Assembly (NCBI RefSeq): GCF_000337835.1
Contig: NZ_AOLM01000008.1
Coordinates: 248,001 to 312,000, forward strand
Direction: 5' to 3'
DNA length: 64,000 nt
Source: Haloferax sulfurifontis ATCC BAA-897
GTDB taxonomy: Archaea; Halobacteriota; Halobacteria; Halobacteriales; Haloferacaceae
In this document: piece after piece, positions 1-64,000 of the stretch
Position numbering within the stretch: the first letter of the stretch is position 1
How the letters are laid out: every line of letters begins with the position of its first letter
Program-made: the position numbers and the translations under genes
Notes under the pieces: generated by a model
The model's input: only the letters and a program-made list of their open reading frames with translations
What the model was told of the DNA's origin: nothing
The model's database searches: none

Positions 1-1
1 G

Positions 2-610
2 ATAGACTCCGTCTACATGATGTGCCCGTTCCTCGCGCGCTACGGCGCGGCCGCGGGCGACGCCGACGCCTTCGACGAGGCGGTCGACCAGATTCTGATT
101 CACGCCGCGCACCTCCGCGACGGCCACACGGGGCTGTTCCGACACATCTGGGTCGAACAGCCGAACCACTACCCGCAGGGCGCGTTCTGGGCGCGCGGCA
201 ACGGCTGGGCCGCCGCCGCGTCGGCCGACGTGCTCGAACGGCTCCCCGAGGACCACCCGAAGCGCGACGACCTCCTCGACCTGTTCCGGTCGCACTGCGA
301 GGCGCTCCTCCCGCTTCAGGACGGCAGTGGCTTCTGGCACAACCTCGTCGACGACCCGCACACGCCGCTTGAGTCGTCGGGGACGCTCATGTTCGCCTAC
401 GCGTTCGCCCGCGGTATCGACCTCGGTCTCCTCGACGAGGAGACCTACCGCCGACCCGCCGAAGACGGGCTCGCGGCCGTCTCCCGCGTCGTCGGCGAGG
501 AGGGCGCGGTCAACCGCGTCGCCGGCCCGCCGGGCGGGCCCGAGGCTCCCCTGACGGACACGCCCTACGGGCAGGGCTGGTTCCTGATGGCCGCGGCCGC
601 GCTCGACTGA
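2..610 (+). CDS. Glycoside hydrolase family 88/105 protein, C-terminal part
   Basis: Partial gene whose reading frame is open to the left edge of the window (about 202 residues remain). The product resembles unsaturated rhamnogalacturonyl/glucuronyl hydrolases, which remove the 4,5-unsaturated uronic acid from oligosaccharides made by polysaccharide lyases. Visible family features are the FWARGNGWAA segment around window residue 66, the LESSGT motif near 125, and a TPYGQGWFL segment just before the C-terminus, as in (alpha/alpha)6-barrel YesR/YteR-type proteins. No signal peptide can be judged because the N-terminus is missing. It sits upstream of rhamnose catabolic genes on the same strand, which suggests release of rhamnose from rhamnogalacturonan-type material. 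The exact substrate is inferred. Confidence 0.82.
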   Translation: MDSVYMMCPFLARYGAAAGDADAFDEAVDQILIHAAHLRDGHTGLFRHIWVEQPNHYPQGAFWARGNGWAAAASADVLERLPEDHPKRDDLLDLFRSHCEALLPLQDGSGFWHNLVDDPHTPLESSGTLMFAYAFARGIDLGLLDEETYRRPAEDGLAAVSRVVGEEGAVNRVAGPPGGPEAPLTDTPYGQGWFLMAAAALD

Positions 611-708
611 GGGTCCGACCCGTCTTTCGTTTCGGCCCGATCGGGGCCGGCACCACAGTTATACGCCCCGGCATACATTGACAGACGAACGCGAGCGACA
701 CAAACACT

Positions 709-1806
709 ATGACCTACCACGCAGGCATCATCGGCACGGGCGGAATCGCAGGGATGGGCATCCTCGGCATGCACGACGAGGAGGCCATCGGCAGAGAGAA
801 AATCGACGCGAGCCACGCGGGCGGCTACGCCGCGACCGACGACATCGAACTCGTCGCCGTCGCCGACGTGGACGAGTCGAAACTGGACACCTTCGGCGAG
901 GCGTGGGACATCCCCGCCGACCGCCGGTACGTCGGCCACGAGGCGATGCTCGACGCCGAGGACCTCGACGCGGTGTCGGTCTGCACGCCGTCGTTCCTCC
1001 ACCGCGATCACGTCGTCGACGCCGCGCGCTCCGCGGCCGACCCCTCAGTCGTCTGGTGCGAGAAACCCATCGCGTCGTCCGTCAGCGACGCCGAGGAGAT
1101 GGTCGCCGTCTGCGACGAGACCGACACGGAACTCGTCGTCAACCACTCCTTTCGGTTCACGGACAAGCTTCGCCGACTCCGCGACCTCGTCCGCGAGGAG
1201 GGCATCCTCGGCGACGTGAAGTCCGTGAGCGCGCAGTACCGCATGGAGCTCATGCGGAACTCCACGCACGTCCTCGACACGCTCGTCTACCTCCTCGACG
1301 CGCGGGCCTCGCGGGTGAGCGGCCACATCACCGGCGAGAACGAGGCGCTCGACGCGTTGGACGCCACGGAGTCGGTCGTCGACGCCGGCGGCGGCGGACA
1401 CGTCGTCATGGACGACGGCACGTTCGTCACGGTAGACTGCACGATTCCGCGCGATATCTCGTCGATGACGCTGAGCTTCATCGGCACCGAGGGCAAGCTC
1501 TACATGAACAACGACGACGGTGAGTGGCGCTACTGGTCGCTCGAAGACGGCGAACACGTCGAGCGACCGCTCCCCGGCATCGAGGGCGCGTGGACGTGGG
1601 AATCGGACTACAAGGGGTCGTTCGCCAACGCGGCGGCCCACGTGCAGGACCTCCTCGACGGCGACGCCGAAAACTACTCGCCCGGCGTCGCGGCGACTCG
1701 CTCGCTCGAAATCATCGTCGGGTTCTACCTTTCGCACTACACCGACTCGACGGTCGACGTTCCGCTTCCGGGGCCGCTCCGCGAGGTGCCCATCACGTCG
1801 TGGTGA
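709..1806 (+). CDS. Gfo/Idh/MocA family NAD(P)-dependent oxidoreductase
   Basis: A 365-residue cytosolic sugar or sugar-derivative dehydrogenase. The N-terminal Rossmann fold has the GTGGIAG dinucleotide loop at residues 9-15, followed by the family signature CEKP near residue 119 and a STHVLDTL segment near 184 that supplies the usual catalytic histidine. The C-terminal alpha/beta domain is complete. A TATA-like stretch (GTTATACG) lies about 50 nt upstream of the ATG. It follows the GH88/105 gene by 98 bp, so it may process a released sugar. It is one candidate for L-rhamnose 1-dehydrogenase, the SDR near 13.9 kb being the other. The family call is firm; the substrate is inferred from context. 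Confidence 0.88.
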   Translation: MTYHAGIIGTGGIAGMGILGMHDEEAIGREKIDASHAGGYAATDDIELVAVADVDESKLDTFGEAWDIPADRRYVGHEAMLDAEDLDAVSVCTPSFLHRDHVVDAARSAADPSVVWCEKPIASSVSDAEEMVAVCDETDTELVVNHSFRFTDKLRRLRDLVREEGILGDVKSVSAQYRMELMRNSTHVLDTLVYLLDARASRVSGHITGENEALDALDATESVVDAGGGGHVVMDDGTFVTVDCTIPRDISSMTLSFIGTEGKLYMNNDDGEWRYWSLEDGEHVERPLPGIEGAWTWESDYKGSFANAAAHVQDLLDGDAENYSPGVAATRSLEIIVGFYLSHYTDSTVDVPLPGPLREVPITSW

Positions 1807-1843
1807 GTGCGGTCGGGTGATTAGTCGCTCACGCCGGAACGGT

Positions 1844-1860
1844 GTCCGGCATCACCGGAC
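1844..1860. promoter_or_regulatory. 17-bp inverted repeat GTCCGG-N5-CCGGAC
   Basis: Perfect 6-bp arms around the spacer CATCA, downstream of the Gfo/Idh/MocA gene. The same architecture recurs at 2180-2196 and 14821-14837, and with one arm mismatch at 15394-15410, always outside genes. It could be a protein-binding site or a short transcript hairpin. The function is unproven. Confidence 0.4.
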
Positions 1861-2179
1861 GCGAATCCGCGGTCGGAACTCTTCGGAGATACCGCGAATA
1901 TCCGCGATAGATGCGGCGTCAGTACAGAAACGCGCCGTTTCGTGACACGCGACCACGGTGGTCGGTGTCGCCATCGATTCGAGACTGACCGCGAACTGTC
2001 TCTCAGAAGTCGACTGACCGGAGTTAGCTCTGAATTACAGTTCTATGAGCGTAATCTTTCGGGCGTATGGCCCGCCTCGAGGACGGGAACGTGCAATTAT
2101 CATCGTCGACCTCACCGCGACGGACGACCACCGCTGGTCGATTCAGTCCCGAATGAATTTCCGACACCACCGGACAAGT

Positions 2180-2196
2180 ATCCGGCAGGACCGGAT
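2180..2196. promoter_or_regulatory. 17-bp inverted repeat ATCCGG-N5-CCGGAT
   Basis: Perfect 6-bp arms around CAGGA in the non-coding stretch downstream of rhaM. It overlaps a second CCGGA-N6-TCCGG arrangement starting at 2170. It shares the TCCGG-N5-CCGGA core with the repeats flanking the other end of the rhamnose locus. Confidence 0.4.
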
Positions 2197-2349
2197 TCGC
2201 AGAGAACTCCGAGAATCGTCCCGATATACGGGCTGATGCGGTCGAAAACGAGAGTCTATGGGGATTCATTCGATGGTGATGGTGTTGATAAATTCGGTCG
2301 GCACGACGTTTCGTCCGCCATGCCCGGACGTTTCTCGGGGTTTCGACCG

Positions 2350-2652
2350 TCAGACCATCCGGTAGACTTCCTCCATCCAACTGTCGTCGGTTTCGACGGT
2401 GATGCCGCTCATCTCCTCGGCCCAGTCGGCCTGCGCCTCGCTGTTGTCCATCACGTCTTGGATGGCCTCGGGGTCGTCGACTTCCATGAAGCCGAAGACG
2501 TGGCCGTCTTTCTCGAAGACGCTGTAGGTCTGCAGGCCGGCGTCGGAGTCCAAGTAGGCCGATTCGAGCGCCTCGGGGACGTTCTCGTGTTTCGTTCGGT
2601 ACTCCTCTCGCTTGCCGTCTTCTATCTCCAAGTGGAACGCGATTCGCGCCAT
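2350..2652 (-). CDS. rhaM: L-rhamnose mutarotase family protein
   Basis: A 100-residue protein of the RhaM/YiiL family (DUF718), which interconverts the alpha and beta anomers of L-rhamnose. The length matches the family (about 104). The N-terminus ARIAFHLEI, the EEYRTKHENV segment, the LQTYSVFEKDG strand and the C-terminal SWMEEVYRM follow the dimeric alpha/beta-barrel pattern, with the family histidine and tyrosines in place. It is divergently transcribed from the lactonase gene across a 79-bp shared promoter. Its presence is the best evidence that the locus handles L-rhamnose rather than another sugar. Confidence 0.88.
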   Translation of the reverse strand: MARIAFHLEIEDGKREEYRTKHENVPEALESAYLDSDAGLQTYSVFEKDGHVFGFMEVDDPEAIQDVMDNSEAQADWAEEMSGITVETDDSWMEEVYRMV

Positions 2653-2684
2653 GCGGCCTCCGATTCGGCGGCACCCGTCTTAGC

Positions 2685-2712
2685 TTTTCGGCGGGTAAGA
2701 TTTAGTACGGGG
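2685..2712. promoter_or_regulatory. Divergent promoter between rhaM and the lactonase gene
   Basis: The only AT-rich part of the 79-bp divergent region is GTAAGATTTAGTAC. It can be read as a TATA-like box on either strand: about 30 nt before the ATG at 2732 on the plus strand and about 45 nt before rhaM on the minus strand. Shared control of the two genes is inferred. Confidence 0.4.
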
Positions 2713-2731
2713 TCGGCCGTCGTCGACTGTA

Positions 2732-3601
2732 ATGATAGATTCCCACACCCACGCGTGGGGTGCCGCGAGCCCGGAACACCCGTGGACCAACGGCCCCATC
2801 TTGGACCTCGTGGACAGCTTCGACGTACACACCGTCTACACCGCCGAGCGCCTGCTCGCCGACATGGACCGAAACGGCGTGGACGAGGCGGTCGTCGTGG
2901 GCTACCCTATCTGCGACTGGACGGACAACTGGTACACCCGACGGGTCGCCGCCGAGTACGACCGACTCCACGGCATCGTGATGCTCGACCCCTTCGCCGA
3001 CGACGCGGTCGAGCGTCTCGACCGCTGTATGGAGACCGACGGCGTCCTCGGCTTCCGCCTCGGCGCGGCCTGCCCGTACGACCGGATGTGGGAGACGTTC
3101 GACCCGAGCGTGACGTGGCTCAGAGAGAGCGTCGAGGAGACCGCCTTCTGGGAGGCCGCGGTCGAACACGACGCCACGGTCCAGATTCTCTGCGACCACG
3201 GGCAACTCGACCAGGCGCTCGAACTCGTCGAGACGTACCCCGACCTCACCTACCTGTTCGACCACTTCGCCCACGCGGGCCCGGACACGCCCACCGACGA
3301 GGGGACGTTCGGCCGGTTCGCCGACCTCGCGGAACACGACTCGGTCGCGGTGAAGGTCTCGGAGATCGTCCACATGTCCGACTCGGCGTTCCCCTATGCC
3401 GACATGCACGACCACGTCCGGTGGTTCCTCGACACCTTCGGGCGCGAGCGGGTCGTCTGGGGTTCCGACTATCCGAACGTCAGCGACGTGGCCAGCTACG
3501 CGGAGGCGTGCAACTGGCTCAAGCAGGTCGACTCGCTGTCGGCGGCCGACCGGTCGTGGCTGACCGGGAAATCGTTCCGTCGGCACGTCGACCTCGGGTG
3601 A
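2732..3601 (+). CDS. Amidohydrolase-2 family protein, probable L-rhamnono-lactonase
   Basis: A 289-residue TIM-barrel metal hydrolase. The N-terminal DSHTHAW metal motif, the LCDHGQ and LFDHFAHAG segments in the barrel and the C-terminal WGSDYPNVS motif (metal or catalytic aspartate) are those of COG3618-type lactonases/amidohydrolases. In rhamnose and fucose oxidation, proteins of this family open the aldonolactone. Next to the mutarotase and upstream of a rhamnonate-dehydratase-like gene, L-rhamnono-gamma-lactonase is the natural reading. An unrelated amidohydrolase activity cannot be excluded from sequence alone. Confidence 0.85.
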   Translation: MIDSHTHAWGAASPEHPWTNGPILDLVDSFDVHTVYTAERLLADMDRNGVDEAVVVGYPICDWTDNWYTRRVAAEYDRLHGIVMLDPFADDAVERLDRCMETDGVLGFRLGAACPYDRMWETFDPSVTWLRESVEETAFWEAAVEHDATVQILCDHGQLDQALELVETYPDLTYLFDHFAHAGPDTPTDEGTFGRFADLAEHDSVAVKVSEIVHMSDSAFPYADMHDHVRWFLDTFGRERVVWGSDYPNVSDVASYAEACNWLKQVDSLSAADRSWLTGKSFRRHVDLG

Positions 3602-3675
3602 GCGTAACCGGTCGTCACCGCGTGCCTCGCTCGCACTGTCGTCGATCCGGTGGCTGAACTCTCCATCTCCGAATG

Positions 3676-3700
3676 ACACCGGTATATTTATTATAATGAA
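3676..3700 (+). promoter_or_regulatory. Promoter of the sugar importer operon
   Basis: A strong AT block TATATTTATTATAA (3683-3696) in otherwise GC-rich DNA lies about 30-40 nt before the ATG of the binding-protein gene, the position expected for an archaeal TATA box with a short leader. It drives the gene for the binding lipoprotein and the permeases behind it. Confidence 0.6.
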
Positions 3701-3725
3701 CTATAGTGGTTTGTAATAGCACATC

Positions 3726-5192
3726 ATGACTGATAGTGGTTCACAGAACCGGCTCAGTAGGCGGCGGTACGTGACCGGACTCGGAGCAGGTCTCACAGCG
3801 GCACTAGCGGGTTGTATGGGTGGCGGGAACGGCGGTGGCAGTGGTTCCGACGGCGGTTCCGACGGGGGAGGCTCCGGCGGCGGTGGCGGCGACTCCGGGT
3901 CGCAGTCACTCGACTTCTGGCTGTTCGGCGGCATCCCCGCCGAACGAGAGTACATAAGTAACCACTACAGCAGTTACAGCGACCACGACGTCACCTACCA
4001 GCACCAAGAGTGGGGGCAGAAGTACCAGATTATCGCGTCCGCGGCGGCGAACAACAACCTCCCGGACGTGATGGCCGGCCAGACTCAGCAGATTCCGGAT
4101 TACGTCGGCGCGAGCGCCATCCAACCGCTCGACCAAGAGCAGTTCGCCGACCAGTTGGAGGAGATAAACAGCCGGTTCATCCAGGCGAACGTCGACACGC
4201 AGATTTACGACAGCCTCGGCGACACCGAAGGAGAGCGGCAGTGGGGGCTTCCCGGCGGCTACGCCGACCTCGGTCCGTTCGTGGACATCCGAACCGACTA
4301 CCTCGAACAGACGAGTTTCGACAGCCCGCCGCGCAACTGGGAGGAGCTCATCCAACTCGGCGAGGAGATGCAGGAGCTCGACGAGGTGTCGGCGGCGATT
4401 ACCGCGCCGGGGACCGACTTCGGCCTGACGACCGGCTACTTCATCGGCTTCGTCTACGCCAACGGCGGTCGGTACTTCGACCCCGAGACGCTGGAGGCGA
4501 CGGTCGACCAACCCGGCTTCGTCGACGCCGTCAGGCTCTATCAGGACATCGCCGAGGCCGGTCTGTTCCCCGACTCGATGGCCGAGAACGACCACATCGG
4601 TGCGGGACGGCTCCTCCGCGAGGGCGAGTCCGGCATCTTCATCACGTACTCCCACGCGAACGCGGTCTACCAGACGACCGGCGCGCCGCAGGCGTGGCTC
4701 GACGGCGAGGGCCACACCGTCACCCGCGCGCCGCTTCCGGACAGCCCGTCGGGGAGCTTCGAACCCCGCGACCTGCTCCTGCAGAACGCGCAGGGCTTCA
4801 TGCTCGGCAACGGCACCGACTCGGAGGCCGAACTGCAGGCCGCCTTCGACTTCACCGAGTGGTGGAACTCCGAAGAACAGCTCGCGCCGTGGACCTACGA
4901 CGCCGAGAACGACGTGGGCATCCGCGGGCGCGTCCCGACGCTCGAAAGCGCCTTCGAGGACCCGAGCGACCTCTTCCGGAGCCAGTTCGGCGACCTCGTG
5001 ACGCTGTACGAGAACGACGACCTGTTCACGCGCACCTCGCGGTTCCCGTCGTTCTCGGGCATCGCGTCGGTCCAGAGCATCATCAACACCGAGGTCATCC
5101 AGCCGGTCGTCCTCGGCAACGCGACGGCAGAGGAGGCCTGTAGCGCCGCCAACGAATCGGTTCAGGAAGTCATCGACGAGGAGCTGGCCTGA
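3726..5192 (+). CDS. ABC sugar importer, substrate-binding lipoprotein
   Basis: A 488-residue extracellular solute-binding protein (family 1, COG1653 type). The N-terminus has a twin-arginine motif (SRRRYVTG), a short hydrophobic stretch and a lipobox LAGC ending near residue 30. A Gly/Ser-rich linker to about residue 60 follows, typical of haloarchaeal lipoproteins exported folded by Tat. The rest is a two-lobed maltose-binding-like fold. It is the first gene of an importer operon (permeases begin 58 bp downstream) between rhamnose catabolic genes, so rhamnose or a rhamnose-containing oligosaccharide is the likely ligand. Confidence 0.92.
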   Translation: MTDSGSQNRLSRRRYVTGLGAGLTAALAGCMGGGNGGGSGSDGGSDGGGSGGGGGDSGSQSLDFWLFGGIPAEREYISNHYSSYSDHDVTYQHQEWGQKYQIIASAAANNNLPDVMAGQTQQIPDYVGASAIQPLDQEQFADQLEEINSRFIQANVDTQIYDSLGDTEGERQWGLPGGYADLGPFVDIRTDYLEQTSFDSPPRNWEELIQLGEEMQELDEVSAAITAPGTDFGLTTGYFIGFVYANGGRYFDPETLEATVDQPGFVDAVRLYQDIAEAGLFPDSMAENDHIGAGRLLREGESGIFITYSHANAVYQTTGAPQAWLDGEGHTVTRAPLPDSPSGSFEPRDLLLQNAQGFMLGNGTDSEAELQAAFDFTEWWNSEEQLAPWTYDAENDVGIRGRVPTLESAFEDPSDLFRSQFGDLVTLYENDDLFTRTSRFPSFSGIASVQSIINTEVIQPVVLGNATAEEACSAANESVQEVIDEELA

Positions 5193-5250
5193 CGATGCGA
5201 CTCGAACCGTCGCTCGAACGACGGCGGCCCAACGGCGGTGAGTTACGACC

Positions 5251-6177
5251 ATGAGTTACTCGAAGCAGGCGAGGGGCTCGTTCGAGAGCGTCTCCGAGCG
5301 GATTCCGGAGGGCGTCAAGGTGTACCTCCCGGTCCTGCCGGTGACGGCGCTCGTCGGGCTGTTCATCCTCTACCCCATCGCACAGGCGATCTATTCGAGC
5401 TTCTTCAACAAGGACCTGCTCGCGCCCAGCGAGGCCGAGTTTATCGGACTGGCGAACTACGCCGAAATCTGGTCGAATCCGACTATCCATCAGGTGCTGT
5501 GGAACACGCTCATCTGGGTCGTCGTCGGCAGTTCCGCCGCTATCGTCCTCGGCTTCCTGATGGGTTGGCTCCTCCACGAGAAACTGCCGTACACGAGCGT
5601 CGCGAGCGCAATCGTGCTCATCCCGTGGGTCCTCCCGCGGGTCGTCGGCGCGTCCATCTGGCAGTTCATGTTCGGCGGGTCGCAGGGCATCATCAACGAA
5701 CTGCTCGTCCAGCTCGGCGTCATCGACGAGTACATCGTCATGCTCGGCTCGACGGAGCTCTCGCTGTGGCCGCCCATCATCGGGATGATTTGGCGGCTCG
5801 CACCGCTTTTCGCGCTGTTGACGCTCACGTCCCTGCAGGGCATCGACGAGCATCTCTACGAGGCCGCGCGCATGGACGGCGCGACGCCGTGGGAGCAGTT
5901 CCGGTTCATCACCATCCCGATGATGCGGTACAACCTCGCCATCGGGTTCCTCCTGATGCTCATCTACAACATCAGGAACTTCTCGATGATTTGGGTGATG
6001 ACGAAGGGCGGCCCCGGCGTCTCCAGTAGCACGCTCCCGGTCATGATCTACCGGACGGCGTTCGTCGACTTCGACGTGGGGCTGGCGTCGGCGCTGTCGC
6101 TCATCCTGTTCGTCGTCCTGCTCGTGTTCTCGTACTACTACATTCAGGTGTACGACCAAGTGCGGGGTGACGTCTGA
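5251..6177 (+). CDS. ABC sugar importer permease (MalF/UgpA type)
   Basis: A 308-residue inner-membrane permease with six predicted helices, the first near residues 25-50. The cytoplasmic EAA loop near residues 205-225 reads YEAARMDGATPWEQFRFITI, the binding-protein-dependent transport signature that contacts the ATPase. It follows the binding protein by 58 bp and its TGA overlaps the ATG of the second permease by 1 nt, indicating translational coupling. It should form a heterodimer with the next gene product. Confidence 0.94.
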   Translation: MSYSKQARGSFESVSERIPEGVKVYLPVLPVTALVGLFILYPIAQAIYSSFFNKDLLAPSEAEFIGLANYAEIWSNPTIHQVLWNTLIWVVVGSSAAIVLGFLMGWLLHEKLPYTSVASAIVLIPWVLPRVVGASIWQFMFGGSQGIINELLVQLGVIDEYIVMLGSTELSLWPPIIGMIWRLAPLFALLTLTSLQGIDEHLYEAARMDGATPWEQFRFITIPMMRYNLAIGFLLMLIYNIRNFSMIWVMTKGGPGVSSSTLPVMIYRTAFVDFDVGLASALSLILFVVLLVFSYYYIQVYDQVRGDV

Positions 6178-7142
6178 TGGCGGCGAAAGACCCCGACACG
6201 GCCGCCGAGTTCCGGCGGAACGAGTCGTGGCTGTTCGACACCACGGCGGGCGCGTACGTCCGCAAGACGGCGGTTTCGCTCCTGACGCTCGTCGTCTTCG
6301 CGTTCGTCCTCTTCCCGCTGTACTGGATGGTCGTGACGGCGTTCAAGACCACCGCGGAGATTCAGCAGATTCCGCCGACGGTGTTCCCGAACGATTTCTC
6401 GTTGGAGGGCTTCCGGCTCGTCGTCGAGTCGTCGATTCAGGCGGGCGGCTACACCTCGCTTTTCGCTAACCTGTTCGGCTGGCAGGCGTCGTCGGCCATC
6501 GACATCGACATCCTGTCGCTCGTGCTGAACAGCCTGAAAGTCGCGATCGGCGCGGGCGCAATCGCGCTCGTCTTCGGGACGGCCGCGTCGTACGTGCTCT
6601 CGCGCCGCGACTTCGCCGGGAAGAACGCGCTCATGAGCATCTTCCTCGCGTCGCTGATGTTCCCCGGGACCGCCATCATGGTCCCCGAGTGGGAACTCGT
6701 CTCGGCGCTCGGCCTGTTCAACACGCACCTCGTGTTGATCTTCATCTACGGCGCGATGACCGCGCCGTTCGTCGTCTGGCTGATGAAGGGCTTCTTCGAC
6801 GACTTCCCGGACTCGATTATCGAGGCCTCCCGCATCGACCAGTGTAGCTCGATAGAGACGTTCTGGTACGTCATCGTCCCGATGGCGCGGAACTCGCTCA
6901 TCGCGTCGTTCATCTTCGCGTTCCTCCTCGCGTGGAACGAGTTGGTGTTCGCGCTGACGCTCCTCGACAACTCGCGGTACACGGTTCCGCCGGGACTCCT
7001 GACGTTCGTACAGGGGTTCAACACCCAGTGGAACGTCGTCGCCGCGGCCTCGATTATCATCTCGCTTCCCGTCCTGCTCGGACTGGCCTACATCCAGCGC
7101 TACTTCGTGCAGGGGCTCACCGGCGGCGCGATTAAGGGATAA
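6177..7142 (+). CDS. ABC sugar importer permease (MalG/UgpE type)
   Basis: A 321-residue membrane protein with an extended N-terminus before the first helix (about residues 35-60). It has six predicted helices in all and the EAA loop near residue 215 (EASRIDQCSSIETFWYVIVP). It is the partner of the preceding permease, whose stop codon it overlaps by one base. The IDQCSS variant in place of the more usual IDGAS is mildly unusual but keeps the loop. The ATPase gene begins 95 bp downstream behind its own promoter-like element. Confidence 0.93.
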   Translation: MAAKDPDTAAEFRRNESWLFDTTAGAYVRKTAVSLLTLVVFAFVLFPLYWMVVTAFKTTAEIQQIPPTVFPNDFSLEGFRLVVESSIQAGGYTSLFANLFGWQASSAIDIDILSLVLNSLKVAIGAGAIALVFGTAASYVLSRRDFAGKNALMSIFLASLMFPGTAIMVPEWELVSALGLFNTHLVLIFIYGAMTAPFVVWLMKGFFDDFPDSIIEASRIDQCSSIETFWYVIVPMARNSLIASFIFAFLLAWNELVFALTLLDNSRYTVPPGLLTFVQGFNTQWNVVAAASIIISLPVLLGLAYIQRYFVQGLTGGAIKG

Positions 7143-7204
7143 CACCCTTCGCCCGCCGTCTCTCGGTGCCGCACGTCGCGGTCAATTTTCGTCGTCAGTC
7201 GCTA

Positions 7205-7216
7205 GGTTTAAGGGGC
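7205..7216 (+). promoter_or_regulatory. TATA-like element before the importer ATPase gene
   Basis: GGTTTAAGGG lies about 28 nt upstream of the ATG at 7238, the usual distance for a leaderless or short-leader haloarchaeal transcript. It suggests the ATPase gene can be transcribed apart from the permease genes. Confidence 0.4.
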
Positions 7217-7237
7217 GTTCTACGGTAATGTTTTACA

Positions 7238-8419
7238 ATGACACACCTAACAGTAGACGGTGTCACGAAGATTTTCGGCGACCCCGACAAGGACGGTGTC
7301 GTCGCAGTCGACGACCTCGACATCGACGTCGAAGACGGGGAGTTTCTCGTTTTGCTCGGCCCGAGCGGGTGCGGGAAGACGACGACGCTCCGGATGATCG
7401 GCGGACTGGAGACGCCGACCTCCGGTGAAATTCGCTTCGACGACGTCGTCGTCAACGACATCAAAGCCCGAAACCGCGACGTGGCGATGGTGTTCCAGGA
7501 CTTCGCGCTCTACCCGCATATGACCGTCCGGGAGAACCTCGGGTTCGGCCTCAAGCGGGAGGACAACGGCATGTCGACGGCGGACGTCAACGAGCGGGTC
7601 GAGGAGGTGGCGACGATGCTCGAAATCGAACAGCTCCTGAACAACAAGCCCGCACAGCTCTCGGGCGGACAGAAACAGCGCGTCGCGCTCGGCCGGGCTA
7701 TCATCCGCGAGCCGCGGCTGTTCCTCTTCGACGAGCCGCTTGCGAACCTCGACGCGAAGCTCCGCAAGACGATGCGGACCGAAATCGACGAACTGCAGTC
7801 CGAGGTCGGCATCACCTCCGCGTACGTCACCCACAACCAGGAGGAGGCGATGACAATCGCCGACAAAATCGCCGTCCTCAACGACGGCGCGCTCCAGCAG
7901 TTGGGTCGCCCGGAGGAGGTGTTCAACGAACCGGCGAACCTCTTCGTCGCGCAGTTCGTCGGCAGTCCGGACATGAACATCTACGACGGCGTCGTCGAGG
8001 AGGCCGCCGACGGCGTTCGCGTCGAACTCGACGGCGTGAGCTTCGAACTGCCGAGCGACGCCCTCGACGCGGAGGTCCCGCCCGGCGGCGTCAACGTCGG
8101 CTTCCGGCCGCAGGACTTCTACCAGACGGGCAAGCGGCGCGCCGACGGACTGACCTTCGACGTCGATATCCGCGTCATCGAGCCGGTCGGAACGAAAGCC
8201 ATCGTCCACGGCGACGGCCCCATGGGCGACGTCACCGCCGAAATCGGCGAGTTCCACGGGCTATCGGCCGGCGACACGCTGTCGCTTTCTATCGCGCCCG
8301 AACACGTCTACCTGTTCGACGCCGAGACGGAGGCACTGCGCAAGGGCCGGCGTATCGAGAACCGGGCGTCCGTCCAATCGCAGTCCCAGTCGTCGGAGTC
8401 GGACGGCGTCGAAATATAA
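7238..8419 (+). CDS. ABC sugar importer ATPase (MalK/UgpC type)
   Basis: A 393-residue ATPase that powers the adjacent sugar importer. Visible motifs are Walker A GPSGCGKTT (residues 41-49), Q-loop near 89, signature LSGGQKQR near 142, Walker B LFLFDEP near 163 and the switch histidine in THNQEE. From about residue 240 a TOBE-type regulatory domain follows (GFRPQD, IEPVGTKA, APEHVYLFD), as in MalK. A Ser/Gln-rich tail ends the protein. A decayed copy of the same kind of C-terminal domain occurs near 53 kb. Confidence 0.95.
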   Translation: MTHLTVDGVTKIFGDPDKDGVVAVDDLDIDVEDGEFLVLLGPSGCGKTTTLRMIGGLETPTSGEIRFDDVVVNDIKARNRDVAMVFQDFALYPHMTVRENLGFGLKREDNGMSTADVNERVEEVATMLEIEQLLNNKPAQLSGGQKQRVALGRAIIREPRLFLFDEPLANLDAKLRKTMRTEIDELQSEVGITSAYVTHNQEEAMTIADKIAVLNDGALQQLGRPEEVFNEPANLFVAQFVGSPDMNIYDGVVEEAADGVRVELDGVSFELPSDALDAEVPPGGVNVGFRPQDFYQTGKRRADGLTFDVDIRVIEPVGTKAIVHGDGPMGDVTAEIGEFHGLSAGDTLSLSIAPEHVYLFDAETEALRKGRRIENRASVQSQSQSSESDGVEI

Positions 8420-8585
8420 CTCGGCGCGACTGCCCCATCGAACGTCAGCGGGCGTGGTGTCTCGCGGCACCCAGAGCCGCGGCTTCAGCCGCGCTACCGC
8501 CGAAATTCTCCGCCCGCACCCAAACATATTAATCGGTGTGTTCACATGGTGTAACCGAGACGAACTCACACGGTTATTCGCAACT

Positions 8586-9620
8586 ATGAAAGCCATCATT
8601 CAGACCGGGCCGCGCTCGGTAGAGACACAGGAGCGGGAGGTTCCCACTCCCGACGCAGACGAACTGCTCATCAAGGTCCACTCCGCGGGACTCTGCGGCA
8701 GTGACGCTCACGCCTATAAATACGACGGCGGCTACGAGTGGATTCCCATCCCGCGCGTCATGGGCCACGAGTACTCGGGGACGGTCGCGGAGGTCGGCGA
8801 GAACGTCGAGACGTTCGACGTCGGCGACAAGGTCATCGAGGAACCGATTCACGACTGCGGTCACTGTTTCCAGTGCAAGAACGGCCAGCCGAACGTCTGC
8901 CAGAACTTCTCCATCACTGGCATGCACCGCGACGGCGCATACACCGAGTACGTCACCGTCGCTCCCGAACACGTCCACGCGGTTCCCGAGGACGTGCCGC
9001 TCCGGCACGCCGCCATCACCGAACCGACGAGCATCGCCACGCGAGCGGTCCTCGACCAGTCGGTGACGACGCCGGGCGACAACGTCCTCGTCGAGGGGCC
9101 GGGCCCAATCGGCGTCCTCGTCGCCGCCGTCGCCGACTCGCTCGGCGCGAACGTCGTCGTCTCCGGGCTCGGGCAGGACGCGTCGTATCGCCTCCCACTG
9201 CTCGAAGACCTCGGCATCGACACGGTGAACCTCGAAGAAGAAGGCGGTCTCGACGAGCGGGTGGAGTCGCAGACCGACGGCATCGGCTTCGACGTGGTCT
9301 TCGACGCGACGGGCCACCGAAGCGGCGTCGTCTCCGGGAACGACGTGGTCCGCAAGGGCGGCCAAATCGTCGTCGTCGGCATCCCGAACTCGCCGAGCGA
9401 GCTCAGCCTCACCTCGACCGTTCGCGGTGAAATCGACATCAACACCTCCTACGGCTCGACGTGGACCAACTTCGAGCAGGCGCTTCGACTCATGGAGCGC
9501 GGCGAAATCGCGGTCGACAAGATTCTCGACACCTCCTACAGCGTCGACGAACCGGCCGAGGCGTTCGAGGCGTTCCTCAACTCCGAGACCTGCAAGCCAG
9601 TCTTCCAGTTCGACGACTGA
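8586..9620 (+). CDS. Zinc-dependent medium-chain dehydrogenase
   Basis: A 344-residue alcohol/polyol dehydrogenase. I start it at the ATG giving MKAIIQTGP, the usual MDR beginning, rather than 132 nt earlier where the frame is merely open. Catalytic zinc ligands are C37 in AGLCGSD and the GHE motif near 62. The structural zinc site is the four-cysteine loop CGHCFQCKNGQPNVC near 93-107. The nucleotide-binding loop GPGPIG is near 172. Between the importer and the dehydratase it is a good candidate for the 2-keto-3-deoxy-L-rhamnonate 4-dehydrogenase step; the SDR near 13.9 kb is the alternative. A TATA-like ATATTAAT lies about 60 nt upstream. Confidence 0.88.
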   Translation: MKAIIQTGPRSVETQEREVPTPDADELLIKVHSAGLCGSDAHAYKYDGGYEWIPIPRVMGHEYSGTVAEVGENVETFDVGDKVIEEPIHDCGHCFQCKNGQPNVCQNFSITGMHRDGAYTEYVTVAPEHVHAVPEDVPLRHAAITEPTSIATRAVLDQSVTTPGDNVLVEGPGPIGVLVAAVADSLGANVVVSGLGQDASYRLPLLEDLGIDTVNLEEEGGLDERVESQTDGIGFDVVFDATGHRSGVVSGNDVVRKGGQIVVVGIPNSPSELSLTSTVRGEIDINTSYGSTWTNFEQALRLMERGEIAVDKILDTSYSVDEPAEAFEAFLNSETCKPVFQFDD

Positions 9621-9658
9621 ACGACCCCGCTATCCGGCCGCGAACCGCTCGACGACAG

Positions 9659-9672
9659 AAACTATTTTACCC
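9659..9672 (+). promoter_or_regulatory. TATA-like box before the rhamnonate dehydratase gene
   Basis: AAACTATTTTACC lies about 40-45 nt before the ATG at 9708 and is the only AT-rich element in the 87-bp gap. A short leader of about 15-20 nt would result. Confidence 0.4.
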
Positions 9673-9707
9673 GTGCCGATTGGATGTGAGATCGTACCAA
9701 ACAAATC

Positions 9708-10913
9708 ATGGAGATTACAGACATCTCAGCGACGAAAATCAGCAACGAATCGTGGGGCGAGTTCATCGAGTTCCCGCTCGTCACCATCATGTCGAAGTAC
9801 GACGAGTACCGCAACGTCGACGGTGAGAACCCGCAGGCCCGCCGCAAGTGGATGGGTCCCGTGGGTGACGTGGTGGTCGAAGTCGAGACGGACGCGGGCA
9901 TCACCGGCGTCGGCGTCGGCAACTGGGGTTCCGGGGCCATCGCGACCGTCGTCGAGGAGACGCTCTCGAAAATCGTCGTCGGCGAAGACCCGGTACAGCG
10001 CGAGCTTCTCTGGGAACAGATGTACCGCGCGACGCTCCCGTTCGGCCGGAAGGGCGTCGCCATCATGGCCATCAGCGCGGTCGACCAGGCGCTGTGGGAC
10101 ATCGCGGGGAAGGAAGCCGACAAGCCGGTGTACGAACTGCTCGGCGGCCCCACCAAAGACGAGATTCCCGCCTACGCGTCGAACCTCCACCCCGTCGACA
10201 TGGAGAAACTCGAACGCGAGGCCATCCAGTACGTCGAGGAGGGCTTCGACGCGATGAAGCTCCGCTTCCTCCACGGCCCCGAGGACGGCCGCGCGGGCAT
10301 GAAGAAGAACGAGGAAATCGTCGCGACCGTCCGCGACGCCGTCGGCGACGACATCGAAATCGCGGGCGACGCCTACATGGGCTGGTCGGTCAAGTACGCA
10401 AAGGAGATGACCCAGCGCCTCGGCAAGTACGACATGGCGTGGGTCGAGGAGCCGGTCATCGCCGACGATATCTCCGGCTACGCCGAGGTCCGCGAGGCCG
10501 CGCCGATGCCGATCTCGGGCGGCGAACACGAGTTCACCCGCTGGGGCCACGAGGACCTCCTCGAGGAGGGCGCGGTCGACATCCTCCAGCCCGACGTGGG
10601 TCGCGTCGGCGGCATCACGGAGCTCCAGAAGGTCGCCGACATGGCCGAGGTCCACGACGTGCCCGTCATCCCGCACGCCGGCACGAACCCGACGCTCCAC
10701 GCCATCGCCGGGCACACGAACATGCCGATGGCGGAGTACTTCCCGACCCCAGAGTGGTTCGAGGAGCGCCAGGAGAAACGCGAGTCGACCTACGCCGACG
10801 CCATCTTCCAGAACCCGCCGTCGCCCGAAAACGGGTCGATTCCGCTCCCCGACGAGCCCGGCGTCAGCACTCAACTGAACCGCGAGGCGCTCGAACACTT
10901 CGCCATCGAGTAA
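9708..10913 (+). CDS. Enolase-superfamily dehydratase, probable L-rhamnonate dehydratase
   Basis: A 401-residue member of the mandelate racemase/muconate lactonizing group. The RFLHGPEDGRAGMKKNEE segment near residues 186-203 closely follows the rhamnonate dehydratase pattern. Metal ligands are in AGDAYMGW, WVEEP and GGEHEF. The Asp-His dyad is visible as LQPDVGRVGG and IPHAGTNP. The reaction would be L-rhamnonate to 2-keto-3-deoxy-L-rhamnonate plus water. The LLM gene starts 2 bp after its stop, so the two are cotranscribed. Confidence 0.88.
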   Translation: MEITDISATKISNESWGEFIEFPLVTIMSKYDEYRNVDGENPQARRKWMGPVGDVVVEVETDAGITGVGVGNWGSGAIATVVEETLSKIVVGEDPVQRELLWEQMYRATLPFGRKGVAIMAISAVDQALWDIAGKEADKPVYELLGGPTKDEIPAYASNLHPVDMEKLEREAIQYVEEGFDAMKLRFLHGPEDGRAGMKKNEEIVATVRDAVGDDIEIAGDAYMGWSVKYAKEMTQRLGKYDMAWVEEPVIADDISGYAEVREAAPMPISGGEHEFTRWGHEDLLEEGAVDILQPDVGRVGGITELQKVADMAEVHDVPVIPHAGTNPTLHAIAGHTNMPMAEYFPTPEWFEERQEKRESTYADAIFQNPPSPENGSIPLPDEPGVSTQLNREALEHFAIE

Positions 10914-10915
10914 CG

Positions 10916-11944
10916 ATGTCTGACATCAGCTTCGAGTACAACGTCCCCGTCTTCGCCGGCGCGCCCGACGAGGGGACCGAGCCGACGCACCGCGACACCC
11001 CGGCGTACGAGTCGCTCGACTGGGAGGCGACCAAGATGGGCGTCCAGAAGGCGGAAGAACTCGGCTTCGACGCGGTGTGGGCACCCGACCACCTGCTGTT
11101 GGGTCGCGACCACGCCGAGTACGAGTGCTGGACGCTGCTGTCGGCCATCGCCGGCTTCACCGAGGACATCAACCTCGGCTCGCTCGTCCTCTGTAACGAC
11201 TACCGCAACCCGGCGCTCGTCGCCAAGATGGCGGCCACGCTCGACGTGATCTCCGACGGCCGACTCGAACTCGGCCTCGGCGCGGGCTGGCACGAACCGG
11301 AGTACGACGCCTACGGCTGGGAGTACCGCGACGGCTTCGAGCGCCTGATGCGGCTCGACGAATCCATCCGCCTCATGAAGCGCATGTGGGCCGCCGGGAC
11401 CGACGGCGCGAGCTTCGACGGGAAGCACTACCAGATAGAGGACGCTTACTGCGTCCCCGGGCCCGTACAGGACCCCCACCCGCCCATCCTCGTCGGCGGG
11501 CAGGGCGAGGAGGTCACGCTCAAACTCGTCGCCAAGCACGCCGACGTGTGGAACACCGACGTGTTCAACGGCGACGTGGAGACGCTCGAACACAAAATCG
11601 GCGTCATCGAAGACCACTGCGAGACCGTCGGCCGCGACCCCGACGAAATCGAGTACTCGTGGGACGGCCACGTCATCTGCACGCGCGACGAGGAGAAGTT
11701 CGACCGCCTGCTCGACCTGATGACGCCCATCCAGTTCGAAGAGGAGTATCAGGACCAAGCGCCCATCGTGACCGAGGAAGACGCCCGGGAGTACTTCATC
11801 ATGGGGACGCCCGAGGAGTGCGCGGAGGCCATCGAGCGCCGAATCGACGCGGGCGTGACGAAGTTCCAAGGCTGGTTCATCGACTTCCCCGACACCGACG
11901 GGATGGAACTGTTCGCGGACGAAGTCATCCCGCAGTTCAACTGA
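10916..11944 (+). CDS. LLM-class flavin-dependent oxidoreductase
   Basis: A 342-residue luciferase-like TIM-barrel protein. Family landmarks are WAPDHLLLG near residue 58, LGLGAGWHEPEYDAYG near 120-135, the ESIRLMKRMW helix, and PHPPILVGGQG. Such enzymes use reduced FMN or F420. It starts 2 bp after the rhamnonate dehydratase gene, so it belongs to the rhamnose operon, although the published archaeal pathway as I recall it needs no such step. It resembles the LLM protein near 29 kb. The substrate is unknown; oxidation of a methylated or deoxy-sugar side product is only a guess. Confidence 0.88.
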   Translation: MSDISFEYNVPVFAGAPDEGTEPTHRDTPAYESLDWEATKMGVQKAEELGFDAVWAPDHLLLGRDHAEYECWTLLSAIAGFTEDINLGSLVLCNDYRNPALVAKMAATLDVISDGRLELGLGAGWHEPEYDAYGWEYRDGFERLMRLDESIRLMKRMWAAGTDGASFDGKHYQIEDAYCVPGPVQDPHPPILVGGQGEEVTLKLVAKHADVWNTDVFNGDVETLEHKIGVIEDHCETVGRDPDEIEYSWDGHVICTRDEEKFDRLLDLMTPIQFEEEYQDQAPIVTEEDAREYFIMGTPEECAEAIERRIDAGVTKFQGWFIDFPDTDGMELFADEVIPQFN

Positions 11945-11989
11945 GGCGTCCCGCGAGTCGAGCGCGCCGCGCTCGGTTCGCGCTCTCGC

Positions 11990-12030
11990 TCTCGTTTTCG
12001 TTTCCGTTTTGGTTTCGCCGTTTTTGTTAT
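11990..12030 (+). terminator. T-rich terminator after the dehydratase-LLM operon
   Basis: A run of pyrimidine/T tracts (TTTTCG, TTTCCGTTTT, GGTTTC, CGTTTTTG) follows the LLM stop codon by about 45 nt in DNA that is otherwise poor in T. Archaeal RNA polymerase terminates at such oligo-T tracts without needing a hairpin. Confidence 0.55.
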
Positions 12031-12117
12031 TCGTCTATTCGAGCCCTCGTGTGACCGAACCGTCCAGATTCTCCCACACGTGGTGGGTTCCGACTCGACG
12101 CACGACCCACGGAACAT

Positions 12118-12134
12118 TTCCGGCGATAGCGGAA
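12118..12134. promoter_or_regulatory. Candidate IclR operator, TTCCG-N7-CGGAA
   Basis: A 17-bp imperfect palindrome whose outer 5-bp arms match exactly, ending 33 bp before the ATG of the IclR gene, where an autoregulatory operator would overlap the promoter. IclR dimers usually bind palindromes of about this size. Binding by the adjacent regulator is inferred. Confidence 0.45.
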
Positions 12135-12167
12135 AGACATTTGAGGGATGAGGATTCATAACCAACT

Positions 12168-12926
12168 ATGGCGAAGGACGTTCCGGTCAACGCGGTCAAA
12201 ATCTCGCTCGAACTCGTCGACCTCCTGCGGGAACTCGACGGGGCGGGCGTCTCGGAGGTAGCCAAGCGGCTGGACAAGCCGACCAGCACGATTCACGACC
12301 ACCTGCGGACGCTGGAGCAACAGGAGTACCTCGTCAAGGAGGGCGACACGTACTACGTCAGCACGCGGTTCCTCCAGTTGGGCGCTCACGCGCGGTCCCG
12401 CCAGAAGGTGTTCAAAATCGCCCGTCCCGAGATAAACGAGCTCGCGCAGGTGACCGGGGAGCACGCGAACCTGATGATAGAGGAACACGGCGTCGGCGTC
12501 TTTCTGTACCGTTCGCGGGGCCCCGACGCCGTCCGCCTGGACACCCACGCCGGGATGCGCGTCCCGTTGCAGACGACGGCGCTCGGGAAGTCCATCATGG
12601 CGAACCGGCCGCGGGAGGAAGTCGAGCGAATCCTCGACCGCCACGGTTTGGAGTCGGTAACCGACCGCTCTATCACGGACCGCGAGGAGCTGTTCGACGT
12701 GTTGGAGCAGGTCCGCGAGCGCGGCTACTCGTACGACGACGAAGAGCGCGTCAAGGGCATGCGCTGTGTGGCCGCGCCGATACTCAACGAGGACGACTAC
12801 GCCATCGCCGCCGTCAGCGTCTCGGGGCCGAAAAGCCGGATGCGCGAGGAGCGCTTCACCGAGGAACTGCCGAACCAGATTCTCAAGAGCGCGAACGTCA
12901 TCGAGGTGAACCTGACGTACTCGTAG
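12168..12926 (+). CDS. IclR family transcriptional regulator
   Basis: A 252-residue regulator. The N-terminal winged helix-turn-helix (about residues 8-70) includes GVSEVAKRLDKPTSTIHDHL as the recognition unit, and the C-terminal effector-binding domain (about 80-250) has the LQTTALGKSIMA and GMRCVAAPI signatures. Its place in the middle of the rhamnose genes, facing downstream catabolic genes, makes it the likely sensor of rhamnose or a pathway intermediate. A palindrome lies just upstream. It shares architecture and length with the regulator at 18.3-19.1 kb. Confidence 0.92.
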   Translation: MAKDVPVNAVKISLELVDLLRELDGAGVSEVAKRLDKPTSTIHDHLRTLEQQEYLVKEGDTYYVSTRFLQLGAHARSRQKVFKIARPEINELAQVTGEHANLMIEEHGVGVFLYRSRGPDAVRLDTHAGMRVPLQTTALGKSIMANRPREEVERILDRHGLESVTDRSITDREELFDVLEQVRERGYSYDDEERVKGMRCVAAPILNEDDYAIAAVSVSGPKSRMREERFTEELPNQILKSANVIEVNLTYS

Positions 12927-13017
12927 TTGGCCACCCCCCATCCCCCGTCTCGCTCCCGTCGTCGCAATCCTGCATAGAGCGCAACAGTTAGGTATCACGC
13001 TGTGGCAGAGTGTAACG

Positions 13018-13869
13018 ATGCAACTCGTTCGATACACCGCGGGCGGTGCCCCCGAGTGGGGCGTACGCCGCGACGACGACGTCGTCCCGCTTTCCGGCCT
13101 CCGCGAGGACGTCACCGTCCAGAACCTCAACAGCCCCGGCTTCCTCACCGTCGTCGAGGACGCCGCGGACGCCGCCGAGGACCAGTCGGTCCCCGTCGAG
13201 GACGTGAAGCTCCTCGCGCCCGTCCCGCGCCCCGGCAAAATCGTCTGCGTCGGGCTCAACTATCACGACCACGCCGAAGAACAGGACGAAGAGGTGCCCG
13301 AGCGTCCGCTCCTGTTCGGTAAGGCCGGCACGTCCGTCACGAACCCCGGCGACCCCATCGTCCACCCGGCGGCCATCGACGAGGTCGACTACGAGGTCGA
13401 ACTCGGCGTCGTCATCGGGCAGACGGCAAAGAACGTGGACGCCGAGGACGCCTTCGACTACGTCGCGGGCTACACCGCCATCAACGACGTGAGCGGCCGC
13501 GACGCGCAGTTCGACGACGGGCAGTTCTTCCGCGGCAAGAGCTACGACACGTTCGCCCCGATGGGGCCGACGTTCGTCCCCGAGGACGACCTCGACCCGC
13601 ACGACCTCGACGTCGCCTGCCGCGTCAACGGCGAGACGAAACAGGAGTCCAACACCGCCGAGTTCATCTTCGGCGTCGACGAGGTCGTCGAGTACATCAG
13701 CGGCATCACGACGCTCCGACCGGGCGACGTCATCTCCACCGGCACGCCCGGCGGCGTCGGCATCTTCCGCGACCCGCCGGAACTGCTCGCGCCGGGCGAC
13801 AGCGTCGACGTGGAAATCGAGGGCATCGGCACGCTCACCAACCCCGTCGTCGCCGAGCGCGACGAGTAA
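13018..13869 (+). CDS. FAH-family hydrolase, probable 2,4-diketo-3-deoxy-L-rhamnonate hydrolase
   Basis: A 283-residue fumarylacetoacetate-hydrolase-fold enzyme. The small N-terminal domain (to about residue 70) precedes the catalytic domain opening with VCVGLNYHDHA. Metal ligands are the two glutamates in DYEVELGVVIG and the aspartate in INDVSGRDAQ. STGTPGGVG closes the active site. In the diketo-hydrolase pathway this enzyme cleaves 2,4-diketo-3-deoxy-L-rhamnonate to pyruvate and L-lactate. The neighbours supply the earlier steps. The family is certain; the substrate is inferred from context. Confidence 0.9.
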   Translation: MQLVRYTAGGAPEWGVRRDDDVVPLSGLREDVTVQNLNSPGFLTVVEDAADAAEDQSVPVEDVKLLAPVPRPGKIVCVGLNYHDHAEEQDEEVPERPLLFGKAGTSVTNPGDPIVHPAAIDEVDYEVELGVVIGQTAKNVDAEDAFDYVAGYTAINDVSGRDAQFDDGQFFRGKSYDTFAPMGPTFVPEDDLDPHDLDVACRVNGETKQESNTAEFIFGVDEVVEYISGITTLRPGDVISTGTPGGVGIFRDPPELLAPGDSVDVEIEGIGTLTNPVVAERDE

Positions 13870-13885
13870 CCGGCCGCAGTACAAC

Positions 13886-13902
13886 GCAATTATTTATAGG
13901 AT
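13886..13902 (+). promoter_or_regulatory. Promoter of the SDR gene
   Basis: AATTATTTATAGGATAT contains a near-consensus haloarchaeal TATA box (TTTATA, 13893-13898) about 23 nt before the ATG at 13921. This implies a leaderless transcript independent of the FAH hydrolase gene. Confidence 0.6.
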
Positions 13903-13920
13903 ATCGCGGTACTACCGACT

Positions 13921-14718
13921 ATGAGCACGCACACAGATACCCGACTGAGAGACAGGCATATCGTCGTCACCGGCGGCGCGCGCGGCATCGGCCGCGGCAT
14001 CGCGGTCCGGTGCGCCCGCGCCGGTGCCGACGTATCGATTTTCGACACGAAACCCGAAGTGGCCGCCGAGACGGCCGAACTCGTCCGCGAGGAGGGCGGC
14101 GAAGCCGAGGTGTACGAGGTCGACGTGACCGACGCCGCGGGCATTGAAACCGCCGTCGACGCCGCAATCGAGGCGCTCGGACCTATCCACGGCCTCGTGA
14201 ACAACGCGGGCGTCCAGCAGGCAATCCCGCTCCTCGAAACGACCGAAGACGACTGGGACCTCCACTTCGAGGTGAACGTCAAGGGGACGTTCCTCGTCTC
14301 CAAGGCCGTCGCCGCCCGGATGGTCGACGGCGAAATCGAGGGGAGCATCGTCAACATCTCGTCGGTCGGCGCGGAGCGACCGTTCGCCGGACAGGGCGCG
14401 TACGGCGCGTCCAAGGCGGCCGTCCTCGCCTTCACGACCGTGCTGGCGAAGGAACTGAGCGACCACGGCATCACCGTCAACGCGCTCAAACCGGGCACCG
14501 TCGAGACGCCGATGGTCGAGGAATGGCTCGACGAACACGCCGAGCAGTCCGGCAAGTCCCCGGACGAAATCCTCGCGGAGACGCTCGACGCGCACATCCT
14601 CGACCGAATCGGCCAACCCGAGGAAGTCGGTCACGTCGCGGTCCTGCTCCTCTCCGAGGAGGGCGACTGGATAACCGGCGAGTCAATCGCCGTCGACGGC
14701 GGCTACCTCAAACACTAG
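13921..14718 (+). CDS. SDR family NAD(P)-dependent dehydrogenase
   Basis: A 265-residue classical short-chain dehydrogenase. Visible are the cofactor loop TGGARGIGRG (residues 20-29), the NNAG motif near 98, the catalytic serine in VNISSVG and the YGASK active-site Tyr/Lys pair near 161-165. The C-terminus AVDGGYL is standard. It is the last gene of the rhamnose locus, 51 bp after the FAH hydrolase but with its own TATA box. It is a candidate for L-rhamnose 1-dehydrogenase or for the 4-dehydrogenase acting on 2-keto-3-deoxy-L-rhamnonate. The sequence alone does not decide. Confidence 0.92.
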   Translation: MSTHTDTRLRDRHIVVTGGARGIGRGIAVRCARAGADVSIFDTKPEVAAETAELVREEGGEAEVYEVDVTDAAGIETAVDAAIEALGPIHGLVNNAGVQQAIPLLETTEDDWDLHFEVNVKGTFLVSKAVAARMVDGEIEGSIVNISSVGAERPFAGQGAYGASKAAVLAFTTVLAKELSDHGITVNALKPGTVETPMVEEWLDEHAEQSGKSPDEILAETLDAHILDRIGQPEEVGHVAVLLLSEEGDWITGESIAVDGGYLKH

Positions 14719-14820
14719 CGTTCGCCGCGACGGCTTCGAGAGCCGTCCGAAGCGCCCCGAACCGGTGCTTTCAATCGCTCATCTCTGGACCGCGCTCTCG
14801 GCCACAGCCACTCACTCGCT

Positions 14821-14837
14821 GTCCGGAATTGCCGGAT
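14821..14837. promoter_or_regulatory. Inverted repeat TCCGG-N5-CCGGA
   Basis: GTCCGGAATTGCCGGAT, about 100 bp after the SDR stop. A tighter TCCGG-TAG-CCGGA repeat follows 16 bp later (14854-14866). It is the same core as at 1844 and 2180 at the other end of the rhamnose locus. Confidence 0.4.
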
Positions 14838-15393
14838 ATAGATTGTGTAGGACTCCGGTAGCCGGACGGACTGAAAGCGCCGTGTAAGCGTCGCGGCGCG
14901 CGCGACTGCCGCGGTGATGCGATGTCGGAGCGGCTCGGAGACGCCTACATCACCTCGCACCAGCGCACTTGGTGGTCTGTCGTCGACTCCGCGACACGCA
15001 CGAGTCGTTTCAGAGACTCAGTGGCGGGCTCGCGGCGTTGAACCCCAACTCTCGCCTATTCGGCAATAATGGTCACAGTCGAAACATCGATATTGGTGTG
15101 CCGCACAGTAGCACATGGTCGGAGCAATCTGACCCATGCGCAATCAGCATCCCGTGCGACCAGCACGATAGCCATCAGTACGTCAGTCAAACTGTACGCG
15201 CGGTAGCCTCCACGAGTACGCCTGCCAACGAGTACTCATGAACACGTGGCGCGCTACCGATTGAGCACAACGTCCCATTGATGCTCTATTTTTTCGACTG
15301 CTTCGCGGTGAGTTGTGACTGTCTGCTCGCTTCGGAGTCGCCCGTCAGCGCCCGCTCGGTTCTCGTTCGAGGCCTCTCCGTGTCCACCTCACC

Positions 15394-15410
15394 ATCCGGC
15401 ATCGTCGGAT
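15394..15410. promoter_or_regulatory. Imperfect inverted repeat ATCCGG-N5-TCGGAT
   Basis: A fourth occurrence of the 17-bp architecture, with one mismatch in the right arm and a spacer (CATCG) close to that at 1844 (CATCA). It lies 77 bp upstream of rdfA. Confidence 0.35.
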
Positions 15411-15458
15411 GACTCCCGGGCGCTCGGGCCGTCGACCCGGGCCCCGAACCTGAAGATA

Positions 15459-15478
15459 TTTCACGCCACCGTGTGAAA
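15459..15478. promoter_or_regulatory. Inverted repeat TTTCAC-N8-GTGAAA at the rdfA start
   Basis: Perfect 6-bp arms centred about 18 bp before the rdfA ATG. A bound protein there would overlap the transcription start of a leaderless mRNA, so it is a candidate operator. No regulator is assigned. Confidence 0.4.
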
Positions 15479-15486
15479 AGCGGGTA

Positions 15487-16110
15487 ATGGGTACCGACCA
15501 AAGCACGAACCGTCGCCTAAGCAAGGTCGAACGGGTTATCGAAACGTACGATTTAGACGGCTTCGGCGAGCGACTCGCCGAGCGGTGGACGGCTCCCGAG
15601 GACAGCGACAGCCTCCGGGACCTCGCGGACCTGATGAACGAGAAGGTGCTCGACGCCGCGCTCCGGGAGGCGGGCGAAGACGTCCTCGAAGGCGAGGTCG
15701 AGAACCTGTACACGCTTCTCACCGGCGACGAGACCACGGAGGGGATGCGCGTGCAGGCGAAGAACACGCTCCAGTCCCGCGGCGTCGACGTCGACCAACT
15801 GCTCTCGGATTTCGTCTCTCATCAGGCGGTCTACACCTATCTGACGGAGATTCGCGGCGTCTCGAAGGACTCCTCGTCCGGAAACAGAATCGACAACGTC
15901 ATCGAGTCCATCCAGCGACTCCGCGGCCGACTGGTCGCGGTCATCGAACAGAGCCTGAGCTCGCTCCGCAACACGAGCAAACTCCGGCTCGGCGACTTCG
16001 ACGTCCTCGTGGACACGCAGGTGTACTGCCGCGACTGCGGGACGCAGTACGAGGTCATCGAACTGCTCCAGCGCGGCGGGTGCGACTGCGACGAGAGCGC
16101 ATCGAACTAG
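15487..16110 (+). CDS. rdfA: Rod-determining factor RdfA-like protein
   Basis: A 207-residue haloarchaeal protein of the RdfA family, whose studied Haloferax volcanii member is needed for rod-shaped cells. An N-terminal segment (SKVERVIETYDL, residues 12-23) looks like a winged-helix start, the middle is helical, and the C-terminus carries a cysteine cluster (CRDCG near 181-185, then CDCD near the end) that could bind zinc. It lies 79 bp upstream of the SMC-related gene, the same order I recall for rdfA-sph3. A paralogue on an accessory region rather than the chromosomal copy is possible. Confidence 0.78.
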   Translation: MGTDQSTNRRLSKVERVIETYDLDGFGERLAERWTAPEDSDSLRDLADLMNEKVLDAALREAGEDVLEGEVENLYTLLTGDETTEGMRVQAKNTLQSRGVDVDQLLSDFVSHQAVYTYLTEIRGVSKDSSSGNRIDNVIESIQRLRGRLVAVIEQSLSSLRNTSKLRLGDFDVLVDTQVYCRDCGTQYEVIELLQRGGCDCDESASN

Positions 16111-16154
16111 ACGATTACATACTTAGTTCTGTCACATTCTCTCTAATTCAACGG

Positions 16155-16168
16155 GTGATTTTATATTG
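16155..16168 (+). promoter_or_regulatory. Promoter of the SMC-related gene
   Basis: GTGATTTTATATTGG includes TTTATA at 16160-16165, about 25 nt before the ATG at 16190. The spacing supports that ATG over the in-frame upstream start and suggests leaderless expression separate from rdfA. Confidence 0.6.
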
Positions 16169-16189
16169 GTGTACCTGTTGGGTCAAGGT

Positions 16190-18139
16190 ATGAGCTCAGA
16201 ACAAGTGTCAAAATCGAAAGTCCACCTTTCGGTCGAGAATATCGGTGGCATCGACAACCTGTCAACGTCGTTCGAGCCGGGCGTGACGGTGTTGGCGGGT
16301 CGGAACGCCACGAACCGAACGTCGCTCTTGCGGTCCATCATGGCCGCCCACGGAAGCGACGACGTCGCGCTCAAGGGCGACGCCGACGAGGGGTCGGTGG
16401 AACTCACCATCGGCGACGAGACGTACACCCGGACGTTCGAGCGGCAGGGTGACGCCGTCATCTCCGGCGGAGAGCCCGTCCTCGACGACCCGGACCTCGC
16501 GGACCTCTTTTCGTTCCTGCTCGAGACGAACGACGCCCGACAGGCGGTCGCCCGCGGCGACGACCTCCGCGACCTCATCATGCGTCCGGTCGACGTCGAG
16601 TCCATCAACGAGCAGATCGAGTCGCTCCAGCAGGAGAAACGCGACATCGCCGACGAGCTCTCGACGCTCAGCAACCTCTCCGACCGCCTGCCGCAACTCG
16701 AACGCCGGCGGACGAAGCTCGAAGGCCAAATCGAGGAGAAAGAAGACGAACTCGCCGAGAAAGAACAGGAGGTCGAGGAGTACGACGCCAGCGTCAGCGA
16801 GCGTCAGGAAGTCGAGAGCGAACTCGAATCGAAGCTCGGCGACCTCCGGAGCAAGCGCCGCGACATCAACGACGTCGACCGCCGCATCGAGACGGAGAAA
16901 CAGAGCCTCGACGCGCTCGAATCCGAGGAAGACGAACTAGCGGACGACGCCGAGGACCTCCCGGAGGTCGCCGGCGGCAAAATCGACGAAATCGAGTCCG
17001 AAATCAGCCGGCTCCGGACGCGCCGGCAGGAGATTCAGTCGACCGTCAACGAGCTTCAGTCCGTGATTCAGTTCAACGAGGAGATGCTCTCGGGAACCTC
17101 CTCGGACGTCGTGGACGCGCTCCGCGACGCCGACGACGCCGGCGGGAGCGTCACCGACCAGCTCCTCGGCGACGACCAGGTCGTCTGCTGGACGTGCGGC
17201 TCCGAGGTCGCCAAATCGGAAATCGAGGGGACGCTCGAACGTCTCCGGACGCTCCGCGAGGAGAAACTCGAAGCTAATCGCAATCACCGCGAACAGCTCT
17301 CCGAACTCGAAGACGAGAAGTCCACCCACGAGCGCCGCCAGCGCGAGCGCGACCGCATCGAGCGCCGCCTCTCCGAAATCGAAAGCGAGCGCGAGACCCG
17401 CCAAGAGCGCATCGAGGAGCTCAAATCCGAGCGCTCGGACCTCGAAGCCGAAATCGACTCGCTCGAACAGACCGTCGACGAACTCGAAAGCGAGGAACAC
17501 GGCGACTTGCTCGACCTCCACCGCGAGGCGAACCAGCTCGAATACGACCTCGGACGCCTCCGCAGTGACCTCGAAGACGTCGAAGACGAAATCGACGACA
17601 TCGAGCGCAAACTCGACGAACGCGACGAACTCGAAGCGGCCCGCGAGGACATCGAAGACGAACTCGAAGAGCTTCGGACGCGCATCAAGCGCCTCGAATC
17701 CGAGGCCGTCGAGGAGTTCAACACGCACATGGACGACGTGCTCGACGTGCTCGAATACGACAACCTCGACCGCATCTGGATCGAGCGCACGGAAAAGCGG
17801 GTTCGGGAGGGCCGAAGGAAGGTCACGAAGTCCGTCTTCGACCTCCACGTCATCCGGACCAACGAAGACGGCGTGAGCTACGAGGACTCCGTCGCCCACC
17901 TCTCGGAGTCCGAGCGCGAGGTGACCGGCCTCGTGTTCGCGCTCGCGGGCTACCTCATCCACGACGTCTACGAGACGGTGCCGTTCATGGTCCTCGACTC
18001 CCTCGAAGCCATCGACTCGAACCGCATCTCGCGGCTCGTGGACTACTTCGCCGACTACGCCGACTACCTCGTCGTCGCCCTCCTCGAAGAGGACGCGCAG
18101 GCCGTCGACAGCGCGTACCCGCGCTACTCGCCGGCGTAA
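16190..18139 (+). CDS. Archaea-specific SMC-related protein (Sph-like)
   Basis: A 649-residue SMC/Rad50-shaped protein: an N-terminal head half (1-140), a long Glu/Arg-rich coiled coil (about 145-310), a central CWTCG hook (C333, C336), a second coiled coil (about 350-540) and a C-terminal head half. The Walker A position reads GRNATNRTS (residues 37-45), so the invariant lysine is arginine and two glycines are lost. The signature is LSESERE near 569 and Walker B is FMVLDSLEAID near 600. The degenerate P-loop is, as I recall, characteristic of this haloarchaeal family. It probably acts with RdfA in cell shape or chromosome organisation. Confidence 0.85.
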   Translation: MSSEQVSKSKVHLSVENIGGIDNLSTSFEPGVTVLAGRNATNRTSLLRSIMAAHGSDDVALKGDADEGSVELTIGDETYTRTFERQGDAVISGGEPVLDDPDLADLFSFLLETNDARQAVARGDDLRDLIMRPVDVESINEQIESLQQEKRDIADELSTLSNLSDRLPQLERRRTKLEGQIEEKEDELAEKEQEVEEYDASVSERQEVESELESKLGDLRSKRRDINDVDRRIETEKQSLDALESEEDELADDAEDLPEVAGGKIDEIESEISRLRTRRQEIQSTVNELQSVIQFNEEMLSGTSSDVVDALRDADDAGGSVTDQLLGDDQVVCWTCGSEVAKSEIEGTLERLRTLREEKLEANRNHREQLSELEDEKSTHERRQRERDRIERRLSEIESERETRQERIEELKSERSDLEAEIDSLEQTVDELESEEHGDLLDLHREANQLEYDLGRLRSDLEDVEDEIDDIERKLDERDELEAAREDIEDELEELRTRIKRLESEAVEEFNTHMDDVLDVLEYDNLDRIWIERTEKRVREGRRKVTKSVFDLHVIRTNEDGVSYEDSVAHLSESEREVTGLVFALAGYLIHDVYETVPFMVLDSLEAIDSNRISRLVDYFADYADYLVVALLEEDAQAVDSAYPRYSPA

Positions 18140-18157
18140 CGTCGCAGACGCCGGTTG

Positions 18158-18176
18158 CATTCTTCGTTTTTCCCAC
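18158..18176 (+). terminator. T-rich terminator after the SMC-related gene
   Basis: CATTCTTCGTTTTTCCC lies about 20-35 nt after the stop codon, in the 131-bp gap between two convergent genes. The T5 tract fits an archaeal intrinsic terminator. Confidence 0.45.
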
Positions 18177-18270
18177 CCGCGACGAGTCGCGTCGCGAACG
18201 CGACGTCTCGTTTCGAGTTACACTATTAGCGGTGTCACGAGGCGGGACCGGCGGCGACGTGGCGGCGCGC

Positions 18271-19062
18271 TCAGGAGAGCGCGATGCTCAGTTCGAGTTC
18301 CTCGGCGATGCCGAGGAGGACCTCGGTGAGACGGTCGAACTGCTCGCCTTTCATCCGGTTGGAGGGGCCGGCGACGCTCAGCGCGCCGAACACGTCGCCG
18401 TCCGGTCCCATGACGGGGGCTCCGACCGCGCGGACCCCGCTAATCTGCTCTTCGACGTTGAGCGCGTAGCCGCGCTCTCTGATTTCGGCGAGTTCGTCGA
18501 ACAGCGCCTCCTCGTCGTGAATCGTCTGTTCCGTCTCCTTGGGGAGGCCGACCCGGTCGATGATTTCGCGGACCCGCGCTGTCGGCATGTGGGCGAGGAT
18601 GGCCTTCCCGCTCGCCGTCGAGTGGAGGTAGACGCGCTTCCCCACGGTCGACTGCGTCCAGACGCCGTGTTTTCCGGGTGCGGTGTGGACGTACACGCCC
18701 CGTCCGTGCTCCTCGACGGTGAAAATCGAGCGCCGTTCCGACTCCTCGGAGAGAACGTTGGTGTAGTGTTCGGCCTTCCCGAATCTGCGTTTCCGCGTCC
18801 GGACGAAGTTTCCGAGACCGAGGAAGCGAAGCCCGAGATGATACGTATCGCCCTCTTTAACCACGTATTCCTGCGCTTCGAGGGTCGTCACGTGGGTGTG
18901 TGCGGTGCTCGGCGCGATGTCGAGTTCGCGGGCGATTTCGGTCACGCCCGCCCCGTCGCGTTCCCTGAGTAATTCGACGATTCTGAGGGTCGTGACCGTC
19001 GTTTTGAGCGAGCGGTCGTTCGCGGTTTCGGTCATTACCTGCGGGTCGTCACCATCGCACAT
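18271..19062 (-). CDS. IclR family transcriptional regulator
   Basis: A 263-residue regulator with an N-terminal winged helix (GVTEIARELDIAPSTAHTHV near residues 39-58) and a C-terminal effector domain (LHSTASGKAILA, GVRAVGAPVMG). I keep the first ATG because GGGAGAGG lies about 10 nt before it; an in-frame ATG 27 nt later (MTETANDR) is a plausible alternative. It is divergent from the M20 amidohydrolase gene across 336 bp and probably controls that gene and the peptide-type importer. Confidence 0.9.
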   Translation of the reverse strand: MCDGDDPQVMTETANDRSLKTTVTTLRIVELLRERDGAGVTEIARELDIAPSTAHTHVTTLEAQEYVVKEGDTYHLGLRFLGLGNFVRTRKRRFGKAEHYTNVLSEESERRSIFTVEEHGRGVYVHTAPGKHGVWTQSTVGKRVYLHSTASGKAILAHMPTARVREIIDRVGLPKETEQTIHDEEALFDELAEIRERGYALNVEEQISGVRAVGAPVMGPDGDVFGALSVAGPSNRMKGEQFDRLTEVLLGIAEELELSIALS

Positions 19063-19398
19063 AGTCGTTTCGCCTCTCCCGAATACCAGTTGTTAGATAG
19101 CGAATGCGGGCCACGCTGACGCCGAAACGAGTCGTTTGTGAACGATACGCATGCTTTGCGTCCGGATCGGTTTTCGAATCCCCGCCCCAGAGACGGCGAA
19201 ATCGGCGACCGAAATCGGCAGAAAGCGGTTCGAGAACCCCCGAATCGCCGGGATTAGGTCGCGCTCTCGATTTCGGCATCTCCCGCCCCTTCCATTCGTT
19301 CCTCGTGAATCGCAATCCGTATACCGAATTTAGAGCCCGAACGTCCACCGCTCCGGAAGTGTTATTATCGTTTCTCCAGTCCAATCGAACGAGACTCA
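19063..19398. other. Divergent intergenic region between IclR and amidohydrolase genes
   Basis: 336 bp without a gene. It should hold both divergent promoters: GTGTTATTATCG around 19360-19371 is a TATA-like element about 30 nt before the amidohydrolase ATG. No clear palindrome that would be the IclR operator stands out. Confidence 0.4.
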
Positions 19399-20811
19399 AT
19401 GAACCACAACGAGATGTTCGAGGCGGTCGAGTCGCTGGAGGCGGAACTCGTCTCACTCACCGAGTCGCTCTGGGAGACGCCCGAACTCGGGCTTCACGAG
19501 ACCGAGTCCGCCGAGTTGCTCTCGTCGGTCCTCCGCGACGCCGGATTCGACGTCACCGAGGACATCGGCGGGATGCCGACGGCGTTCAAAGCGACCTACG
19601 GCGAGGGCGAGCCCCACGTCGGCATCCTCGGCGAGTACGACGCCCTGCCCGGACTGTCGCAGACGGTGTCGTCGAACAGGGAACCCGTCGAGACTGGCGC
19701 GCCGGGCCACGGCTGTGGCCACAACCTGTTCGGCGTCGCCGGCGTCGGGGCCGCGCTCGCCGCGAAGCGCGCCATCGACGACGGGCGGGCCGAGGGGACG
19801 GTCACGTTCTTCGGCTGTCCCGCCGAGGAGATTCTCGTCGGCAAGGTGTTCATGGCCCGCGACGGGGCGTTCGACGACCTCGACGCCGCGCTCACGTGGC
19901 ACCCGAGCCACCTCAGCGCGCCGTTCATGGCGCAGACGCTCGCGATGAACTCCGTCGAGTACACGTTTCACGGCGAGTCGGCCCACGCCGCCGACAGCCC
20001 GCAGTCGGGTCGGAGCGCGCTCGACGCCGTCGAACTGCTGAACACCGGGTCGGAGTTCATGCGCGAGCACGTCTCCGACGACGCCCGTATCCACTACACC
20101 ATCCCCGACGGCGGCGGCGCGCCGAACGTCGTCCCCGCGGAGGCGACGGCGTGGTTCTACGTCCGCGCGCCGACCCGCGACGAGGTCGACCGCATCACCG
20201 ACTGGCTCGACGACGTGGCCGAGGGCGCGGCGCTCATGACACAGACGACGGTGTCGCGGCGGTTCCACACCGGCTGTTACGACTACGTGGCGAACCACGC
20301 GCTGTCCGACAAACTGCTGGAGAACATGCGACTCGCCGGCCCCATCCCGTACACCGACGAGGACCGCGAGTTCGCCGCGGAGCTTCAGGAGACGCTCTCG
20401 GCCGAGACCATCGAGGCGCGGACGGCGCAACTCTCCGAGGACCGACGCGAGGCGGCGCGCTCGTCGGTGCTGTATCCCGACGCCCAACCCTCCTACGACG
20501 TGGGGACAGTGCTCAACGGCTCCACGGACGTCGGCGACGTGAGCTGGATTACGCCGACCGCGCAGTTCTGGGCGGCGTCGTGGCCGGTGGGGACGCCCTC
20601 GCACACGTGGCAGGCGGTCGCCGCCAACGGGAGCTTCGGGTCGAAGGCGGCCGTGTACGCCGCGAAGGTCCTCGCGGCGACGACGCTCGACCTCCTCTCG
20701 GACGAGGCGCTGGTGGCGGCGGCCCGCGAGGAGTTCGAGGCGTCGGTGCCCGGCGAGTACGAGTCGGCGCTGCCGGAGGGGACGGAACCGCCGTTCCACC
20801 TCACGCTGTAG
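19399..20811 (+). CDS. M20-family amidohydrolase, AbgB-like
   Basis: A 470-residue metal-dependent amidase related to p-aminobenzoyl-glutamate hydrolase subunit B and aminoacylases. Metal-binding motifs are GHGCGHN near residue 103, the AEE pair near 141 and HGESAHAA near 194 within the lid/dimerisation domain. The late STDVGDVSW segment near 373 supplies the last ligand, as in AbgB. Such enzymes cleave an N-acyl or amide bond in the cytosol. With a creatininase and a peptide-type importer nearby, an imported amide conjugate is the likely substrate. Confidence 0.9.
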   Translation: MNHNEMFEAVESLEAELVSLTESLWETPELGLHETESAELLSSVLRDAGFDVTEDIGGMPTAFKATYGEGEPHVGILGEYDALPGLSQTVSSNREPVETGAPGHGCGHNLFGVAGVGAALAAKRAIDDGRAEGTVTFFGCPAEEILVGKVFMARDGAFDDLDAALTWHPSHLSAPFMAQTLAMNSVEYTFHGESAHAADSPQSGRSALDAVELLNTGSEFMREHVSDDARIHYTIPDGGGAPNVVPAEATAWFYVRAPTRDEVDRITDWLDDVAEGAALMTQTTVSRRFHTGCYDYVANHALSDKLLENMRLAGPIPYTDEDREFAAELQETLSAETIEARTAQLSEDRREAARSSVLYPDAQPSYDVGTVLNGSTDVGDVSWITPTAQFWAASWPVGTPSHTWQAVAANGSFGSKAAVYAAKVLAATTLDLLSDEALVAAAREEFEASVPGEYESALPEGTEPPFHLTL

Positions 20812-20889
20812 GCGGTGGACGTCGGTAAAATCTCGTTTCGTTCGGGGTTTCGCTCGCTACAGTTCGTCTTTCGGTCGCCGAGGCTCGCG

Positions 20890-21630
20890 TTACTCCAGTT
20901 CCGACCGGAGATGCGTCAGGATGCGGTCGGTCGTCGCCTCGATGACCTCTTCGAGGAACTCGGGGTCGGACTGCGTCGGGTCGCCGAGGCCGCCCTCGAC
21001 GGTCAGGTCGTCGAAGTGGGCGTACTGGCGGACCTCGTAGCGGTTCTTCTTGGTCTGCGGCGTCTTGCGGTCGCCGCGGACGAGGTCGGGCCGGTAGTGC
21101 TCGATGACGCTCGTCTCGTACTCGCCGGCGTGGCCCCACTCGGTGCCGAACCGCGCCTCTAACTGGTCGCGGGCGAAGTCGGTCCAGTGGGCGTAGTACG
21201 AGTCGAGTCCGTGGTCGCGCTGGAGTCGGTCGAGAGCGAGTTTATGCGGCTCGATGTTGCCCCCGTGGAAGTTGGCGACGAGGAACCGGGTCCCGCCGTG
21301 GCGCTGGACCGACCGCCCCACGTCGATGATTATCTCCTGGTACGTGTCGGCTCCGAGCGATATCGTTCCCGCGTAGTTGATGTGGTGCTCCGAGTAACCG
21401 TACGGGAGGACCGGGAGAACGAGGAGGTTCAGGTCGTGTTCCGGGGCCGCCGCGGCGAGCTCCGCGGTCAGGTTCTCCGCCCGGATGGAGTCGACCGAGG
21501 TCGGGAGGTGCGTCGAGTGCTGTTCGGTTGCCCCGCAGGGGAGCACGACGAAGTCCGCCTCGTCGAACGCGGTTTCGGCTTCCTGCCACGTCATCTCCGC
21601 TAGGAGTGACTGTGACTCCGTTGAGTCCAT
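20890..21630 (-). CDS. Creatininase family protein
   Basis: A 246-residue hydrolase of the creatininase fold, which opens cyclic or formyl amides with a two-metal centre. Diagnostic motifs are LPCGATEQHSTHLP near residues 30-43 (Glu and His ligands), the aspartate in SVDS, NFHGGN near 118 and HAGEYETS near 165. Family members include creatininase, FAPy deformylase and a dehydro-inosose hydrolase, so the substrate is not fixed. It is convergent with the M20 gene (78 bp) and divergent from the binding-protein gene. Confidence 0.9.
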   Translation of the reverse strand: MDSTESQSLLAEMTWQEAETAFDEADFVVLPCGATEQHSTHLPTSVDSIRAENLTAELAAAAPEHDLNLLVLPVLPYGYSEHHINYAGTISLGADTYQEIIIDVGRSVQRHGGTRFLVANFHGGNIEPHKLALDRLQRDHGLDSYYAHWTDFARDQLEARFGTEWGHAGEYETSVIEHYRPDLVRGDRKTPQTKKNRYEVRQYAHFDDLTVEGGLGDPTQSDPEFLEEVIEATTDRILTHLRSELE

Positions 21631-21649
21631 AGGGAGATACGCACAGTTG

Positions 21650-21663
21650 TCGTATATAATAAT
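21650..21663 (-). promoter_or_regulatory. Promoter of the creatininase-family gene
   Basis: On the minus strand the sequence AATTATTATATACG places TTATATAC about 25 nt before the ATG at 21630, a strong TATA-like box at the leaderless distance. Confidence 0.55.
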
Positions 21664-21752
21664 TTACCATCCGGCAGTATGAGTGGACAAGGGGAAACGA
21701 ACACACAGTATGCAAATGCTTATGTTGGTGATGCCGAAATGATTCGGCGTCA

Positions 21753-23396
21753 ATGATGAGAGAGAGTGTCTCACGTAGAGATATACTGAAAACGACGGGT
21801 GCGTCGATACCTGTCTTGCTCGCCGGCTGTACGTCCGACTCCGGGTCCGAAACGACGACCGAGGGTGACGGCGGCGGCACAACCACGAGCGGCGGAACGG
21901 AGACGTCCGCCGGTAGCTCCGACGCGACGATAAACATCGGACAGTCGCTGAACCCCGTCCGATTCGACCCGATAACCCAGCTTTCGAACCCCGACGCGCT
22001 CGTCGCCAACCGGGTGTTCAGCCAGCTGTACACCTACGGGGAGGGGACCGACGTGGTCCCGAACCTGGCGACGAGCATGCCGACCATCGAACGGGACAAC
22101 ACCCGCTACATCGTCGAAATCGTCGACAACGCGATGTTCCACAACGGCGACCCGGTCACCGCCGAGGACGTGGCCTACTCGTTCCGCGCGCCGATAGAAG
22201 AGGAGACGCCCCTCTTGGGCATCTTCAGCGTCATCGATTCGGTCGAGGCCATCGACGAGACGACGGTCCAGTTCGACCTCTCGAACCCCTACGCGATGTT
22301 CCAGCACGTCCTCACCCACCAGGTCGTGCCGGAGGCCGTCCGCGAGGAGGACAAAGAGGCGTTCAGCACCCAACGGCCCATCGGTTCGGGGCCGTTCAAG
22401 TTCGTCGAGTGGGAAGAGAGCAACTACGTCACGCTCGAACGCTGGGACGACTACTGGGGCGACGAACTGCCCAACGTCGCGGGCGTCGAGTTCACGCCCA
22501 TCACGGAGTCGACGACGCGCGTCACCAACCTCCGGACGGGCGACGTGGACGTCATCGAGACGATTCCGCCCCGGCTCTGGGACACCGTCGAGAGCACCGA
22601 AGACACGAGCATCTCCGAAATCGAGAGCGTCGGGTACTTCTACGTCGCGTTCAACTGCAACGAGGGCCCGACCGCCGACAAGCGCGTCCGCGAGGCCATC
22701 GACTACAGCTTCTCGATGGACGACGCGGTCGACCGCTACATCGACCCGGCCGGCCTCCGTCAGTACGGCCCGCTTCCGGGGCCGATGGTCGAAGAGTGGG
22801 ACATGCCGCTCGAAGAGTGGATGGAGATTCCGAACGACAAGGACGTCGAGCAGGCGACGGCGCTGTTCGAGGAGGCGGGCGTCCCCGCCGACTGGGACGC
22901 GAAGATTATCGTCCCGCCGGACGACAACCGCGAGAACATCGGCCTCTCCATCGCCAACGGCATCAAGGAGGCCGGCTACGAGGCCCACGTCGAACGGCTC
23001 GACTGGGGCGCGATGCTCAGCCGCGCGTACACCGGCAACGCCTCGGACTACAACATCTACGTCCTCGGGTGGGTCCGCTACCCCGACCCGGACGACTTCA
23101 TGTTCAACCTGTTCCACGAGGAGTCCGAGGGCGTGAACCAGGGCGTCTACTACAAGAACGACGAGGTCATGGACCAGATTAAGGGCGCGCGCGAATCGAC
23201 CGACCGCGACGAGCGCCAACAGCTCTACCAGTCCGCCATCTCGACGCTCTTGGAGGACAAAGTCCACCTCCCCGCGTTCAACTACAAGAACTCCTACGGC
23301 GTGAAGTCCACCGTCAGCGACTTCCAGGTCCACCCGGTCTCGCCGCAGAACCCGCGGCTCCTCACCGGCTACAACAACGTCTCTGTCGACAGATGA
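21753..23396 (+). CDS. ABC importer substrate-binding lipoprotein, family 5
   Basis: A 547-residue peptide/opine/nickel-type solute-binding protein. The N-terminus shows a Tat motif (SRRDILKT), hydrophobic core and lipobox LLAGC around residue 25, then a Thr/Gly-rich linker to about 65. The large SBP_bac_5 fold follows, with NGDPVTAEDV near 130 and DPDDFMFNLF near 445 typical of the family. Two adjacent ATGs could start it. It heads an operon with two permeases and a fused ATPase. Beside amide hydrolases, an oligopeptide or amide conjugate is a likely ligand. Confidence 0.93.
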   Translation: MMRESVSRRDILKTTGASIPVLLAGCTSDSGSETTTEGDGGGTTTSGGTETSAGSSDATINIGQSLNPVRFDPITQLSNPDALVANRVFSQLYTYGEGTDVVPNLATSMPTIERDNTRYIVEIVDNAMFHNGDPVTAEDVAYSFRAPIEEETPLLGIFSVIDSVEAIDETTVQFDLSNPYAMFQHVLTHQVVPEAVREEDKEAFSTQRPIGSGPFKFVEWEESNYVTLERWDDYWGDELPNVAGVEFTPITESTTRVTNLRTGDVDVIETIPPRLWDTVESTEDTSISEIESVGYFYVAFNCNEGPTADKRVREAIDYSFSMDDAVDRYIDPAGLRQYGPLPGPMVEEWDMPLEEWMEIPNDKDVEQATALFEEAGVPADWDAKIIVPPDDNRENIGLSIANGIKEAGYEAHVERLDWGAMLSRAYTGNASDYNIYVLGWVRYPDPDDFMFNLFHEESEGVNQGVYYKNDEVMDQIKGARESTDRDERQQLYQSAISTLLEDKVHLPAFNYKNSYGVKSTVSDFQVHPVSPQNPRLLTGYNNVSVDR

Positions 23397-23456
23397 CGTT
23401 ACCTTGTCGGTGACAGTTACCAAACGTTATATGCTCACTCCCCATCCACTCCACCC

Positions 23457-24464
23457 ATGACGACAACCGGTTACATCGGACGGCGATTACTCCAAATCGT
23501 TCCGGTCATGCTGTTCGTCGTTACGGTCACGTTCGTCCTCATCAACTCGATACCCGGCGACCCGGTTCGAATCCTCGTCGGGCCGGCCGCCGACGCGGCG
23601 GCTATCGAGGCCGCCCGCGCGAAGTACGGCCTCGACCAACCGCTGTACGTCCGGTACGTCAGGTACCTCGCGGCGGTCGCGACGGGCGACTTCGGGACGA
23701 GCATCCACTACGGTGGGGTCGCGGTGACGGAGAAAATCTTCGAGCGGCTCCCGGTGACGCTCTTGCTCCTCGCGTCGAGTTTCACCCTCGCAATCGGCAC
23801 CGCAATTCCGCTGGGCATCTTCGCCGCCAAGAACCGTAACAACGGCTACGACCACCTCGCCCGCGTCACGTCGCTCATCGGCGTCAGCACGCCGAGCTTC
23901 TGGGTCGGTCTCCTGCTCATCATCGTGTTCGCGTACTACGGCGACCTCCTGCCGCCGAGCGGGCTCATCATGCCGTGGGCCGACCCCGCGTCGGTCGACG
24001 GGGCGACGTCGAGACTGGACGTGCTCGTGACTGCGGCGTCGCATCTGATACTCCCCTCCATCACGCTGGGGACGCTCCAGATGGCGGCCATCACGCGCAT
24101 CGAGCGGTCGTCGATGCTCGAAGTGCTCAACAAGGACTACGTCCAACTCGCCCGCGCCTACGGCGTCTCAGAGCGGACGATTCTCCGGCGGCAGGCGTTC
24201 AAGAACGCGCAACTGCCGGTGCTCACCGTCATCGGCATCCAGATGACGACCGCCCTCGGCGGCGCGGTGCTGACCGAGACGGTCTTCAACATCAACGGGA
24301 TGGGGAACCTCATCATCACCGCGGTCCGGGCGCAGGACTACCAGCTCATCATGGGCACGACGATATTCTTCGCCATCGTGTTCGTCCTCGGCGTGCTCGT
24401 CGTGGACGTGCTGTACGCGGTCATCGACCCGCGCATCTCCTACGGGGGTGGTTCCGGTGAGTGA
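23457..24464 (+). CDS. ABC importer permease (DppB/OppB type)
   Basis: A 335-residue membrane protein with six predicted helices and a large external loop between helices 1 and 2. The N-terminal TGYIGRRLLQIVPVM and the cytoplasmic loop near residue 225 (ARAYGVSERTILRRQAFKNA) are typical of DppB-type permeases. It follows the binding protein by 60 bp, and its stop overlaps the start of the next permease by 8 nt, so the two are coupled. Confidence 0.94.
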   Translation: MTTTGYIGRRLLQIVPVMLFVVTVTFVLINSIPGDPVRILVGPAADAAAIEAARAKYGLDQPLYVRYVRYLAAVATGDFGTSIHYGGVAVTEKIFERLPVTLLLLASSFTLAIGTAIPLGIFAAKNRNNGYDHLARVTSLIGVSTPSFWVGLLLIIVFAYYGDLLPPSGLIMPWADPASVDGATSRLDVLVTAASHLILPSITLGTLQMAAITRIERSSMLEVLNKDYVQLARAYGVSERTILRRQAFKNAQLPVLTVIGIQMTTALGGAVLTETVFNINGMGNLIITAVRAQDYQLIMGTTIFFAIVFVLGVLVVDVLYAVIDPRISYGGGSGE

Positions 24465-25437
24465 TTCGACGGCCGCCGTCGGCGACTCGACCCGCGCGGG
24501 CGGCGTCGCGGACGCCGACGAGCGCTCCGCCGTCTCGCGCTCCTCGCAGGTGCTCCGACAGCTCAAGCGCAACTCGGCGTCGCGCGTCGGCCTCTACGTC
24601 ATCGGGCTCGTGACGCTCGTCGCGCTGTTGACGACTATCGACGCCGACCTGTTCGACTACCAGTTCGCGGCGACGTTCTGGTACCACCCGGAGAACGACC
24701 CGGCGGGAAGCACCATCCTGCTTCCGCCGGTCGGCATCGAAAACAGCTTCGGGACGGGGTCGTGGGCGCATCCGCTCGGGACGGACCACCGCGGCCGCGA
24801 CGTGCTCGTCAGACTGGTGTACGGAACGCGCATCGCCGTTCAGGTGGGTCTCATCGCGACGGGCATCGGGATGACCATCGGGACGGTCGTCGGCGCGGTC
24901 TCCGGCTACTACGGCGGCTGGGTGGACGACGTGCTCCAGCGGTTCGTCGAATCGCTGTACGCGATTCCGTTCCTCATCCTCGTCATCGCCATCATGTCCG
25001 CGTTCGGCCGCGAACTCGGCATCGCCATCGTCGGCGTCTCCATCACGACGATTCCGGTGTTCACGCGGCTGATTCGCTCACAGGTGCTGAGCGTCCGGGA
25101 GATGGAGTACGTCGAGGCCGCGAAGGCCGCCGGCGTGCGCGACCGCCACATCATCTTCCGCCACATCATCCCGAACAGCTTCGCGCCGGTGCTCGTCCAG
25201 TCGACGCTGCAGGTCGGCGTGAACATCCTCATCGTCGCGTCGCTGTCGTTCCTCGGGTTCGGGGTCCAACCCCCGACGCCGTCGTGGGGGCAGATGCTCG
25301 CCCACTCGCGGCAGTACATGATCGTCAACCCGTGGTTCAGCATCTGGCCCGGCCTCGCGATTCTCGCGACGGTCATCGGCTTCAACCTGCTGGGCGACGG
25401 CCTGCGCGACGCAATCGACCCGCGGTCGAACGACTGA
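24457..25437 (+). CDS. ABC importer permease (DppC/OppC type)
   Basis: A 326-residue partner permease. I choose the GTG giving VSDSTAAVG; an in-frame GTG 9 nt upstream is also possible. The long hydrophilic N-terminus (about 45 residues) is followed by six helices. The cytoplasmic EAA-like loop reads YVEAAKAAGVRDRHIIFRHI near residue 220, and LGTDHRGRDVL near 108 is the usual OppC signature. It heterodimerises with the preceding DppB-like protein. The fused ATPase gene follows after 180 bp. Confidence 0.93.
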   Translation: MSDSTAAVGDSTRAGGVADADERSAVSRSSQVLRQLKRNSASRVGLYVIGLVTLVALLTTIDADLFDYQFAATFWYHPENDPAGSTILLPPVGIENSFGTGSWAHPLGTDHRGRDVLVRLVYGTRIAVQVGLIATGIGMTIGTVVGAVSGYYGGWVDDVLQRFVESLYAIPFLILVIAIMSAFGRELGIAIVGVSITTIPVFTRLIRSQVLSVREMEYVEAAKAAGVRDRHIIFRHIIPNSFAPVLVQSTLQVGVNILIVASLSFLGFGVQPPTPSWGQMLAHSRQYMIVNPWFSIWPGLAILATVIGFNLLGDGLRDAIDPRSND

Positions 25438-25617
25438 CGATGAACGGACCACACGTCTCACCGACCGTCCGCCGCGGGGCCGGGAGTAGCCCGGTCTCCG
25501 CCGCTCGCTCGCCCGCCGAACTATCGCTCCCTTCCCGGGACGGCGTCGGAACTCGCTCTCGCGGTTCTGCAGAGGCACCCATCTCACGCACCGACGCCCC
25601 CCACCACTCCACGACCA

Positions 25618-28089
25618 ATGTCTGATACGCTACTCACCGTCCGCGACCTGCACACCCACTTCCGAACCGACGCGGGGACCGTTCGGGCCGTCGACGGTAT
25701 CTCGTTCGAGGTACAGCGCGGCGAAGTGCTCGGTATCGTCGGCGAAAGCGGCGCGGGAAAGAGCGTCGCGGCGCGGAGCATCATGCGCCTCATCGACTCG
25801 CCGGGCGTCATCGTCAACGGCGAGGTCCGCTTCGAAGACGACCTCCTCGTCGGCGTCGAGCGCGGCGACGACCCCGACGACGAACCGCGTCAGGACCCCG
25901 AGATGCTGTCGAGCCGCGAGATTCGCGAGCGCGTCCGGGGCCGCGAAATCGCGATGATATTTCAGGACCCCACGGAGAGCCTCAACCCGGTGTTCACCGT
26001 CGGCGAGCAGTTGAGCGAGATTATCGGGCTCAACCGCGACGTGTCGGCGGCCGAGGCCGAGGCCATCGCCGTCGAGCGCCTCCGCGAGGTCGGCATCCCC
26101 GAGGCCGAACGCCGGATGGACGACTACCCCCACGAGTTCTCCGGCGGGATGCGCCAGCGCGTCCTCATCGCGATGGCGTTCGCGTGCGAACCGAGCCTCG
26201 TCATCGCCGACGAACCCACGACGGCGCTCGACGTGACCGTCGAGGCCCAGATTCTCGACCTCGTGAAGGACCTCGCGGCCCGCTACGACACCTCGTTCGT
26301 CTGGGTCACCCACGACATGGGCGTCGTCGCCGAGATATGCGACCGCGTCGCCGTGATGTACCTCGGCGAAATCGTCGAGCAGGCGACCGTCGACGACCTC
26401 TTTCACGACACGAAACACCCCTACACCGAGGCGCTTCTCGGGTCGATTCCGCGGCCCGACCGCGACGTGGACGGCCTGTCGCCCATCGAGGGCATCATGC
26501 CGGAGGCCATCAACCCGCCGAGCGGCTGTCGCTTCCACACGCGGTGCCCGCACGCCCGAGAGGCGTGTCTGCACGTCCACCCCGACGCCCGACTCGTCGA
26601 CGAGGGCGGCGAGGGAGACGGCGACGTGGCGATACAGGCCGGTGACGGAACCGCCGTCACCGAAGTCGCCGCCGCGCCGCACCGGGCGGCGTGCCTGCGC
26701 AACGACTCGTTCGCCGAGGCGGGCTACTGGGAGAGCGCCCCGCTCGACGACGCCGAATCAGCCTCCGGGTCGGCCGCCGCCGAGTCGGATTCCGCCGAGA
26801 CCGGTGACGCCGCCGAGACTGGGACCGGTTCAACGTTCGACCCCGACGCCGACCCGCTCCTCAGCGTCCGCGACCTGCGGAAGTACTTCGACGCGAGCGA
26901 CGGCTTCCTCGACCGCCTCCGGTTCGACCGCGACGCGGGACTGCTTCCCTTCTCGGTCGACCGCGAGCACGTCCGCGCGGTCGACGGCGTCTCGTTCGAC
27001 ATCCTGCCCGGCGAGACGCTCGGCCTCGTCGGCGAGTCCGGGTGCGGGAAGTCCACGCTCGCGCGGACGCTCCTCCGGTTGGTCGACCCGACGTCCGGCG
27101 ACATCGTCTTCGACGGGGAGAACCTCGCCGAACTGTCGAAAGAGGAGCTTCGCAAGCGCCGCAAGCGAATGCAGTTCGTCTTTCAGGACCCGCAGGCGTC
27201 GCTCGACCCGCGGATGACCGTCGGCGAAATCGTCGAGGAGCCGATGCAGGCCCACGGGCTCTACGAGGGCGAACGCGAGGCCCGGGCGCGCGAACTGCTG
27301 GAGACGGTCGGCCTCGACGCCGACCACTACAACCGCTACCCCCACCAGTTCTCGGGCGGCCAGCGCCAGCGGGTCAACCTCGCGCGGGCGCTCTCGGTCG
27401 ACCCCGACTTCATCGTCTGCGACGAGCCGACCTCGGCGCTCGACGCGTCGGTGCAGGCGCAGGTGCTCAACACGATGAAGGAGCTCCAAGACGAGTTCGG
27501 GCTGACGTACCTCTTCATCAGCCACGACCTGAGCGTCATCCGCCACGTCTGCGACCGCGTGGCCGTGATGTACCTCGGGGAACTGGTCGAACTCGCGGAC
27601 AAGGACGACCTGTTCGAGTCGCCGAAACACCCCTACACGCGGGCGCTCCTCTCGTCGATTCCGGTGCCCGACCCGCGGGTGTCCCGCGAGACTGTCCCGC
27701 TGTCCGGCGACGTTCCGTCGCCTATTCACCCGCCGACCGGCTGTCGGTTCCACACCCGGTGTCCGAGCCTCGTCGCCCCGGGGGACCTCGACCTCGGCGA
27801 CGAGGAGTGGGACCGCGTGCGCCGGTTCGTCAGAGCCGTCCAGCGTGAATCCCCGGATATCGTCGCCGACGACGCTCGCGCGACCTACTTCCCCGACGGG
27901 CTCCCCGCCGGCGACGCCGGCACGACCGTGGAGCGCGCGCTCTCGCTCGCGGCCGACGGCGCGTGGCGCGACGCCGCGTCGCTCCTGACGGAGACGTTCG
28001 TCGAGCCGAGCGTCTGTACCTCCGAGGTGCCGACGCTGGAGTCGCCCGACGGACTCGACCGTGTCGTCAGCTGTCACCACTACTCCTGA
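25618..28089 (+). CDS. Fused double ABC ATPase (DppD-DppF type)
   Basis: An 823-residue chain carrying both ATPases of a peptide-type importer. The first half (DppD-like) has Walker [10 protein letters not shown] near 41-49, signature FSGGMRQR near 177 and the C-terminal [14 protein letters not shown] oligopeptide-transporter motif near 303. A Ser/Ala/Glu linker spans about 370-405. The second half (DppF-like) has GESGCGKST near 468, FSGGQRQR near 580 and its own CRFHTRCPS motif. About 100 extra residues follow, with no recognised domain. The fusion forces one-to-one stoichiometry. Confidence 0.93.
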
Positions 28090-28116
28090 AAAAGCGCCGC
28101 CGGCTTTACCTCGCCC

Positions 28117-28941
28117 TCACGCCGACCCGAACCGGTCGGCGACTTCGGCCACGGTTTCGAAGGCGACGCCCGGCGCGTCGGCGACGTGTTCGACGAACGA
28201 TTCGAGCCGGGCGAGCCGGTGGGACTGCCCGATGACCTGCGGGTGCATCGTGAGGACGAACACGCCACCGTCGACGTTGTCCACCATCCAGTCGAACTGC
28301 TCGCGCCACTGGCGGAACACCGCTTTCTCGTTCGCGTAGCCCCGCTTTCGGTTGAAGGCGAACGCCGGGAAGTCGTCGCGTTGCCACGAGACGGGCACCT
28401 CGACGATGTCGGTCTCGGTGCCGCGTTCGAACGGCGCGTCGGCGGGCGCGGCCCACCCCTCGCGGACGCGGTACGGCTCGAAGTCGGTCGCCATCTGGCT
28501 CGAGTCCCACTCGAAGCCGAGTTCGTCGAGGATGCCGAGCGTGTGGGTCGAAAAGTCCCACGAGGGCGAACGGTAGCCGGTCGGCCGCCGACCCGTGAGG
28601 TCGACGATGCTCTCGACGCCGCGTTTCACGTCGTCGTACTCCGCCGCTCGCGACTCGTACTGTCGCGGGCGGGTGTGGGACCAGCCGTGGTGCTGGACGT
28701 CGTGGCCGCGGCTCCACACCTCCTCGGCGGCCTCGGGGAAGCTGTCGATGGTGTGGCCCGGCGTGAACCACGTGGTCTCGACGCCGAACTCGTCCAAGAG
28801 GTCGAGGACGCGGGGCGCGCCCACGTCGACGCCGAAGAGTCCTCTCGACAGTTTCGTCGGGCTGTCCGGCGATTCGAACGAGTGTATCCACGAGGAGACG
28901 CCGTCGAAGTCGAAGGTGAGGCAGACGCTGTGGTGAGTCAC
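28117..28941 (-). CDS. Polysaccharide deacetylase (NodB) family protein
   Basis: About 274 residues from a GTG start; an in-frame ATG 39 nt upstream would give 287. I prefer the GTG because a TATA-like CTATTTTC lies just before it. NodB motifs are visible: TFDFDG (first metal aspartates), HGWSHTRPRQYE (His ligands) and TGYRSPSWDFS. No signal peptide is present, so it probably acts in the cytosol, as allantoinase-like and uronic or peptide deacetylase members do. It is convergent with the fused ATPase (27 bp). It may deacylate the imported compound. Confidence 0.85.
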   Translation of the reverse strand: MTHHSVCLTFDFDGVSSWIHSFESPDSPTKLSRGLFGVDVGAPRVLDLLDEFGVETTWFTPGHTIDSFPEAAEEVWSRGHDVQHHGWSHTRPRQYESRAAEYDDVKRGVESIVDLTGRRPTGYRSPSWDFSTHTLGILDELGFEWDSSQMATDFEPYRVREGWAAPADAPFERGTETDIVEVPVSWQRDDFPAFAFNRKRGYANEKAVFRQWREQFDWMVDNVDGGVFVLTMHPQVIGQSHRLARLESFVEHVADAPGVAFETVAEVADRFGSA

Positions 28942-29038
28942 GCTTCGACGTACGAAAATAGATGTGATAGCTGTTTCCATGCCGCACTCGCGGGACGCGG
29001 CCCACGCCGGGTCGATTCGCGGACTCCCGACCCGCAGG

Positions 29039-29992
29039 TTACCGAAACGCCGGCGCGACGCGCTCGGCGAACAGCTCGGCGCTCGTGGTCTCGGGGAAGT
29101 CCACGAACTCCACGACGACCTCGCCGAAGCCCATCTCGTCGAACGTCTCCAGTCGCTCGCGGACCTGCTCCGGCGTGCCGACGAGCGGGTACTCGCTGTC
29201 GGCGACGTTCTCGGGTTTGAACCGCGGGAAGTGCTCGTCGAGCAGGGCGTCGAGTTCCGCCTCGTCCTCGCGGAGCAGACACCGCGCGAACCACGACCGC
29301 TCTATCTCCTCGAACGACCGGCCGTAGCCCTCGCAGTGGCGTTCCAGCACGTCCAGTTTGTGTTGCATCACCTCCGGCGGCCCCCAGAAGTTCCACGAAT
29401 CGGCGTACTGGGCGGTGATTCGGAGCGTGAACGACTCGCCGCCGCCGCCGACCATGATGGGCGGATGCGGGTCTCGGACGGGATGCGGCTGACACATCGC
29501 CTCGTCGAGGGTGTAGTAGTCGCCGTCGAAGCTGACCGTCTCCTCGGTCCACAGGCGCTTGAGTATCCGAATCGACTCCTCCAGCATCCGAAGGCGGGTC
29601 GGCGCGTCCGGCCAGTCGTAGCCGTAGGCCCGCGCCTCGCTCTCCTTCCAGCCGGCACCCATGCCGAGTTTCAGCCGTCCGTCGCTCACGGCGTCGAGCG
29701 TGGCGGCCTGCTTGGCGAGGAGCGCGGGGTTTCGGAAGTGGTTGTTCACCGTCTTCGGGTAGAGGTACACGTCCTCGGTCTCGCGGGCGATGGCGGCCAG
29801 CGTGACGAAACACTCCGTCGTCGGGCCGCTACCGGTCATGACGTGGTCGGGGACGGCGACGCCGTCGAAGCCGAGACCTTCCACCGCCACGGCGAACTCG
29901 ACCTGCGCGTCCCACGAAATCTCGTCGCAGAACGCCAACTGGGAGTGAACGGAGTCGCCGGCGCTGGTCGGAACGTTGACTGCGAACTGCAT
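29039..29992 (-). CDS. LLM-class flavin-dependent oxidoreductase
   Basis: A 317-residue luciferase-like oxidoreductase. Landmarks are VPDHVMTG near residue 47, LGMGAGWKESEARAYG near 110, EESIRILKRLW near 138 and PHPPIMVGGGG near 168. It is probably F420- or FMN-dependent, as are most haloarchaeal members. It is similar in layout to the LLM protein of the rhamnose locus. It is divergent from an SDR gene (90 bp), so the two may act in sequence on a product of the amidase locus. Confidence 0.88.
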   Translation of the reverse strand: MQFAVNVPTSAGDSVHSQLAFCDEISWDAQVEFAVAVEGLGFDGVAVPDHVMTGSGPTTECFVTLAAIARETEDVYLYPKTVNNHFRNPALLAKQAATLDAVSDGRLKLGMGAGWKESEARAYGYDWPDAPTRLRMLEESIRILKRLWTEETVSFDGDYYTLDEAMCQPHPVRDPHPPIMVGGGGESFTLRITAQYADSWNFWGPPEVMQHKLDVLERHCEGYGRSFEEIERSWFARCLLREDEAELDALLDEHFPRFKPENVADSEYPLVGTPEQVRERLETFDEMGFGEVVVEFVDFPETTSAELFAERVAPAFR

Positions 29993-30082
29993 ACGAACGG
30001 CTCACGCGCGACCACGAAAACAGTTACCACTCCACTCGCCGCCACCCCAACACGTACTACGGTCCGCGCCGTCGCCGACGAC

Positions 30083-30808
30083 ATGACGGACCATCTGCGC
30101 GCGGCAATCGTGACCGGCGCGTCCAGCGGTATCGGGCGGGCGGTCGTCGAGCGACTCCGAGCGGACTACGACTACGTCGCCTGCTTCGATATCGAGACCG
30201 GCGAGACCGACTGGGACGACGAGCGCGTCCACGAGTTCGCCGTCGACGTTCGCGACCCCGACGCGGTCGCGGACGCGGTGGCGGCGGTCGAATCGGTCGC
30301 CGACGTGGCGGCGCTCGTGAACAACGCGGGCATCTCGCGGGCCGTCTCTCTCGCGGACCTCGACCCGGACGAGTGGGACCGCGTCCTCGACGTGAACCTC
30401 AAGGGGCAGTACGTCGTCGCCCGCGCCGTCGCGCCGGCCATGGTCGAGCGCGGCGAGGGTGCCATCGTCAACGTGTCGAGCGTCGCCGGCCTCCGCGGGA
30501 GCGCCACCGGCGGCGTCCACTACTCCTCGTCGAAGGCGGGCGTCTTCGGGCTCACGAAGGGGCTGGCGAAACAGCTCGGCCCCGAGGTGCGCGTCAACTG
30601 CGTCGCGCCGGGGCTCGTCGAGACGCCGCTTCTCACCGAGTCGAACCTCTGGACCGAGGAGGCGCTCGCCGAGTACGCCGCCGACCTCCCGCTCGAACGC
30701 ATCGGGACGCCCGAGGAGGTCGCCGACGTGGTCGCGTTCCTCTGCGACGGCGCGGGCTACGTGACGGGCACGGTGCTGACGGTCGACGGCGGGTCGATGC
30801 TCCGGTGA
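30083..30808 (+). CDS. SDR family oxidoreductase
   Basis: A 241-residue short-chain dehydrogenase. The ATG giving MTDHLRAAIV fits the family; the open frame continues far upstream but antisense to the LLM gene. Motifs are TGASSGIGRA, NNAGIS, the catalytic serine in NVSSVAG and YSSSK, with TVDGGSML at the end. It is divergent from the LLM gene and is the last gene of this locus before a long non-coding stretch. Confidence 0.9.
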   Translation: MTDHLRAAIVTGASSGIGRAVVERLRADYDYVACFDIETGETDWDDERVHEFAVDVRDPDAVADAVAAVESVADVAALVNNAGISRAVSLADLDPDEWDRVLDVNLKGQYVVARAVAPAMVERGEGAIVNVSSVAGLRGSATGGVHYSSSKAGVFGLTKGLAKQLGPEVRVNCVAPGLVETPLLTESNLWTEEALAEYAADLPLERIGTPEEVADVVAFLCDGAGYVTGTVLTVDGGSMLR

Positions 30809-31426
30809 CGCGTTGAGTGACTGCGGCCGCGGTCGGTCTGGCCCATCGCCCGGACCGAGTGAATATCTCAATCATATAAAATATCGAGCTATAATCTATT
30901 TCTTATACTTTTGTCGAACGGGCGGTCGACTTCGGACACGTCGTCGTCTGCGGTCGCTTCGAGTCCCGCCCTCGGTTCTGTTTCGACCGATTCGCCCGTT
31001 TCGAGTGTCGACGCCGGTCTCGACTCGACGTTCACGTTTCCGTGGTGACTCCAGTCTCTCCCCTCCCGCGGGTGTTCGAGTAACGACCGACTGCGAGCGC
31101 GATATGGTTCATTTGCCCCGTGATTTTCCTGTTTTTGGCGGCGAACCTGATGACTGGTGGTCGTCTTATTCGAGACGGATTTCGTCGTGACTGGGGTTAT
31201 TCTCCGAAACTGGCGAACTGAGCGTTCGAAGCGACTGAGACGACGGTTTCGCGCCGATGTGGTGGTCAGTTGGCTCTCAAAGACATGACCCGTTGTGATT
31301 ACTCAAAATACAGTACTGTCTACTTAATAGTCAGGGAAACAAGATTTCTCTCCGCTCGTCCCGCAACGTTGAGCCTTTCAAAACATATTACGCCGCCGCC
31401 GCTGTACCGGACGCTCGGGCACAACC
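30809..31426. other. Long intergenic region, AT-rich in part
   Basis: About 620 bp with no supported gene. Two AT-rich blocks stand out: 30862-30915 (ATATAAAATATCG, TATAATCTATTTC) and 31290-31390. The second, ending in CAAAACATATTACG near 31380-31392, is the likely promoter area of the PPC-domain gene, about 40 nt upstream of its ATG. Confidence 0.45.
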
Positions 31427-31834
31427 ATGGACTACGTCAAAGAAGACGACACGGTCGTCGTCAGGCTGGACCCCGGCGAACAGGTCCTCGACTCGCTCGC
31501 GACGGTGCGCGACGAGTTCGACATCGAACACGGCTTTCTCACGGGTATCGGCGCGGTCGACTCCGTCACGCTCGGCCACTACGACGTGGGCGACCAGGAG
31601 TACCTCGAAGAGGAGTTCACGGGCCAGTTCGAGGTGACGAGCTTCCTCGGCAACATCGGCCCCGACAAGATTCACACGCACATTCAGGTCGGCACGCGCG
31701 AGTTCGAGACGCTCGGCGGCCACTGTTCCGGTGCGCGCGTCTCCGGGACGTTCGAAGTCGTCATCCATCTCGGCGAGACGCCGCTGACCCACCACCTCGA
31801 CGAGCGGACCGGCCTCGACGTGTTCGACATCTGA
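31427..31834 (+). CDS. PPC (DUF296) domain DNA-binding protein
   Basis: A 135-residue protein of the plants-and-prokaryotes-conserved domain. The order VVRLDPGEQVLDSL (residues 10-23), HGFLTGIGAVDSVTLG (about 37-52), HTHIQVG (about 84-90) and GHCSGARVSGTFEVVI matches stand-alone prokaryotic PPC proteins, which form trimers with a conserved histidine cluster. In plants the domain is joined to AT-hooks; there is no AT-hook here, so DNA binding is by annotation tradition rather than by visible motif. Confidence 0.88.
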   Translation: MDYVKEDDTVVVRLDPGEQVLDSLATVRDEFDIEHGFLTGIGAVDSVTLGHYDVGDQEYLEEEFTGQFEVTSFLGNIGPDKIHTHIQVGTREFETLGGHCSGARVSGTFEVVIHLGETPLTHHLDERTGLDVFDI

Positions 31835-31852
31835 GCTGGCCCGGCCCAGCTC
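31833..31852 (+). terminator. Hairpin at the stop codon of the PPC gene
   Basis: GAGCTGG-N6-CCAGCTC can form a 7-bp GC-rich stem starting inside the TGA stop codon. It is not followed by a T tract, so it may be an mRNA 3'-end stabiliser rather than a true terminator. Confidence 0.35.
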
Positions 31853-32416
31853 GGGCCGAGCCGCACTGAGCCGAGTCGAATCGGACCGAACTAAACCGAA
31901 CTGAACCGAATCGAGCGAGCCGCGGTGCGGACACTCGTTCGCTTTTTCGTGCGTCCGCTGTGGGTCGAGAGCGCCGCGCTCGTCGGACGACGTGAGGCGA
32001 TTCGGAGCAAGAAAAGGCGGTGCTGTCGGGGCGTCGGCCGGCGGTGGAGGGCCGAAGCGAGGGGGGCTGGAGGGCGCGTGTCGGCGGACTGGCCGACGCC
32101 CCGAGCGCACCGGGCGAAGGTTCCGGGGGTCGTCCGCCGACGCGGGTTCCGCCGCGGGGACGCGACCGGGGACCGCTGGTCGCGCCGCCGTCGGCGGGTC
32201 GCAACCGCCGGTCCGTTGGAGCGCGGCCGGCGGCAACTATTCGTAGTCGGTAACCCACATTGGCGGTTCCTCGGTTACTACCGTTAGTTACGTGAGTAGC
32301 ATGAATAGCGTGTGTTTCCCGGAGTCTCGGGTGTACGGGTGCAGTATCGGTCGTCTACGGGTGAATCACTCAATCGAATGACTTTCGACGCGGGGGGTCG
32401 TGGCCGAGAGTGACAG
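31835..32416. other. Intergenic region with degenerate 10-bp repeats
   Basis: About 580 bp. It starts with a hairpin, then a degenerate decamer array (31871-31910). From about 31980 to 32240 it is very GC-rich with open frames on several strands but Arg/Gly-rich, basic translations unlike haloarchaeal proteins, so I treat it as non-coding. Confidence 0.45.
31871..31910. repeat. Four degenerate 10-bp tandem units ending in (A)CCGAA
   Basis: Successive decamers CCGAGTCGAA, TCGGACCGAA, CTAAACCGAA and CTGAACCGAA share phase and the CGAA end. The 10-bp period equals about one helical turn. It lies directly downstream of the PPC-domain gene. The function is unknown. Confidence 0.5.
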
Positions 32417-33280
32417 ATGAAACGACATCTCCGCGTTCACATTGTCCCCCTGTGGCGCGAACACGACCGCATCGTCGGCCCCATCGAGGACGACCGGCCG
32501 GACAAGGTCTACCTCCTCGAACACGAGGACCCCGCGGTCGAGCGCCCGACCTACCACGAGGCGGTCGTCGACCGCATCGCCGACGTGGTCGGCACCCCGC
32601 CTGACGTCGAGTACCTCGACCTCTTCGACATGTACGAGGTGATGGGCGCGATTACGACCATCGCCGACTGGCACCCCGACGACTTCGTCCGCGTCAACGT
32701 CACCGCCGGCACCAAGCGCGCGGCCGTCGGCGCGACGATGGCCTGCATGGACGAACACACCGACGCCGAACCGTACGTCGTCGACCCCGAGGTCCGGCCG
32801 CACGGCCTCGACGCGCCGGTCACCGAGGGCTTCGAGCGGGCGTCGCTCCTGACGACCTACCAAATCGACTCGCCCTCTCCCGACCAGGTCGCCGCGCTCG
32901 CCCTCATCGAGGCCCACGACACCGACGCCAAACGCGCGAAGAAGAAGACGCTCATCACCGAGGCGGCCCGCTACGGCCTCGAGTTCATGCGCGGCCGCGT
33001 CGACGGCGAGGTCGAGGACTACGACCCCGTCACCGGGGACTACAACGTCCTCGACAACCGCGTCACCGCGACGCTCGAACATCAGGGCTACGTCGCGGTC
33101 ACCCAGCGCGGAACCCGCCGCTACCTCGAACTCACGGAGGAGGGGAGACAGACGCTCCGCGCGTTCCGCCACCGCGCCGAGTCGGTCGTCTCGGACCTCG
33201 AAGCGCGGACCGACGACCCCTCCGACAACGTCGATTTCGCCCTCGACAACCCGGTCGACGCGCTCGTGGAACACCGGTAG
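32417..33280 (+). CDS. HFX_2341-type (DUF6293) CARF-like transcriptional regulator
   Basis: A 287-residue protein. The N-terminal half (about 1-135) is a Rossmann-like domain: strand HLRVHIVPL at the start, and a nucleotide-loop-like segment VNVTAGTKRAAVGATMAC near residues 93-110, reminiscent of CARF ligand-binding domains of Csa3-type regulators. The C-terminal half (about 155-260) is a winged helix with ALALIEAHD, RVTATLEHQGYVAV and RYLELTEEG. No CRISPR or cas genes are in the window. It probably senses a small ligand and controls transcription. Target and ligand are unknown. Confidence 0.82.
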   Translation: MKRHLRVHIVPLWREHDRIVGPIEDDRPDKVYLLEHEDPAVERPTYHEAVVDRIADVVGTPPDVEYLDLFDMYEVMGAITTIADWHPDDFVRVNVTAGTKRAAVGATMACMDEHTDAEPYVVDPEVRPHGLDAPVTEGFERASLLTTYQIDSPSPDQVAALALIEAHDTDAKRAKKKTLITEAARYGLEFMRGRVDGEVEDYDPVTGDYNVLDNRVTATLEHQGYVAVTQRGTRRYLELTEEGRQTLRAFRHRAESVVSDLEARTDDPSDNVDFALDNPVDALVEHR

Positions 33281-33350
33281 GGCGAGTCGTCGCCCCCGTC
33301 GCGCACCGTTCTCCCTGCGACGCTCGCCGTCCCCTCGCGCGCTGAGGACA

Positions 33351-33460
33351 ACTGTTAGTACGGTAGCGACGGGACACAGACATGTATGCCCTCCAACATG
33401 CACACACTGTTAGTACGGTAGCGACGGGACACAGACATGTATGCCCTCCAACATGCACAC
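33351..33460. repeat. Perfect 55-bp tandem duplication over a promoter and start codon
   Basis: Two identical 55-bp copies (33351-33405 and 33406-33460), beginning ACTGTTAGTACGGTAGCG and ending CTCCAACATGCACAC, stand head to tail. The second copy contains the start codon and first 20 nt of the propeller lipoprotein gene. The first contains the same ATG, which now reads an 11-codon peptide ending at TAG (33386-33421). The identity implies a recent slippage or replication event. Confidence 0.9.
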
Positions 33461-34670
33461 GCGCAGAGCCGTCCTCGCGGCCGGCGGCGCGACCGCCCTC
33501 GCGTCGCTCTCAGGCTGTGTCGCCCGCGCGTTCAGCACTCTCGACGTCGAGCGCGACTACCGACGGGACGCGCCCGTCGGCGACGTGACGGGCGCGTGGC
33601 CGACCTACCAGCGCGACTTCGCCAACACCGGTTACACGACCGACCCCGGCCCCTCGGCGGACGCGGGCGTCGAGCGAATCGCGTCCGGCGACGCGGCGCT
33701 CGCCACCTCAGTCGCGGTCGCCGACGCCCGCGGCGTGCTCGGCTACAGCGACGGGGACGGCGAGGACGGCGTGTATCGCGCGCTCGACCTCGACGCCGAG
33801 ACCGCTCCCGCGGACTCCGACCGCGCGTGGACCGTCGACTACGCCCACGGGAAGTCCACGCCCACGCTCGCCGGCGACGCGATGTTCGTCTCGACCGCGG
33901 AGTTCGTCGCGGCCTACGACGCCCGGACCGGCGAGCGGTGCTGGCGGACGAGCGAGGGCGGGTACGGGACCCCCGCGAACGCGCCGGTGCTCGCCGCGGA
34001 AACGCTCGTCGACGGCGGCGGTTCGACCGTCTTCGGGCGCGACCCCGCGACCGGAGAGGAGCGATGGAGCTACGACGCCGGCAGGGCCTCGCCCGGTCTC
34101 GCCGCCCGCGACGGCGTCGTCTACACGCCAATCGGCGTCGACCACGAGCAGACCGGCGTCGCCGCGCTCGACGCCGCGACCGGCGAGGAGCGGTGGCGAC
34201 GCGAGGACCCCCCGCAGAGCGCCGTCCCGCTCACGGTGGACGACGCCCATCTCTACTACAGCGCTCACCGCGGGAACGTGTTCGCCCTCGCCCTCGAAGA
34301 CGGGTCGACGCAGTGGCGGGCGTCGGTCCCGCTCCCGGAGAACGGAAGCCCGCAGACCGCCGTCGCGGACGACACGCTTCACGTCCAGTCCTCGCGGGGG
34401 AGCCTCGCCGCGTTCGACGCCGGCGACGGCGCGACGAAGTGGACGCTGTCGCTCGATGCCGATACGTTCGCCCGGCCGCCGGTCGTCGCCGAGGACACCC
34501 GATTCGTGGCGAGCGACGACCGACTCTACGCCGTCTCGGCGGCGTCCGGCGATGAACTGTGGTCGAAGGCGCTCGACGCGCGGCCTACTGGCGGCCTGTC
34601 GGTCCGCGGGTCGGAACTCTACTTCGCCGGGACGGGCAGGAACCCCGGCGTGTTCCGCGTAGCGGACTAA
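33441..34670 (+). CDS. PQQ-type beta-propeller lipoprotein
   Basis: A 409-residue secreted protein with a twin-arginine start (TRRAVLAAGG), short hydrophobic stretch and lipobox LSGC near residue 25. About seven repeats of the PQQ/quinoprotein-like blade follow, each with the pattern D-(A/L)-x-T/D-G-x-x-x-W (ALDAATGEERW, AFDAGDGATKW, AVSAASGDELW). No PQQ-dehydrogenase catalytic motif is visible, so it is probably a binding or assembly scaffold on the cell surface. A second ATG 12 nt downstream is possible. The start lies inside a 55-bp duplication. Confidence 0.88.
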   Translation: MPSNMHTRRAVLAAGGATALASLSGCVARAFSTLDVERDYRRDAPVGDVTGAWPTYQRDFANTGYTTDPGPSADAGVERIASGDAALATSVAVADARGVLGYSDGDGEDGVYRALDLDAETAPADSDRAWTVDYAHGKSTPTLAGDAMFVSTAEFVAAYDARTGERCWRTSEGGYGTPANAPVLAAETLVDGGGSTVFGRDPATGEERWSYDAGRASPGLAARDGVVYTPIGVDHEQTGVAALDAATGEERWRREDPPQSAVPLTVDDAHLYYSAHRGNVFALALEDGSTQWRASVPLPENGSPQTAVADDTLHVQSSRGSLAAFDAGDGATKWTLSLDADTFARPPVVAEDTRFVASDDRLYAVSAASGDELWSKALDARPTGGLSVRGSELYFAGTGRNPGVFRVAD

Positions 34671-34730
34671 GGCCAGCGGGCCGTCGCCGTCGCGATTGCG
34701 TTCCGCGCCGACCGACGACGCCAGCCCCCG

Positions 34731-36359
34731 TCAGTCGAACGTGTACGTCCGGTACCGTCGAACCGCGTACCGGTACGAACCGTAGGAGACGCCGACGGTC
34801 ACGAGGAGGTACAGCCCGAGTCCGGCGGCGAGAGGCGGCGTCGGAGCGAGGTGTCCGGTGACGCCGAACCACGTGGCGACGAGTCCGATGACGGTCCCGG
34901 GGCCGACGACGAACATGAACGCCATCAGCACGAGCGTCGAGGGAACGACCGTTTTCGCACCCCAGAACTCGCGTTCCTCGTATATCGGGTAGGCCGCGCC
35001 GAGGCCGACCGCGAAGGCCGCCGCGGCGAGGCACATGAGGACGCCGACGAGCGCGAACGTGACCGCCGACAGCGGCGACGTGCCGAGGGCGACCGTCGCC
35101 AGCGGGAGCGCCGCGGCGACCGGGACGCCGAGAATCACGCCGGCGAGGACGCGCCCCCGAACCAGCGCCCGCGGCGCAGTCGCGGTCAACAGTAGTATCG
35201 GGAACTGCGGGCGGTCGTCGCCGATGGGGTTGAGGCCGAACGTCGCGCCCGCGAGGTAGGTCCCGAGGCCGGCCCCGCTCGCGGCGAGTATCGGGCCGAG
35301 TCCGTCGGCCGAGGACTGGACGATGGTCGTGCCGAGCGGGCCGAGGAAGAACACCAGCATGACGAGGTGCGTGAACTTCTGGGGGTGGCGGACGCCGCGG
35401 ACGAGTAGTCCCCACGCGACGTGGCCCCCTTTCGTCGCCGACAGCGGCCTCGGCGTCGAGAAGCCGCCGGACGAGTCCGTCGCCTTCGCGCCTGCCGCCG
35501 ACGAGCCTCGGTCGCCCCCCGTCGCGCGGTCGGTGAACCAGAGGGCGCTCGCCTGCCGGGTGGCGACGACGAGGCCGACGGGCGTGAGCGCGACGATGGC
35601 CGCGAAGGTGACGACGGCGGCCGACGAGAACGGTCGAGCCAGCGGCGTTCCGACGAACGCGAGCGCGAGGTAGTCGGCGAGCGGGTCGAACGTCAGCGTC
35701 GCCGCCAGCGTGTCGACCGGGAGCGAGCCGTCGGCCAGCGACCGGCCGAACGACTGCGAGACGAGGACGACTCCAACCATCGCGACGAAGCCGACGACCT
35801 TGAGCGTGCGCCGGACGCCGGGCAGGCGCTCGAATCCGCGGAGCACGGCGACGCCGGCCGCGTAGCCCCAGACGGTCGTACAGCACGCGAGCGGGACGAC
35901 GACGGCGGCCGCCGTCACCAACAGCGACGGCGCGCCGAGCCCGGCCGTGAACGTCGCGGCGACGACAGCGAACGGGAGTCCGAACCAGAGGCCGATTCGA
36001 CCGACTTCGGCCGCGATGAGTCCGACGACGACGGCCCGCGGGTGGACCGTCGTCAGCACGAGCGACTCGTGTTCGACGCGGCCGATGCGTTCGAGCGTCC
36101 TGAACGTCGCGAGGAGGGTCAGCACCACGGGGACCGCGGTGGCGACGAGGCCGAAGAGTGGAATCTCGGTCACGGACTGCGCGCGCCGGCCGGCGACGTA
36201 GACGACCGGGAGCGAAAACAGGAGGTTGCCGCCGAAGACCAACGCGAGAAGCAGGAGGCCGACGATTCGGCGCGTCTCGGAGGTGTACCCGCGGACGCTC
36301 CGCACGAACTCGGCGCGCCCGATTCGCAGGCCGTGGCGAACGTCTCGTCGGAGATTCAT
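34731..36359 (-). CDS. ABC-2-type transporter, membrane subunit
   Basis: A 542-residue integral membrane protein with roughly twelve hydrophobic segments. It begins with a basic cytosolic tail (NLRRDVRHGLRIGRAEFVR) and ends YRTYTFD. A hydrophilic loop around residues 280-305 holds no known domain. Its start overlaps the end of the ATPase gene by 4 nt (ATGA), so the two form one exporter or membrane-remodelling ABC system. The substrate is unknown. It is convergent with the propeller gene (60 bp). Confidence 0.88.
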   Translation of the reverse strand: MNLRRDVRHGLRIGRAEFVRSVRGYTSETRRIVGLLLLALVFGGNLLFSLPVVYVAGRRAQSVTEIPLFGLVATAVPVVLTLLATFRTLERIGRVEHESLVLTTVHPRAVVVGLIAAEVGRIGLWFGLPFAVVAATFTAGLGAPSLLVTAAAVVVPLACCTTVWGYAAGVAVLRGFERLPGVRRTLKVVGFVAMVGVVLVSQSFGRSLADGSLPVDTLAATLTFDPLADYLALAFVGTPLARPFSSAAVVTFAAIVALTPVGLVVATRQASALWFTDRATGGDRGSSAAGAKATDSSGGFSTPRPLSATKGGHVAWGLLVRGVRHPQKFTHLVMLVFFLGPLGTTIVQSSADGLGPILAASGAGLGTYLAGATFGLNPIGDDRPQFPILLLTATAPRALVRGRVLAGVILGVPVAAALPLATVALGTSPLSAVTFALVGVLMCLAAAAFAVGLGAAYPIYEEREFWGAKTVVPSTLVLMAFMFVVGPGTVIGLVATWFGVTGHLAPTPPLAAGLGLYLLVTVGVSYGSYRYAVRRYRTYTFD

Positions 36360-37132
36360 TCGTCGGCGACACCCGATAGATGCGACTCGTCGCTCGTGAC
36401 CGCGAGGAACGCGTCTTCGAGCGAGCCCTCGCCGCCCGTCTGGGCGCGCGATTTCACCTCGTCGGGCGTCCCCTCGGCGACGACGCGGCCGTCGAACAGG
36501 ACGCCGACCTCGTCGGCGACGGCCTCGACCACGGGGAGGATGTGCGTCGAGAGGAAGACGGTCGACCCCGAGGCGGCCACGTCGCCGATGGACGTTCGAA
36601 TCTGTCTCGCCGCGCGGGGGTCGAGCCCCGAGGTCGGCTCGTCGAGAAACAGCACGTCCGGCTCGTGGAGCACGCTCTGGATGAACGCGGTCTTCTGTTT
36701 CATTCCCTTCGAGTACGTGCCGATGCGCTTGTTCGCGTCGCCGACGAGGCCGAACCGGTCGAGCAGGTCGTCGATGCGCGCCTCGGCGGTCTCCGCCGGG
36801 ATGTCCCGGAGGTCGGCGACGTAGTCGAGTTGCTCGCGGGCGCTGAACTCGTCGTACAGCGGCGGCGTCTCCGGGAGGTAGCCGACGTGCGGCGCGAGCT
36901 TTCCGCGGTCGCTCACGTCGAGCCCGCAGATTCGGACCGAACCCGAGGTGGGCCGTGAGAGCCCCGTCAGGATGCGCATCGTCGTCGTTTTCCCCGCGCC
37001 GTTCGGTCCGAGAAAGCCGTACACCGTTCCGCTCGGAATCGACAGCGAGACGCCGTCGAGCGCGACCTCGGAGCCGTAGGACTTCCTGAGGTCGACCGCT
37101 TTAATCGCGGCGTCCGGGTTCGTGGAGGGCAT
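36356..37132 (-). CDS. ABC transporter ATP-binding protein
   Basis: A 258-residue ATPase of the CcmA/NatA (ABC-2 exporter) type. Motifs: Walker A GPNGAGKTT near 42-50, Q-loop in GYLPETPPLYD near 93 (a Pro-Glu form of the Q-loop common in this subfamily), signature YSKGMKQK near 143, Walker B VLFLDEP near 163 and the switch histidine in LSTHIL. It pairs with the membrane subunit whose start it overlaps. It lies 102 bp downstream of a six-helix membrane protein gene on the same strand. Confidence 0.94.
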   Translation of the reverse strand: MPSTNPDAAIKAVDLRKSYGSEVALDGVSLSIPSGTVYGFLGPNGAGKTTTMRILTGLSRPTSGSVRICGLDVSDRGKLAPHVGYLPETPPLYDEFSAREQLDYVADLRDIPAETAEARIDDLLDRFGLVGDANKRIGTYSKGMKQKTAFIQSVLHEPDVLFLDEPTSGLDPRAARQIRTSIGDVAASGSTVFLSTHILPVVEAVADEVGVLFDGRVVAEGTPDEVKSRAQTGGEGSLEDAFLAVTSDESHLSGVADE

Positions 37133-37234
37133 GGGACGACCCCCGATTCACCCCCCGGACGCCTAACGGTTGCGAATGACACGTGAGCGACAGAATCTGC
37201 GGCGACTCGGCCGTCGCCTCAGGGTGTCGCGGCC

Positions 37235-38101
37235 TCAGGGTGCCGTCGTCTCGGGATTCGTCGGGCGAATCGACCGGTAGAACGCCGTCGAGTAGGCGGC
37301 GAAGAAGCCGCCGACGAGGCCGCTGACGAGCACGAGTCCGACCGCGATGGCGACCATGCCGACGACGCCGACCGTCGGGAGACTCGAAAACGCCGACGCG
37401 ACGGGAGCGCCGGAACCCGCCCCGCCCACCGCGGCCCCCTGATGTCGGAGCGACGGGGTGAGAAGGAGCGAGATGACGACGGCGAACGCGCCGGCGAGGA
37501 CGCCGCCGAGGCCGGTGATGACCGAGTAGCCGAGGACCGACACGATGTTGTTCCTAACGCAGGAGACGCTCCGCTTGATGCCGTCGACCGCGCCGAGGTC
37601 GTCGATGACGATGGCGTGGCCGAAGAACTGCACGACGAACACCACGGCGAGGTAGGTGAGAGCCACGGCGAGGACGACGACGCCCAGAACCGCGAGCGCG
37701 ACGGTACTCATCTCGCCGTTGCTCCCGAGGACGGCGATGCCGACGAACACCGAGGCGAAGACGCCGACGAACGACAACACGAAGTTGACGACGAGCAGGG
37801 AGAAGTACACCACGAGCAGTGAGACGTAGTGTGTCTTCCCCTCGCTGACGAACGTGCCGAGCGAGGTGCGACCGTCGATGGCCTCGTTGGCCATACCGAG
37901 AACGCCGCCGAGGAAGAACGGGACGATGAATATCGTGAGTCCGCTGAACCCAAGCGAGACGATGCTCCCGATGAGCGGGCTGACCGCCTGCGCGAATATC
38001 GAGGGGAGTTGAATCAGGCTGAACGCCGTGGCGACGACGAACAGTATCGGGTTCCGTCTGAGCGACCCGGCGGCTGTACCGATGGATTGGAGGGCTGTCA
38101 T
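37235..38101 (-). CDS. Six-helix membrane protein (DUF7847-like)
   Basis: A 288-residue protein from the ATG giving MTALQSIGTA; the frame is open farther upstream but that extension is Arg/Val-rich and lacks bias. It has six predicted helices in Gly/Val/Ala-rich stretches and a conserved-looking cytosolic segment DDLGAVDGIKRSVSCVRNN between helices 4 and 5, as in haloarchaeal DUF7847/YIP1-like membrane proteins. The function is unknown. It is transcribed toward the ABC exporter and may belong to it. Confidence 0.75.
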   Translation of the reverse strand: MTALQSIGTAAGSLRRNPILFVVATAFSLIQLPSIFAQAVSPLIGSIVSLGFSGLTIFIVPFFLGGVLGMANEAIDGRTSLGTFVSEGKTHYVSLLVVYFSLLVVNFVLSFVGVFASVFVGIAVLGSNGEMSTVALAVLGVVVLAVALTYLAVVFVVQFFGHAIVIDDLGAVDGIKRSVSCVRNNIVSVLGYSVITGLGGVLAGAFAVVISLLLTPSLRHQGAAVGGAGSGAPVASAFSSLPTVGVVGMVAIAVGLVLVSGLVGGFFAAYSTAFYRSIRPTNPETTAP

Positions 38102-38255
38102 ACTGACCACGTCTCCGCATCGAGCAAAGAATGTTTGGTTGACAGGTCGTCGCACGCCGTCCACGCACCGAACCGCGAGCCTGCCGGAGACGACTGCTAC
38201 ACGGCTCGTACTTCCGCAATTGTCGTTAACACGACCCTCCGCGTGGTCGGCGTTT

Positions 38256-39074
38256 TCACGGGTAACCGACCCGGTCACGGAGGAACGAATCGACCGCGGC
38301 CGCGACCCGCTCGGGGTCGTCGCCGGGGCCGCCGTGACCGAGCGCGTCGAACTCGACGAACCGACTGGTCGGCAGGGCGTCGTGGACGTTTCGGGCGCTC
38401 TCGCGGAGGAAGTCGGGGCCGTCGGTGCCGGCCAAGACCACGGCGGGTGCGTCCACGTCCAAGCGGGCCGGAAGCCGGTACTGCTCGACGGCGCGGTTCA
38501 TCCGGACGACCTCCTCGGCGAGGGCGACGCAGTCGGGCCAGACGGGCCACTCGTCGAGCCACGCGTCGAGGTCGTCGATGCCGTCGGGGTGGAGCACCTG
38601 CTCGACGTAGCGTTTGACCGCCTCGCGCCGCTCTCCCGCCCCCACGAGCGCGGCCATGCGCTCCGAGAGGTCCGCCTCTCTCCGGTACGCTTCCGGGAGA
38701 ACCGCCGGCTCGTAGGCGGCGACGGCGGCCACCCGCGCGTCGGTCGCCGCTTCGAGAGCCGTGAGCGCGCCGAAGGAGTGACCGAACAGCGCCGGGTCGC
38801 GCCCGGTCGCCGCGCGAATCTCGTCGACGAGTTCCCGGACGGTCTCGGCCTCGCGCTCCAGCACCGCCTCGGCGGGCGTCGTCTCGGCGTCGTCCAGACA
38901 GGTGCCGAAGCCGGGTCGCTCCGGGACGACGACCTCGTAGCCGTCGAGGTGCGGGACGACCGGGTCCCAGAACGCCGGCGGTGCCATCCCGCCGTGACAG
39001 CACAGGAGCGGCGCGCCGCTCCCGAATCGCTCGTCGGACAGTTCGGTTCCGCGTTCGAATCGAATCGGTTGCAT
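38256..39074 (-). CDS. Alpha/beta hydrolase fold protein
   Basis: A 272-residue cytosolic hydrolase. LLCCHGG near residue 25 forms the oxyanion region, GHSFG near 97 is the nucleophile elbow with the catalytic serine, LAGTDGPD near 218 holds the likely acid, and the late ALGHGGPGDDP supplies the histidine. The length is normal for the family. The substrate (ester, lactone or epoxide) cannot be told. It is divergent from the HTH regulator gene (133 bp). Confidence 0.88.
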   Translation of the reverse strand: MQPIRFERGTELSDERFGSGAPLLCCHGGMAPPAFWDPVVPHLDGYEVVVPERPGFGTCLDDAETTPAEAVLEREAETVRELVDEIRAATGRDPALFGHSFGALTALEAATDARVAAVAAYEPAVLPEAYRREADLSERMAALVGAGERREAVKRYVEQVLHPDGIDDLDAWLDEWPVWPDCVALAEEVVRMNRAVEQYRLPARLDVDAPAVVLAGTDGPDFLRESARNVHDALPTSRFVEFDALGHGGPGDDPERVAAAVDSFLRDRVGYP

Positions 39075-39207
39075 CGCACCCTCGCTTGTCGCCGGCGGCG
39101 GCTAAGTCGCACTCTCAGCCGTGCGGCCGTTTACATGGGGGCCGAAGAGGGAGCCCCGACTCGGCCGCTTCGACACGCCCTTGGCCGACCGCCGAGACAG
39201 CGGACGT

Positions 39208-39894
39208 ATGGGGCTCATCGCCGAGTTCGACATCGACTGCGACGCGCTCCCGCTGACCGGGGTCGCGGCGGCGGTCCCGGAGGCGACGCTCGCGCTGGAA
39301 CTCCAGTACAACCACGGCGAGCGACCGATGTTCGTCGTCACGGTCACGGGGGGTTCGACGCGGGCGCTCGAAAGCGCCATGGACGACTCCCTCGACGTGG
39401 CCGACTGGACCCGGATCGGCGAGTCGGGCGAGACGCGCCGGTATCAGGCCGTCCCGGCGCTGAGCTTCGAAGAACAGCTCGGTGACAGCCTCGACGACCT
39501 CGCCGGGCTGGAGGCCCTCGCCACCGCCGACGCCATCATCGAGCGCATCGAGGTCCGACCGGCGGGCTGGCGACAGACCGGCTGGTTCGCGGACCGCGAC
39601 GCGTTCGGGCGGTTCGCGTCGTTCTGGCGGCGGAACGCCGGCTTCGACCTCCGACGCCTCGCCCGCGACGGCGACCCCGAACCGCCGGGCGAGGGGCTCA
39701 CCGACCGACAGGACGAGGCGCTCCGGACGGCGTACGAACTGGGCTACTTCGACATCCCCCGCGGGGCCACCCTGCGGGAGGTCGCCGACGACCTCGGCAT
39801 CACCGCCTCCTCGGCCTCCGAGCGACTCCGACGGGCGCAGACCCGGCTCATCGCCGAGACGGTGGCGACGACGTGGCCGCCGCTTCCGAACTGA
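39208..39894 (+). CDS. Bat-type helix-turn-helix regulator
   Basis: A 228-residue regulator related to bacterio-opsin activator. The N-terminal part (about 1-150) is the GAF-like/BAT domain beginning LIAEFDIDCDALPL. The C-terminal HTH_10 (about 168-225) reads LTDRQDEALRTAYELGYFDI followed by the GATLREVADDLGIT helix-turn-helix. This architecture is frequent in haloarchaea. It is convergent with the propeller operon (43 bp) and divergent from the hydrolase gene; either may be its target. Confidence 0.88.
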   Translation: MGLIAEFDIDCDALPLTGVAAAVPEATLALELQYNHGERPMFVVTVTGGSTRALESAMDDSLDVADWTRIGESGETRRYQAVPALSFEEQLGDSLDDLAGLEALATADAIIERIEVRPAGWRQTGWFADRDAFGRFASFWRRNAGFDLRRLARDGDPEPPGEGLTDRQDEALRTAYELGYFDIPRGATLREVADDLGITASSASERLRRAQTRLIAETVATTWPPLPN

Positions 39895-39937
39895 CGGGTC
39901 GACGAACCACTCGGGTCGGTCCCGCCCGAAGACCGAC

Positions 39938-41161
39938 CTAACTGAGTCGGACGACGGCGCCCCGGCCGGCGAAGTAGACGCCGCCCTCGGCGACGCTCGG
40001 GCCGATGTCGAAGCGCTGGCGTTTGCCCGCCGCCAGCTCTTGCCGCGTGTTTCCGGTGGGGGCGTCGAGGACGGTTATCGCATCCCCGCTGTCGTCGTGC
40101 GTCGGGACGAACACGGTCCCCGCGCCGACGGCGATGCCGCTCGCGTAGCTTCCGGCGTAGTTCAGGTTGTCCCAACAGCGGGTCCCGTCGGCCAACGCGA
40201 GCGCGACCAGTCGGTCGTCGGTCGCGACGTACACCCGACTGCCGTCGGTCGCGATGGTCTCGGGCCGCCTCGGTCGGCGTTCGCCGCCCGCTCGCCGCGG
40301 TTCGAGCCGGTAGCGCCAGCGCTCTGCACCCGTCTCGGCGTCGAGTCCGAGCACGCTCCCGGCACCGGTCCCGACGAGGACGGTTCCCTCGACCACCGAG
40401 ACGTTGCACGCGATTCGGGCGCTCGTCTTCGCGCGCCAGCGCTCCGTCCCGTCGGCCGTCGCCAGCGCCCGGACGTAGGTGTCGTCGCCGGCGGTGTAGA
40501 CGGTGTCGCCGGCGACGGCGGGCGTCGAGTCGGAGGGGAACCCGGTCGCGGCCCGCCAGCGGGTCTCGCCGGTCGAACGCGACAGCGCGTGAGTCGCGAC
40601 GCCCGCTTGGACGTAGACGGTGTCGCCCGCGACGATGGGGCTCGCGCCGAAGATGCCGCCGCCGAGTCCCTCCCGCTTCCAGCGTCGGTCACCCGTCGCC
40701 GCGTCGAAGGCGTGGGTCTCCTCGCGGGTCACGACGACGAGCGTTCCGTCGCCGACTGCGGGCGCGGGCTCGGGGTCGGTGAGCGGTCTGGTCCACGTTC
40801 GCTCGCCCGTGTCGGCGTCGACCGCGGAGAGTTCGTCGTCCATGTCGTGGACGTAGACGGTGCCGTCGGCGACGACCGGGACGTGGTGGCCCACGTAGGT
40901 CTCCACGGGCACCGTCCAATCGACGGCGAGGTCGCCCTCGGGGACGGCCTCGGACGCGACGGCTCCGGTGTTCGTCGTCGGACCCATCACGCCGCGCCAG
41001 TCCGCGGTCGCCGGCTCGACGGGGTCGTACTCGGGGCACTCCCCGCTCGTCGGGTTGTGCTCCGACCGCGTTCCGAGACAGCCCGCCGCGCCGACGGCGG
41101 CGGCGCTTCCGAGACTCGCCAAGAGTCGACGCCGAGTCGGTCGCTGGCCGGTGTCGGTCAT
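39938..41161 (-). CDS. PQQ-type beta-propeller lipoprotein
   Basis: A 407-residue secreted protein. The N-terminus PTRRRLLASLG and lipobox GAAGC near residue 27 give a Tat-lipoprotein signal. Propeller repeats appear as AVDADTGERTW, AFDAATGDRRW, ALSRSTGETRW, ALATADGTERW and GLDAETGAERW at about 45-residue intervals. Its ATG overlaps the stop of the upstream propeller gene by 4 nt, so the two are translationally coupled. It is probably a surface-exposed scaffold; no catalytic residues are recognised. Confidence 0.88.
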   Translation of the reverse strand: MTDTGQRPTRRRLLASLGSAAAVGAAGCLGTRSEHNPTSGECPEYDPVEPATADWRGVMGPTTNTGAVASEAVPEGDLAVDWTVPVETYVGHHVPVVADGTVYVHDMDDELSAVDADTGERTWTRPLTDPEPAPAVGDGTLVVVTREETHAFDAATGDRRWKREGLGGGIFGASPIVAGDTVYVQAGVATHALSRSTGETRWRAATGFPSDSTPAVAGDTVYTAGDDTYVRALATADGTERWRAKTSARIACNVSVVEGTVLVGTGAGSVLGLDAETGAERWRYRLEPRRAGGERRPRRPETIATDGSRVYVATDDRLVALALADGTRCWDNLNYAGSYASGIAVGAGTVFVPTHDDSGDAITVLDAPTGNTRQELAAGKRQRFDIGPSVAEGGVYFAGRGAVVRLS

Positions 41162-42447
41162 GCGACCTTCACCACCCCGTGGTGCGCGTGGGTCAGATAC
41201 ATCGCCTCCTCGGTGATGACCGGCGACGCCATCGGCCGCCTGTAGTACGGTTGGGCGAAGTAGTTCCCCGACTGGAGCCACTCGTCGGCGTCGCCGCCCC
41301 ACAGCCGCGTCCCGTCGGCGGCGTCGACGGCTCCGGTTCGGAGGTAGACTCGCCCGTCGGCGACGGGCGGGCGAGCGAGATACGGGAGCTCCGTCGGGTC
41401 GCGGTCGTGGCTCGGCGGCGCTTCGTTCACCACGCGCCAGCGCTCGACGCCATCGGTCCGGGAGAGCGCGTAGAGGTTCTTCGCGCCGACGTAGACTCGC
41501 TCGCCGTCGACCGTCGGCGGGCCGGCGGCCTCCGAGCCGGTCACGAACCGCCAGCGCTCCTTGCCGGTGTCGGCGTCGAGCGCGTAGACGGTTCCGCCGA
41601 CGGTCGCGTACAGCGCGTCGTCGGTGACGGCGAGGCCCCCGGGCGACCGGCCGTACCGGCCGTCGAGCACCGTCCGCCAGCGCCGCCCGCCGCCGTGGTC
41701 GTAGCCGAGGACGACGACCGCCTCGCGCTCCCGCTCGAACGGCGTGAAGGCGGCGTAGACGCCGCGGTCGTCGGCGACGGGCATCGTGGTTTCGACCGGC
41801 TCGTCCGGGCCGACGAGGAGTTCGAGCGCCCCCGGCCGGTCGGCGGTCCACAGTCGGCTTCCATCGCTCCCGACGGCGTGTAGGCGGCCGTTCCCGCTTT
41901 CGACGTACAGTCTGTTCCCGTACGCCGTCGGGGTTCCCAGCCGGCCGCCGAGGTCCGCGGCCCACTCGCTCGACCCGTCGCTTCCGACGGCGTGGAGGGT
42001 GCCGTCGTAGCCTCCGACGACGACGATTCCCGGGTCGTCGCCGACGACCGCGGGGCCGCCGCTGAGCCCGTCCGGGAAGCCTTCGACCCACCGGACCGAC
42101 CCGGACTCGGCGTCAATCGCGGCCAGCGGGCTGGTGAAGTCGTCCGGCCTGTAGTGTCGGGTCGCGAGTCCGGTCGCGTAGACGGCCCCGTCGGCGACGA
42201 CCGGCGGGGCGAGCGCGCCGTAGAGCGGCGGGTCGAGGCTCCCCCGCGAGACGCTCCACGAGACGGTTCCCTCGGGCGGGCCGGCCGGTGCGTGGCCCGT
42301 CGCCTGCGGGTCGTAGCCGGCGGTCGGCCACGCCCTCGTCGGCGCGTCGAACGTCGCGTCCGGAGACGGTGGTGAGCCGCCGCACCCGGCGACCCCGCCC
42401 GCGAGCGCGACTCCGCCGGCGGCCAGTACCTCGCGTCTGGAGAGCAT
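41158..42447 (-). CDS. PQQ-type beta-propeller lipoprotein
   Basis: A 429-residue secreted protein starting MLSRREVLAAGG, with a Tat motif and lipobox VAGC near residue 22. Blade signatures include AIDAESGSVRW, AVGSDGSSEW, AVGSDGSRLW, ALDADTGKERW and ALSRTDGVERW. It is the first gene of a two-gene operon with the 39938-41161 gene and is divergent from another propeller pair across 129 bp. The frame stays open upstream to 44112, but that part is antisense to the divergent genes and is not coding. Confidence 0.88.
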   Translation of the reverse strand: MLSRREVLAAGGVALAGGVAGCGGSPPSPDATFDAPTRAWPTAGYDPQATGHAPAGPPEGTVSWSVSRGSLDPPLYGALAPPVVADGAVYATGLATRHYRPDDFTSPLAAIDAESGSVRWVEGFPDGLSGGPAVVGDDPGIVVVGGYDGTLHAVGSDGSSEWAADLGGRLGTPTAYGNRLYVESGNGRLHAVGSDGSRLWTADRPGALELLVGPDEPVETTMPVADDRGVYAAFTPFEREREAVVVLGYDHGGGRRWRTVLDGRYGRSPGGLAVTDDALYATVGGTVYALDADTGKERWRFVTGSEAAGPPTVDGERVYVGAKNLYALSRTDGVERWRVVNEAPPSHDRDPTELPYLARPPVADGRVYLRTGAVDAADGTRLWGGDADEWLQSGNYFAQPYYRRPMASPVITEEAMYLTHAHHGVVKVA

Positions 42448-42576
42448 ACGACCGCCGTCTCGGCGCGGGATAAAAACCTTCGTGGCTCCTCGCTCGAAGG
42501 GTTCGCCGGCCGCGGCCGGTCGCGCCGCCGTCGAAACCAACAGGAGTATTATCAGCCGGACCACACGTCCTCGCTG

Positions 42577-43725
42577 ATGCCCTCCTATTCGAGACGCGAC
42601 GCGCTGAAGGCTCTCCCGGCGCTCGCCGCCGGGCTCGCCGGCTGTGCGAGCCTCACGGGCCGCGACGACTCGCTTCCGATGCCGACCGCGTGGACGGCGG
42701 GCGTGCGGACTCCGACCCGCGCCCTGCGCCCGCCGTCCGGCCCCCTGCTCGTCGGAACCGGGAGCCCGTTTCACGCCGACCCGATGGTGTCCGCGCTCGA
42801 CCCCGAGACCGGCGAGGAGCGCTGGGCGGTGACCGGCCGGAAGGGCTACCGGTCGCCGCTCGGCGTCGACGACCAGTATGCGTACCTGTTCTCGAAGGCG
42901 GGACGGGCCACGGCGGTCGATTACGAGGCGGGCGAGCGAGCGTGGAACATCGGGCTGACGGGCGTCGATAGAGCCGACCCGGGCGTCGTTCAGTACCCGC
43001 CCGTCGTCGCCGACGACACCGTCGTCCTCCCCATCTCGGGCACCGAAAACGACGTGGTAGACCGACTGCTCGGGATGTCCCGCGAGGACGGCGAGCGGCG
43101 TTTTCGCGCCGAACTTCCGGCGTCGCTGGCCGGCGCGCCCGCGTCCGCACCCGCCGGCGACGGCTCCCAAGCCGGCGTCGTCGCGCCCATTCTGGACGGA
43201 ACAGTTCGCCGGTTCGCCACCGATGGCTCCGAATCGTGGCGCGTCGACGTGGGCCCGTCGCCGTCGTCGGTGGCGGTCGCCGGCGACACCGTCTTCGTCG
43301 GGAGCGCGACCGAGGAACTGTTGGCGCTCGACGCGGCGACCGGCGAGCCTCGGTGGCGCGGGTCGCTCCGAAACACCGCGTTCGCCCGGCCGCTCGTCTC
43401 CGACGGCCGCGTGTACGTCGGCGGCGCGGACTACTTCCTGTACGCCTTCGACGCCGAGACGGGAACCCGACTGTGGCGGCGCGAACTGGCCGGCCCCGTG
43501 ACCTGCGGACCGACCCGCGTCGGCGACCGACTGGTGACCGTCGTGGGGTCTGACCTCCTCGTCCGGGGGCACAGCGGGACCGTCCCGTTCGAACCGACCG
43601 CGCTGTACGTCCACGCGACCGACGGCACCCTCCTCGGCGAGTACTGGTTCGAGGGCTACCTCGACGGCGGCACGGTGAACTGGGTCGTCGCCGCGGGCGA
43701 CGGCGTCTACGTCGGACAGGAGTAG
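42577..43725 (+). CDS. PQQ-type beta-propeller lipoprotein
   Basis: A 382-residue protein with a Tat-type start (YSRRDALKALP) and lipobox LAGC near residue 24. Blade signatures are ALDPETGEERW, AVDYEAGERAW, ALDAATGEPRW and AFDAETGTRLW. It is divergent from the 41158-42447 gene and is followed after 31 bp by another member of the family, so four propeller genes share one divergent promoter area. A TATA-like GAGTATTATCAG lies about 30 nt upstream of the ATG. Confidence 0.88.
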   Translation: MPSYSRRDALKALPALAAGLAGCASLTGRDDSLPMPTAWTAGVRTPTRALRPPSGPLLVGTGSPFHADPMVSALDPETGEERWAVTGRKGYRSPLGVDDQYAYLFSKAGRATAVDYEAGERAWNIGLTGVDRADPGVVQYPPVVADDTVVLPISGTENDVVDRLLGMSREDGERRFRAELPASLAGAPASAPAGDGSQAGVVAPILDGTVRRFATDGSESWRVDVGPSPSSVAVAGDTVFVGSATEELLALDAATGEPRWRGSLRNTAFARPLVSDGRVYVGGADYFLYAFDAETGTRLWRRELAGPVTCGPTRVGDRLVTVVGSDLLVRGHSGTVPFEPTALYVHATDGTLLGEYWFEGYLDGGTVNWVVAAGDGVYVGQE

Positions 43726-43756
43726 CAACTCGCTCGGCTCGACGCGGAGGTGCTCG

Positions 43757-45013
43757 ATGCCGAGTGAGCGTCCGGAGCGGACGGGTTCGGCCGGAAGCCG
43801 GGAGCAAACCGTCACCCGCCGCGAGGTGCTCGGGACGCTCGCGGCCGTCGGCTCGCTCTCCGTCGCCGGCTGTAGCTCGATTCCCGGACTCGGCGGGAGA
43901 CGACCGGTCTGGCGACGCGATATCGACGGGGCGTTCATGGCCGGCCCGCCCGCCGTCACCGACGAACTGGTCCTCGCCGGGATGCAGGACAAGGCGCTGT
44001 ACGGCCTGCGACGCGAGGACGGATCGACCACACTCCGGTTCGAGACGGGCGGCCCGATAGAGACGCGACCCGTCGCTCCGCCGTCCGGCGGCCCGTACCA
44101 CGTCCACAGCACCGACGGCGACCTCTACGCCGTCGATGCGGCGGGCGAGGAACTGTGGCGCGACGAGGGCACGGCGCGCCGGGCGCGACTCGTCCGCACC
44201 GGGTCGCTCGTCGCCGAACTCGACTTCGCGGGCTCCGAGAACACGCTCACGGGCTACGACCCGCAGACCGGCGACCGACGCTTCGAACGGGCGGTTTCGT
44301 CGTACTTCCTCGACGGCGTCACCGACGACTCGTTCGTGGTGCCCGTGCCGGCGGGCGGGAGCGAATCGCGCGTCGTCTCGCTCTCGCCGGCGGACGGGAG
44401 CGTTCGATGGCGGACCGAGCCCCGGCGGTGGTATTCCAACGTGGCCGCGGACGTCCGACTCGCCGCCGCCGCGAGAGACGGGACGCTGACGGCCTACGAA
44501 CTCTCCGACGGGAGCGTTCGGTGGCACGTCCCCATCGGCGACGTGGGGCGGACGATGGTGCTCGGGTCGCAGACGTACCTCACCCGCGACCGGGAAGACG
44601 GGCGGCAGGAACTGCTCGCGTTCGACCGGGAGACGGGCGAGCGCCTGTGGGCGAACCCCACGGGCTACCAGATTCGGGCGGTCGAGGCCACGGACGACGC
44701 GGTGTTCGTCGGGAGCCGCGTCGACGACCCCGACGGCGGGATGCTCGGCCGAATCGACTGCTTTGACCTCGACGGCACGCGGCGGTGGCAGACCGTAACC
44801 GGACTCCCGTCGCTGGACTCGCTCGCCGTCACGGGTTCCCACGTCGTCGCCGGCTGGGACCGGGGCTTCGAGGTGCTTTCCCGGAAGACGGGCGAGACGC
44901 GGTGGTCGTACGAACCGGACTCGCACAGCCGACTCTCTCTCCGCGTCGAGCCGTCGTCGGTGTTCGTCTCGTACGTCGAAGAGGGCGCAGTCGCGCGGTT
45001 CCCGCTGGACTGA
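43757..45013 (+). CDS. PQQ-type beta-propeller lipoprotein
   Basis: A 418-residue protein with an unusually long hydrophilic lead (about 20 residues) before the Tat motif TRREVLGT; the lipobox VAGC lies near residue 38. Blade signatures include AVDAAGEELW, AYELSDGSVRW, AFDRETGERLW and VLSRKTGETRW. It is cotranscribed with the preceding propeller gene. A start closer to the twin arginines is possible but has no ATG or GTG in a better position. Confidence 0.87.
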   Translation: MPSERPERTGSAGSREQTVTRREVLGTLAAVGSLSVAGCSSIPGLGGRRPVWRRDIDGAFMAGPPAVTDELVLAGMQDKALYGLRREDGSTTLRFETGGPIETRPVAPPSGGPYHVHSTDGDLYAVDAAGEELWRDEGTARRARLVRTGSLVAELDFAGSENTLTGYDPQTGDRRFERAVSSYFLDGVTDDSFVVPVPAGGSESRVVSLSPADGSVRWRTEPRRWYSNVAADVRLAAAARDGTLTAYELSDGSVRWHVPIGDVGRTMVLGSQTYLTRDREDGRQELLAFDRETGERLWANPTGYQIRAVEATDDAVFVGSRVDDPDGGMLGRIDCFDLDGTRRWQTVTGLPSLDSLAVTGSHVVAGWDRGFEVLSRKTGETRWSYEPDSHSRLSLRVEPSSVFVSYVEEGAVARFPLD

Positions 45014-45110
45014 CTCCGCGTTCCCGGCCCCTGCCCTGATTCGACGACGTACTCCCCACCAACTTATTGCCGTGCCGAGGGGATACTGCGCCAACGAGGA
45101 GCACGAACCG

Positions 45111-46120
45111 ATGGACGACACACGCCGCGCGTCTCCGCTGAAGCGCCTCGTCGAATCAGTCGAGACCCGAGCCGACGAGGAGGTGAGCGACTCTCTCGGG
45201 GCGCTCCGGACGGCGTCGGCCGAGGACCGCAAACAGGCCCTCCGCGAGCTTCGAGGCCTCGCGGACGACCGGCCGATCGCGTTCGAGTCGTTCCTCCCCG
45301 CCGTCACGCCCTTTCTCACCGACGACGACCGCGCCGTCCGGCTGTTGACCGCGAAGGCGCTCGTCGCGGTCGCGGAGGCCGCTCCCGATGCGGCCGCTCC
45401 CGCGGTTCCGGCGCTCGCCGAGCGCCTCGCCGACGAAGACGAGTTCTACTACGTCCGCGCTCGGTCGGCCGAGGCGCTGGGCTACGTCGCGCTCGAACAC
45501 CCCGACGCGGTCGCCTCGCCGGAGATGCTCGCGGACCTCCGCGTCGGTCTCTCGTTCGACGAACCCGAGGTGAAACGGAAGCTGGCGAAGGCGCTCGAAT
45601 GCGTGGCGCTCGGCGACCCCGGTCGACTTCGCCACCGCGTCTCGACGCTCGTCGAACACCTCGACGACCCGGACGTACTCGTCAGATACCACCTCTGTAC
45701 GGCGATGGCGGCCATCGGCTGTGACGCCCCGGACTCGCTCGGCGCGGGTCGGTCGGCGCTCTCCGCTCGGCTCGCCGACGAGAACGCCTTCGTCCGGGGC
45801 GCGCCGCCGAGGCACTCGGGCTGTTGGCCCGCGAGCGCGGCGAGTCGGTGACGGTTCCGGACTCGGTACTCGATACGGAGTCAGACGCGGCGGCCGAGTT
45901 CGTCGCCGAGCGGGTCCGCTTTCTCCGGGCGTCGGGTGACGGCGATGGCAGTGACTCGCCGGCCGACGGCGTCGGGACGCTCGCCGGCGTTCGAGACACG
46001 ACCGCGTCCGCGGTCGCCGAGATTACGTCGCCCGACGCGGACGTGGAGTGTCCCCATTGCGGTGTCGACCTCCCCGAGGGAGCGCCGCCGATGTGTCCGA
46101 GTTGCGGCGTTCCGTACTGA
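45111..46120 (+). pseudogene. HEAT-repeat/zinc-ribbon protein gene with a frameshift
   Basis: Two overlapping frames encode one protein. The first (from MDDTRRASPL) gives about 230 residues of HEAT-like helical repeats (LLTAKALVAVAEAAPDAA, ARSAEALGYVALEHPDAV). It then runs into a non-homologous tail at about 45800. The other frame continues the expected repeat (RAAEALGLLARERGES) and ends in a zinc ribbon CPHCGVDLPEG...CPSCGVPY. Restoring one missing C in the GTCCGGGGCGCG run would rejoin them. Either a true inactivating deletion or a sequencing error. It lies 97 bp after the propeller operon. Confidence 0.8.
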
Positions 46121-46150
46121 GTTGACCGTCTCGCCCTCCGTGCGCCGTGT

Positions 46151-48325
46151 TCACGCCCGGCCGTCGGCGAAGTCGACGCCCGTGATTTCGAAGCGAGTGC
46201 CTCCCTCGGCGGACTCGGTGACGCGGACCTCCCAGCCGTGGGCTTCCGCCACCTGCTTGACGATGGCGAGACCGAAGCCGGTCCCCGAGCGCGAGGTGGT
46301 GTACCCGGCCTCGAAGACCGTGTCGAGGTGGTCGGCCGAGATACCGTCGCCGTCGTCGGCGACGTAGAAGCCGTTCGGGAGGTCGCCGACCGTCACCGTC
46401 ACGCCCGGGCCGCCGTGCTCGACCGAGTTACGGACGAGGTTCTCGATGAGTTGCTGGAGCCGGCTCCGGTCGGCGACGACGGTCGTCGTCAGGTCGTTTC
46501 GGAGGTCGGCGTCCGCCGTCTCGACGGTCCGCCAGCAGTCGTCGACGAGCGACGACAGCGCCACGGTTTCGCAGTCGCCGACGTCGTCGCCCTCGCGGGC
46601 GAGCGTCAGCAGGTCGTCGATGAGGTCACCGATGCGGTCGAGCGCCTCCGCGGCGGTGGCGAGTCGGTCGCTGTCGTGTTCCTCGCGCGCCAGCTGAACG
46701 TTGCCGGTGGCGACGTTCAGCGGGTTCCGCAGGTCGTGGCTGACGACGCTGGCGAACTCGCTCAGCCGCTCGTTTTGCCGCTGGAGCTGTCGTTCGCGCT
46801 CGCGCTGTTCGGTCGTGTCGCGGTACATCCAGAGGTGGCCGGTCCCCTCGGGCAGTTCGATGGGTTCGTAGCTTCGGGCGAGCGTCCGGCCGCGCGCCAG
46901 TTCGACCGACTCGGAGTAGTCGGATTCGGACCCGGATATCAGTTCGTCGACGCGCTCGACGAAGCCCTCGGGGTCGGTGGTGAGTTCGCCGGCCTCTCGC
47001 GCCAGTTTCCGACAGTCCGCGTCGACGAGCTCCGCGGGTGACTCCTGGATGTCGAACAGTTCGAGCAGTCGGTCGTTGACCGCGAGGACGGTCCGGTCGC
47101 TGTTCTCGGCGAGGACCCCGACCGGGAGCGCCCCGACGAGCGTCGAAAGCAGGACGTTGGTCCGTTCGAGTTCGTCTTCGTGGTCGACGCGCTCGGAGAT
47201 GTCGCGGCTGATGGCGACGAAGCGGTCCTCGCCGGCGAGGTCGAGCCGGCGGACGTGGACCTCGACCGGGAACGTCGAGCCGTCCTTGCGGGTGTAGGCG
47301 CCCTCGATCCGCCGCCTGTCGCCTTGCTCCATGTCGTTCCAGATGTCCGTGGCTCGCTCGGCGCCCAGCGTTCGGTCCAGGTCCCAGACCTTCATCTCGG
47401 TGAGTTCCGCGGCGCTGTAGCCGGTCGCCTCGCACAGTTGGGGGTTCGGGTCGAGGATGTCGCCGTCGACGTTGTGGACGTTGACCATGTCGGGCGACTC
47501 CTCGAAGAGCGCGGTGACCCGCGCCGTCGTCTCCCGGAGTCGCGCCTCGCGCTCGATGCGCTCGGTCACGTCCTGAAACAGCGAGAAGACCGCCACGACC
47601 TCGCCGTCGTCGTCGGTGACGACGCGGTTGTGCCACTCGCAGTGGATGTGTTCGCCGTCCTTTCGGACGTTCTCGTCGACGCTGTGGTAGCCGCCGGTGT
47701 CCGTGGCGAGCTGGTCCGTGACGGTGTCGACGTTGTCGTAACTGCCTTCCGTGACGATGGCCTCCCAGGTGTGGCCGCGCAGTTCCGCCTCGGAGTAGCC
47801 GAGAACATCTTCCGCACGCTCGTTGAGGCCGACGATGCGGAAGTCGCTGTCGTACTCTAAGACGCCGAGAGGCGACTGTTCGATGAACAGGGAGAGCCGT
47901 TGTTCGCTCGCCTCGAGCGCGCGCTGTGAGCGGTACTGTTCGACGGCGTTCTCGATACGGTTGGCGAGGACGGTGTACTGGCTGGTCCCGTGTTCCTTCT
48001 GGAGGTAGTCGGTGACGCCCGCGGAGATGGCGTCGCTCGCGACCTCCTCGCTTCCTTTGCCAGTAAAGAGGATGAACGGGAGGTCTGGGGCGTCCTCGCG
48101 GAGGGCTTCGAGGAAGTCGAGACCGTCGAGGCTTGGCATGTCGTAGTCCGAGACGACGCAGTCGAACTCCTCGTCGGCAAGTCTGTCGAGTCCCGCCGCC
48201 ACCGACGTTTCGGTCTCGACCCGGAACCGGTCGTGCATCCGTTCGAGGAACGCGGCCGCCAACTCCGCGAAGGCCTCGTCGTCGTCGACGTGCAGGACGG
48301 CCACCTCGTTCACCGTCTCACTCAT
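46151..48325 (-). CDS. Receiver-PAS-PAS-PAS hybrid sensor histidine kinase
   Basis: A 724-residue cytosolic signalling protein with no membrane segment. Order: receiver domain (about 7-125; acidic DDD at 14-16, phosphoacceptor D60 in VVSDYDMP, K near 110), three PAS domains (about 145-255, 270-385 and 395-500), HisKA with H530 in SHDLRNPLN, and HATPase (N-box NLVRNSVEHG, DDGDGI, GTGFGLAI). The receiver-first layout is common in haloarchaea and suggests it is itself regulated by another kinase. No response-regulator gene is adjacent. Confidence 0.93.
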   Translation of the reverse strand: MSETVNEVAVLHVDDDEAFAELAAAFLERMHDRFRVETETSVAAGLDRLADEEFDCVVSDYDMPSLDGLDFLEALREDAPDLPFILFTGKGSEEVASDAISAGVTDYLQKEHGTSQYTVLANRIENAVEQYRSQRALEASEQRLSLFIEQSPLGVLEYDSDFRIVGLNERAEDVLGYSEAELRGHTWEAIVTEGSYDNVDTVTDQLATDTGGYHSVDENVRKDGEHIHCEWHNRVVTDDDGEVVAVFSLFQDVTERIEREARLRETTARVTALFEESPDMVNVHNVDGDILDPNPQLCEATGYSAAELTEMKVWDLDRTLGAERATDIWNDMEQGDRRRIEGAYTRKDGSTFPVEVHVRRLDLAGEDRFVAISRDISERVDHEDELERTNVLLSTLVGALPVGVLAENSDRTVLAVNDRLLELFDIQESPAELVDADCRKLAREAGELTTDPEGFVERVDELISGSESDYSESVELARGRTLARSYEPIELPEGTGHLWMYRDTTEQRERERQLQRQNERLSEFASVVSHDLRNPLNVATGNVQLAREEHDSDRLATAAEALDRIGDLIDDLLTLAREGDDVGDCETVALSSLVDDCWRTVETADADLRNDLTTTVVADRSRLQQLIENLVRNSVEHGGPGVTVTVGDLPNGFYVADDGDGISADHLDTVFEAGYTTSRSGTGFGLAIVKQVAEAHGWEVRVTESAEGGTRFEITGVDFADGRA

Positions 48326-48351
48326 AGCTGTTCTCCGTGAAAGTTCGACGG

Positions 48352-48366
48352 GAGATACTTAACCGT
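48352..48366 (-). promoter_or_regulatory. Promoter of the histidine kinase gene
   Basis: On the minus strand CACGGTTAAGTATCTCC lies about 30-40 nt before the ATG; TTAAGTAT is a good TATA-like element in GC-rich surroundings. Confidence 0.45.
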
Positions 48367-48975
48367 GACTGGCCGGCCGCTCAGTCGGAGACGCCGACGT
48401 TTCGCCTCGGTGAACTGTTCGCTCGACTCGCGGGCGGTCCCGGATATCCGGACGAGTTCCACCACCGGCGTCTCGGACTCGTCGCCCCGACGGTTGCGGT
48501 AGATGGTCGTTTCGCTCGCGCATGCGGTCGAACTTTCACCGCCGGACGGGCGACGTAGCGACGGCGTTCGACGTCGAATCAATATTATCAGTATACGATT
48601 ATGTATAGTTAAATATACGTAAAATGACTATTATTCGGCTCGGTTTTCCTCGGCGTGTTCGGCGCTGGTTCACGTTTCGTGATACCCGCGTTACGACAGA
48701 GGCCTGTGCGGGTCGAACTCACTTTCGGGGTTGCGTGAGGCCGACGAGACGACTTTCACGGGATAGTTTATCTCGACTCAGATTGGCGCGTGGGCCACCT
48801 TTCGACCAGAATCGTGGGTGAAAGGGAGTCGTGACGGCCTCTGTCGCGGCGGACGGTCGGGGCTGGTATCCATCGAGACGAATCGGGTCTCGCCGACGCA
48901 CCCCCTCCGAACCACGCCCGTTTGAGTGTCGCTCGTCTCCGACGACACACGGTTGACGAGGCGGCGCTTGTCTCC

Positions 48976-48997
48976 AATACTATCAGATAACAGTATT
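48976..48997. repeat. AT-rich inverted repeat AATACT-N10-AGTATT
   Basis: Perfect 6-bp arms in an AT-rich patch that continues TATATATG, about 180 bp upstream of the dehydrogenase gene. Both this patch and the one at 48578-48600 contain TATCAG next to an A/T run. It could be an operator or a remnant of a mobile element end. Confidence 0.35.
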
Positions 48998-49179
48998 ATA
49001 TATGTGTCTGTCTGTTTCGCCCCGAAAAGCGACGAGCGAGCAAGTGAAACGGCGCGGGCGTCACCCCAACTGTTCTCGCTCATTCGTCGCGTACTCGCCC
49101 CGCCTGTGGTCTGGCGTCCGCGATACTGGGATGACATCCCCGTACAACTATACTAATTGCCAGCAATCACCATGGTACG

Positions 49180-50241
49180 ATGCGCGCAGTAACTTTCACA
49201 ACTCCCGGTGAGCCGCTCGAAATTCGGGAGGTCGACGAACCGGGACTAGACGAGGCGGGTGTCATCGTGGAGACGGAGGCGTGCGGAATCTGCCGAAGCG
49301 ACTGGCACGCGTGGCAGGGCGACCCGCTCTGGGAGTCTCGGGATTTCGACGACGGACACGTCTTCGGTCACGAACCGGCCGGCGTCGTCGTCGAGGTCGG
49401 CGACGAGGTTGAACACGTCCGCGAAGGCGACCGAGTGACAGTCCCCTTCAACCTCGGCGACGGGACGTGTCCGTCCTGTCGTTCGGGTCACTCGAACGTC
49501 TGCGATAACCGGGTCCCGCTCGGACTCGCACCCGAGGCCAACGGGGCCTTCGCCGAACGATTCCACGTACCGTGGGCGGACTACAACGTCGTCCGGCTCC
49601 CGGACAGCGTCTCGTCGGTCGAGATGGCCGGTCTCGGCTGTCGGTTCATGACCTCGTTTCACGCCCTCGTCCACCGCGCAGACGTCACCGCGGGCGATTG
49701 GGTGGTCGTCTACGGCTGTGGTGGCGTCGGTCTGTCCGCCGTTCACATCGCCGACGCGCTCGGGGCCAACGTCGTCGCCGTCGACCTCTTCGACGAGAAG
49801 TTGTCGTTTGCGCGCGAACTGGGCGCTGTCGAAACGCTCAACGCAAACGACCTCGCTGACGTTCCGTCGGAGGTGCGAGGGCTGACAGACGGCGGCGCTC
49901 ACGTCTCGGTCGACGCCCTCGGAATCGCCGAAACGTGCCAAAACGCGGTCAAGAGCCTCCGAAAGAGAGGTCAGCACGTGCAAGTCGGACTCACGTCGAA
50001 CGAGGAGGGCGGCGAGGTCGCGCTCCCGACGGACCGGATGGTACTCGACGAACTCCAGTTCATCGGTGCGGTCGGGATGCCTCGACCGCGGTACGACGAA
50101 ATCTTCAGAATGATGGACCGTGGTGCGCTCGAACCGGCGGCAGTGATATCCGAGATGGTGTCTCTCGACCAGACCCCCGAGATACTGGCTTCGATGACGG
50201 ACTTCGACACCGTCGGAATCCCAGTGATTGACACGTTCTGA
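49180..50241 (+). CDS. Zinc-dependent alcohol dehydrogenase family protein
   Basis: A 353-residue medium-chain dehydrogenase. The catalytic zinc site is C38 in CGICRSDWH plus the GHE motif near 67. The structural zinc loop CPSCRSGHSNVC has only three cysteines (near 99-110), where four are usual, so the second site may be altered. The cofactor loop is GCGGVGLSA near 182. It opens the second sugar locus and could oxidise a polyol or reduce an aldehyde. Confidence 0.88.
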   Translation: MRAVTFTTPGEPLEIREVDEPGLDEAGVIVETEACGICRSDWHAWQGDPLWESRDFDDGHVFGHEPAGVVVEVGDEVEHVREGDRVTVPFNLGDGTCPSCRSGHSNVCDNRVPLGLAPEANGAFAERFHVPWADYNVVRLPDSVSSVEMAGLGCRFMTSFHALVHRADVTAGDWVVVYGCGGVGLSAVHIADALGANVVAVDLFDEKLSFARELGAVETLNANDLADVPSEVRGLTDGGAHVSVDALGIAETCQNAVKSLRKRGQHVQVGLTSNEEGGEVALPTDRMVLDELQFIGAVGMPRPRYDEIFRMMDRGALEPAAVISEMVSLDQTPEILASMTDFDTVGIPVIDTF

Positions 50242-50327
50242 CGGCGGAGCGCGAACCGAGGTGCTGGCAAACGCGCCCTCCGTGCGCCACACCGACAACA
50301 GAGCCCACCTTCGTCAGGCCGAATCGA

Positions 50328-51179
50328 CTACTCTGGAATCCCGTACACCTCCCGAGACCAATCTCGTTCGAGCGTATCGTAGACCGGTTGGTTCCGGTCC
50401 AACTCGTCGATACGTCGTTGGTCTTCCGTATCGAGTTCCCAGTCGAACAGCGCACCGTTTTCGGCGATGTGCGTCGCGGAACTCGATTTCGGTAGGACGA
50501 CGATGTCCTTCTCGACGGCCCACTTGAGGACGATTTGCGCGGGAGATCTGTCGTACGTCTCTGCGATATCCTGAATCGTCGAATCTTGGAGCACCTTCGT
50601 CCGCCCGAGCGGTGCGGCCGCTTCGACGGCCACCCCGTTCGACTGGCAGTAGTCGACCAAATCGCGCCGCTGGAACCACGGATGGAACTCGATCTGATTG
50701 ACGGCGATGGGGACGTCGGTGACGTGCAGCGCGTTACTAAGCTGATAGCCGCTGAAGTTGGATACGCCGACGTTGCGCACCTTCCCGTCGTCGGAGAGCG
50801 TCTTCATCGCGTCGAGCGTCTCTCGGAGCGAAATCGCCGGGTTCGGCCAGTGAATCAGATACAAATCGAGATAGTCGGTGCCGAGTCTGTCGAGCGAGTT
50901 CTCACACGACTCGATGACGCTCTCGTAGTTGAGGTTCGCCGGCAGTACCTTCGACGTGAGAAACAGGTCTTCGCGGTCGTAGTCCGCGAGCGTCTCACCG
51001 ATTTCGCCCTCGTTTTGATATCCCTCGGCCGTGTCGACGTGGGTGTAGTCACCGTCGAGTGCGGCGCGTACAGACGCGCGAACGGTCGCGCCATCGATAT
51101 CCCACGTTCCGAGGCCGACCTTCGGAAGGTCGTCCCCGCTTGGAAGTCTGACAGTCAAACTCGTCATCGGACCGTACAT
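50328..51179 (-). CDS. Aldo/keto reductase
   Basis: A 283-residue NAD(P)H-dependent (alpha/beta)8-barrel reductase. The catalytic tetrad is visible: Asp and Tyr in HVDTAEGYQNE, Lys in LTSKV and His in LIHWP. The cofactor segment near the C-terminus reads VLPKSSSATH. A second in-frame ATG 12 nt later (MTSLTV) may be the real start. It is divergent from another aldo/keto reductase across 130 bp; the paired enzymes probably act on sugars or aldehydes of the same pathway. Confidence 0.9.
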   Translation of the reverse strand: MYGPMTSLTVRLPSGDDLPKVGLGTWDIDGATVRASVRAALDGDYTHVDTAEGYQNEGEIGETLADYDREDLFLTSKVLPANLNYESVIESCENSLDRLGTDYLDLYLIHWPNPAISLRETLDAMKTLSDDGKVRNVGVSNFSGYQLSNALHVTDVPIAVNQIEFHPWFQRRDLVDYCQSNGVAVEAAAPLGRTKVLQDSTIQDIAETYDRSPAQIVLKWAVEKDIVVLPKSSSATHIAENGALFDWELDTEDQRRIDELDRNQPVYDTLERDWSREVYGIPE

Positions 51180-51309
51180 TCGTCCGCCATCGTATCAATC
51201 TACCCCAGCGCGCGGAGACGAGACTCCCCGCTCCGGATTCGTCCCGGTGGGCCGGCGGGGGCACGCCGACGGCGAAAGAGTTTACTTGCAGATACGGGTG
51301 ATACGTCGT

Positions 51310-52116
51310 ATGGTATCACCTCTGCCACCAATCGGGCTCGGAACGTGGGAAAACGACGACCCGGCGCAGTGCGCCCGGTCGGTCCGGACCGCCATCGAAC
51401 TGGGGTACAGACACGTCGACACCGCAGAGCACTACGGGAACGAATCGGCCGTCGGCGACGGCATCGAGGAAGCCGACGCGCCTCGTGACGAGCTGTTTCT
51501 CGCCACGAAAGTCCACCCGATAAGCGGTGGGCTGACCCACGACGAAGTCCTCGACGAGGCCGACGCGAGCATGGAGCGACTCGGCGTCGACTATCTCGAC
51601 CTCCTGTACGTTCACTGGCCGGTCGGGGAGTACGAGGCCGACGAAACCCTCGGCGCGTTCGAACGCCTCGTCGAAGCGGACCGCGTCCGACACATCGGCG
51701 TGTCGAACTTCGACGTCGACCTCCTCGACGAGGCCCGCGAGGTCCTCGAATCTCCGCTTTTCGCACACCAAGTAGAGATGCACCCGTTTTTGCCGCAACG
51801 TGAGCTCGTCGAAGACGCACAGCGACGCGATTACACGCTCGTCGCGTACTCGCCGCTCGCGCGCGGCGAGGCTCTCACGAACGCGACCATCCGTGACATC
51901 GCCGAACAGTACGGGACGTCGCCCGCGCAGGTGTGTCTCGCGTGGGTGACGAGCCACGAGAACGTCGTCGCGATTCCAAAAGCCACCTCCAGCGCCCACC
52001 TCGAAGACAACCTCGGTGCCGCCGCGCTCGAACTGGACGACGAAGACGTCGCCCGCATCGACGACATCGAACGGCGCACGCGCTTCGTCGAGCGCGACGG
52101 TGCGCCGTGGCAGTGA
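51310..52116 (+). CDS. Aldo/keto reductase
   Basis: A 268-residue paralogue of the divergent reductase. Tetrad residues are in HVDTAEHYGNE, LATKV and VHWP; the cofactor-binding end is AIPKATSSAH. The start at MVSPLPPIGLGTW fits the family; open sequence upstream is not conserved-looking. The two copies flanking one promoter region suggest either divergent specificities (for example sugar oxidation versus aldehyde removal) or a recent duplication. Confidence 0.9.
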   Translation: MVSPLPPIGLGTWENDDPAQCARSVRTAIELGYRHVDTAEHYGNESAVGDGIEEADAPRDELFLATKVHPISGGLTHDEVLDEADASMERLGVDYLDLLYVHWPVGEYEADETLGAFERLVEADRVRHIGVSNFDVDLLDEAREVLESPLFAHQVEMHPFLPQRELVEDAQRRDYTLVAYSPLARGEALTNATIRDIAEQYGTSPAQVCLAWVTSHENVVAIPKATSSAHLEDNLGAAALELDDEDVARIDDIERRTRFVERDGAPWQ

Positions 52117-52620
52117 CCCCTCCGGCGGTCGCCGCAGGGATACTGAGAGACGGTCGCATCGGAGCCACCGGCTTCGTCGTCGGGAGCGTCGACTCCTCCG
52201 ATTAGCGGCGACGCCAATCGGTCGACTCCCCCGTACGCCACCCCGGAGAGCCGTCTGTCTCTCGAAGGGGTCGTGCGACGACCGTCCGAGGCTCCCCCGG
52301 CGGCGGCGCGCCGCCGAGTCGGCGTGCGACGAGAGCGAACGTGTTCGCTGTTCTCCGCGAGCACATCGAAGTTTGTATTACAGGTGTACTTATGTAATGT
52401 CCAGAGGATTGGGCCACCTCGCATCCGGCGATAGTAAACCCCGGTGTAGTGAGCGGCGGCCACGCGGGGCGGTCACAGCGACGGTTCGCTCCGCTACTCC
52501 GGGGAACGGCGCTATCGACGCCGTCGCGTCACTCCGTGGGAACGTTCAGTCGTGTCGAACGTGACTCGAACGCACCGAACACGGGGGACTGGTTAAGTCC
52601 ATGCCGTACGAGACGCTCGT
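52117..52620. other. Gap between the aldo/keto reductase and cupin genes
   Basis: About 500 bp with no supported gene. A short AT-richer patch at 52365-52400 contains the inverted repeat ATTACA-N10-TGTAAT (52377-52398). A 55-codon open frame from 52398 has no family character. With the transporter remnant just downstream, this stretch may be what is left of deleted genes. Confidence 0.4.
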
Positions 52621-52965
52621 ATGGACGTTCAACCGATGACGGACGACGGCGAGGAGGTTCTCGACGGGGTCCACCTCGCACAGCTTGCGACGGGGCGTCA
52701 GGGCAGTGTTCAACACTTCCGTATCGAGTCGGGCGCGCTCGTCGGAACGCACAGCCACGAACACGAACAGATCGGATGGGTGTCGTCGGGGGAGTTGCTG
52801 TTCACGGTCGACGGCGAAGAGTATCTCGTCGGGCCGAACACCTCCTACGTCATTCCGGGAGCGGTCCCACACTCGGCCGAGAACCGCGGCGAGGTCGACG
52901 CCGTCGGTATCGAAGTGTTCTCACCGCCGCGGGTGACACCGCCGTGGGAGGGTGACGACGAATAA
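52621..52965 (+). CDS. Cupin domain protein
   Basis: A 114-residue single-domain cupin. Motif 1 GTHSHEHEQIGWVSSGELLF (about residues 40-59) holds the His/His/Glu metal ligands; motif 2 VIPGAVPHSAEN (about 78-89) holds the last histidine. Such small cupins act as sugar isomerases, lyases or ligand sensors. It sits between sugar genes, so a role on a sugar acid is possible. GGTTAAGT about 30 nt upstream is a TATA-like box. Confidence 0.85.
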   Translation: MDVQPMTDDGEEVLDGVHLAQLATGRQGSVQHFRIESGALVGTHSHEHEQIGWVSSGELLFTVDGEEYLVGPNTSYVIPGAVPHSAENRGEVDAVGIEVFSPPRVTPPWEGDDE

Positions 52966-53401
52966 ACGGGACACTCACCCGAAACTCACTGACCCGCCCC
53001 CGCGGACGAAACCGCGTGAGCTGGGGTTCGACGCCGGACTACGGGAGGAGTTCTTCGAGTTCGGCCTCCCGGTGGACGTCGAGCGGGCGGTCGACGAGTG
53101 GGACGGGTCCCTCGACAGCCTCACGCTCGGCGTGCGTCCCGAGGACCTGAGCGACCTGTCGGTCCTCGACGAGGACGAGTACACCGAAAACAGCACTCTC
53201 GACGCACAGGTGAAAGTCGTCGAGCCGATGGGCTCGGACAAGTTCCTCACGGTGACCTCGAAGACCGACGATGACACGGAGTTCAGCGCCCGCGTCGCCC
53301 CCGAGAGCAGTGTCGAGCCGGGCGAATCGATTTCGCTTTCGGCCACGCTCGACAAGATTCACCTGTTCGACGACGAGACCGGTCAGAACATCACCTACTG
53401 A
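52952..53401 (+). pseudogene. C-terminal remnant of a sugar-importer ABC ATPase (TOBE domain)
   Basis: The frame encodes only the end of a MalK/UgpC-type ATPase: LTLGVRPEDLSDLS, VVEPMGSDKFLTV, ARVAPESSVEPGESISL and DKIHLFDDETGQNI. These match the TOBE region after about residue 240 of a complete ATPase such as the one at 7.2-8.4 kb. All nucleotide-binding motifs are missing. Its apparent start overlaps the cupin gene. It is most simply read as a deletion scar of an importer that once belonged to this sugar locus. Confidence 0.8.
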
Positions 53402-53562
53402 CCGCCGCCGGTTCGTTTTCAGCGGACGTTTCTCTCGTCTCAGCCGCTGGTGAGCACGCACCAGAAACGACGGGCGGGCCGACGACAGCACCCAGCGATA
53501 CCAATCGCGCACCGGACGCCGCAACCGTCCGGAATCGAGACGGACTCCTCCGAGTCCCATGA

Positions 53563-53578
53563 CAACAATTATCATTTT
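53563..53578 (+). promoter_or_regulatory. Promoter of the lut genes
   Basis: CAACAATTATCATTTTCG gives a TATA-like block about 25-30 nt before the ATG at 53598, supporting that start rather than the in-frame ATG at 53559 that would include the box. Confidence 0.5.
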
Positions 53579-53597
53579 CGTCCCGTATGGTACTGCT

Positions 53598-54104
53598 ATG
53601 GCTATCGGTACTATCGGGGCGTTCGAACGGTCGCTTACAGACGTCGGCGTGGAGTTGACGCGCGCGACCCCCGCGACGTTCTCCGAGACGCTCGCGAGCG
53701 TCGTCGACGAACCGGCCGTCGGAACCCCGCTCGGCTTCGACGGCGTCTCGCTGAAGGACACTCCCGTAACGACGGAACTCACGCCGAGAGACCTCACCGA
53801 GGCGCGGACCGGCGTCACGCCAATCGGGCGCACAATCGCACAGTACGGGACGCTCGTCGTCGAGTCGAACGCCGCCGGGAACGAACCCGTCTCGCTTTAC
53901 CCGCCGACACACGTCGGCGTCGTCCGCGAGAGCGACGTTCTCGAGGACGTGACCGAGGCGATGCCGAAGCTCGCCGAGCAGTTTTCCGACGGCGGGTCGG
54001 TCGTCTTCGCCACGGGAGCGAGCGCGACCGGCGATATGGGCGCACTCGTGAAAGGGGTCCATGGACCGAAGACGGTTCGCGTGGTCCTCGTGGAGGGACT
54101 ATGA
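53598..54104 (+). CDS. lutC: LUD-domain protein, LutC-like subunit
   Basis: A 168-residue LUD (lactate utilisation) domain protein, the small subunit of the LutABC L-lactate oxidation complex. The fold is visible as strand VGVELTRATPATF, the TPIGRTIAQYGTLVVES core, PPTHVGVVRESDVL and the late FATGASATGDM. Its stop overlaps the start of the large subunit gene by 4 nt, so they are translated together. The complex would oxidise L-lactate to pyruvate, feeding electrons to the membrane. Confidence 0.88.
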   Translation: MAIGTIGAFERSLTDVGVELTRATPATFSETLASVVDEPAVGTPLGFDGVSLKDTPVTTELTPRDLTEARTGVTPIGRTIAQYGTLVVESNAAGNEPVSLYPPTHVGVVRESDVLEDVTEAMPKLAEQFSDGGSVVFATGASATGDMGALVKGVHGPKTVRVVLVEGL

Positions 54105-56293
54105 GCCTCGAAGAGCGCCGGGCGAAAGCGAGACACATCCGTCACTTACTGGAGACCGAAGGCCGCGCGATTCGCGAGAACACGACCGTGTTCAACGAAG
54201 ACCGCTACGAAGTCTCCGAGAGCTTCGACGGCTACGAGGGGCTCCGCAGTCGGGCGCGCCGAATCAAGGAAGACGCAATCGACCGACTTCCGGAGCTCAT
54301 CGACCGGCTCCGCGAGAGCGTCGAGGCCAACGGCGGCGAGCTCTACGTCGCCGACGACGCGGCGGACGCCAACCGGTACATCGAAGCCGTCGTCGACGAC
54401 GAGGACGCGGACACCGTGGTGAAATCGAAGTCGATGACGACCGAGGAGTTGGACGTCAACGACCACCTCGAAGCCGCCGGCGTCGACGTCTGGGAGACCG
54501 ACCTCGGCGAGTTCGTCCTCCAGGTCGCAGACGAGTCGCCGTCGCATCTCGTCGGCCCCTCGCTCCACCGCTCACAGGAAGACGTCGCTCGACTGTTCAA
54601 CGAACGGTTCGACCCGGACGAGCCGTTCGAGACGGCAGAAGAGCTCACGGCGTTCGCGCGTGATTACCTCGGAACCCGCATTCGCTCTGCAGACGTGGGG
54701 ATGACCGGTGCGAACTTCGTCCTCGCTGATTCGGGCACGATTACGCTCGTCACGAACGAGGGGAACGCCCGCAAGACGGCGGTGACCCCGAACACGCACA
54801 TCGCGGTCGCGGGCGTCGAGAAAGTCATCCCGAGCGCCGACGAACTCCAACCGTTCGTCGAGCTCATCGCGAAGGCGGCGACGGGACAGCCCATCTCCCA
54901 GTACGTCACGATGCTCACCCCGCCCGTGGAGTCGCCGACTATCGACTTCTCTCGGCCGACCGAACCGCTCGGGTCGGGCGACGACGACAGAGCGTTCCAT
55001 CTCGTCCTCGTGGACAACGGTCGGATGGCGATGCGAGACGACGACCAACTGCGCGAGACGCTCTACTGCATTCGGTGCGGGGCGTGCGCGAACTCCTGTG
55101 CGAACTTCCAGCACGTCGGCGGCCACGCCTTCGGCGGCGAGACCTACACCGGCGGTATCGCGACCGGGTGGGAAGCCGGCGTTCACGGACAGGACTCGGC
55201 GGCGACGTTCAACGACTTCTGTACGGGGTGTTCGCGCTGTGCGGACGCCTGCCCCGTAAAAATCGACATTCCGTGGATAAACACGGTCGTCCGCGACAGA
55301 ATCAACCGCGAGTCGGACGAAGACGCCTTCGACTTCCTCGTCGAGGGGCTGACTCCCGATGCGGAGCCGGGGGGTCTCGACGCGCAGAAGCGTCTCTTCG
55401 GGAACTTCGGGACGCTGGCACGGGTCGGGTCGGCGACGGCACCGCTCTCGACCCGACTCGCGGAGCTCGGGCCGGTGCGGTCGGCGATGGAGCGGTTCTT
55501 CGGCGTCGACGCCCGGCGCGACCTCCCGACGTTCGAGCGTGAGACGTTCGCCGACTGGTTCGCCGCACACGACTCGCCGGACAACGACGGGCGCGAGGTG
55601 GTCGTCTACCCCGACGCGTACACCAACTACGTGCTCGTCAACCGGGGGAAGGCGGCGGTGAGGACGCTCGAGGCGCTGGGCGCGCAGGTCGAACTCGCGG
55701 CGCCACAGGAGAGCGGCCGGGCACCGCTCTCACAGGGGATGATACGGACGGCAACCCGGCGGGCGTCCGAGGTGAGTGCCGACCTGACGACGTACATCGA
55801 CGACGGGTTCGACGTCGTGGTCATCGAGCCCTCGGACCTCGCCGCGTTCCGCCGAGAGTACGGGAAGCTCCTCGACGGGGAGACACACGAGCGACTCGCA
55901 GGGAACTCCTACGACGTTATGGAGTACGTCTACGGCTTACTCAACACCGGTGCCGACGCGAGCGTTCTCGCCGAGCCGTCGGAGCCGCTTGCGTACCACA
56001 GCCACTGTCAGCAGCGCACCATCGGCGTCGAGACGTACACCGAGGCCGTCCTGACGGACCTCGGCTTCGACCTCATCACGTCGGACGTCGAGTGCTGTGG
56101 GATGGCGGGGAGCTTCGGCTACAAAAGCGAGTACTACGAACTCAGCATGGACGTCGGGAGCGACCTCGAAGCGCAGTTCGCAGACGCGACCGACCGCACG
56201 CTCGTCGCGAGCGGGACCTCCTGTACCGAACAGCTCGGCGACCTGTTCGAACGGGACGTCGTCCATCCGGTCGAACTCATCGCACCGGAGTAA
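54101..56293 (+). CDS. Fused LutB-LutA-type L-lactate oxidation protein
   Basis: A 730-residue iron-sulfur protein. An N-terminal LUD domain (about 1-300; MTGANFVLADSGTI near 207) is followed by two 4Fe-4S motifs: CIRCGACANSC (C323, C326, C329, C333) and CTGCSRCADACP (C374, C377, C380, C384). The C-terminal third has the CCG-type segments expected of LutA, with HSHCQQR near 630 and ECCGMAGSFGY near 665. So bacterial LutB and LutA are joined in one chain. It acts with LutC. It sits next to sugar genes that should yield lactate or lactaldehyde. Confidence 0.9.
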   Translation: MSLEERRAKARHIRHLLETEGRAIRENTTVFNEDRYEVSESFDGYEGLRSRARRIKEDAIDRLPELIDRLRESVEANGGELYVADDAADANRYIEAVVDDEDADTVVKSKSMTTEELDVNDHLEAAGVDVWETDLGEFVLQVADESPSHLVGPSLHRSQEDVARLFNERFDPDEPFETAEELTAFARDYLGTRIRSADVGMTGANFVLADSGTITLVTNEGNARKTAVTPNTHIAVAGVEKVIPSADELQPFVELIAKAATGQPISQYVTMLTPPVESPTIDFSRPTEPLGSGDDDRAFHLVLVDNGRMAMRDDDQLRETLYCIRCGACANSCANFQHVGGHAFGGETYTGGIATGWEAGVHGQDSAATFNDFCTGCSRCADACPVKIDIPWINTVVRDRINRESDEDAFDFLVEGLTPDAEPGGLDAQKRLFGNFGTLARVGSATAPLSTRLAELGPVRSAMERFFGVDARRDLPTFERETFADWFAAHDSPDNDGREVVVYPDAYTNYVLVNRGKAAVRTLEALGAQVELAAPQESGRAPLSQGMIRTATRRASEVSADLTTYIDDGFDVVVIEPSDLAAFRREYGKLLDGETHERLAGNSYDVMEYVYGLLNTGADASVLAEPSEPLAYHSHCQQRTIGVETYTEAVLTDLGFDLITSDVECCGMAGSFGYKSEYYELSMDVGSDLEAQFADATDRTLVASGTSCTEQLGDLFERDVVHPVELIAPE

Positions 56294-56404
56294 GAGACGG
56301 GTCGGAGCTTCCCGCCACGGAGCGGGTTCCCGCACGATCTCAGGGCTGTGCGTCGCGGCTTCCGCGGGGAAGATTATTGACGGTGGCCCGCGACCATCAC
56401 GACG

Positions 56405-57667
56405 ATGCCTCACTCGAAGTACGAGCATCTCGTAACGGAGATGAACGCAGGAGTCGGATGGCGGAACCTCGCGGACGACGGGCTGTCCCGCGACCCGACA
56501 CGGGACGTCGAGATTACGGCCGTCGACTGCCGAGTGCTCGGCGGGAACTTCCCGTGGAACCTCGTGACCGTCGAGACGGACGCCGGCGTCCGCGGATACG
56601 GTGAAGCGTTCGCCGGACCGGTCAGCGAACACGTCGAGTTCCTTGAAAACGGCCTCGTCGGCGAGAACCCCTACGACGTCGAGCGCCTTACCGAGCACAT
56701 GACCCAGATGCTGTCCGGACTCGCCGGGGGCGAAGGCTACTCGCAGGCGGCGGTGTCCGGTATCGAAACCGCCCTCTGGGACGCCGTCGGGAAGCTCACC
56801 GGCCTCCCAGTCTATCAGTTGCTCGGCGGGAAGTTCCGCGACTCGGTCGCCATCTACTGTGACTGCCACGCGGGCGAACACCTCGGCGAAGGCGGCGACG
56901 ACCCCCACGAAACGTACGACCCGGCCGTGTACGCCGACGTCGCCGAAGCCGTCGTCGGTGAGGGGTTCGACGCGCTGAAGTTCGACCTCGACGTCGCGCC
57001 GGGGGACACTGACACGGCGACGCGTCGCCTCACGAACGCCGCCGTCCAACACAAGGTCGATATCGTGGACGCGATTCGGGAGCGGATTGGGGTGGAGCCG
57101 ACGCTCGCGTTCGACTTCCACTGGAGTTTCACCGTCGAGACGGCCCTTCGACTCGCGCGCAAGCTCGAACCGTACGACCTCGCGTGGATAGAAGACCCCG
57201 TCCCGCCGGAGAGCGCCGACGCGCACCGGCGAGTCACGGCGGGGACGACCACCCCAATCCTCGCCGGGGAGAACCTCGTTCGCACGGAGGGTTTTCTTCC
57301 GTTTTTCGAGGCGGGGGCAATCGACATCGCCGCCCCGGACATCCAGAAGTGCGGCGGGTTGAGCGAGTTCCGGAAGATTGCGACCGTCGCCGACGCGTAC
57401 GACGTGCCAATCACCCCGCACAACGTCGCGAGCCCGCTCGGAACCATGGCGTCCGTCCACGCCTGTGCGACGGTTCCCAACGCGTTCGCGCTCGAATACC
57501 ACGCTCGCGACGTCGACTGGTGGGACGACCTGCACACGGGCGGTCCACTCATCGAAGACGGAGCGATCGCGGTTCCCGAGCGGCCGGGCCTCGGCATCGA
57601 CCTCGACGTCGGCGAGGTAAACGACCGACTCGCCGCCGGCGAAGAACCGCTGGAAGCCGAGGGCTGA
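56405..57667 (+). CDS. Enolase-superfamily sugar-acid dehydratase
   Basis: A 420-residue mandelate racemase/muconate lactonizing protein. It has KFDLD near residue 197, metal ligands in FDFHWSF near 237, WIEDPVP near 262 and AGENL near 288, and the catalytic Asp-His pair in APDIQKCGG and TPHNVASPLG. The last motif is like galactonate/gluconate-type dehydratases rather than the rhamnonate type at 9.7 kb. It probably dehydrates an aldonate. It is the first gene of a three-gene operon with the LarA-like and mannonate-dehydratase-like genes. Confidence 0.88.
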   Translation: MPHSKYEHLVTEMNAGVGWRNLADDGLSRDPTRDVEITAVDCRVLGGNFPWNLVTVETDAGVRGYGEAFAGPVSEHVEFLENGLVGENPYDVERLTEHMTQMLSGLAGGEGYSQAAVSGIETALWDAVGKLTGLPVYQLLGGKFRDSVAIYCDCHAGEHLGEGGDDPHETYDPAVYADVAEAVVGEGFDALKFDLDVAPGDTDTATRRLTNAAVQHKVDIVDAIRERIGVEPTLAFDFHWSFTVETALRLARKLEPYDLAWIEDPVPPESADAHRRVTAGTTTPILAGENLVRTEGFLPFFEAGAIDIAAPDIQKCGGLSEFRKIATVADAYDVPITPHNVASPLGTMASVHACATVPNAFALEYHARDVDWWDDLHTGGPLIEDGAIAVPERPGLGIDLDVGEVNDRLAAGEEPLEAEG

Positions 57668-57707
57668 CGGCGGCAGACTTTTCTTCGAATGTGCAAACGT
57701 AAATCAC

Positions 57708-59060
57708 ATGGTAGACGGTGACAATCGTCGGGACGGACCAGTCCCGATCTCGGAGGCGACTGTTCTCGAAGCGAGCGGCATGGACTCGGTCCCGGAGGTG
57801 GGCATCGTCGAACAGTTGTGGGAGACGGACCCGATTCCGGACGCGGAGCTTCGGGACAGCGTGTTCGACGCCGTCGAACAGCTCGAATTCGACGGGGTAC
57901 CGGACGGCGGCGAAGTCGCCGTCGGGGCGGGGAGCCGGGGTATCGCGAACATTCCGACCATCGTTAGCGCCGTCGTCGACGCGCTCGACGACCGCGGGTA
58001 CGAGCCGTTCGTGTTCCCGGCGATGGGGAGCCACGGGGGTGCCACCGCCGAGGGCCAACGCGAGATGCTCGAAGCGCTCGGGATAACCGAAGAGCGCCTC
58101 GGCTGTGAGATTCGAGCGACGATGGATACGGTCGTCATCGGGAAGACACCGGACCGAGACGTCGAGGTCCACGCGGACGCGAACGCGGCGGCCGCGGACG
58201 CGATAATCCCGGCCAACCGCGTGAAGCCCCACACGGACTTTCGGGGCGACGTGGAGTCGGGGCTCTCGAAGATGCTCGTCATCGGGATGGGCAAACAGCG
58301 CGGCGCGAAAACGGCACACGACTGGGCCGCCGACTGGAGTTTCCGGGAGATGCTCCCCGAAATCGCGCGCCTGCACGTCGAGAACCTCCCGATTGCCGGC
58401 GGCATCGCCATCGTCGAGGACGAACACGACGACACCGCATTCATCGAGGGGGTGCCGCCGTCGGGCTTCTTGGACCGAGAGGCGGAACTCCTCGAACTCG
58501 CCTACGAGCACCTCCCGACCATCCCGTTCGACGAGGTCGACGTGCTCGTGGTAGACCGGATGGGAAAGGACATCTCCGGGGCGGGCATGGACACGAACGT
58601 CATCGGACGAATCGTGTACGGGTTCGAACCGGACCCACCGAAACCGGACATCACTCGGATATTCGTTCGCGGGTTGACGCCGGCCTCCCACGGGAACGGT
58701 TCGGGGCTCGGGTCGGCGGACTTCATCCACGCGGACCTGTTCGAGGAACTGAACTGGAGCGACACGCTGGTCAACGTCCTCACCGCGAGCACCCCGCGGG
58801 CCGCCCGGATTCCGCCGGCCGTCGAAACCGACCGGACCGGTCTCATCGCCTCGCTGTCCACCATCGGCGTGGGGGCCCTCGAAGCCCCGCGCGTCGTTCG
58901 CATTCGCGACACGATGCGTCTCGGCCGCCTCGCCGTTTCGGCACCGCTCATCGAGGAGGCGCGCGACCGCGACGACCTGCGCGTCGTCGAAGAGCCCACA
59001 CCCGTCGAGTTCGAAGACGGGCAGTTCGTCGACGACGTCCTCGAACCGGGCGACCACTGA
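57708..59060 (+). CDS. LarA-like (DUF2088) nickel-pincer epimerase/racemase homologue
   Basis: A 450-residue protein related to lactate racemase LarA. The N-terminal domain has AMGSHGGATAEGQ near residue 105 (a LarA-type catalytic histidine). KPHTDFRGDVESGLSKM near 174-190 holds a second histidine and the lysine that would anchor the nickel-pincer nucleotide, and GAKTAHDW near 203 offers a further histidine. It lies between two sugar-acid dehydratases, so epimerisation at C2 of a sugar acid is more likely than lactate racemisation. Cofactor genes larB, larC and larE are not in this window. Confidence 0.82.
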   Translation: MVDGDNRRDGPVPISEATVLEASGMDSVPEVGIVEQLWETDPIPDAELRDSVFDAVEQLEFDGVPDGGEVAVGAGSRGIANIPTIVSAVVDALDDRGYEPFVFPAMGSHGGATAEGQREMLEALGITEERLGCEIRATMDTVVIGKTPDRDVEVHADANAAAADAIIPANRVKPHTDFRGDVESGLSKMLVIGMGKQRGAKTAHDWAADWSFREMLPEIARLHVENLPIAGGIAIVEDEHDDTAFIEGVPPSGFLDREAELLELAYEHLPTIPFDEVDVLVVDRMGKDISGAGMDTNVIGRIVYGFEPDPPKPDITRIFVRGLTPASHGNGSGLGSADFIHADLFEELNWSDTLVNVLTASTPRAARIPPAVETDRTGLIASLSTIGVGALEAPRVVRIRDTMRLGRLAVSAPLIEEARDRDDLRVVEEPTPVEFEDGQFVDDVLEPGDH

Positions 59061-59110
59061 CGGGGCGGAAGACGAGAAACACTGATAACACTCGAACGAA
59101 ACCGTGTGGT

Positions 59111-60064
59111 ATGGAGCCATCACTCATACTACCGCCGGAGCGCGACGAACGGTGGGACCTCGCGAAACAGGTCGGCGTCGAGACCGCCGTCGTCCACACG
59201 CTTGAAATCGGTGACGGGTCGCGCCCGTGGAAGTACGACGAACTGCTCGCGTTGACTCGGGAGTTTCGCGACTACGGTCTCGACGTCGGGGTTATCGAAG
59301 GCTGTGTTCCGATTTCCGACGACACTCGACTCGGTCGCGACGGTCGCGACGAGGAGATAGAGCGGTTCAAGCAGTACCTTCGACATCTCGGTTCGCTTGA
59401 CGTGCCGGTCGTCGCCTACGACTGGATGGCGGGCAAGCGGTGGGCGCGGACCTCCACGGCGCTCCCCGCCCGCGGTGGGTCGCTGACGACGGCGTACAGT
59501 AACGAGTTCATGGAAGACGCGCCCGAACAGGAACTCGCCCCCGTCCACGCGGACGAGCTGTGGGACGCCCTCGAACATTTCCTCAACGAGGTGGTCCCAG
59601 TCGCCGAGGAGGCGGGCGTGAAGCTCGCGTTGCACCCCGACGACCCGCCGATTGAGAACCTCCGCGGCGTCGACCGAATCGTCACGTCGCCGGAGCACTA
59701 CGAGCGCGTGATGGAGATGTACGACAGCGAACACAACGGAATCACCTTCTGTCAGGGCAACTTCGCCGCGATGGGCGCGGACATCCCGGAGACGATTCGA
59801 CGCTTCGGCGACCGAATCAACTTCGTGCATTTCCGCGACGTCGAGGGAACGAACGAGCGGTTCGTCGAGACGTGGCACGACGAGGGGCCGACCGATATGC
59901 GCGCCTGCATCCAGGCGTACCGCGACATCGGGTTCGACGGGCCGGTTCGACCCGACCACGTCCCGACGATGGCCGGCGAGGAGAACTCGAACCCAGGGTA
60001 CATGACGCTCGGGCGACTGTACGCGACGGGGTACCTGAAAGGCCTGCTAGAGGCGGTCGAGTAA
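59111..60064 (+). CDS. uxuA: Mannonate dehydratase family protein
   Basis: A 317-residue UxuA-type TIM-barrel enzyme, which converts D-mannonate to 2-keto-3-deoxygluconate. Features: VIEGCVPI near residue 60, YDWMAGKRWARTSTALPARG near 107, LALHPDDPPI near 175, FCQGNFAAMG, INFVHFRDVEG and the C-terminal GPVRPDHVPTM with the last metal histidine. It is shorter than the bacterial enzyme (about 390) but complete in motifs. It is the last gene of the dehydratase-LarA operon, convergent with the kinase operon (111 bp). Confidence 0.88.
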   Translation: MEPSLILPPERDERWDLAKQVGVETAVVHTLEIGDGSRPWKYDELLALTREFRDYGLDVGVIEGCVPISDDTRLGRDGRDEEIERFKQYLRHLGSLDVPVVAYDWMAGKRWARTSTALPARGGSLTTAYSNEFMEDAPEQELAPVHADELWDALEHFLNEVVPVAEEAGVKLALHPDDPPIENLRGVDRIVTSPEHYERVMEMYDSEHNGITFCQGNFAAMGADIPETIRRFGDRINFVHFRDVEGTNERFVETWHDEGPTDMRACIQAYRDIGFDGPVRPDHVPTMAGEENSNPGYMTLGRLYATGYLKGLLEAVE

Positions 60065-60175
60065 CGGCCGGACACTCGCGGTGTGACCGCTCTCGACCGA
60101 TGTGAGACGGCGCGTCCACGGGCGCATGCAGGCGAATATCGGATACCTGCACGCAGAACTCAGGTCTGGTTCCGG

Positions 60176-61216
60176 CTAGGCGATTCGGTTGTCGGGGTCC
60201 ACGCCACCGATGAGGCTCTCTATTCCCTCGGCAATCATGCGGGGACCGTTCGTCACGGCGTCGCGCGTCGACCCCGCGGTGTGCGGTGAGAGGACGACGT
60301 TGTCCATTTCGAGGAACGGGTGGTCCTCCGGGAGGGGTTCGGTCTCGAAGACGTCGAGCGCCGCCCCCGCAATCGACCCCGTTCGCAACGCGTCGACGAG
60401 CGCGGCTTCGTCTACGAGCCCTCCACGGGCGGAGTTGACGAGTATCGCGGACTGGTTCATCCGAGCCAACTCGTCTTCGCCGAGCAGTCCCCGCGTCTCC
60501 TCGGTCAGTCGCGCGTGAAGCGTCACGGCGTCCGCGCGTTCGAGCAGGCCGTCGAGCGTCGCGCGTTCGACACCGGCGTCGTCGAACGTCGACTCGTCCT
60601 GATAGGGGTCGTACGCGAGGAGTTCGGGGCCGAACCCCGAGAGCCGTCGGGCGACCTGTTGGCCGATGTTTCCGAACCCGACGATACCGATGGTCATCGC
60701 CTCGATGTCGCGGGGTAACCGGCTCGGGTCGAACTCTTGGCTCCACTCGCCGGCGTGGAGCGCCCTCGTGTGGTGCGGAATCTCGCGGACCGTCGTGAGC
60801 AAGAGGCTGACGGCGTAGTCGGAGACCGCGTTCTTGTTCCGTCCGGGCGCGTGGAGGACGGCGACGTCGTTCGCCTCGGCCGCCTCGACATCGACGTTCT
60901 CGACGCCACCCCGGGCGGCCCCGACGACCTGCAACGAGTCCCCCGCCTCGATTACTGACGCGGAGACGGGCGCTTTGTGCACGACGAGGGCGTCCACGCC
61001 GTCGAGGTGCTCCTCGATTATCGGCGTGTCGTAGGCGGACGGGCCGCGCGACTCCATCTCCATCGTGACCTCCCGGAACCGTTCCGCGGAGACGTCGCCT
61101 TTCCAGTCGATGCGGGAAAACGACACGCCTTCTGATTCGAGGAACGAGGCCGCCTCGTACATGTACTCGCTCGGCTGTTGTGGGTCTCCACAGAGGAGCA
61201 CGGTTTCAATCGTCAT
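60176..61216 (-). CDS. D-isomer-specific 2-hydroxyacid dehydrogenase
   Basis: A 346-residue NAD-dependent enzyme from the ATG giving MTIETVLLCG; an earlier in-frame ATG would lengthen the overlap with the kinase gene. The cofactor domain has GFGNIGQQVARRL near 162-174, VNSARGGLVDE near 250 (catalytic arginine), the glutamate in DVFETEPLP and the histidine in LSPHTAGST. It is the last gene of the aldolase-kinase-dehydrogenase operon, overlapping the kinase gene by 11 nt. It may reduce or oxidise a short 2-hydroxy acid made by the aldolase branch. Confidence 0.88.
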   Translation of the reverse strand: MTIETVLLCGDPQQPSEYMYEAASFLESEGVSFSRIDWKGDVSAERFREVTMEMESRGPSAYDTPIIEEHLDGVDALVVHKAPVSASVIEAGDSLQVVGAARGGVENVDVEAAEANDVAVLHAPGRNKNAVSDYAVSLLLTTVREIPHHTRALHAGEWSQEFDPSRLPRDIEAMTIGIVGFGNIGQQVARRLSGFGPELLAYDPYQDESTFDDAGVERATLDGLLERADAVTLHARLTEETRGLLGEDELARMNQSAILVNSARGGLVDEAALVDALRTGSIAGAALDVFETEPLPEDHPFLEMDNVVLSPHTAGSTRDAVTNGPRMIAEGIESLIGGVDPDNRIA

Positions 61217-62750
61217 TCGTTTGGGTCTCCCGCTCAATCGACGTTAATTTTTCCCAGGCCGGGGCGATCCCCTCGGCGGCCAGTCGGTATGCCTCGTGGA
61301 CCTCCCGGTAGGCGTCGGTGTGCGCGGGCGTCGGGTCGTGTCGACGTTCGACCCCGACGACGTGCTCGACGGCGGATTCGACGTCGTCGTACAGGCCGAC
61401 GGCGAGGCCGGCGCAGATAGCGACACCTCGGGCACCCGCTTCTCGGCCCGCCGGGACGACGACCCGTTCGTCGAGAACGTCGGCGAACATCTGGGACCAC
61501 ACCGCGCTCTTCGCGCCGCCTCCACCGAGACGGACGTCGGTGAGTCCGTCTTCGGACGCGAGTTCGAGCAACCGGTCGCTCAACGAGAGGGCGACGCCTT
61601 CGTATATCGACCGTAACATCTCGCCTCGGTCGTGTTCGATTGTCAGCCCGACGAACGCGCCGCGTTCGTTCGGGTCGTCGGTCGACCCCTGAAGGTTCGG
61701 GAGGAACACGACCCCGTTCGAGCCGATTGGGACCTCCGCGACCGTCTCGTTCAGTCTGGCGTAGAACGCGGCGTCGGACGCCGCCTCGTCGTGCCAATCG
61801 CGACAGCATTCTCGGGTGAACCAGTCGACCGCGGCCGCGGCGGACCTGCTTCCGCGGTACCGGAGCCACGCGTCGCCGAGGTACCGCCGACTCAGCCCTC
61901 CGCCGTCGGCGCTGTCCGGGTCGGCGGAGACGTAGATACTCTGCCCCCAGGTGCCGACGATGAGCGACCCCTGCCCCGGTCGAACCGCACCCGACCCGAG
62001 CGCGACAGCGCCGACGTCGTGAAGTCCGGAGGCGACGGGCGTGCCGGCTTCGAGTCCGGTCTCGTCGGCCGCCGACGCGGTCACCTCGCCACAGACCGCC
62101 GTACTCCGGACGACGGGTGGCAGTGCGTCAGCGCAGTCGCCGAGGCCGAGTGTGTCGAACAGCTCCGACGAGTACGCCTCGTCTTCGATGTCGTAGAAAA
62201 CGCTCGCCTCCATCTCGTCCGTACAGACGACGTCCGTGAGTCGGTATTTGAGGTAGTCCTTGCAGAACAGGAGTCGGTCGATAGCGCCGTAGACTTCCGG
62301 TTCTTCCTGCCGAATCCATCCGAGGATGCTCAACGGGTCGGCGACGAAAGGTTCGTACCCCGTAATCGAGCGAACCGCCTCCGAGCGGCCGCTTTCGTCC
62401 CACGACTTGACGACGTCACTCGCGCGGCTGTCCAACGACGTGATGCCGTCTCTGACCGGCTGTCCGCGGTCGTCGAGCGCGTACAGTCCGTGTCCGTGGC
62501 CGGCGACGCCGACCCCGGCGATGGCCCCCGCCTCGACGGTGGACTCCCCGAGAACCTCGCGAATCGTCTCACACGTCACGTCCCAGAACGCCGAGAGGTC
62601 GCGCTCGACGCGGCCGGCGCGGGGGCGCTCGTTCGGGGTCGGTCGAACCGCGACTGCCCGCTCTCTCCCGTCGGTATCGAACACCGCGGCTTTGACGTTC
62701 GTCAATCCCGCGTCGACTCCGAGGAGGAGTGGGTCGTCTGCCGTCTCCAT
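61206..62750 (-). CDS. FGGY family carbohydrate kinase
   Basis: A 514-residue sugar kinase. The N-terminal ATP site is LLGVDAGLTNVKAAVFD, the substrate region is GVGVAGHGHGLYALD near 83 and GITSLDSRA near 104, and the second domain has VASGLHDVGAVALGSG near 270 and the LGGGGAKSAVW adenosine loop near 420. The GHGHGL and SLDSRA pattern is closest to L-xylulose/erythritol kinases as I remember them. The start leaves 5 nt after the aldolase stop. It should phosphorylate a ketose or polyol before aldol cleavage. Confidence 0.9.
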   Translation of the reverse strand: METADDPLLLGVDAGLTNVKAAVFDTDGRERAVAVRPTPNERPRAGRVERDLSAFWDVTCETIREVLGESTVEAGAIAGVGVAGHGHGLYALDDRGQPVRDGITSLDSRASDVVKSWDESGRSEAVRSITGYEPFVADPLSILGWIRQEEPEVYGAIDRLLFCKDYLKYRLTDVVCTDEMEASVFYDIEDEAYSSELFDTLGLGDCADALPPVVRSTAVCGEVTASAADETGLEAGTPVASGLHDVGAVALGSGAVRPGQGSLIVGTWGQSIYVSADPDSADGGGLSRRYLGDAWLRYRGSRSAAAAVDWFTRECCRDWHDEAASDAAFYARLNETVAEVPIGSNGVVFLPNLQGSTDDPNERGAFVGLTIEHDRGEMLRSIYEGVALSLSDRLLELASEDGLTDVRLGGGGAKSAVWSQMFADVLDERVVVPAGREAGARGVAICAGLAVGLYDDVESAVEHVVGVERRHDPTPAHTDAYREVHEAYRLAAEGIAPAWEKLTSIERETQTNDD

Positions 62751-62755
62751 GGCAC

Positions 62756-63754
62756 TCACACGTACAGGCTCTCGCCGGCGCTCCCGGAGAGTGCGGCGAC
62801 CTCGGTCATCACGTCGGCGATTCGGTCCTGAACCTCTCGACAGACCCGGTGAGGCGTGAAGTCGCGTTTGTTCGGCGACCACTCCGCGTCGCCGAAGAAC
62901 CCCTGTCGGTCGTCGTCGACGCCCTCGGGTGGGAGGATGCTCGACTCGTGGTCCCGATAGAACTCGCAGGCCGTTCTGGCGAACTCGTACTGGTATCTGG
63001 TGTTCTTGTTCAGCTTACACACCCCGGTCGAGAGGAGGTCTTGGACCTGCCTATCGGAGAGTCCAGACGACCCGTGGACGACAAGCGGCGTATCGAGGCC
63101 GTGGTCCGCCAGCGCCTGCCCCACGTCGCGTGCGATGTCCGGACGGAGTTCGAGGTCGCGGCCCTTCGAAACGCCGTGTTCCGTCCCGATGGAAATCGCG
63201 AGGAGGTCGACGCCCGTCCTGTCGACGAACTCGACGGCCTGTTCGGGGTCGGTGTAGTACGCCTCGGTCGTCTCGACGCCGCCCTCGATGCCCTTAATCA
63301 TCCCGAGCTCGGCCTCGACGAGCATGTCCTGTTCGCGGTTTCGAACCGTCTCGACCACGTCGCGGGTGCGCGAGACGTTCTCCTCGAACGGTTCGTGCGA
63401 CGCGTCGACCATCAGCGAGGAGGGGACCCCGGAAGCGACGCAGGATTCGAGGAACGCGCGGTCGTCTGCGGGGACGTGGTCGACGTTGAGGAACACGCCG
63501 ACGTCAGCGTCTTCGCCGAGTTTCTCGACGTGCGTCGCTAAGATATCTAACCCCGTGTGGGGGTCGCCGTTCCCGGCGAACGCGGCGGTGTCACGTTTCA
63601 CCTGCACGACGAGGTCCGAATCGACGCGCTCCGCGCCGCGGACGAGTCCGGTCAGGATGTTCGTCTCGGTGATGTTGCTCGCGACGAACCCGTACCCGCT
63701 CGTTCGCGCCCGCTCGTAGACCGTGGATAGCTCCGACCCGCGTGAATATGGCAT
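62756..63754 (-). CDS. Class II (zinc) fructose-bisphosphate-type aldolase
   Basis: A 332-residue zinc aldolase of the FbaA/GatY superfamily. FLNVDHVPADD near residue 90 holds the catalytic Asp and first zinc histidine, SLMVDASHEPFEENV the second region, AISIGTEHGVSKG near 194 another zinc histidine, and VVHGSSGLSD near 226 the last. About 70 extra residues follow the usual end. It is first in the operon with the kinase and dehydrogenase and probably cleaves the kinase product, giving dihydroxyacetone phosphate plus a short aldehyde. Confidence 0.88.
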   Translation of the reverse strand: MPYSRGSELSTVYERARTSGYGFVASNITETNILTGLVRGAERVDSDLVVQVKRDTAAFAGNGDPHTGLDILATHVEKLGEDADVGVFLNVDHVPADDRAFLESCVASGVPSSLMVDASHEPFEENVSRTRDVVETVRNREQDMLVEAELGMIKGIEGGVETTEAYYTDPEQAVEFVDRTGVDLLAISIGTEHGVSKGRDLELRPDIARDVGQALADHGLDTPLVVHGSSGLSDRQVQDLLSTGVCKLNKNTRYQYEFARTACEFYRDHESSILPPEGVDDDRQGFFGDAEWSPNKRDFTPHRVCREVQDRIADVMTEVAALSGSAGESLYV

Positions 63755-64000
63755 TGGGTGTCAATCTCACGGTGTGCTGAAATACGTGTCGGATACTGTT
63801 CGAACGTCCCGACGGTCACTGCGCCCGAACCCAGTGGCGACGTCCCGTTCAGCGATGGTGAACACGACCACGGTCTCCCCGCGTCACTGTGTCACATTGC
63901 ATCTCGTCTCCCTCGGTCGATTCGGCTCGTCCGCCCCAATCTCGTTACGGACGTAGAGCTGTAATTCGGACGCCTCTGACTCTGTAGACATCCGTGCGAC
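63755..64000. other. Right-edge region upstream of the aldolase operon
   Basis: About 245 bp that should contain the operon promoter: on the minus strand ACACGTATTTCAGC lies about 25-35 nt before the aldolase ATG. A minus-strand open frame starting at 63991 (MSTESEASEL) runs only 35 codons to a stop near 63884; it could be a truncated gene start but I cannot support it. Confidence 0.35.

Follow-up and report, generated by a model that had tools for sequence, protein, structure and literature searches.

The ATPases of the MalK/UgpC-type CUT1 ABC importers carry an ABC_tran domain followed by OB_MalK and TOBE_2 domains. A haloarchaeal CUT1 importer, the mannitol and sorbitol importer of Haloarcula hispanica, has been described together with an IclR-like activator of uptake genes (PMC11519228). 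That importer is functional, whereas the locus described here holds a relic, and we liken it to the importers below (A and B) by description, not by sequence. Among the papers found on haloarchaeal pseudogenes, ABC transporters, and gene loss, none addresses this locus in its title or the opening of its abstract. The locus lies in a 64,000-nucleotide stretch of the genome of Haloferax sulfurifontis ATCC BAA-897 (G000; the whole stretch is hereafter the window), where a frame of 149 codons with a GTG start (52952–53401, forward strand) overlaps the stop codon of a cupin gene. The fragment shares with the MalK/UgpC-type ATPases a TOBE/OB C-terminus of about 117 residues that includes TOBE_2, and differs from them in having no ATPase (nucleotide-binding) domain, only half of the OB domain, and neither permeases nor a SBP encoded beside it.

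The open frame is weak evidence in itself: in this GC-rich DNA, 98 frames of at least 80 amino acids overlap positions 44000–64000, so the evidence for the fragment is its homology. The Pfam profile TOBE_2 matches residues 59–139 (E 4.1e-7, 30.5 bits, cut-off 21) and is the only Pfam family found at E 0.1, with no match to ABC_tran; the NCBIfam profiles UgpC, GlcV, and MalK match the C-terminal part only, with scores far under their cut-offs. When 59 genomes (G000 and its relatives) were searched, the best match to the fragment outside its own genome was to G020:C5:92751-93134 (77% identity over residues 20–149), which sits within an open frame of 407 codons. Alignment to this intact malK is gapless, with 82% identity in DNA over 53047–53402 and 81% amino acid identity over 117 residues, and bears out the initial annotation, which had read the frame as only the TOBE end of a MalK-type ATPase. 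The comparison with full-length MalK proteins that it proposed places the fragment at roughly their last 117 residues, from about codon 284 of 400. OB_MalK occupies residues 261–317 of the G020 protein, and the fragment covers the second half of it; the gene is thus truncated relative to its full-length orthologues, which in the six annotated relatives have 400–448 codons as called.

The fragment belongs with one type of MalK, which we call type A. Its identity to type-A proteins is 81% in G020, 69% in G335, and 44–58% in G324, G367, G019, and G029, compared with 23–36% to ten other MalK proteins (five of type B, one from the window, one from G300, and three from its own genome). One further sequence, L005, was suspect (17–18% identity, odd composition) and was excluded from these counts. 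A tree of the C-terminal region groups the fragment with G020 and G335 at support values of 86/99, below the mark for strong support, which 3 of the 15 inner branches reach, so the type-A grouping rests mainly on the identities. By these sequence comparisons, the fragment is part of a type-A MalK of which the 3′ third survives (Table 1).

Table 1. Features around the malK fragment, in window positions.
Feature	Position	Strand	Remarks
Gene-free stretch (about 500 bp) upstream of the cupin gene	52117–52620		No importer remnant found
Cupin, left neighbour	52621–52965	+	Homologues near importer A in G019 (65%) and G367 (57%); 1-bp deletion in G212
Junction stretch, cupin stop to malK homology	52966–53046	+	81 bp; shared by G000 and G212, largely lacking in G002
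malK remnant of importer A	53047–53401	+	Matches about codons 284–400 of 400 in G020 malK; covers the OB domain's second half, the TOBE domain, and the stop codon
Right edge of the G000 segment absent in G002	53402–53467	+	From the alignment to G002
LutC-like, LUD-family pair (right neighbour)	53559–54101	+	Pfam/NCBIfam; orthologue 9 kb from importer A in G020
LutB/LdhH-like, LUD-family pair (right neighbour)	54101–56293	+	Pfam/NCBIfam; orthologue 9 kb from importer A in G020
LarA-like nickel-pincer-cofactor-dependent (NPN) isomerase, group 22	57708–59060	+	NCBIfam NF052515, above cut-off
UxuA-type mannonate dehydratase, same catabolic segment	59111–60064	+	Pfam; orthologue next to lut and LarA-like genes in G020 and G300

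A search with the fragment across 391 genomes drawn from the class, a set overlapping the 59 relatives, gave at least 15 matches outside G000 and G212 at E 1e-14, with up to ten candidates per genome scored. Seven of the 15 were annotated, with genes in the fetched loci called by a GC3-based script and similarity, not by a trained gene finder: six are full-length (G020, G019, G335, G324, G367, and G029) and one, in G024, is a lone C-terminus. In all six full-length loci, MalK is the last gene of a set in the order SBP, permease, permease, MalK, hereafter importer A (for G020, assigned with Pfam). The complete four-gene set of G020 (C5:92748-97393) is the closest intact relative found, and orthologues of the lut, LarA-like, and uxuA genes of the window lie in the same region, with importer A 9 kb from lut. 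The lone C-terminus of G024 (L042:11656-12090, equivalent to C1:1432655-1433089 on the reverse strand; 144 codons) holds the start of OB_MalK together with TOBE_2, adjoins a divergently oriented SBP–permease–permease set with a GC3 of about 0.5 versus 0.94, and is probably a remnant that arose independently, in another genus.

The genes flanking the fragment recur near importer A in other genomes. Homologues of the LarA-like protein (46–68% identical to that of the window) adjoin importer A or stand one gene off, within 1.5 kb, in four of the six loci (G019, G324, G367, and G029); the two are 12 kb apart in G020, and the fetched G335 contig has no LarA-like gene. This association suggests that importer A may take up the substrate of the LarA-like enzyme or a precursor of it. 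Cupin homologues lie within about 4 kb of importer A in two of the six loci. The link between importer A and lut is loose: the two are on separate contigs in the G335 draft (110 contigs), and G300, of the same genus as G020, has lut and no importer A. In G300, the slot that importer A fills in G020 is about 140 bp between called genes (C4:67172-67313), a second lineage without importer A.

The rest of importer A was not found in G000 or its nearest relatives. At E 1e-10, its SBP finds no counterpart in G000, G212 (labelled as the same species), G002 (the next relative, of the same genus), or G300, and the best-scoring matches to its second permease in these four genomes reach 35–36%, that of G000 (36%) being the permease of another importer (B, below); some shorter and weaker pieces in G002 reach 41%. 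Neither a full-length malK nor a close permease of importer A was found in G000. The other 12 genomes of the genus, searched with the fragment only, gave best-scoring matches of 35–43%, no closer than other MalK paralogues. From these searches, importer A appears to be missing from the three genomes tested of the species and its nearest relative (G000, G212, and G002), in which it was not found. A small insertion or an assembly error that cut malK alone, the remainder of importer A lying elsewhere in the genome, would need the missing genes to have escaped a draft of 29 contigs that is 99.5% complete; a gene could be missing from such a draft, but the SBP is absent from two further genomes as well, no close second permease occurs in G000, and the left junction is the same in G000 and G212, so that we consider this the least probable of the alternatives weighed here.

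A paralogous importer is intact nearby. Importer B (C8:326774-331446, or L045:14774-19446), just outside the window and 25 kb downstream of the fragment, consists of a SBP, two permeases, and a MalK with both ABC_tran and TOBE_2. Its four proteins are 95–98% identical in G002, and its SBP and first permease are 100% identical in G212, where the fetched stretch ends. Identities are 75–86% to G020, 74–86% to G300 (SBP, first permease, and MalK), and 62–77% to G019. Importers A and B occur together in one region in G020 and G019; in G335, importer A and parts of importer B are on different contigs. The window holds another importer (3726–8419); its MalK and the MalK of importer A share 46% identity. 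The statement that the sugar locus has no transporter of its own is thus correct for the portion of the region inside the window (49–64 kb) and no further; the region as a whole has importer B.

Between the cupin stop codon and the malK homology, the junction stretch is 88.8% identical in G000 and G212 with a single 1-bp indel, and 66 of its 81 bp have no partner in G002. Its likeness to malK is not significant: 239 of 1000 shuffled sequences score as high against G020, and 947 of 1000 against G335. The first 30 or so codons of the frame are therefore of other origin or decayed beyond recognition, and the frame is the end of MalK after about that point. Protein alignments of the fragment to G020, G335, and G019 reach weakly upstream to 52985; an extension of the malK homology beyond 53047 did not reach significance against shuffled sequences and was rejected. 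On the other side, an 88-bp gap in G212 falls within 53402–53558. Matches at the fragment's edges (52950–53060 and 53399–53560) span just 10–22 residues at E 0.003–0.01, in subjects of 95–162 bases, and one of them is a small gene on the opposite strand downstream of the importer A malK in G019; given hundreds of query proteins, we take these short matches as chance and not as importer traces. The gene-free stretch of about 500 bp noted earlier upstream of the cupin gene is real. Importer A proteins do not match it at E 0.05 (best 0.051), nor, at E 0.01, does any gene called in the fetched loci. G000 and G212 share a part of it, around 52131–52306 (about 175–189 bp), that G002 lacks and for which we found no protein homology.

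The genus shows the fragment at three stages: an open frame in G000, a copy broken by frameshifts and internal deletion in G212, and none in G002. G212 aligns to the window at 94% over 21142–53140 and at 96.7% over 53519–64000, and in its copy of the fragment single bases are deleted and most of the TOBE part is lost. The two copies agree at 81.4% of 145 aligned bases and differ by five indels (1, 1, 29, 173, and 6 bp). Twelve flanking genes are 94.8–98.1% identical between the same genomes, and ten of them have no indel; the exceptions are the cupin gene, with a 1-bp deletion in G212, and the FGGY kinase gene, with a 6-bp insertion. Two intergenic intervals are 82.1% and 67.6% identical, comparable with the fragment, which thus diverges like intergenic DNA next to flanking genes that stay well conserved and shows no visible constraint. 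In G002, which aligns at 90–93% in blocks on both sides and at 83% over 52306–52972, the cupin and lutC genes are about 110 bp apart with no fragment between them; this absence could be the ancestral state. The G212 cupin gene (C8:311523-311875) may be decaying too, because it carries the 1-bp deletion and its match starts only at residue 26.

Decay in G000 itself appears recent or slight. The frame is still open, 35 of the 37 positions invariant in five intact MalK proteins are kept, dN/dS is 0.26 between the fragment and G020 (0.19 between G020 and G335), and a relative-rate count gives 11 lineage-unique residues in the fragment versus 5 in G020. The 149 open codons and the retained positions, together with the lone MalK C-terminus of G024, might also be read as signs of a regulatory TOBE/OB protein that functions by itself. 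The initial annotation had named a conserved protein of this kind as the case that would overturn it; we sought one and did not find it. A conserved small protein is not supported by a copy that is broken in G212 and a locus without it in G002, and the G024 copy, beside its divergent, low-GC3 set, looks like a separate remnant. We regard this possibility as very improbable; on the evidence of these sequences, the fragment is a relic and not a small protein.

The surroundings of the fragment constitute a predicted sugar-acid catabolic region. Besides the genes in Table 1, it has a four-carbon-acid-kinase-like/PdxA pair, galactarate/altronate dehydratase domains, an IclR regulator, UxuA- and enolase-family dehydratases, an FGGY kinase, and a class II aldolase. 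A close lutC orthologue is present in 3 of 15 genomes of the genus (G000, G212, and G002), and among the other 12, 11 have homologues of 45–48% and one (G012) has none, so the lut region is accessory. An enolase-superfamily dehydratase gene between lutB and the LarA-like gene (56405–57667) is 98.1% identical in G000 and G212; the corresponding interval has no such gene in G002, G020, or G300, and a single-gene gain is likely.

The restricted distribution of lutC also means that the segment from lut through the LarA-like gene to uxuA may have entered from a relative by recombination, with its left boundary inside malK, such that an intact importer A never stood here. The differing gene order around the region in G000, G020, G300, and G335 and the presence of the enolase-family gene in G000 and G212, set against its absence from the same interval of G002, would fit such an end-point. 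Its left neighbour, though, is not an unrelated gene but a cupin, homologues of which G019 and G367 carry near importer A, and the fragment has diverged from G020 no further (81% identity) than the matching part of the importer B MalK (75%), which a shared inheritance of both and a recent loss would predict; these values are also compatible with the entire region having been transferred together. We consider a recombination end-point unlikely, if clearly less so than a functional small protein, and the frame is a relic whether it arose in this way or by deletion in place.

We favor deletion in place. With a probability of roughly 0.78, the frame would be a non-functional relic of the malK of a four-gene, CUT1-like importer A that was lost by deletion at this spot and then decayed. 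Importer A would have stood between the cupin and lut genes in an ancestor of G000, G212, and G002; a deletion, of about 4.3 kb if the operon resembled that of G020, would have removed the genes for the SBP and the two permeases along with the first 283 or so codons of malK, so that the remainder came to adjoin the cupin gene, and this remainder would then have eroded stepwise to the states seen in the three genomes. We count it in favor of loss at this spot that both flanks of the fragment, the cupin on one side and the LarA-like and lut genes on the other, accompany importer A elsewhere. The loss may have been tolerable because the paralogous importer B was kept in the same catabolic region. 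Neither G212 nor G002 nor any of the six annotated loci of importer A shows cupin, importer A, and lut in that order, and none of them holds an intact importer in the slot from the aldo/keto reductase to lut, where the initial annotation had proposed to look in related strains. Of the earlier proposal that the frame is the scar of a deleted importer, the part that stands is a MalK relic of a complete importer whose SBP is undetectable at E 1e-10 in G000, G212, and G002; the deletion in place is inferred from parts.

It is possible, though we put it at somewhat below even odds, that the paralogous importers A and B both go with a single sugar-acid catabolic region in haloarchaea and that importer A has been lost repeatedly and importer B kept, as the scar in G000 and G212 and the absence from G002 and G300 would suggest, either because the two importers are redundant or because some lineages abandoned the substrate of importer A. 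The fragment is ordinary gene decay caught half-way and leaves general views unchanged, and it provides a small series of gene decay within one genus. It also corrects the metabolic reading of the region, which has uptake and retains one importer of a pair that relatives carry together, and it ties importer A, as yet uncharacterised, to a group 22 LarA-like isomerase, which hints at what the importer may transport.
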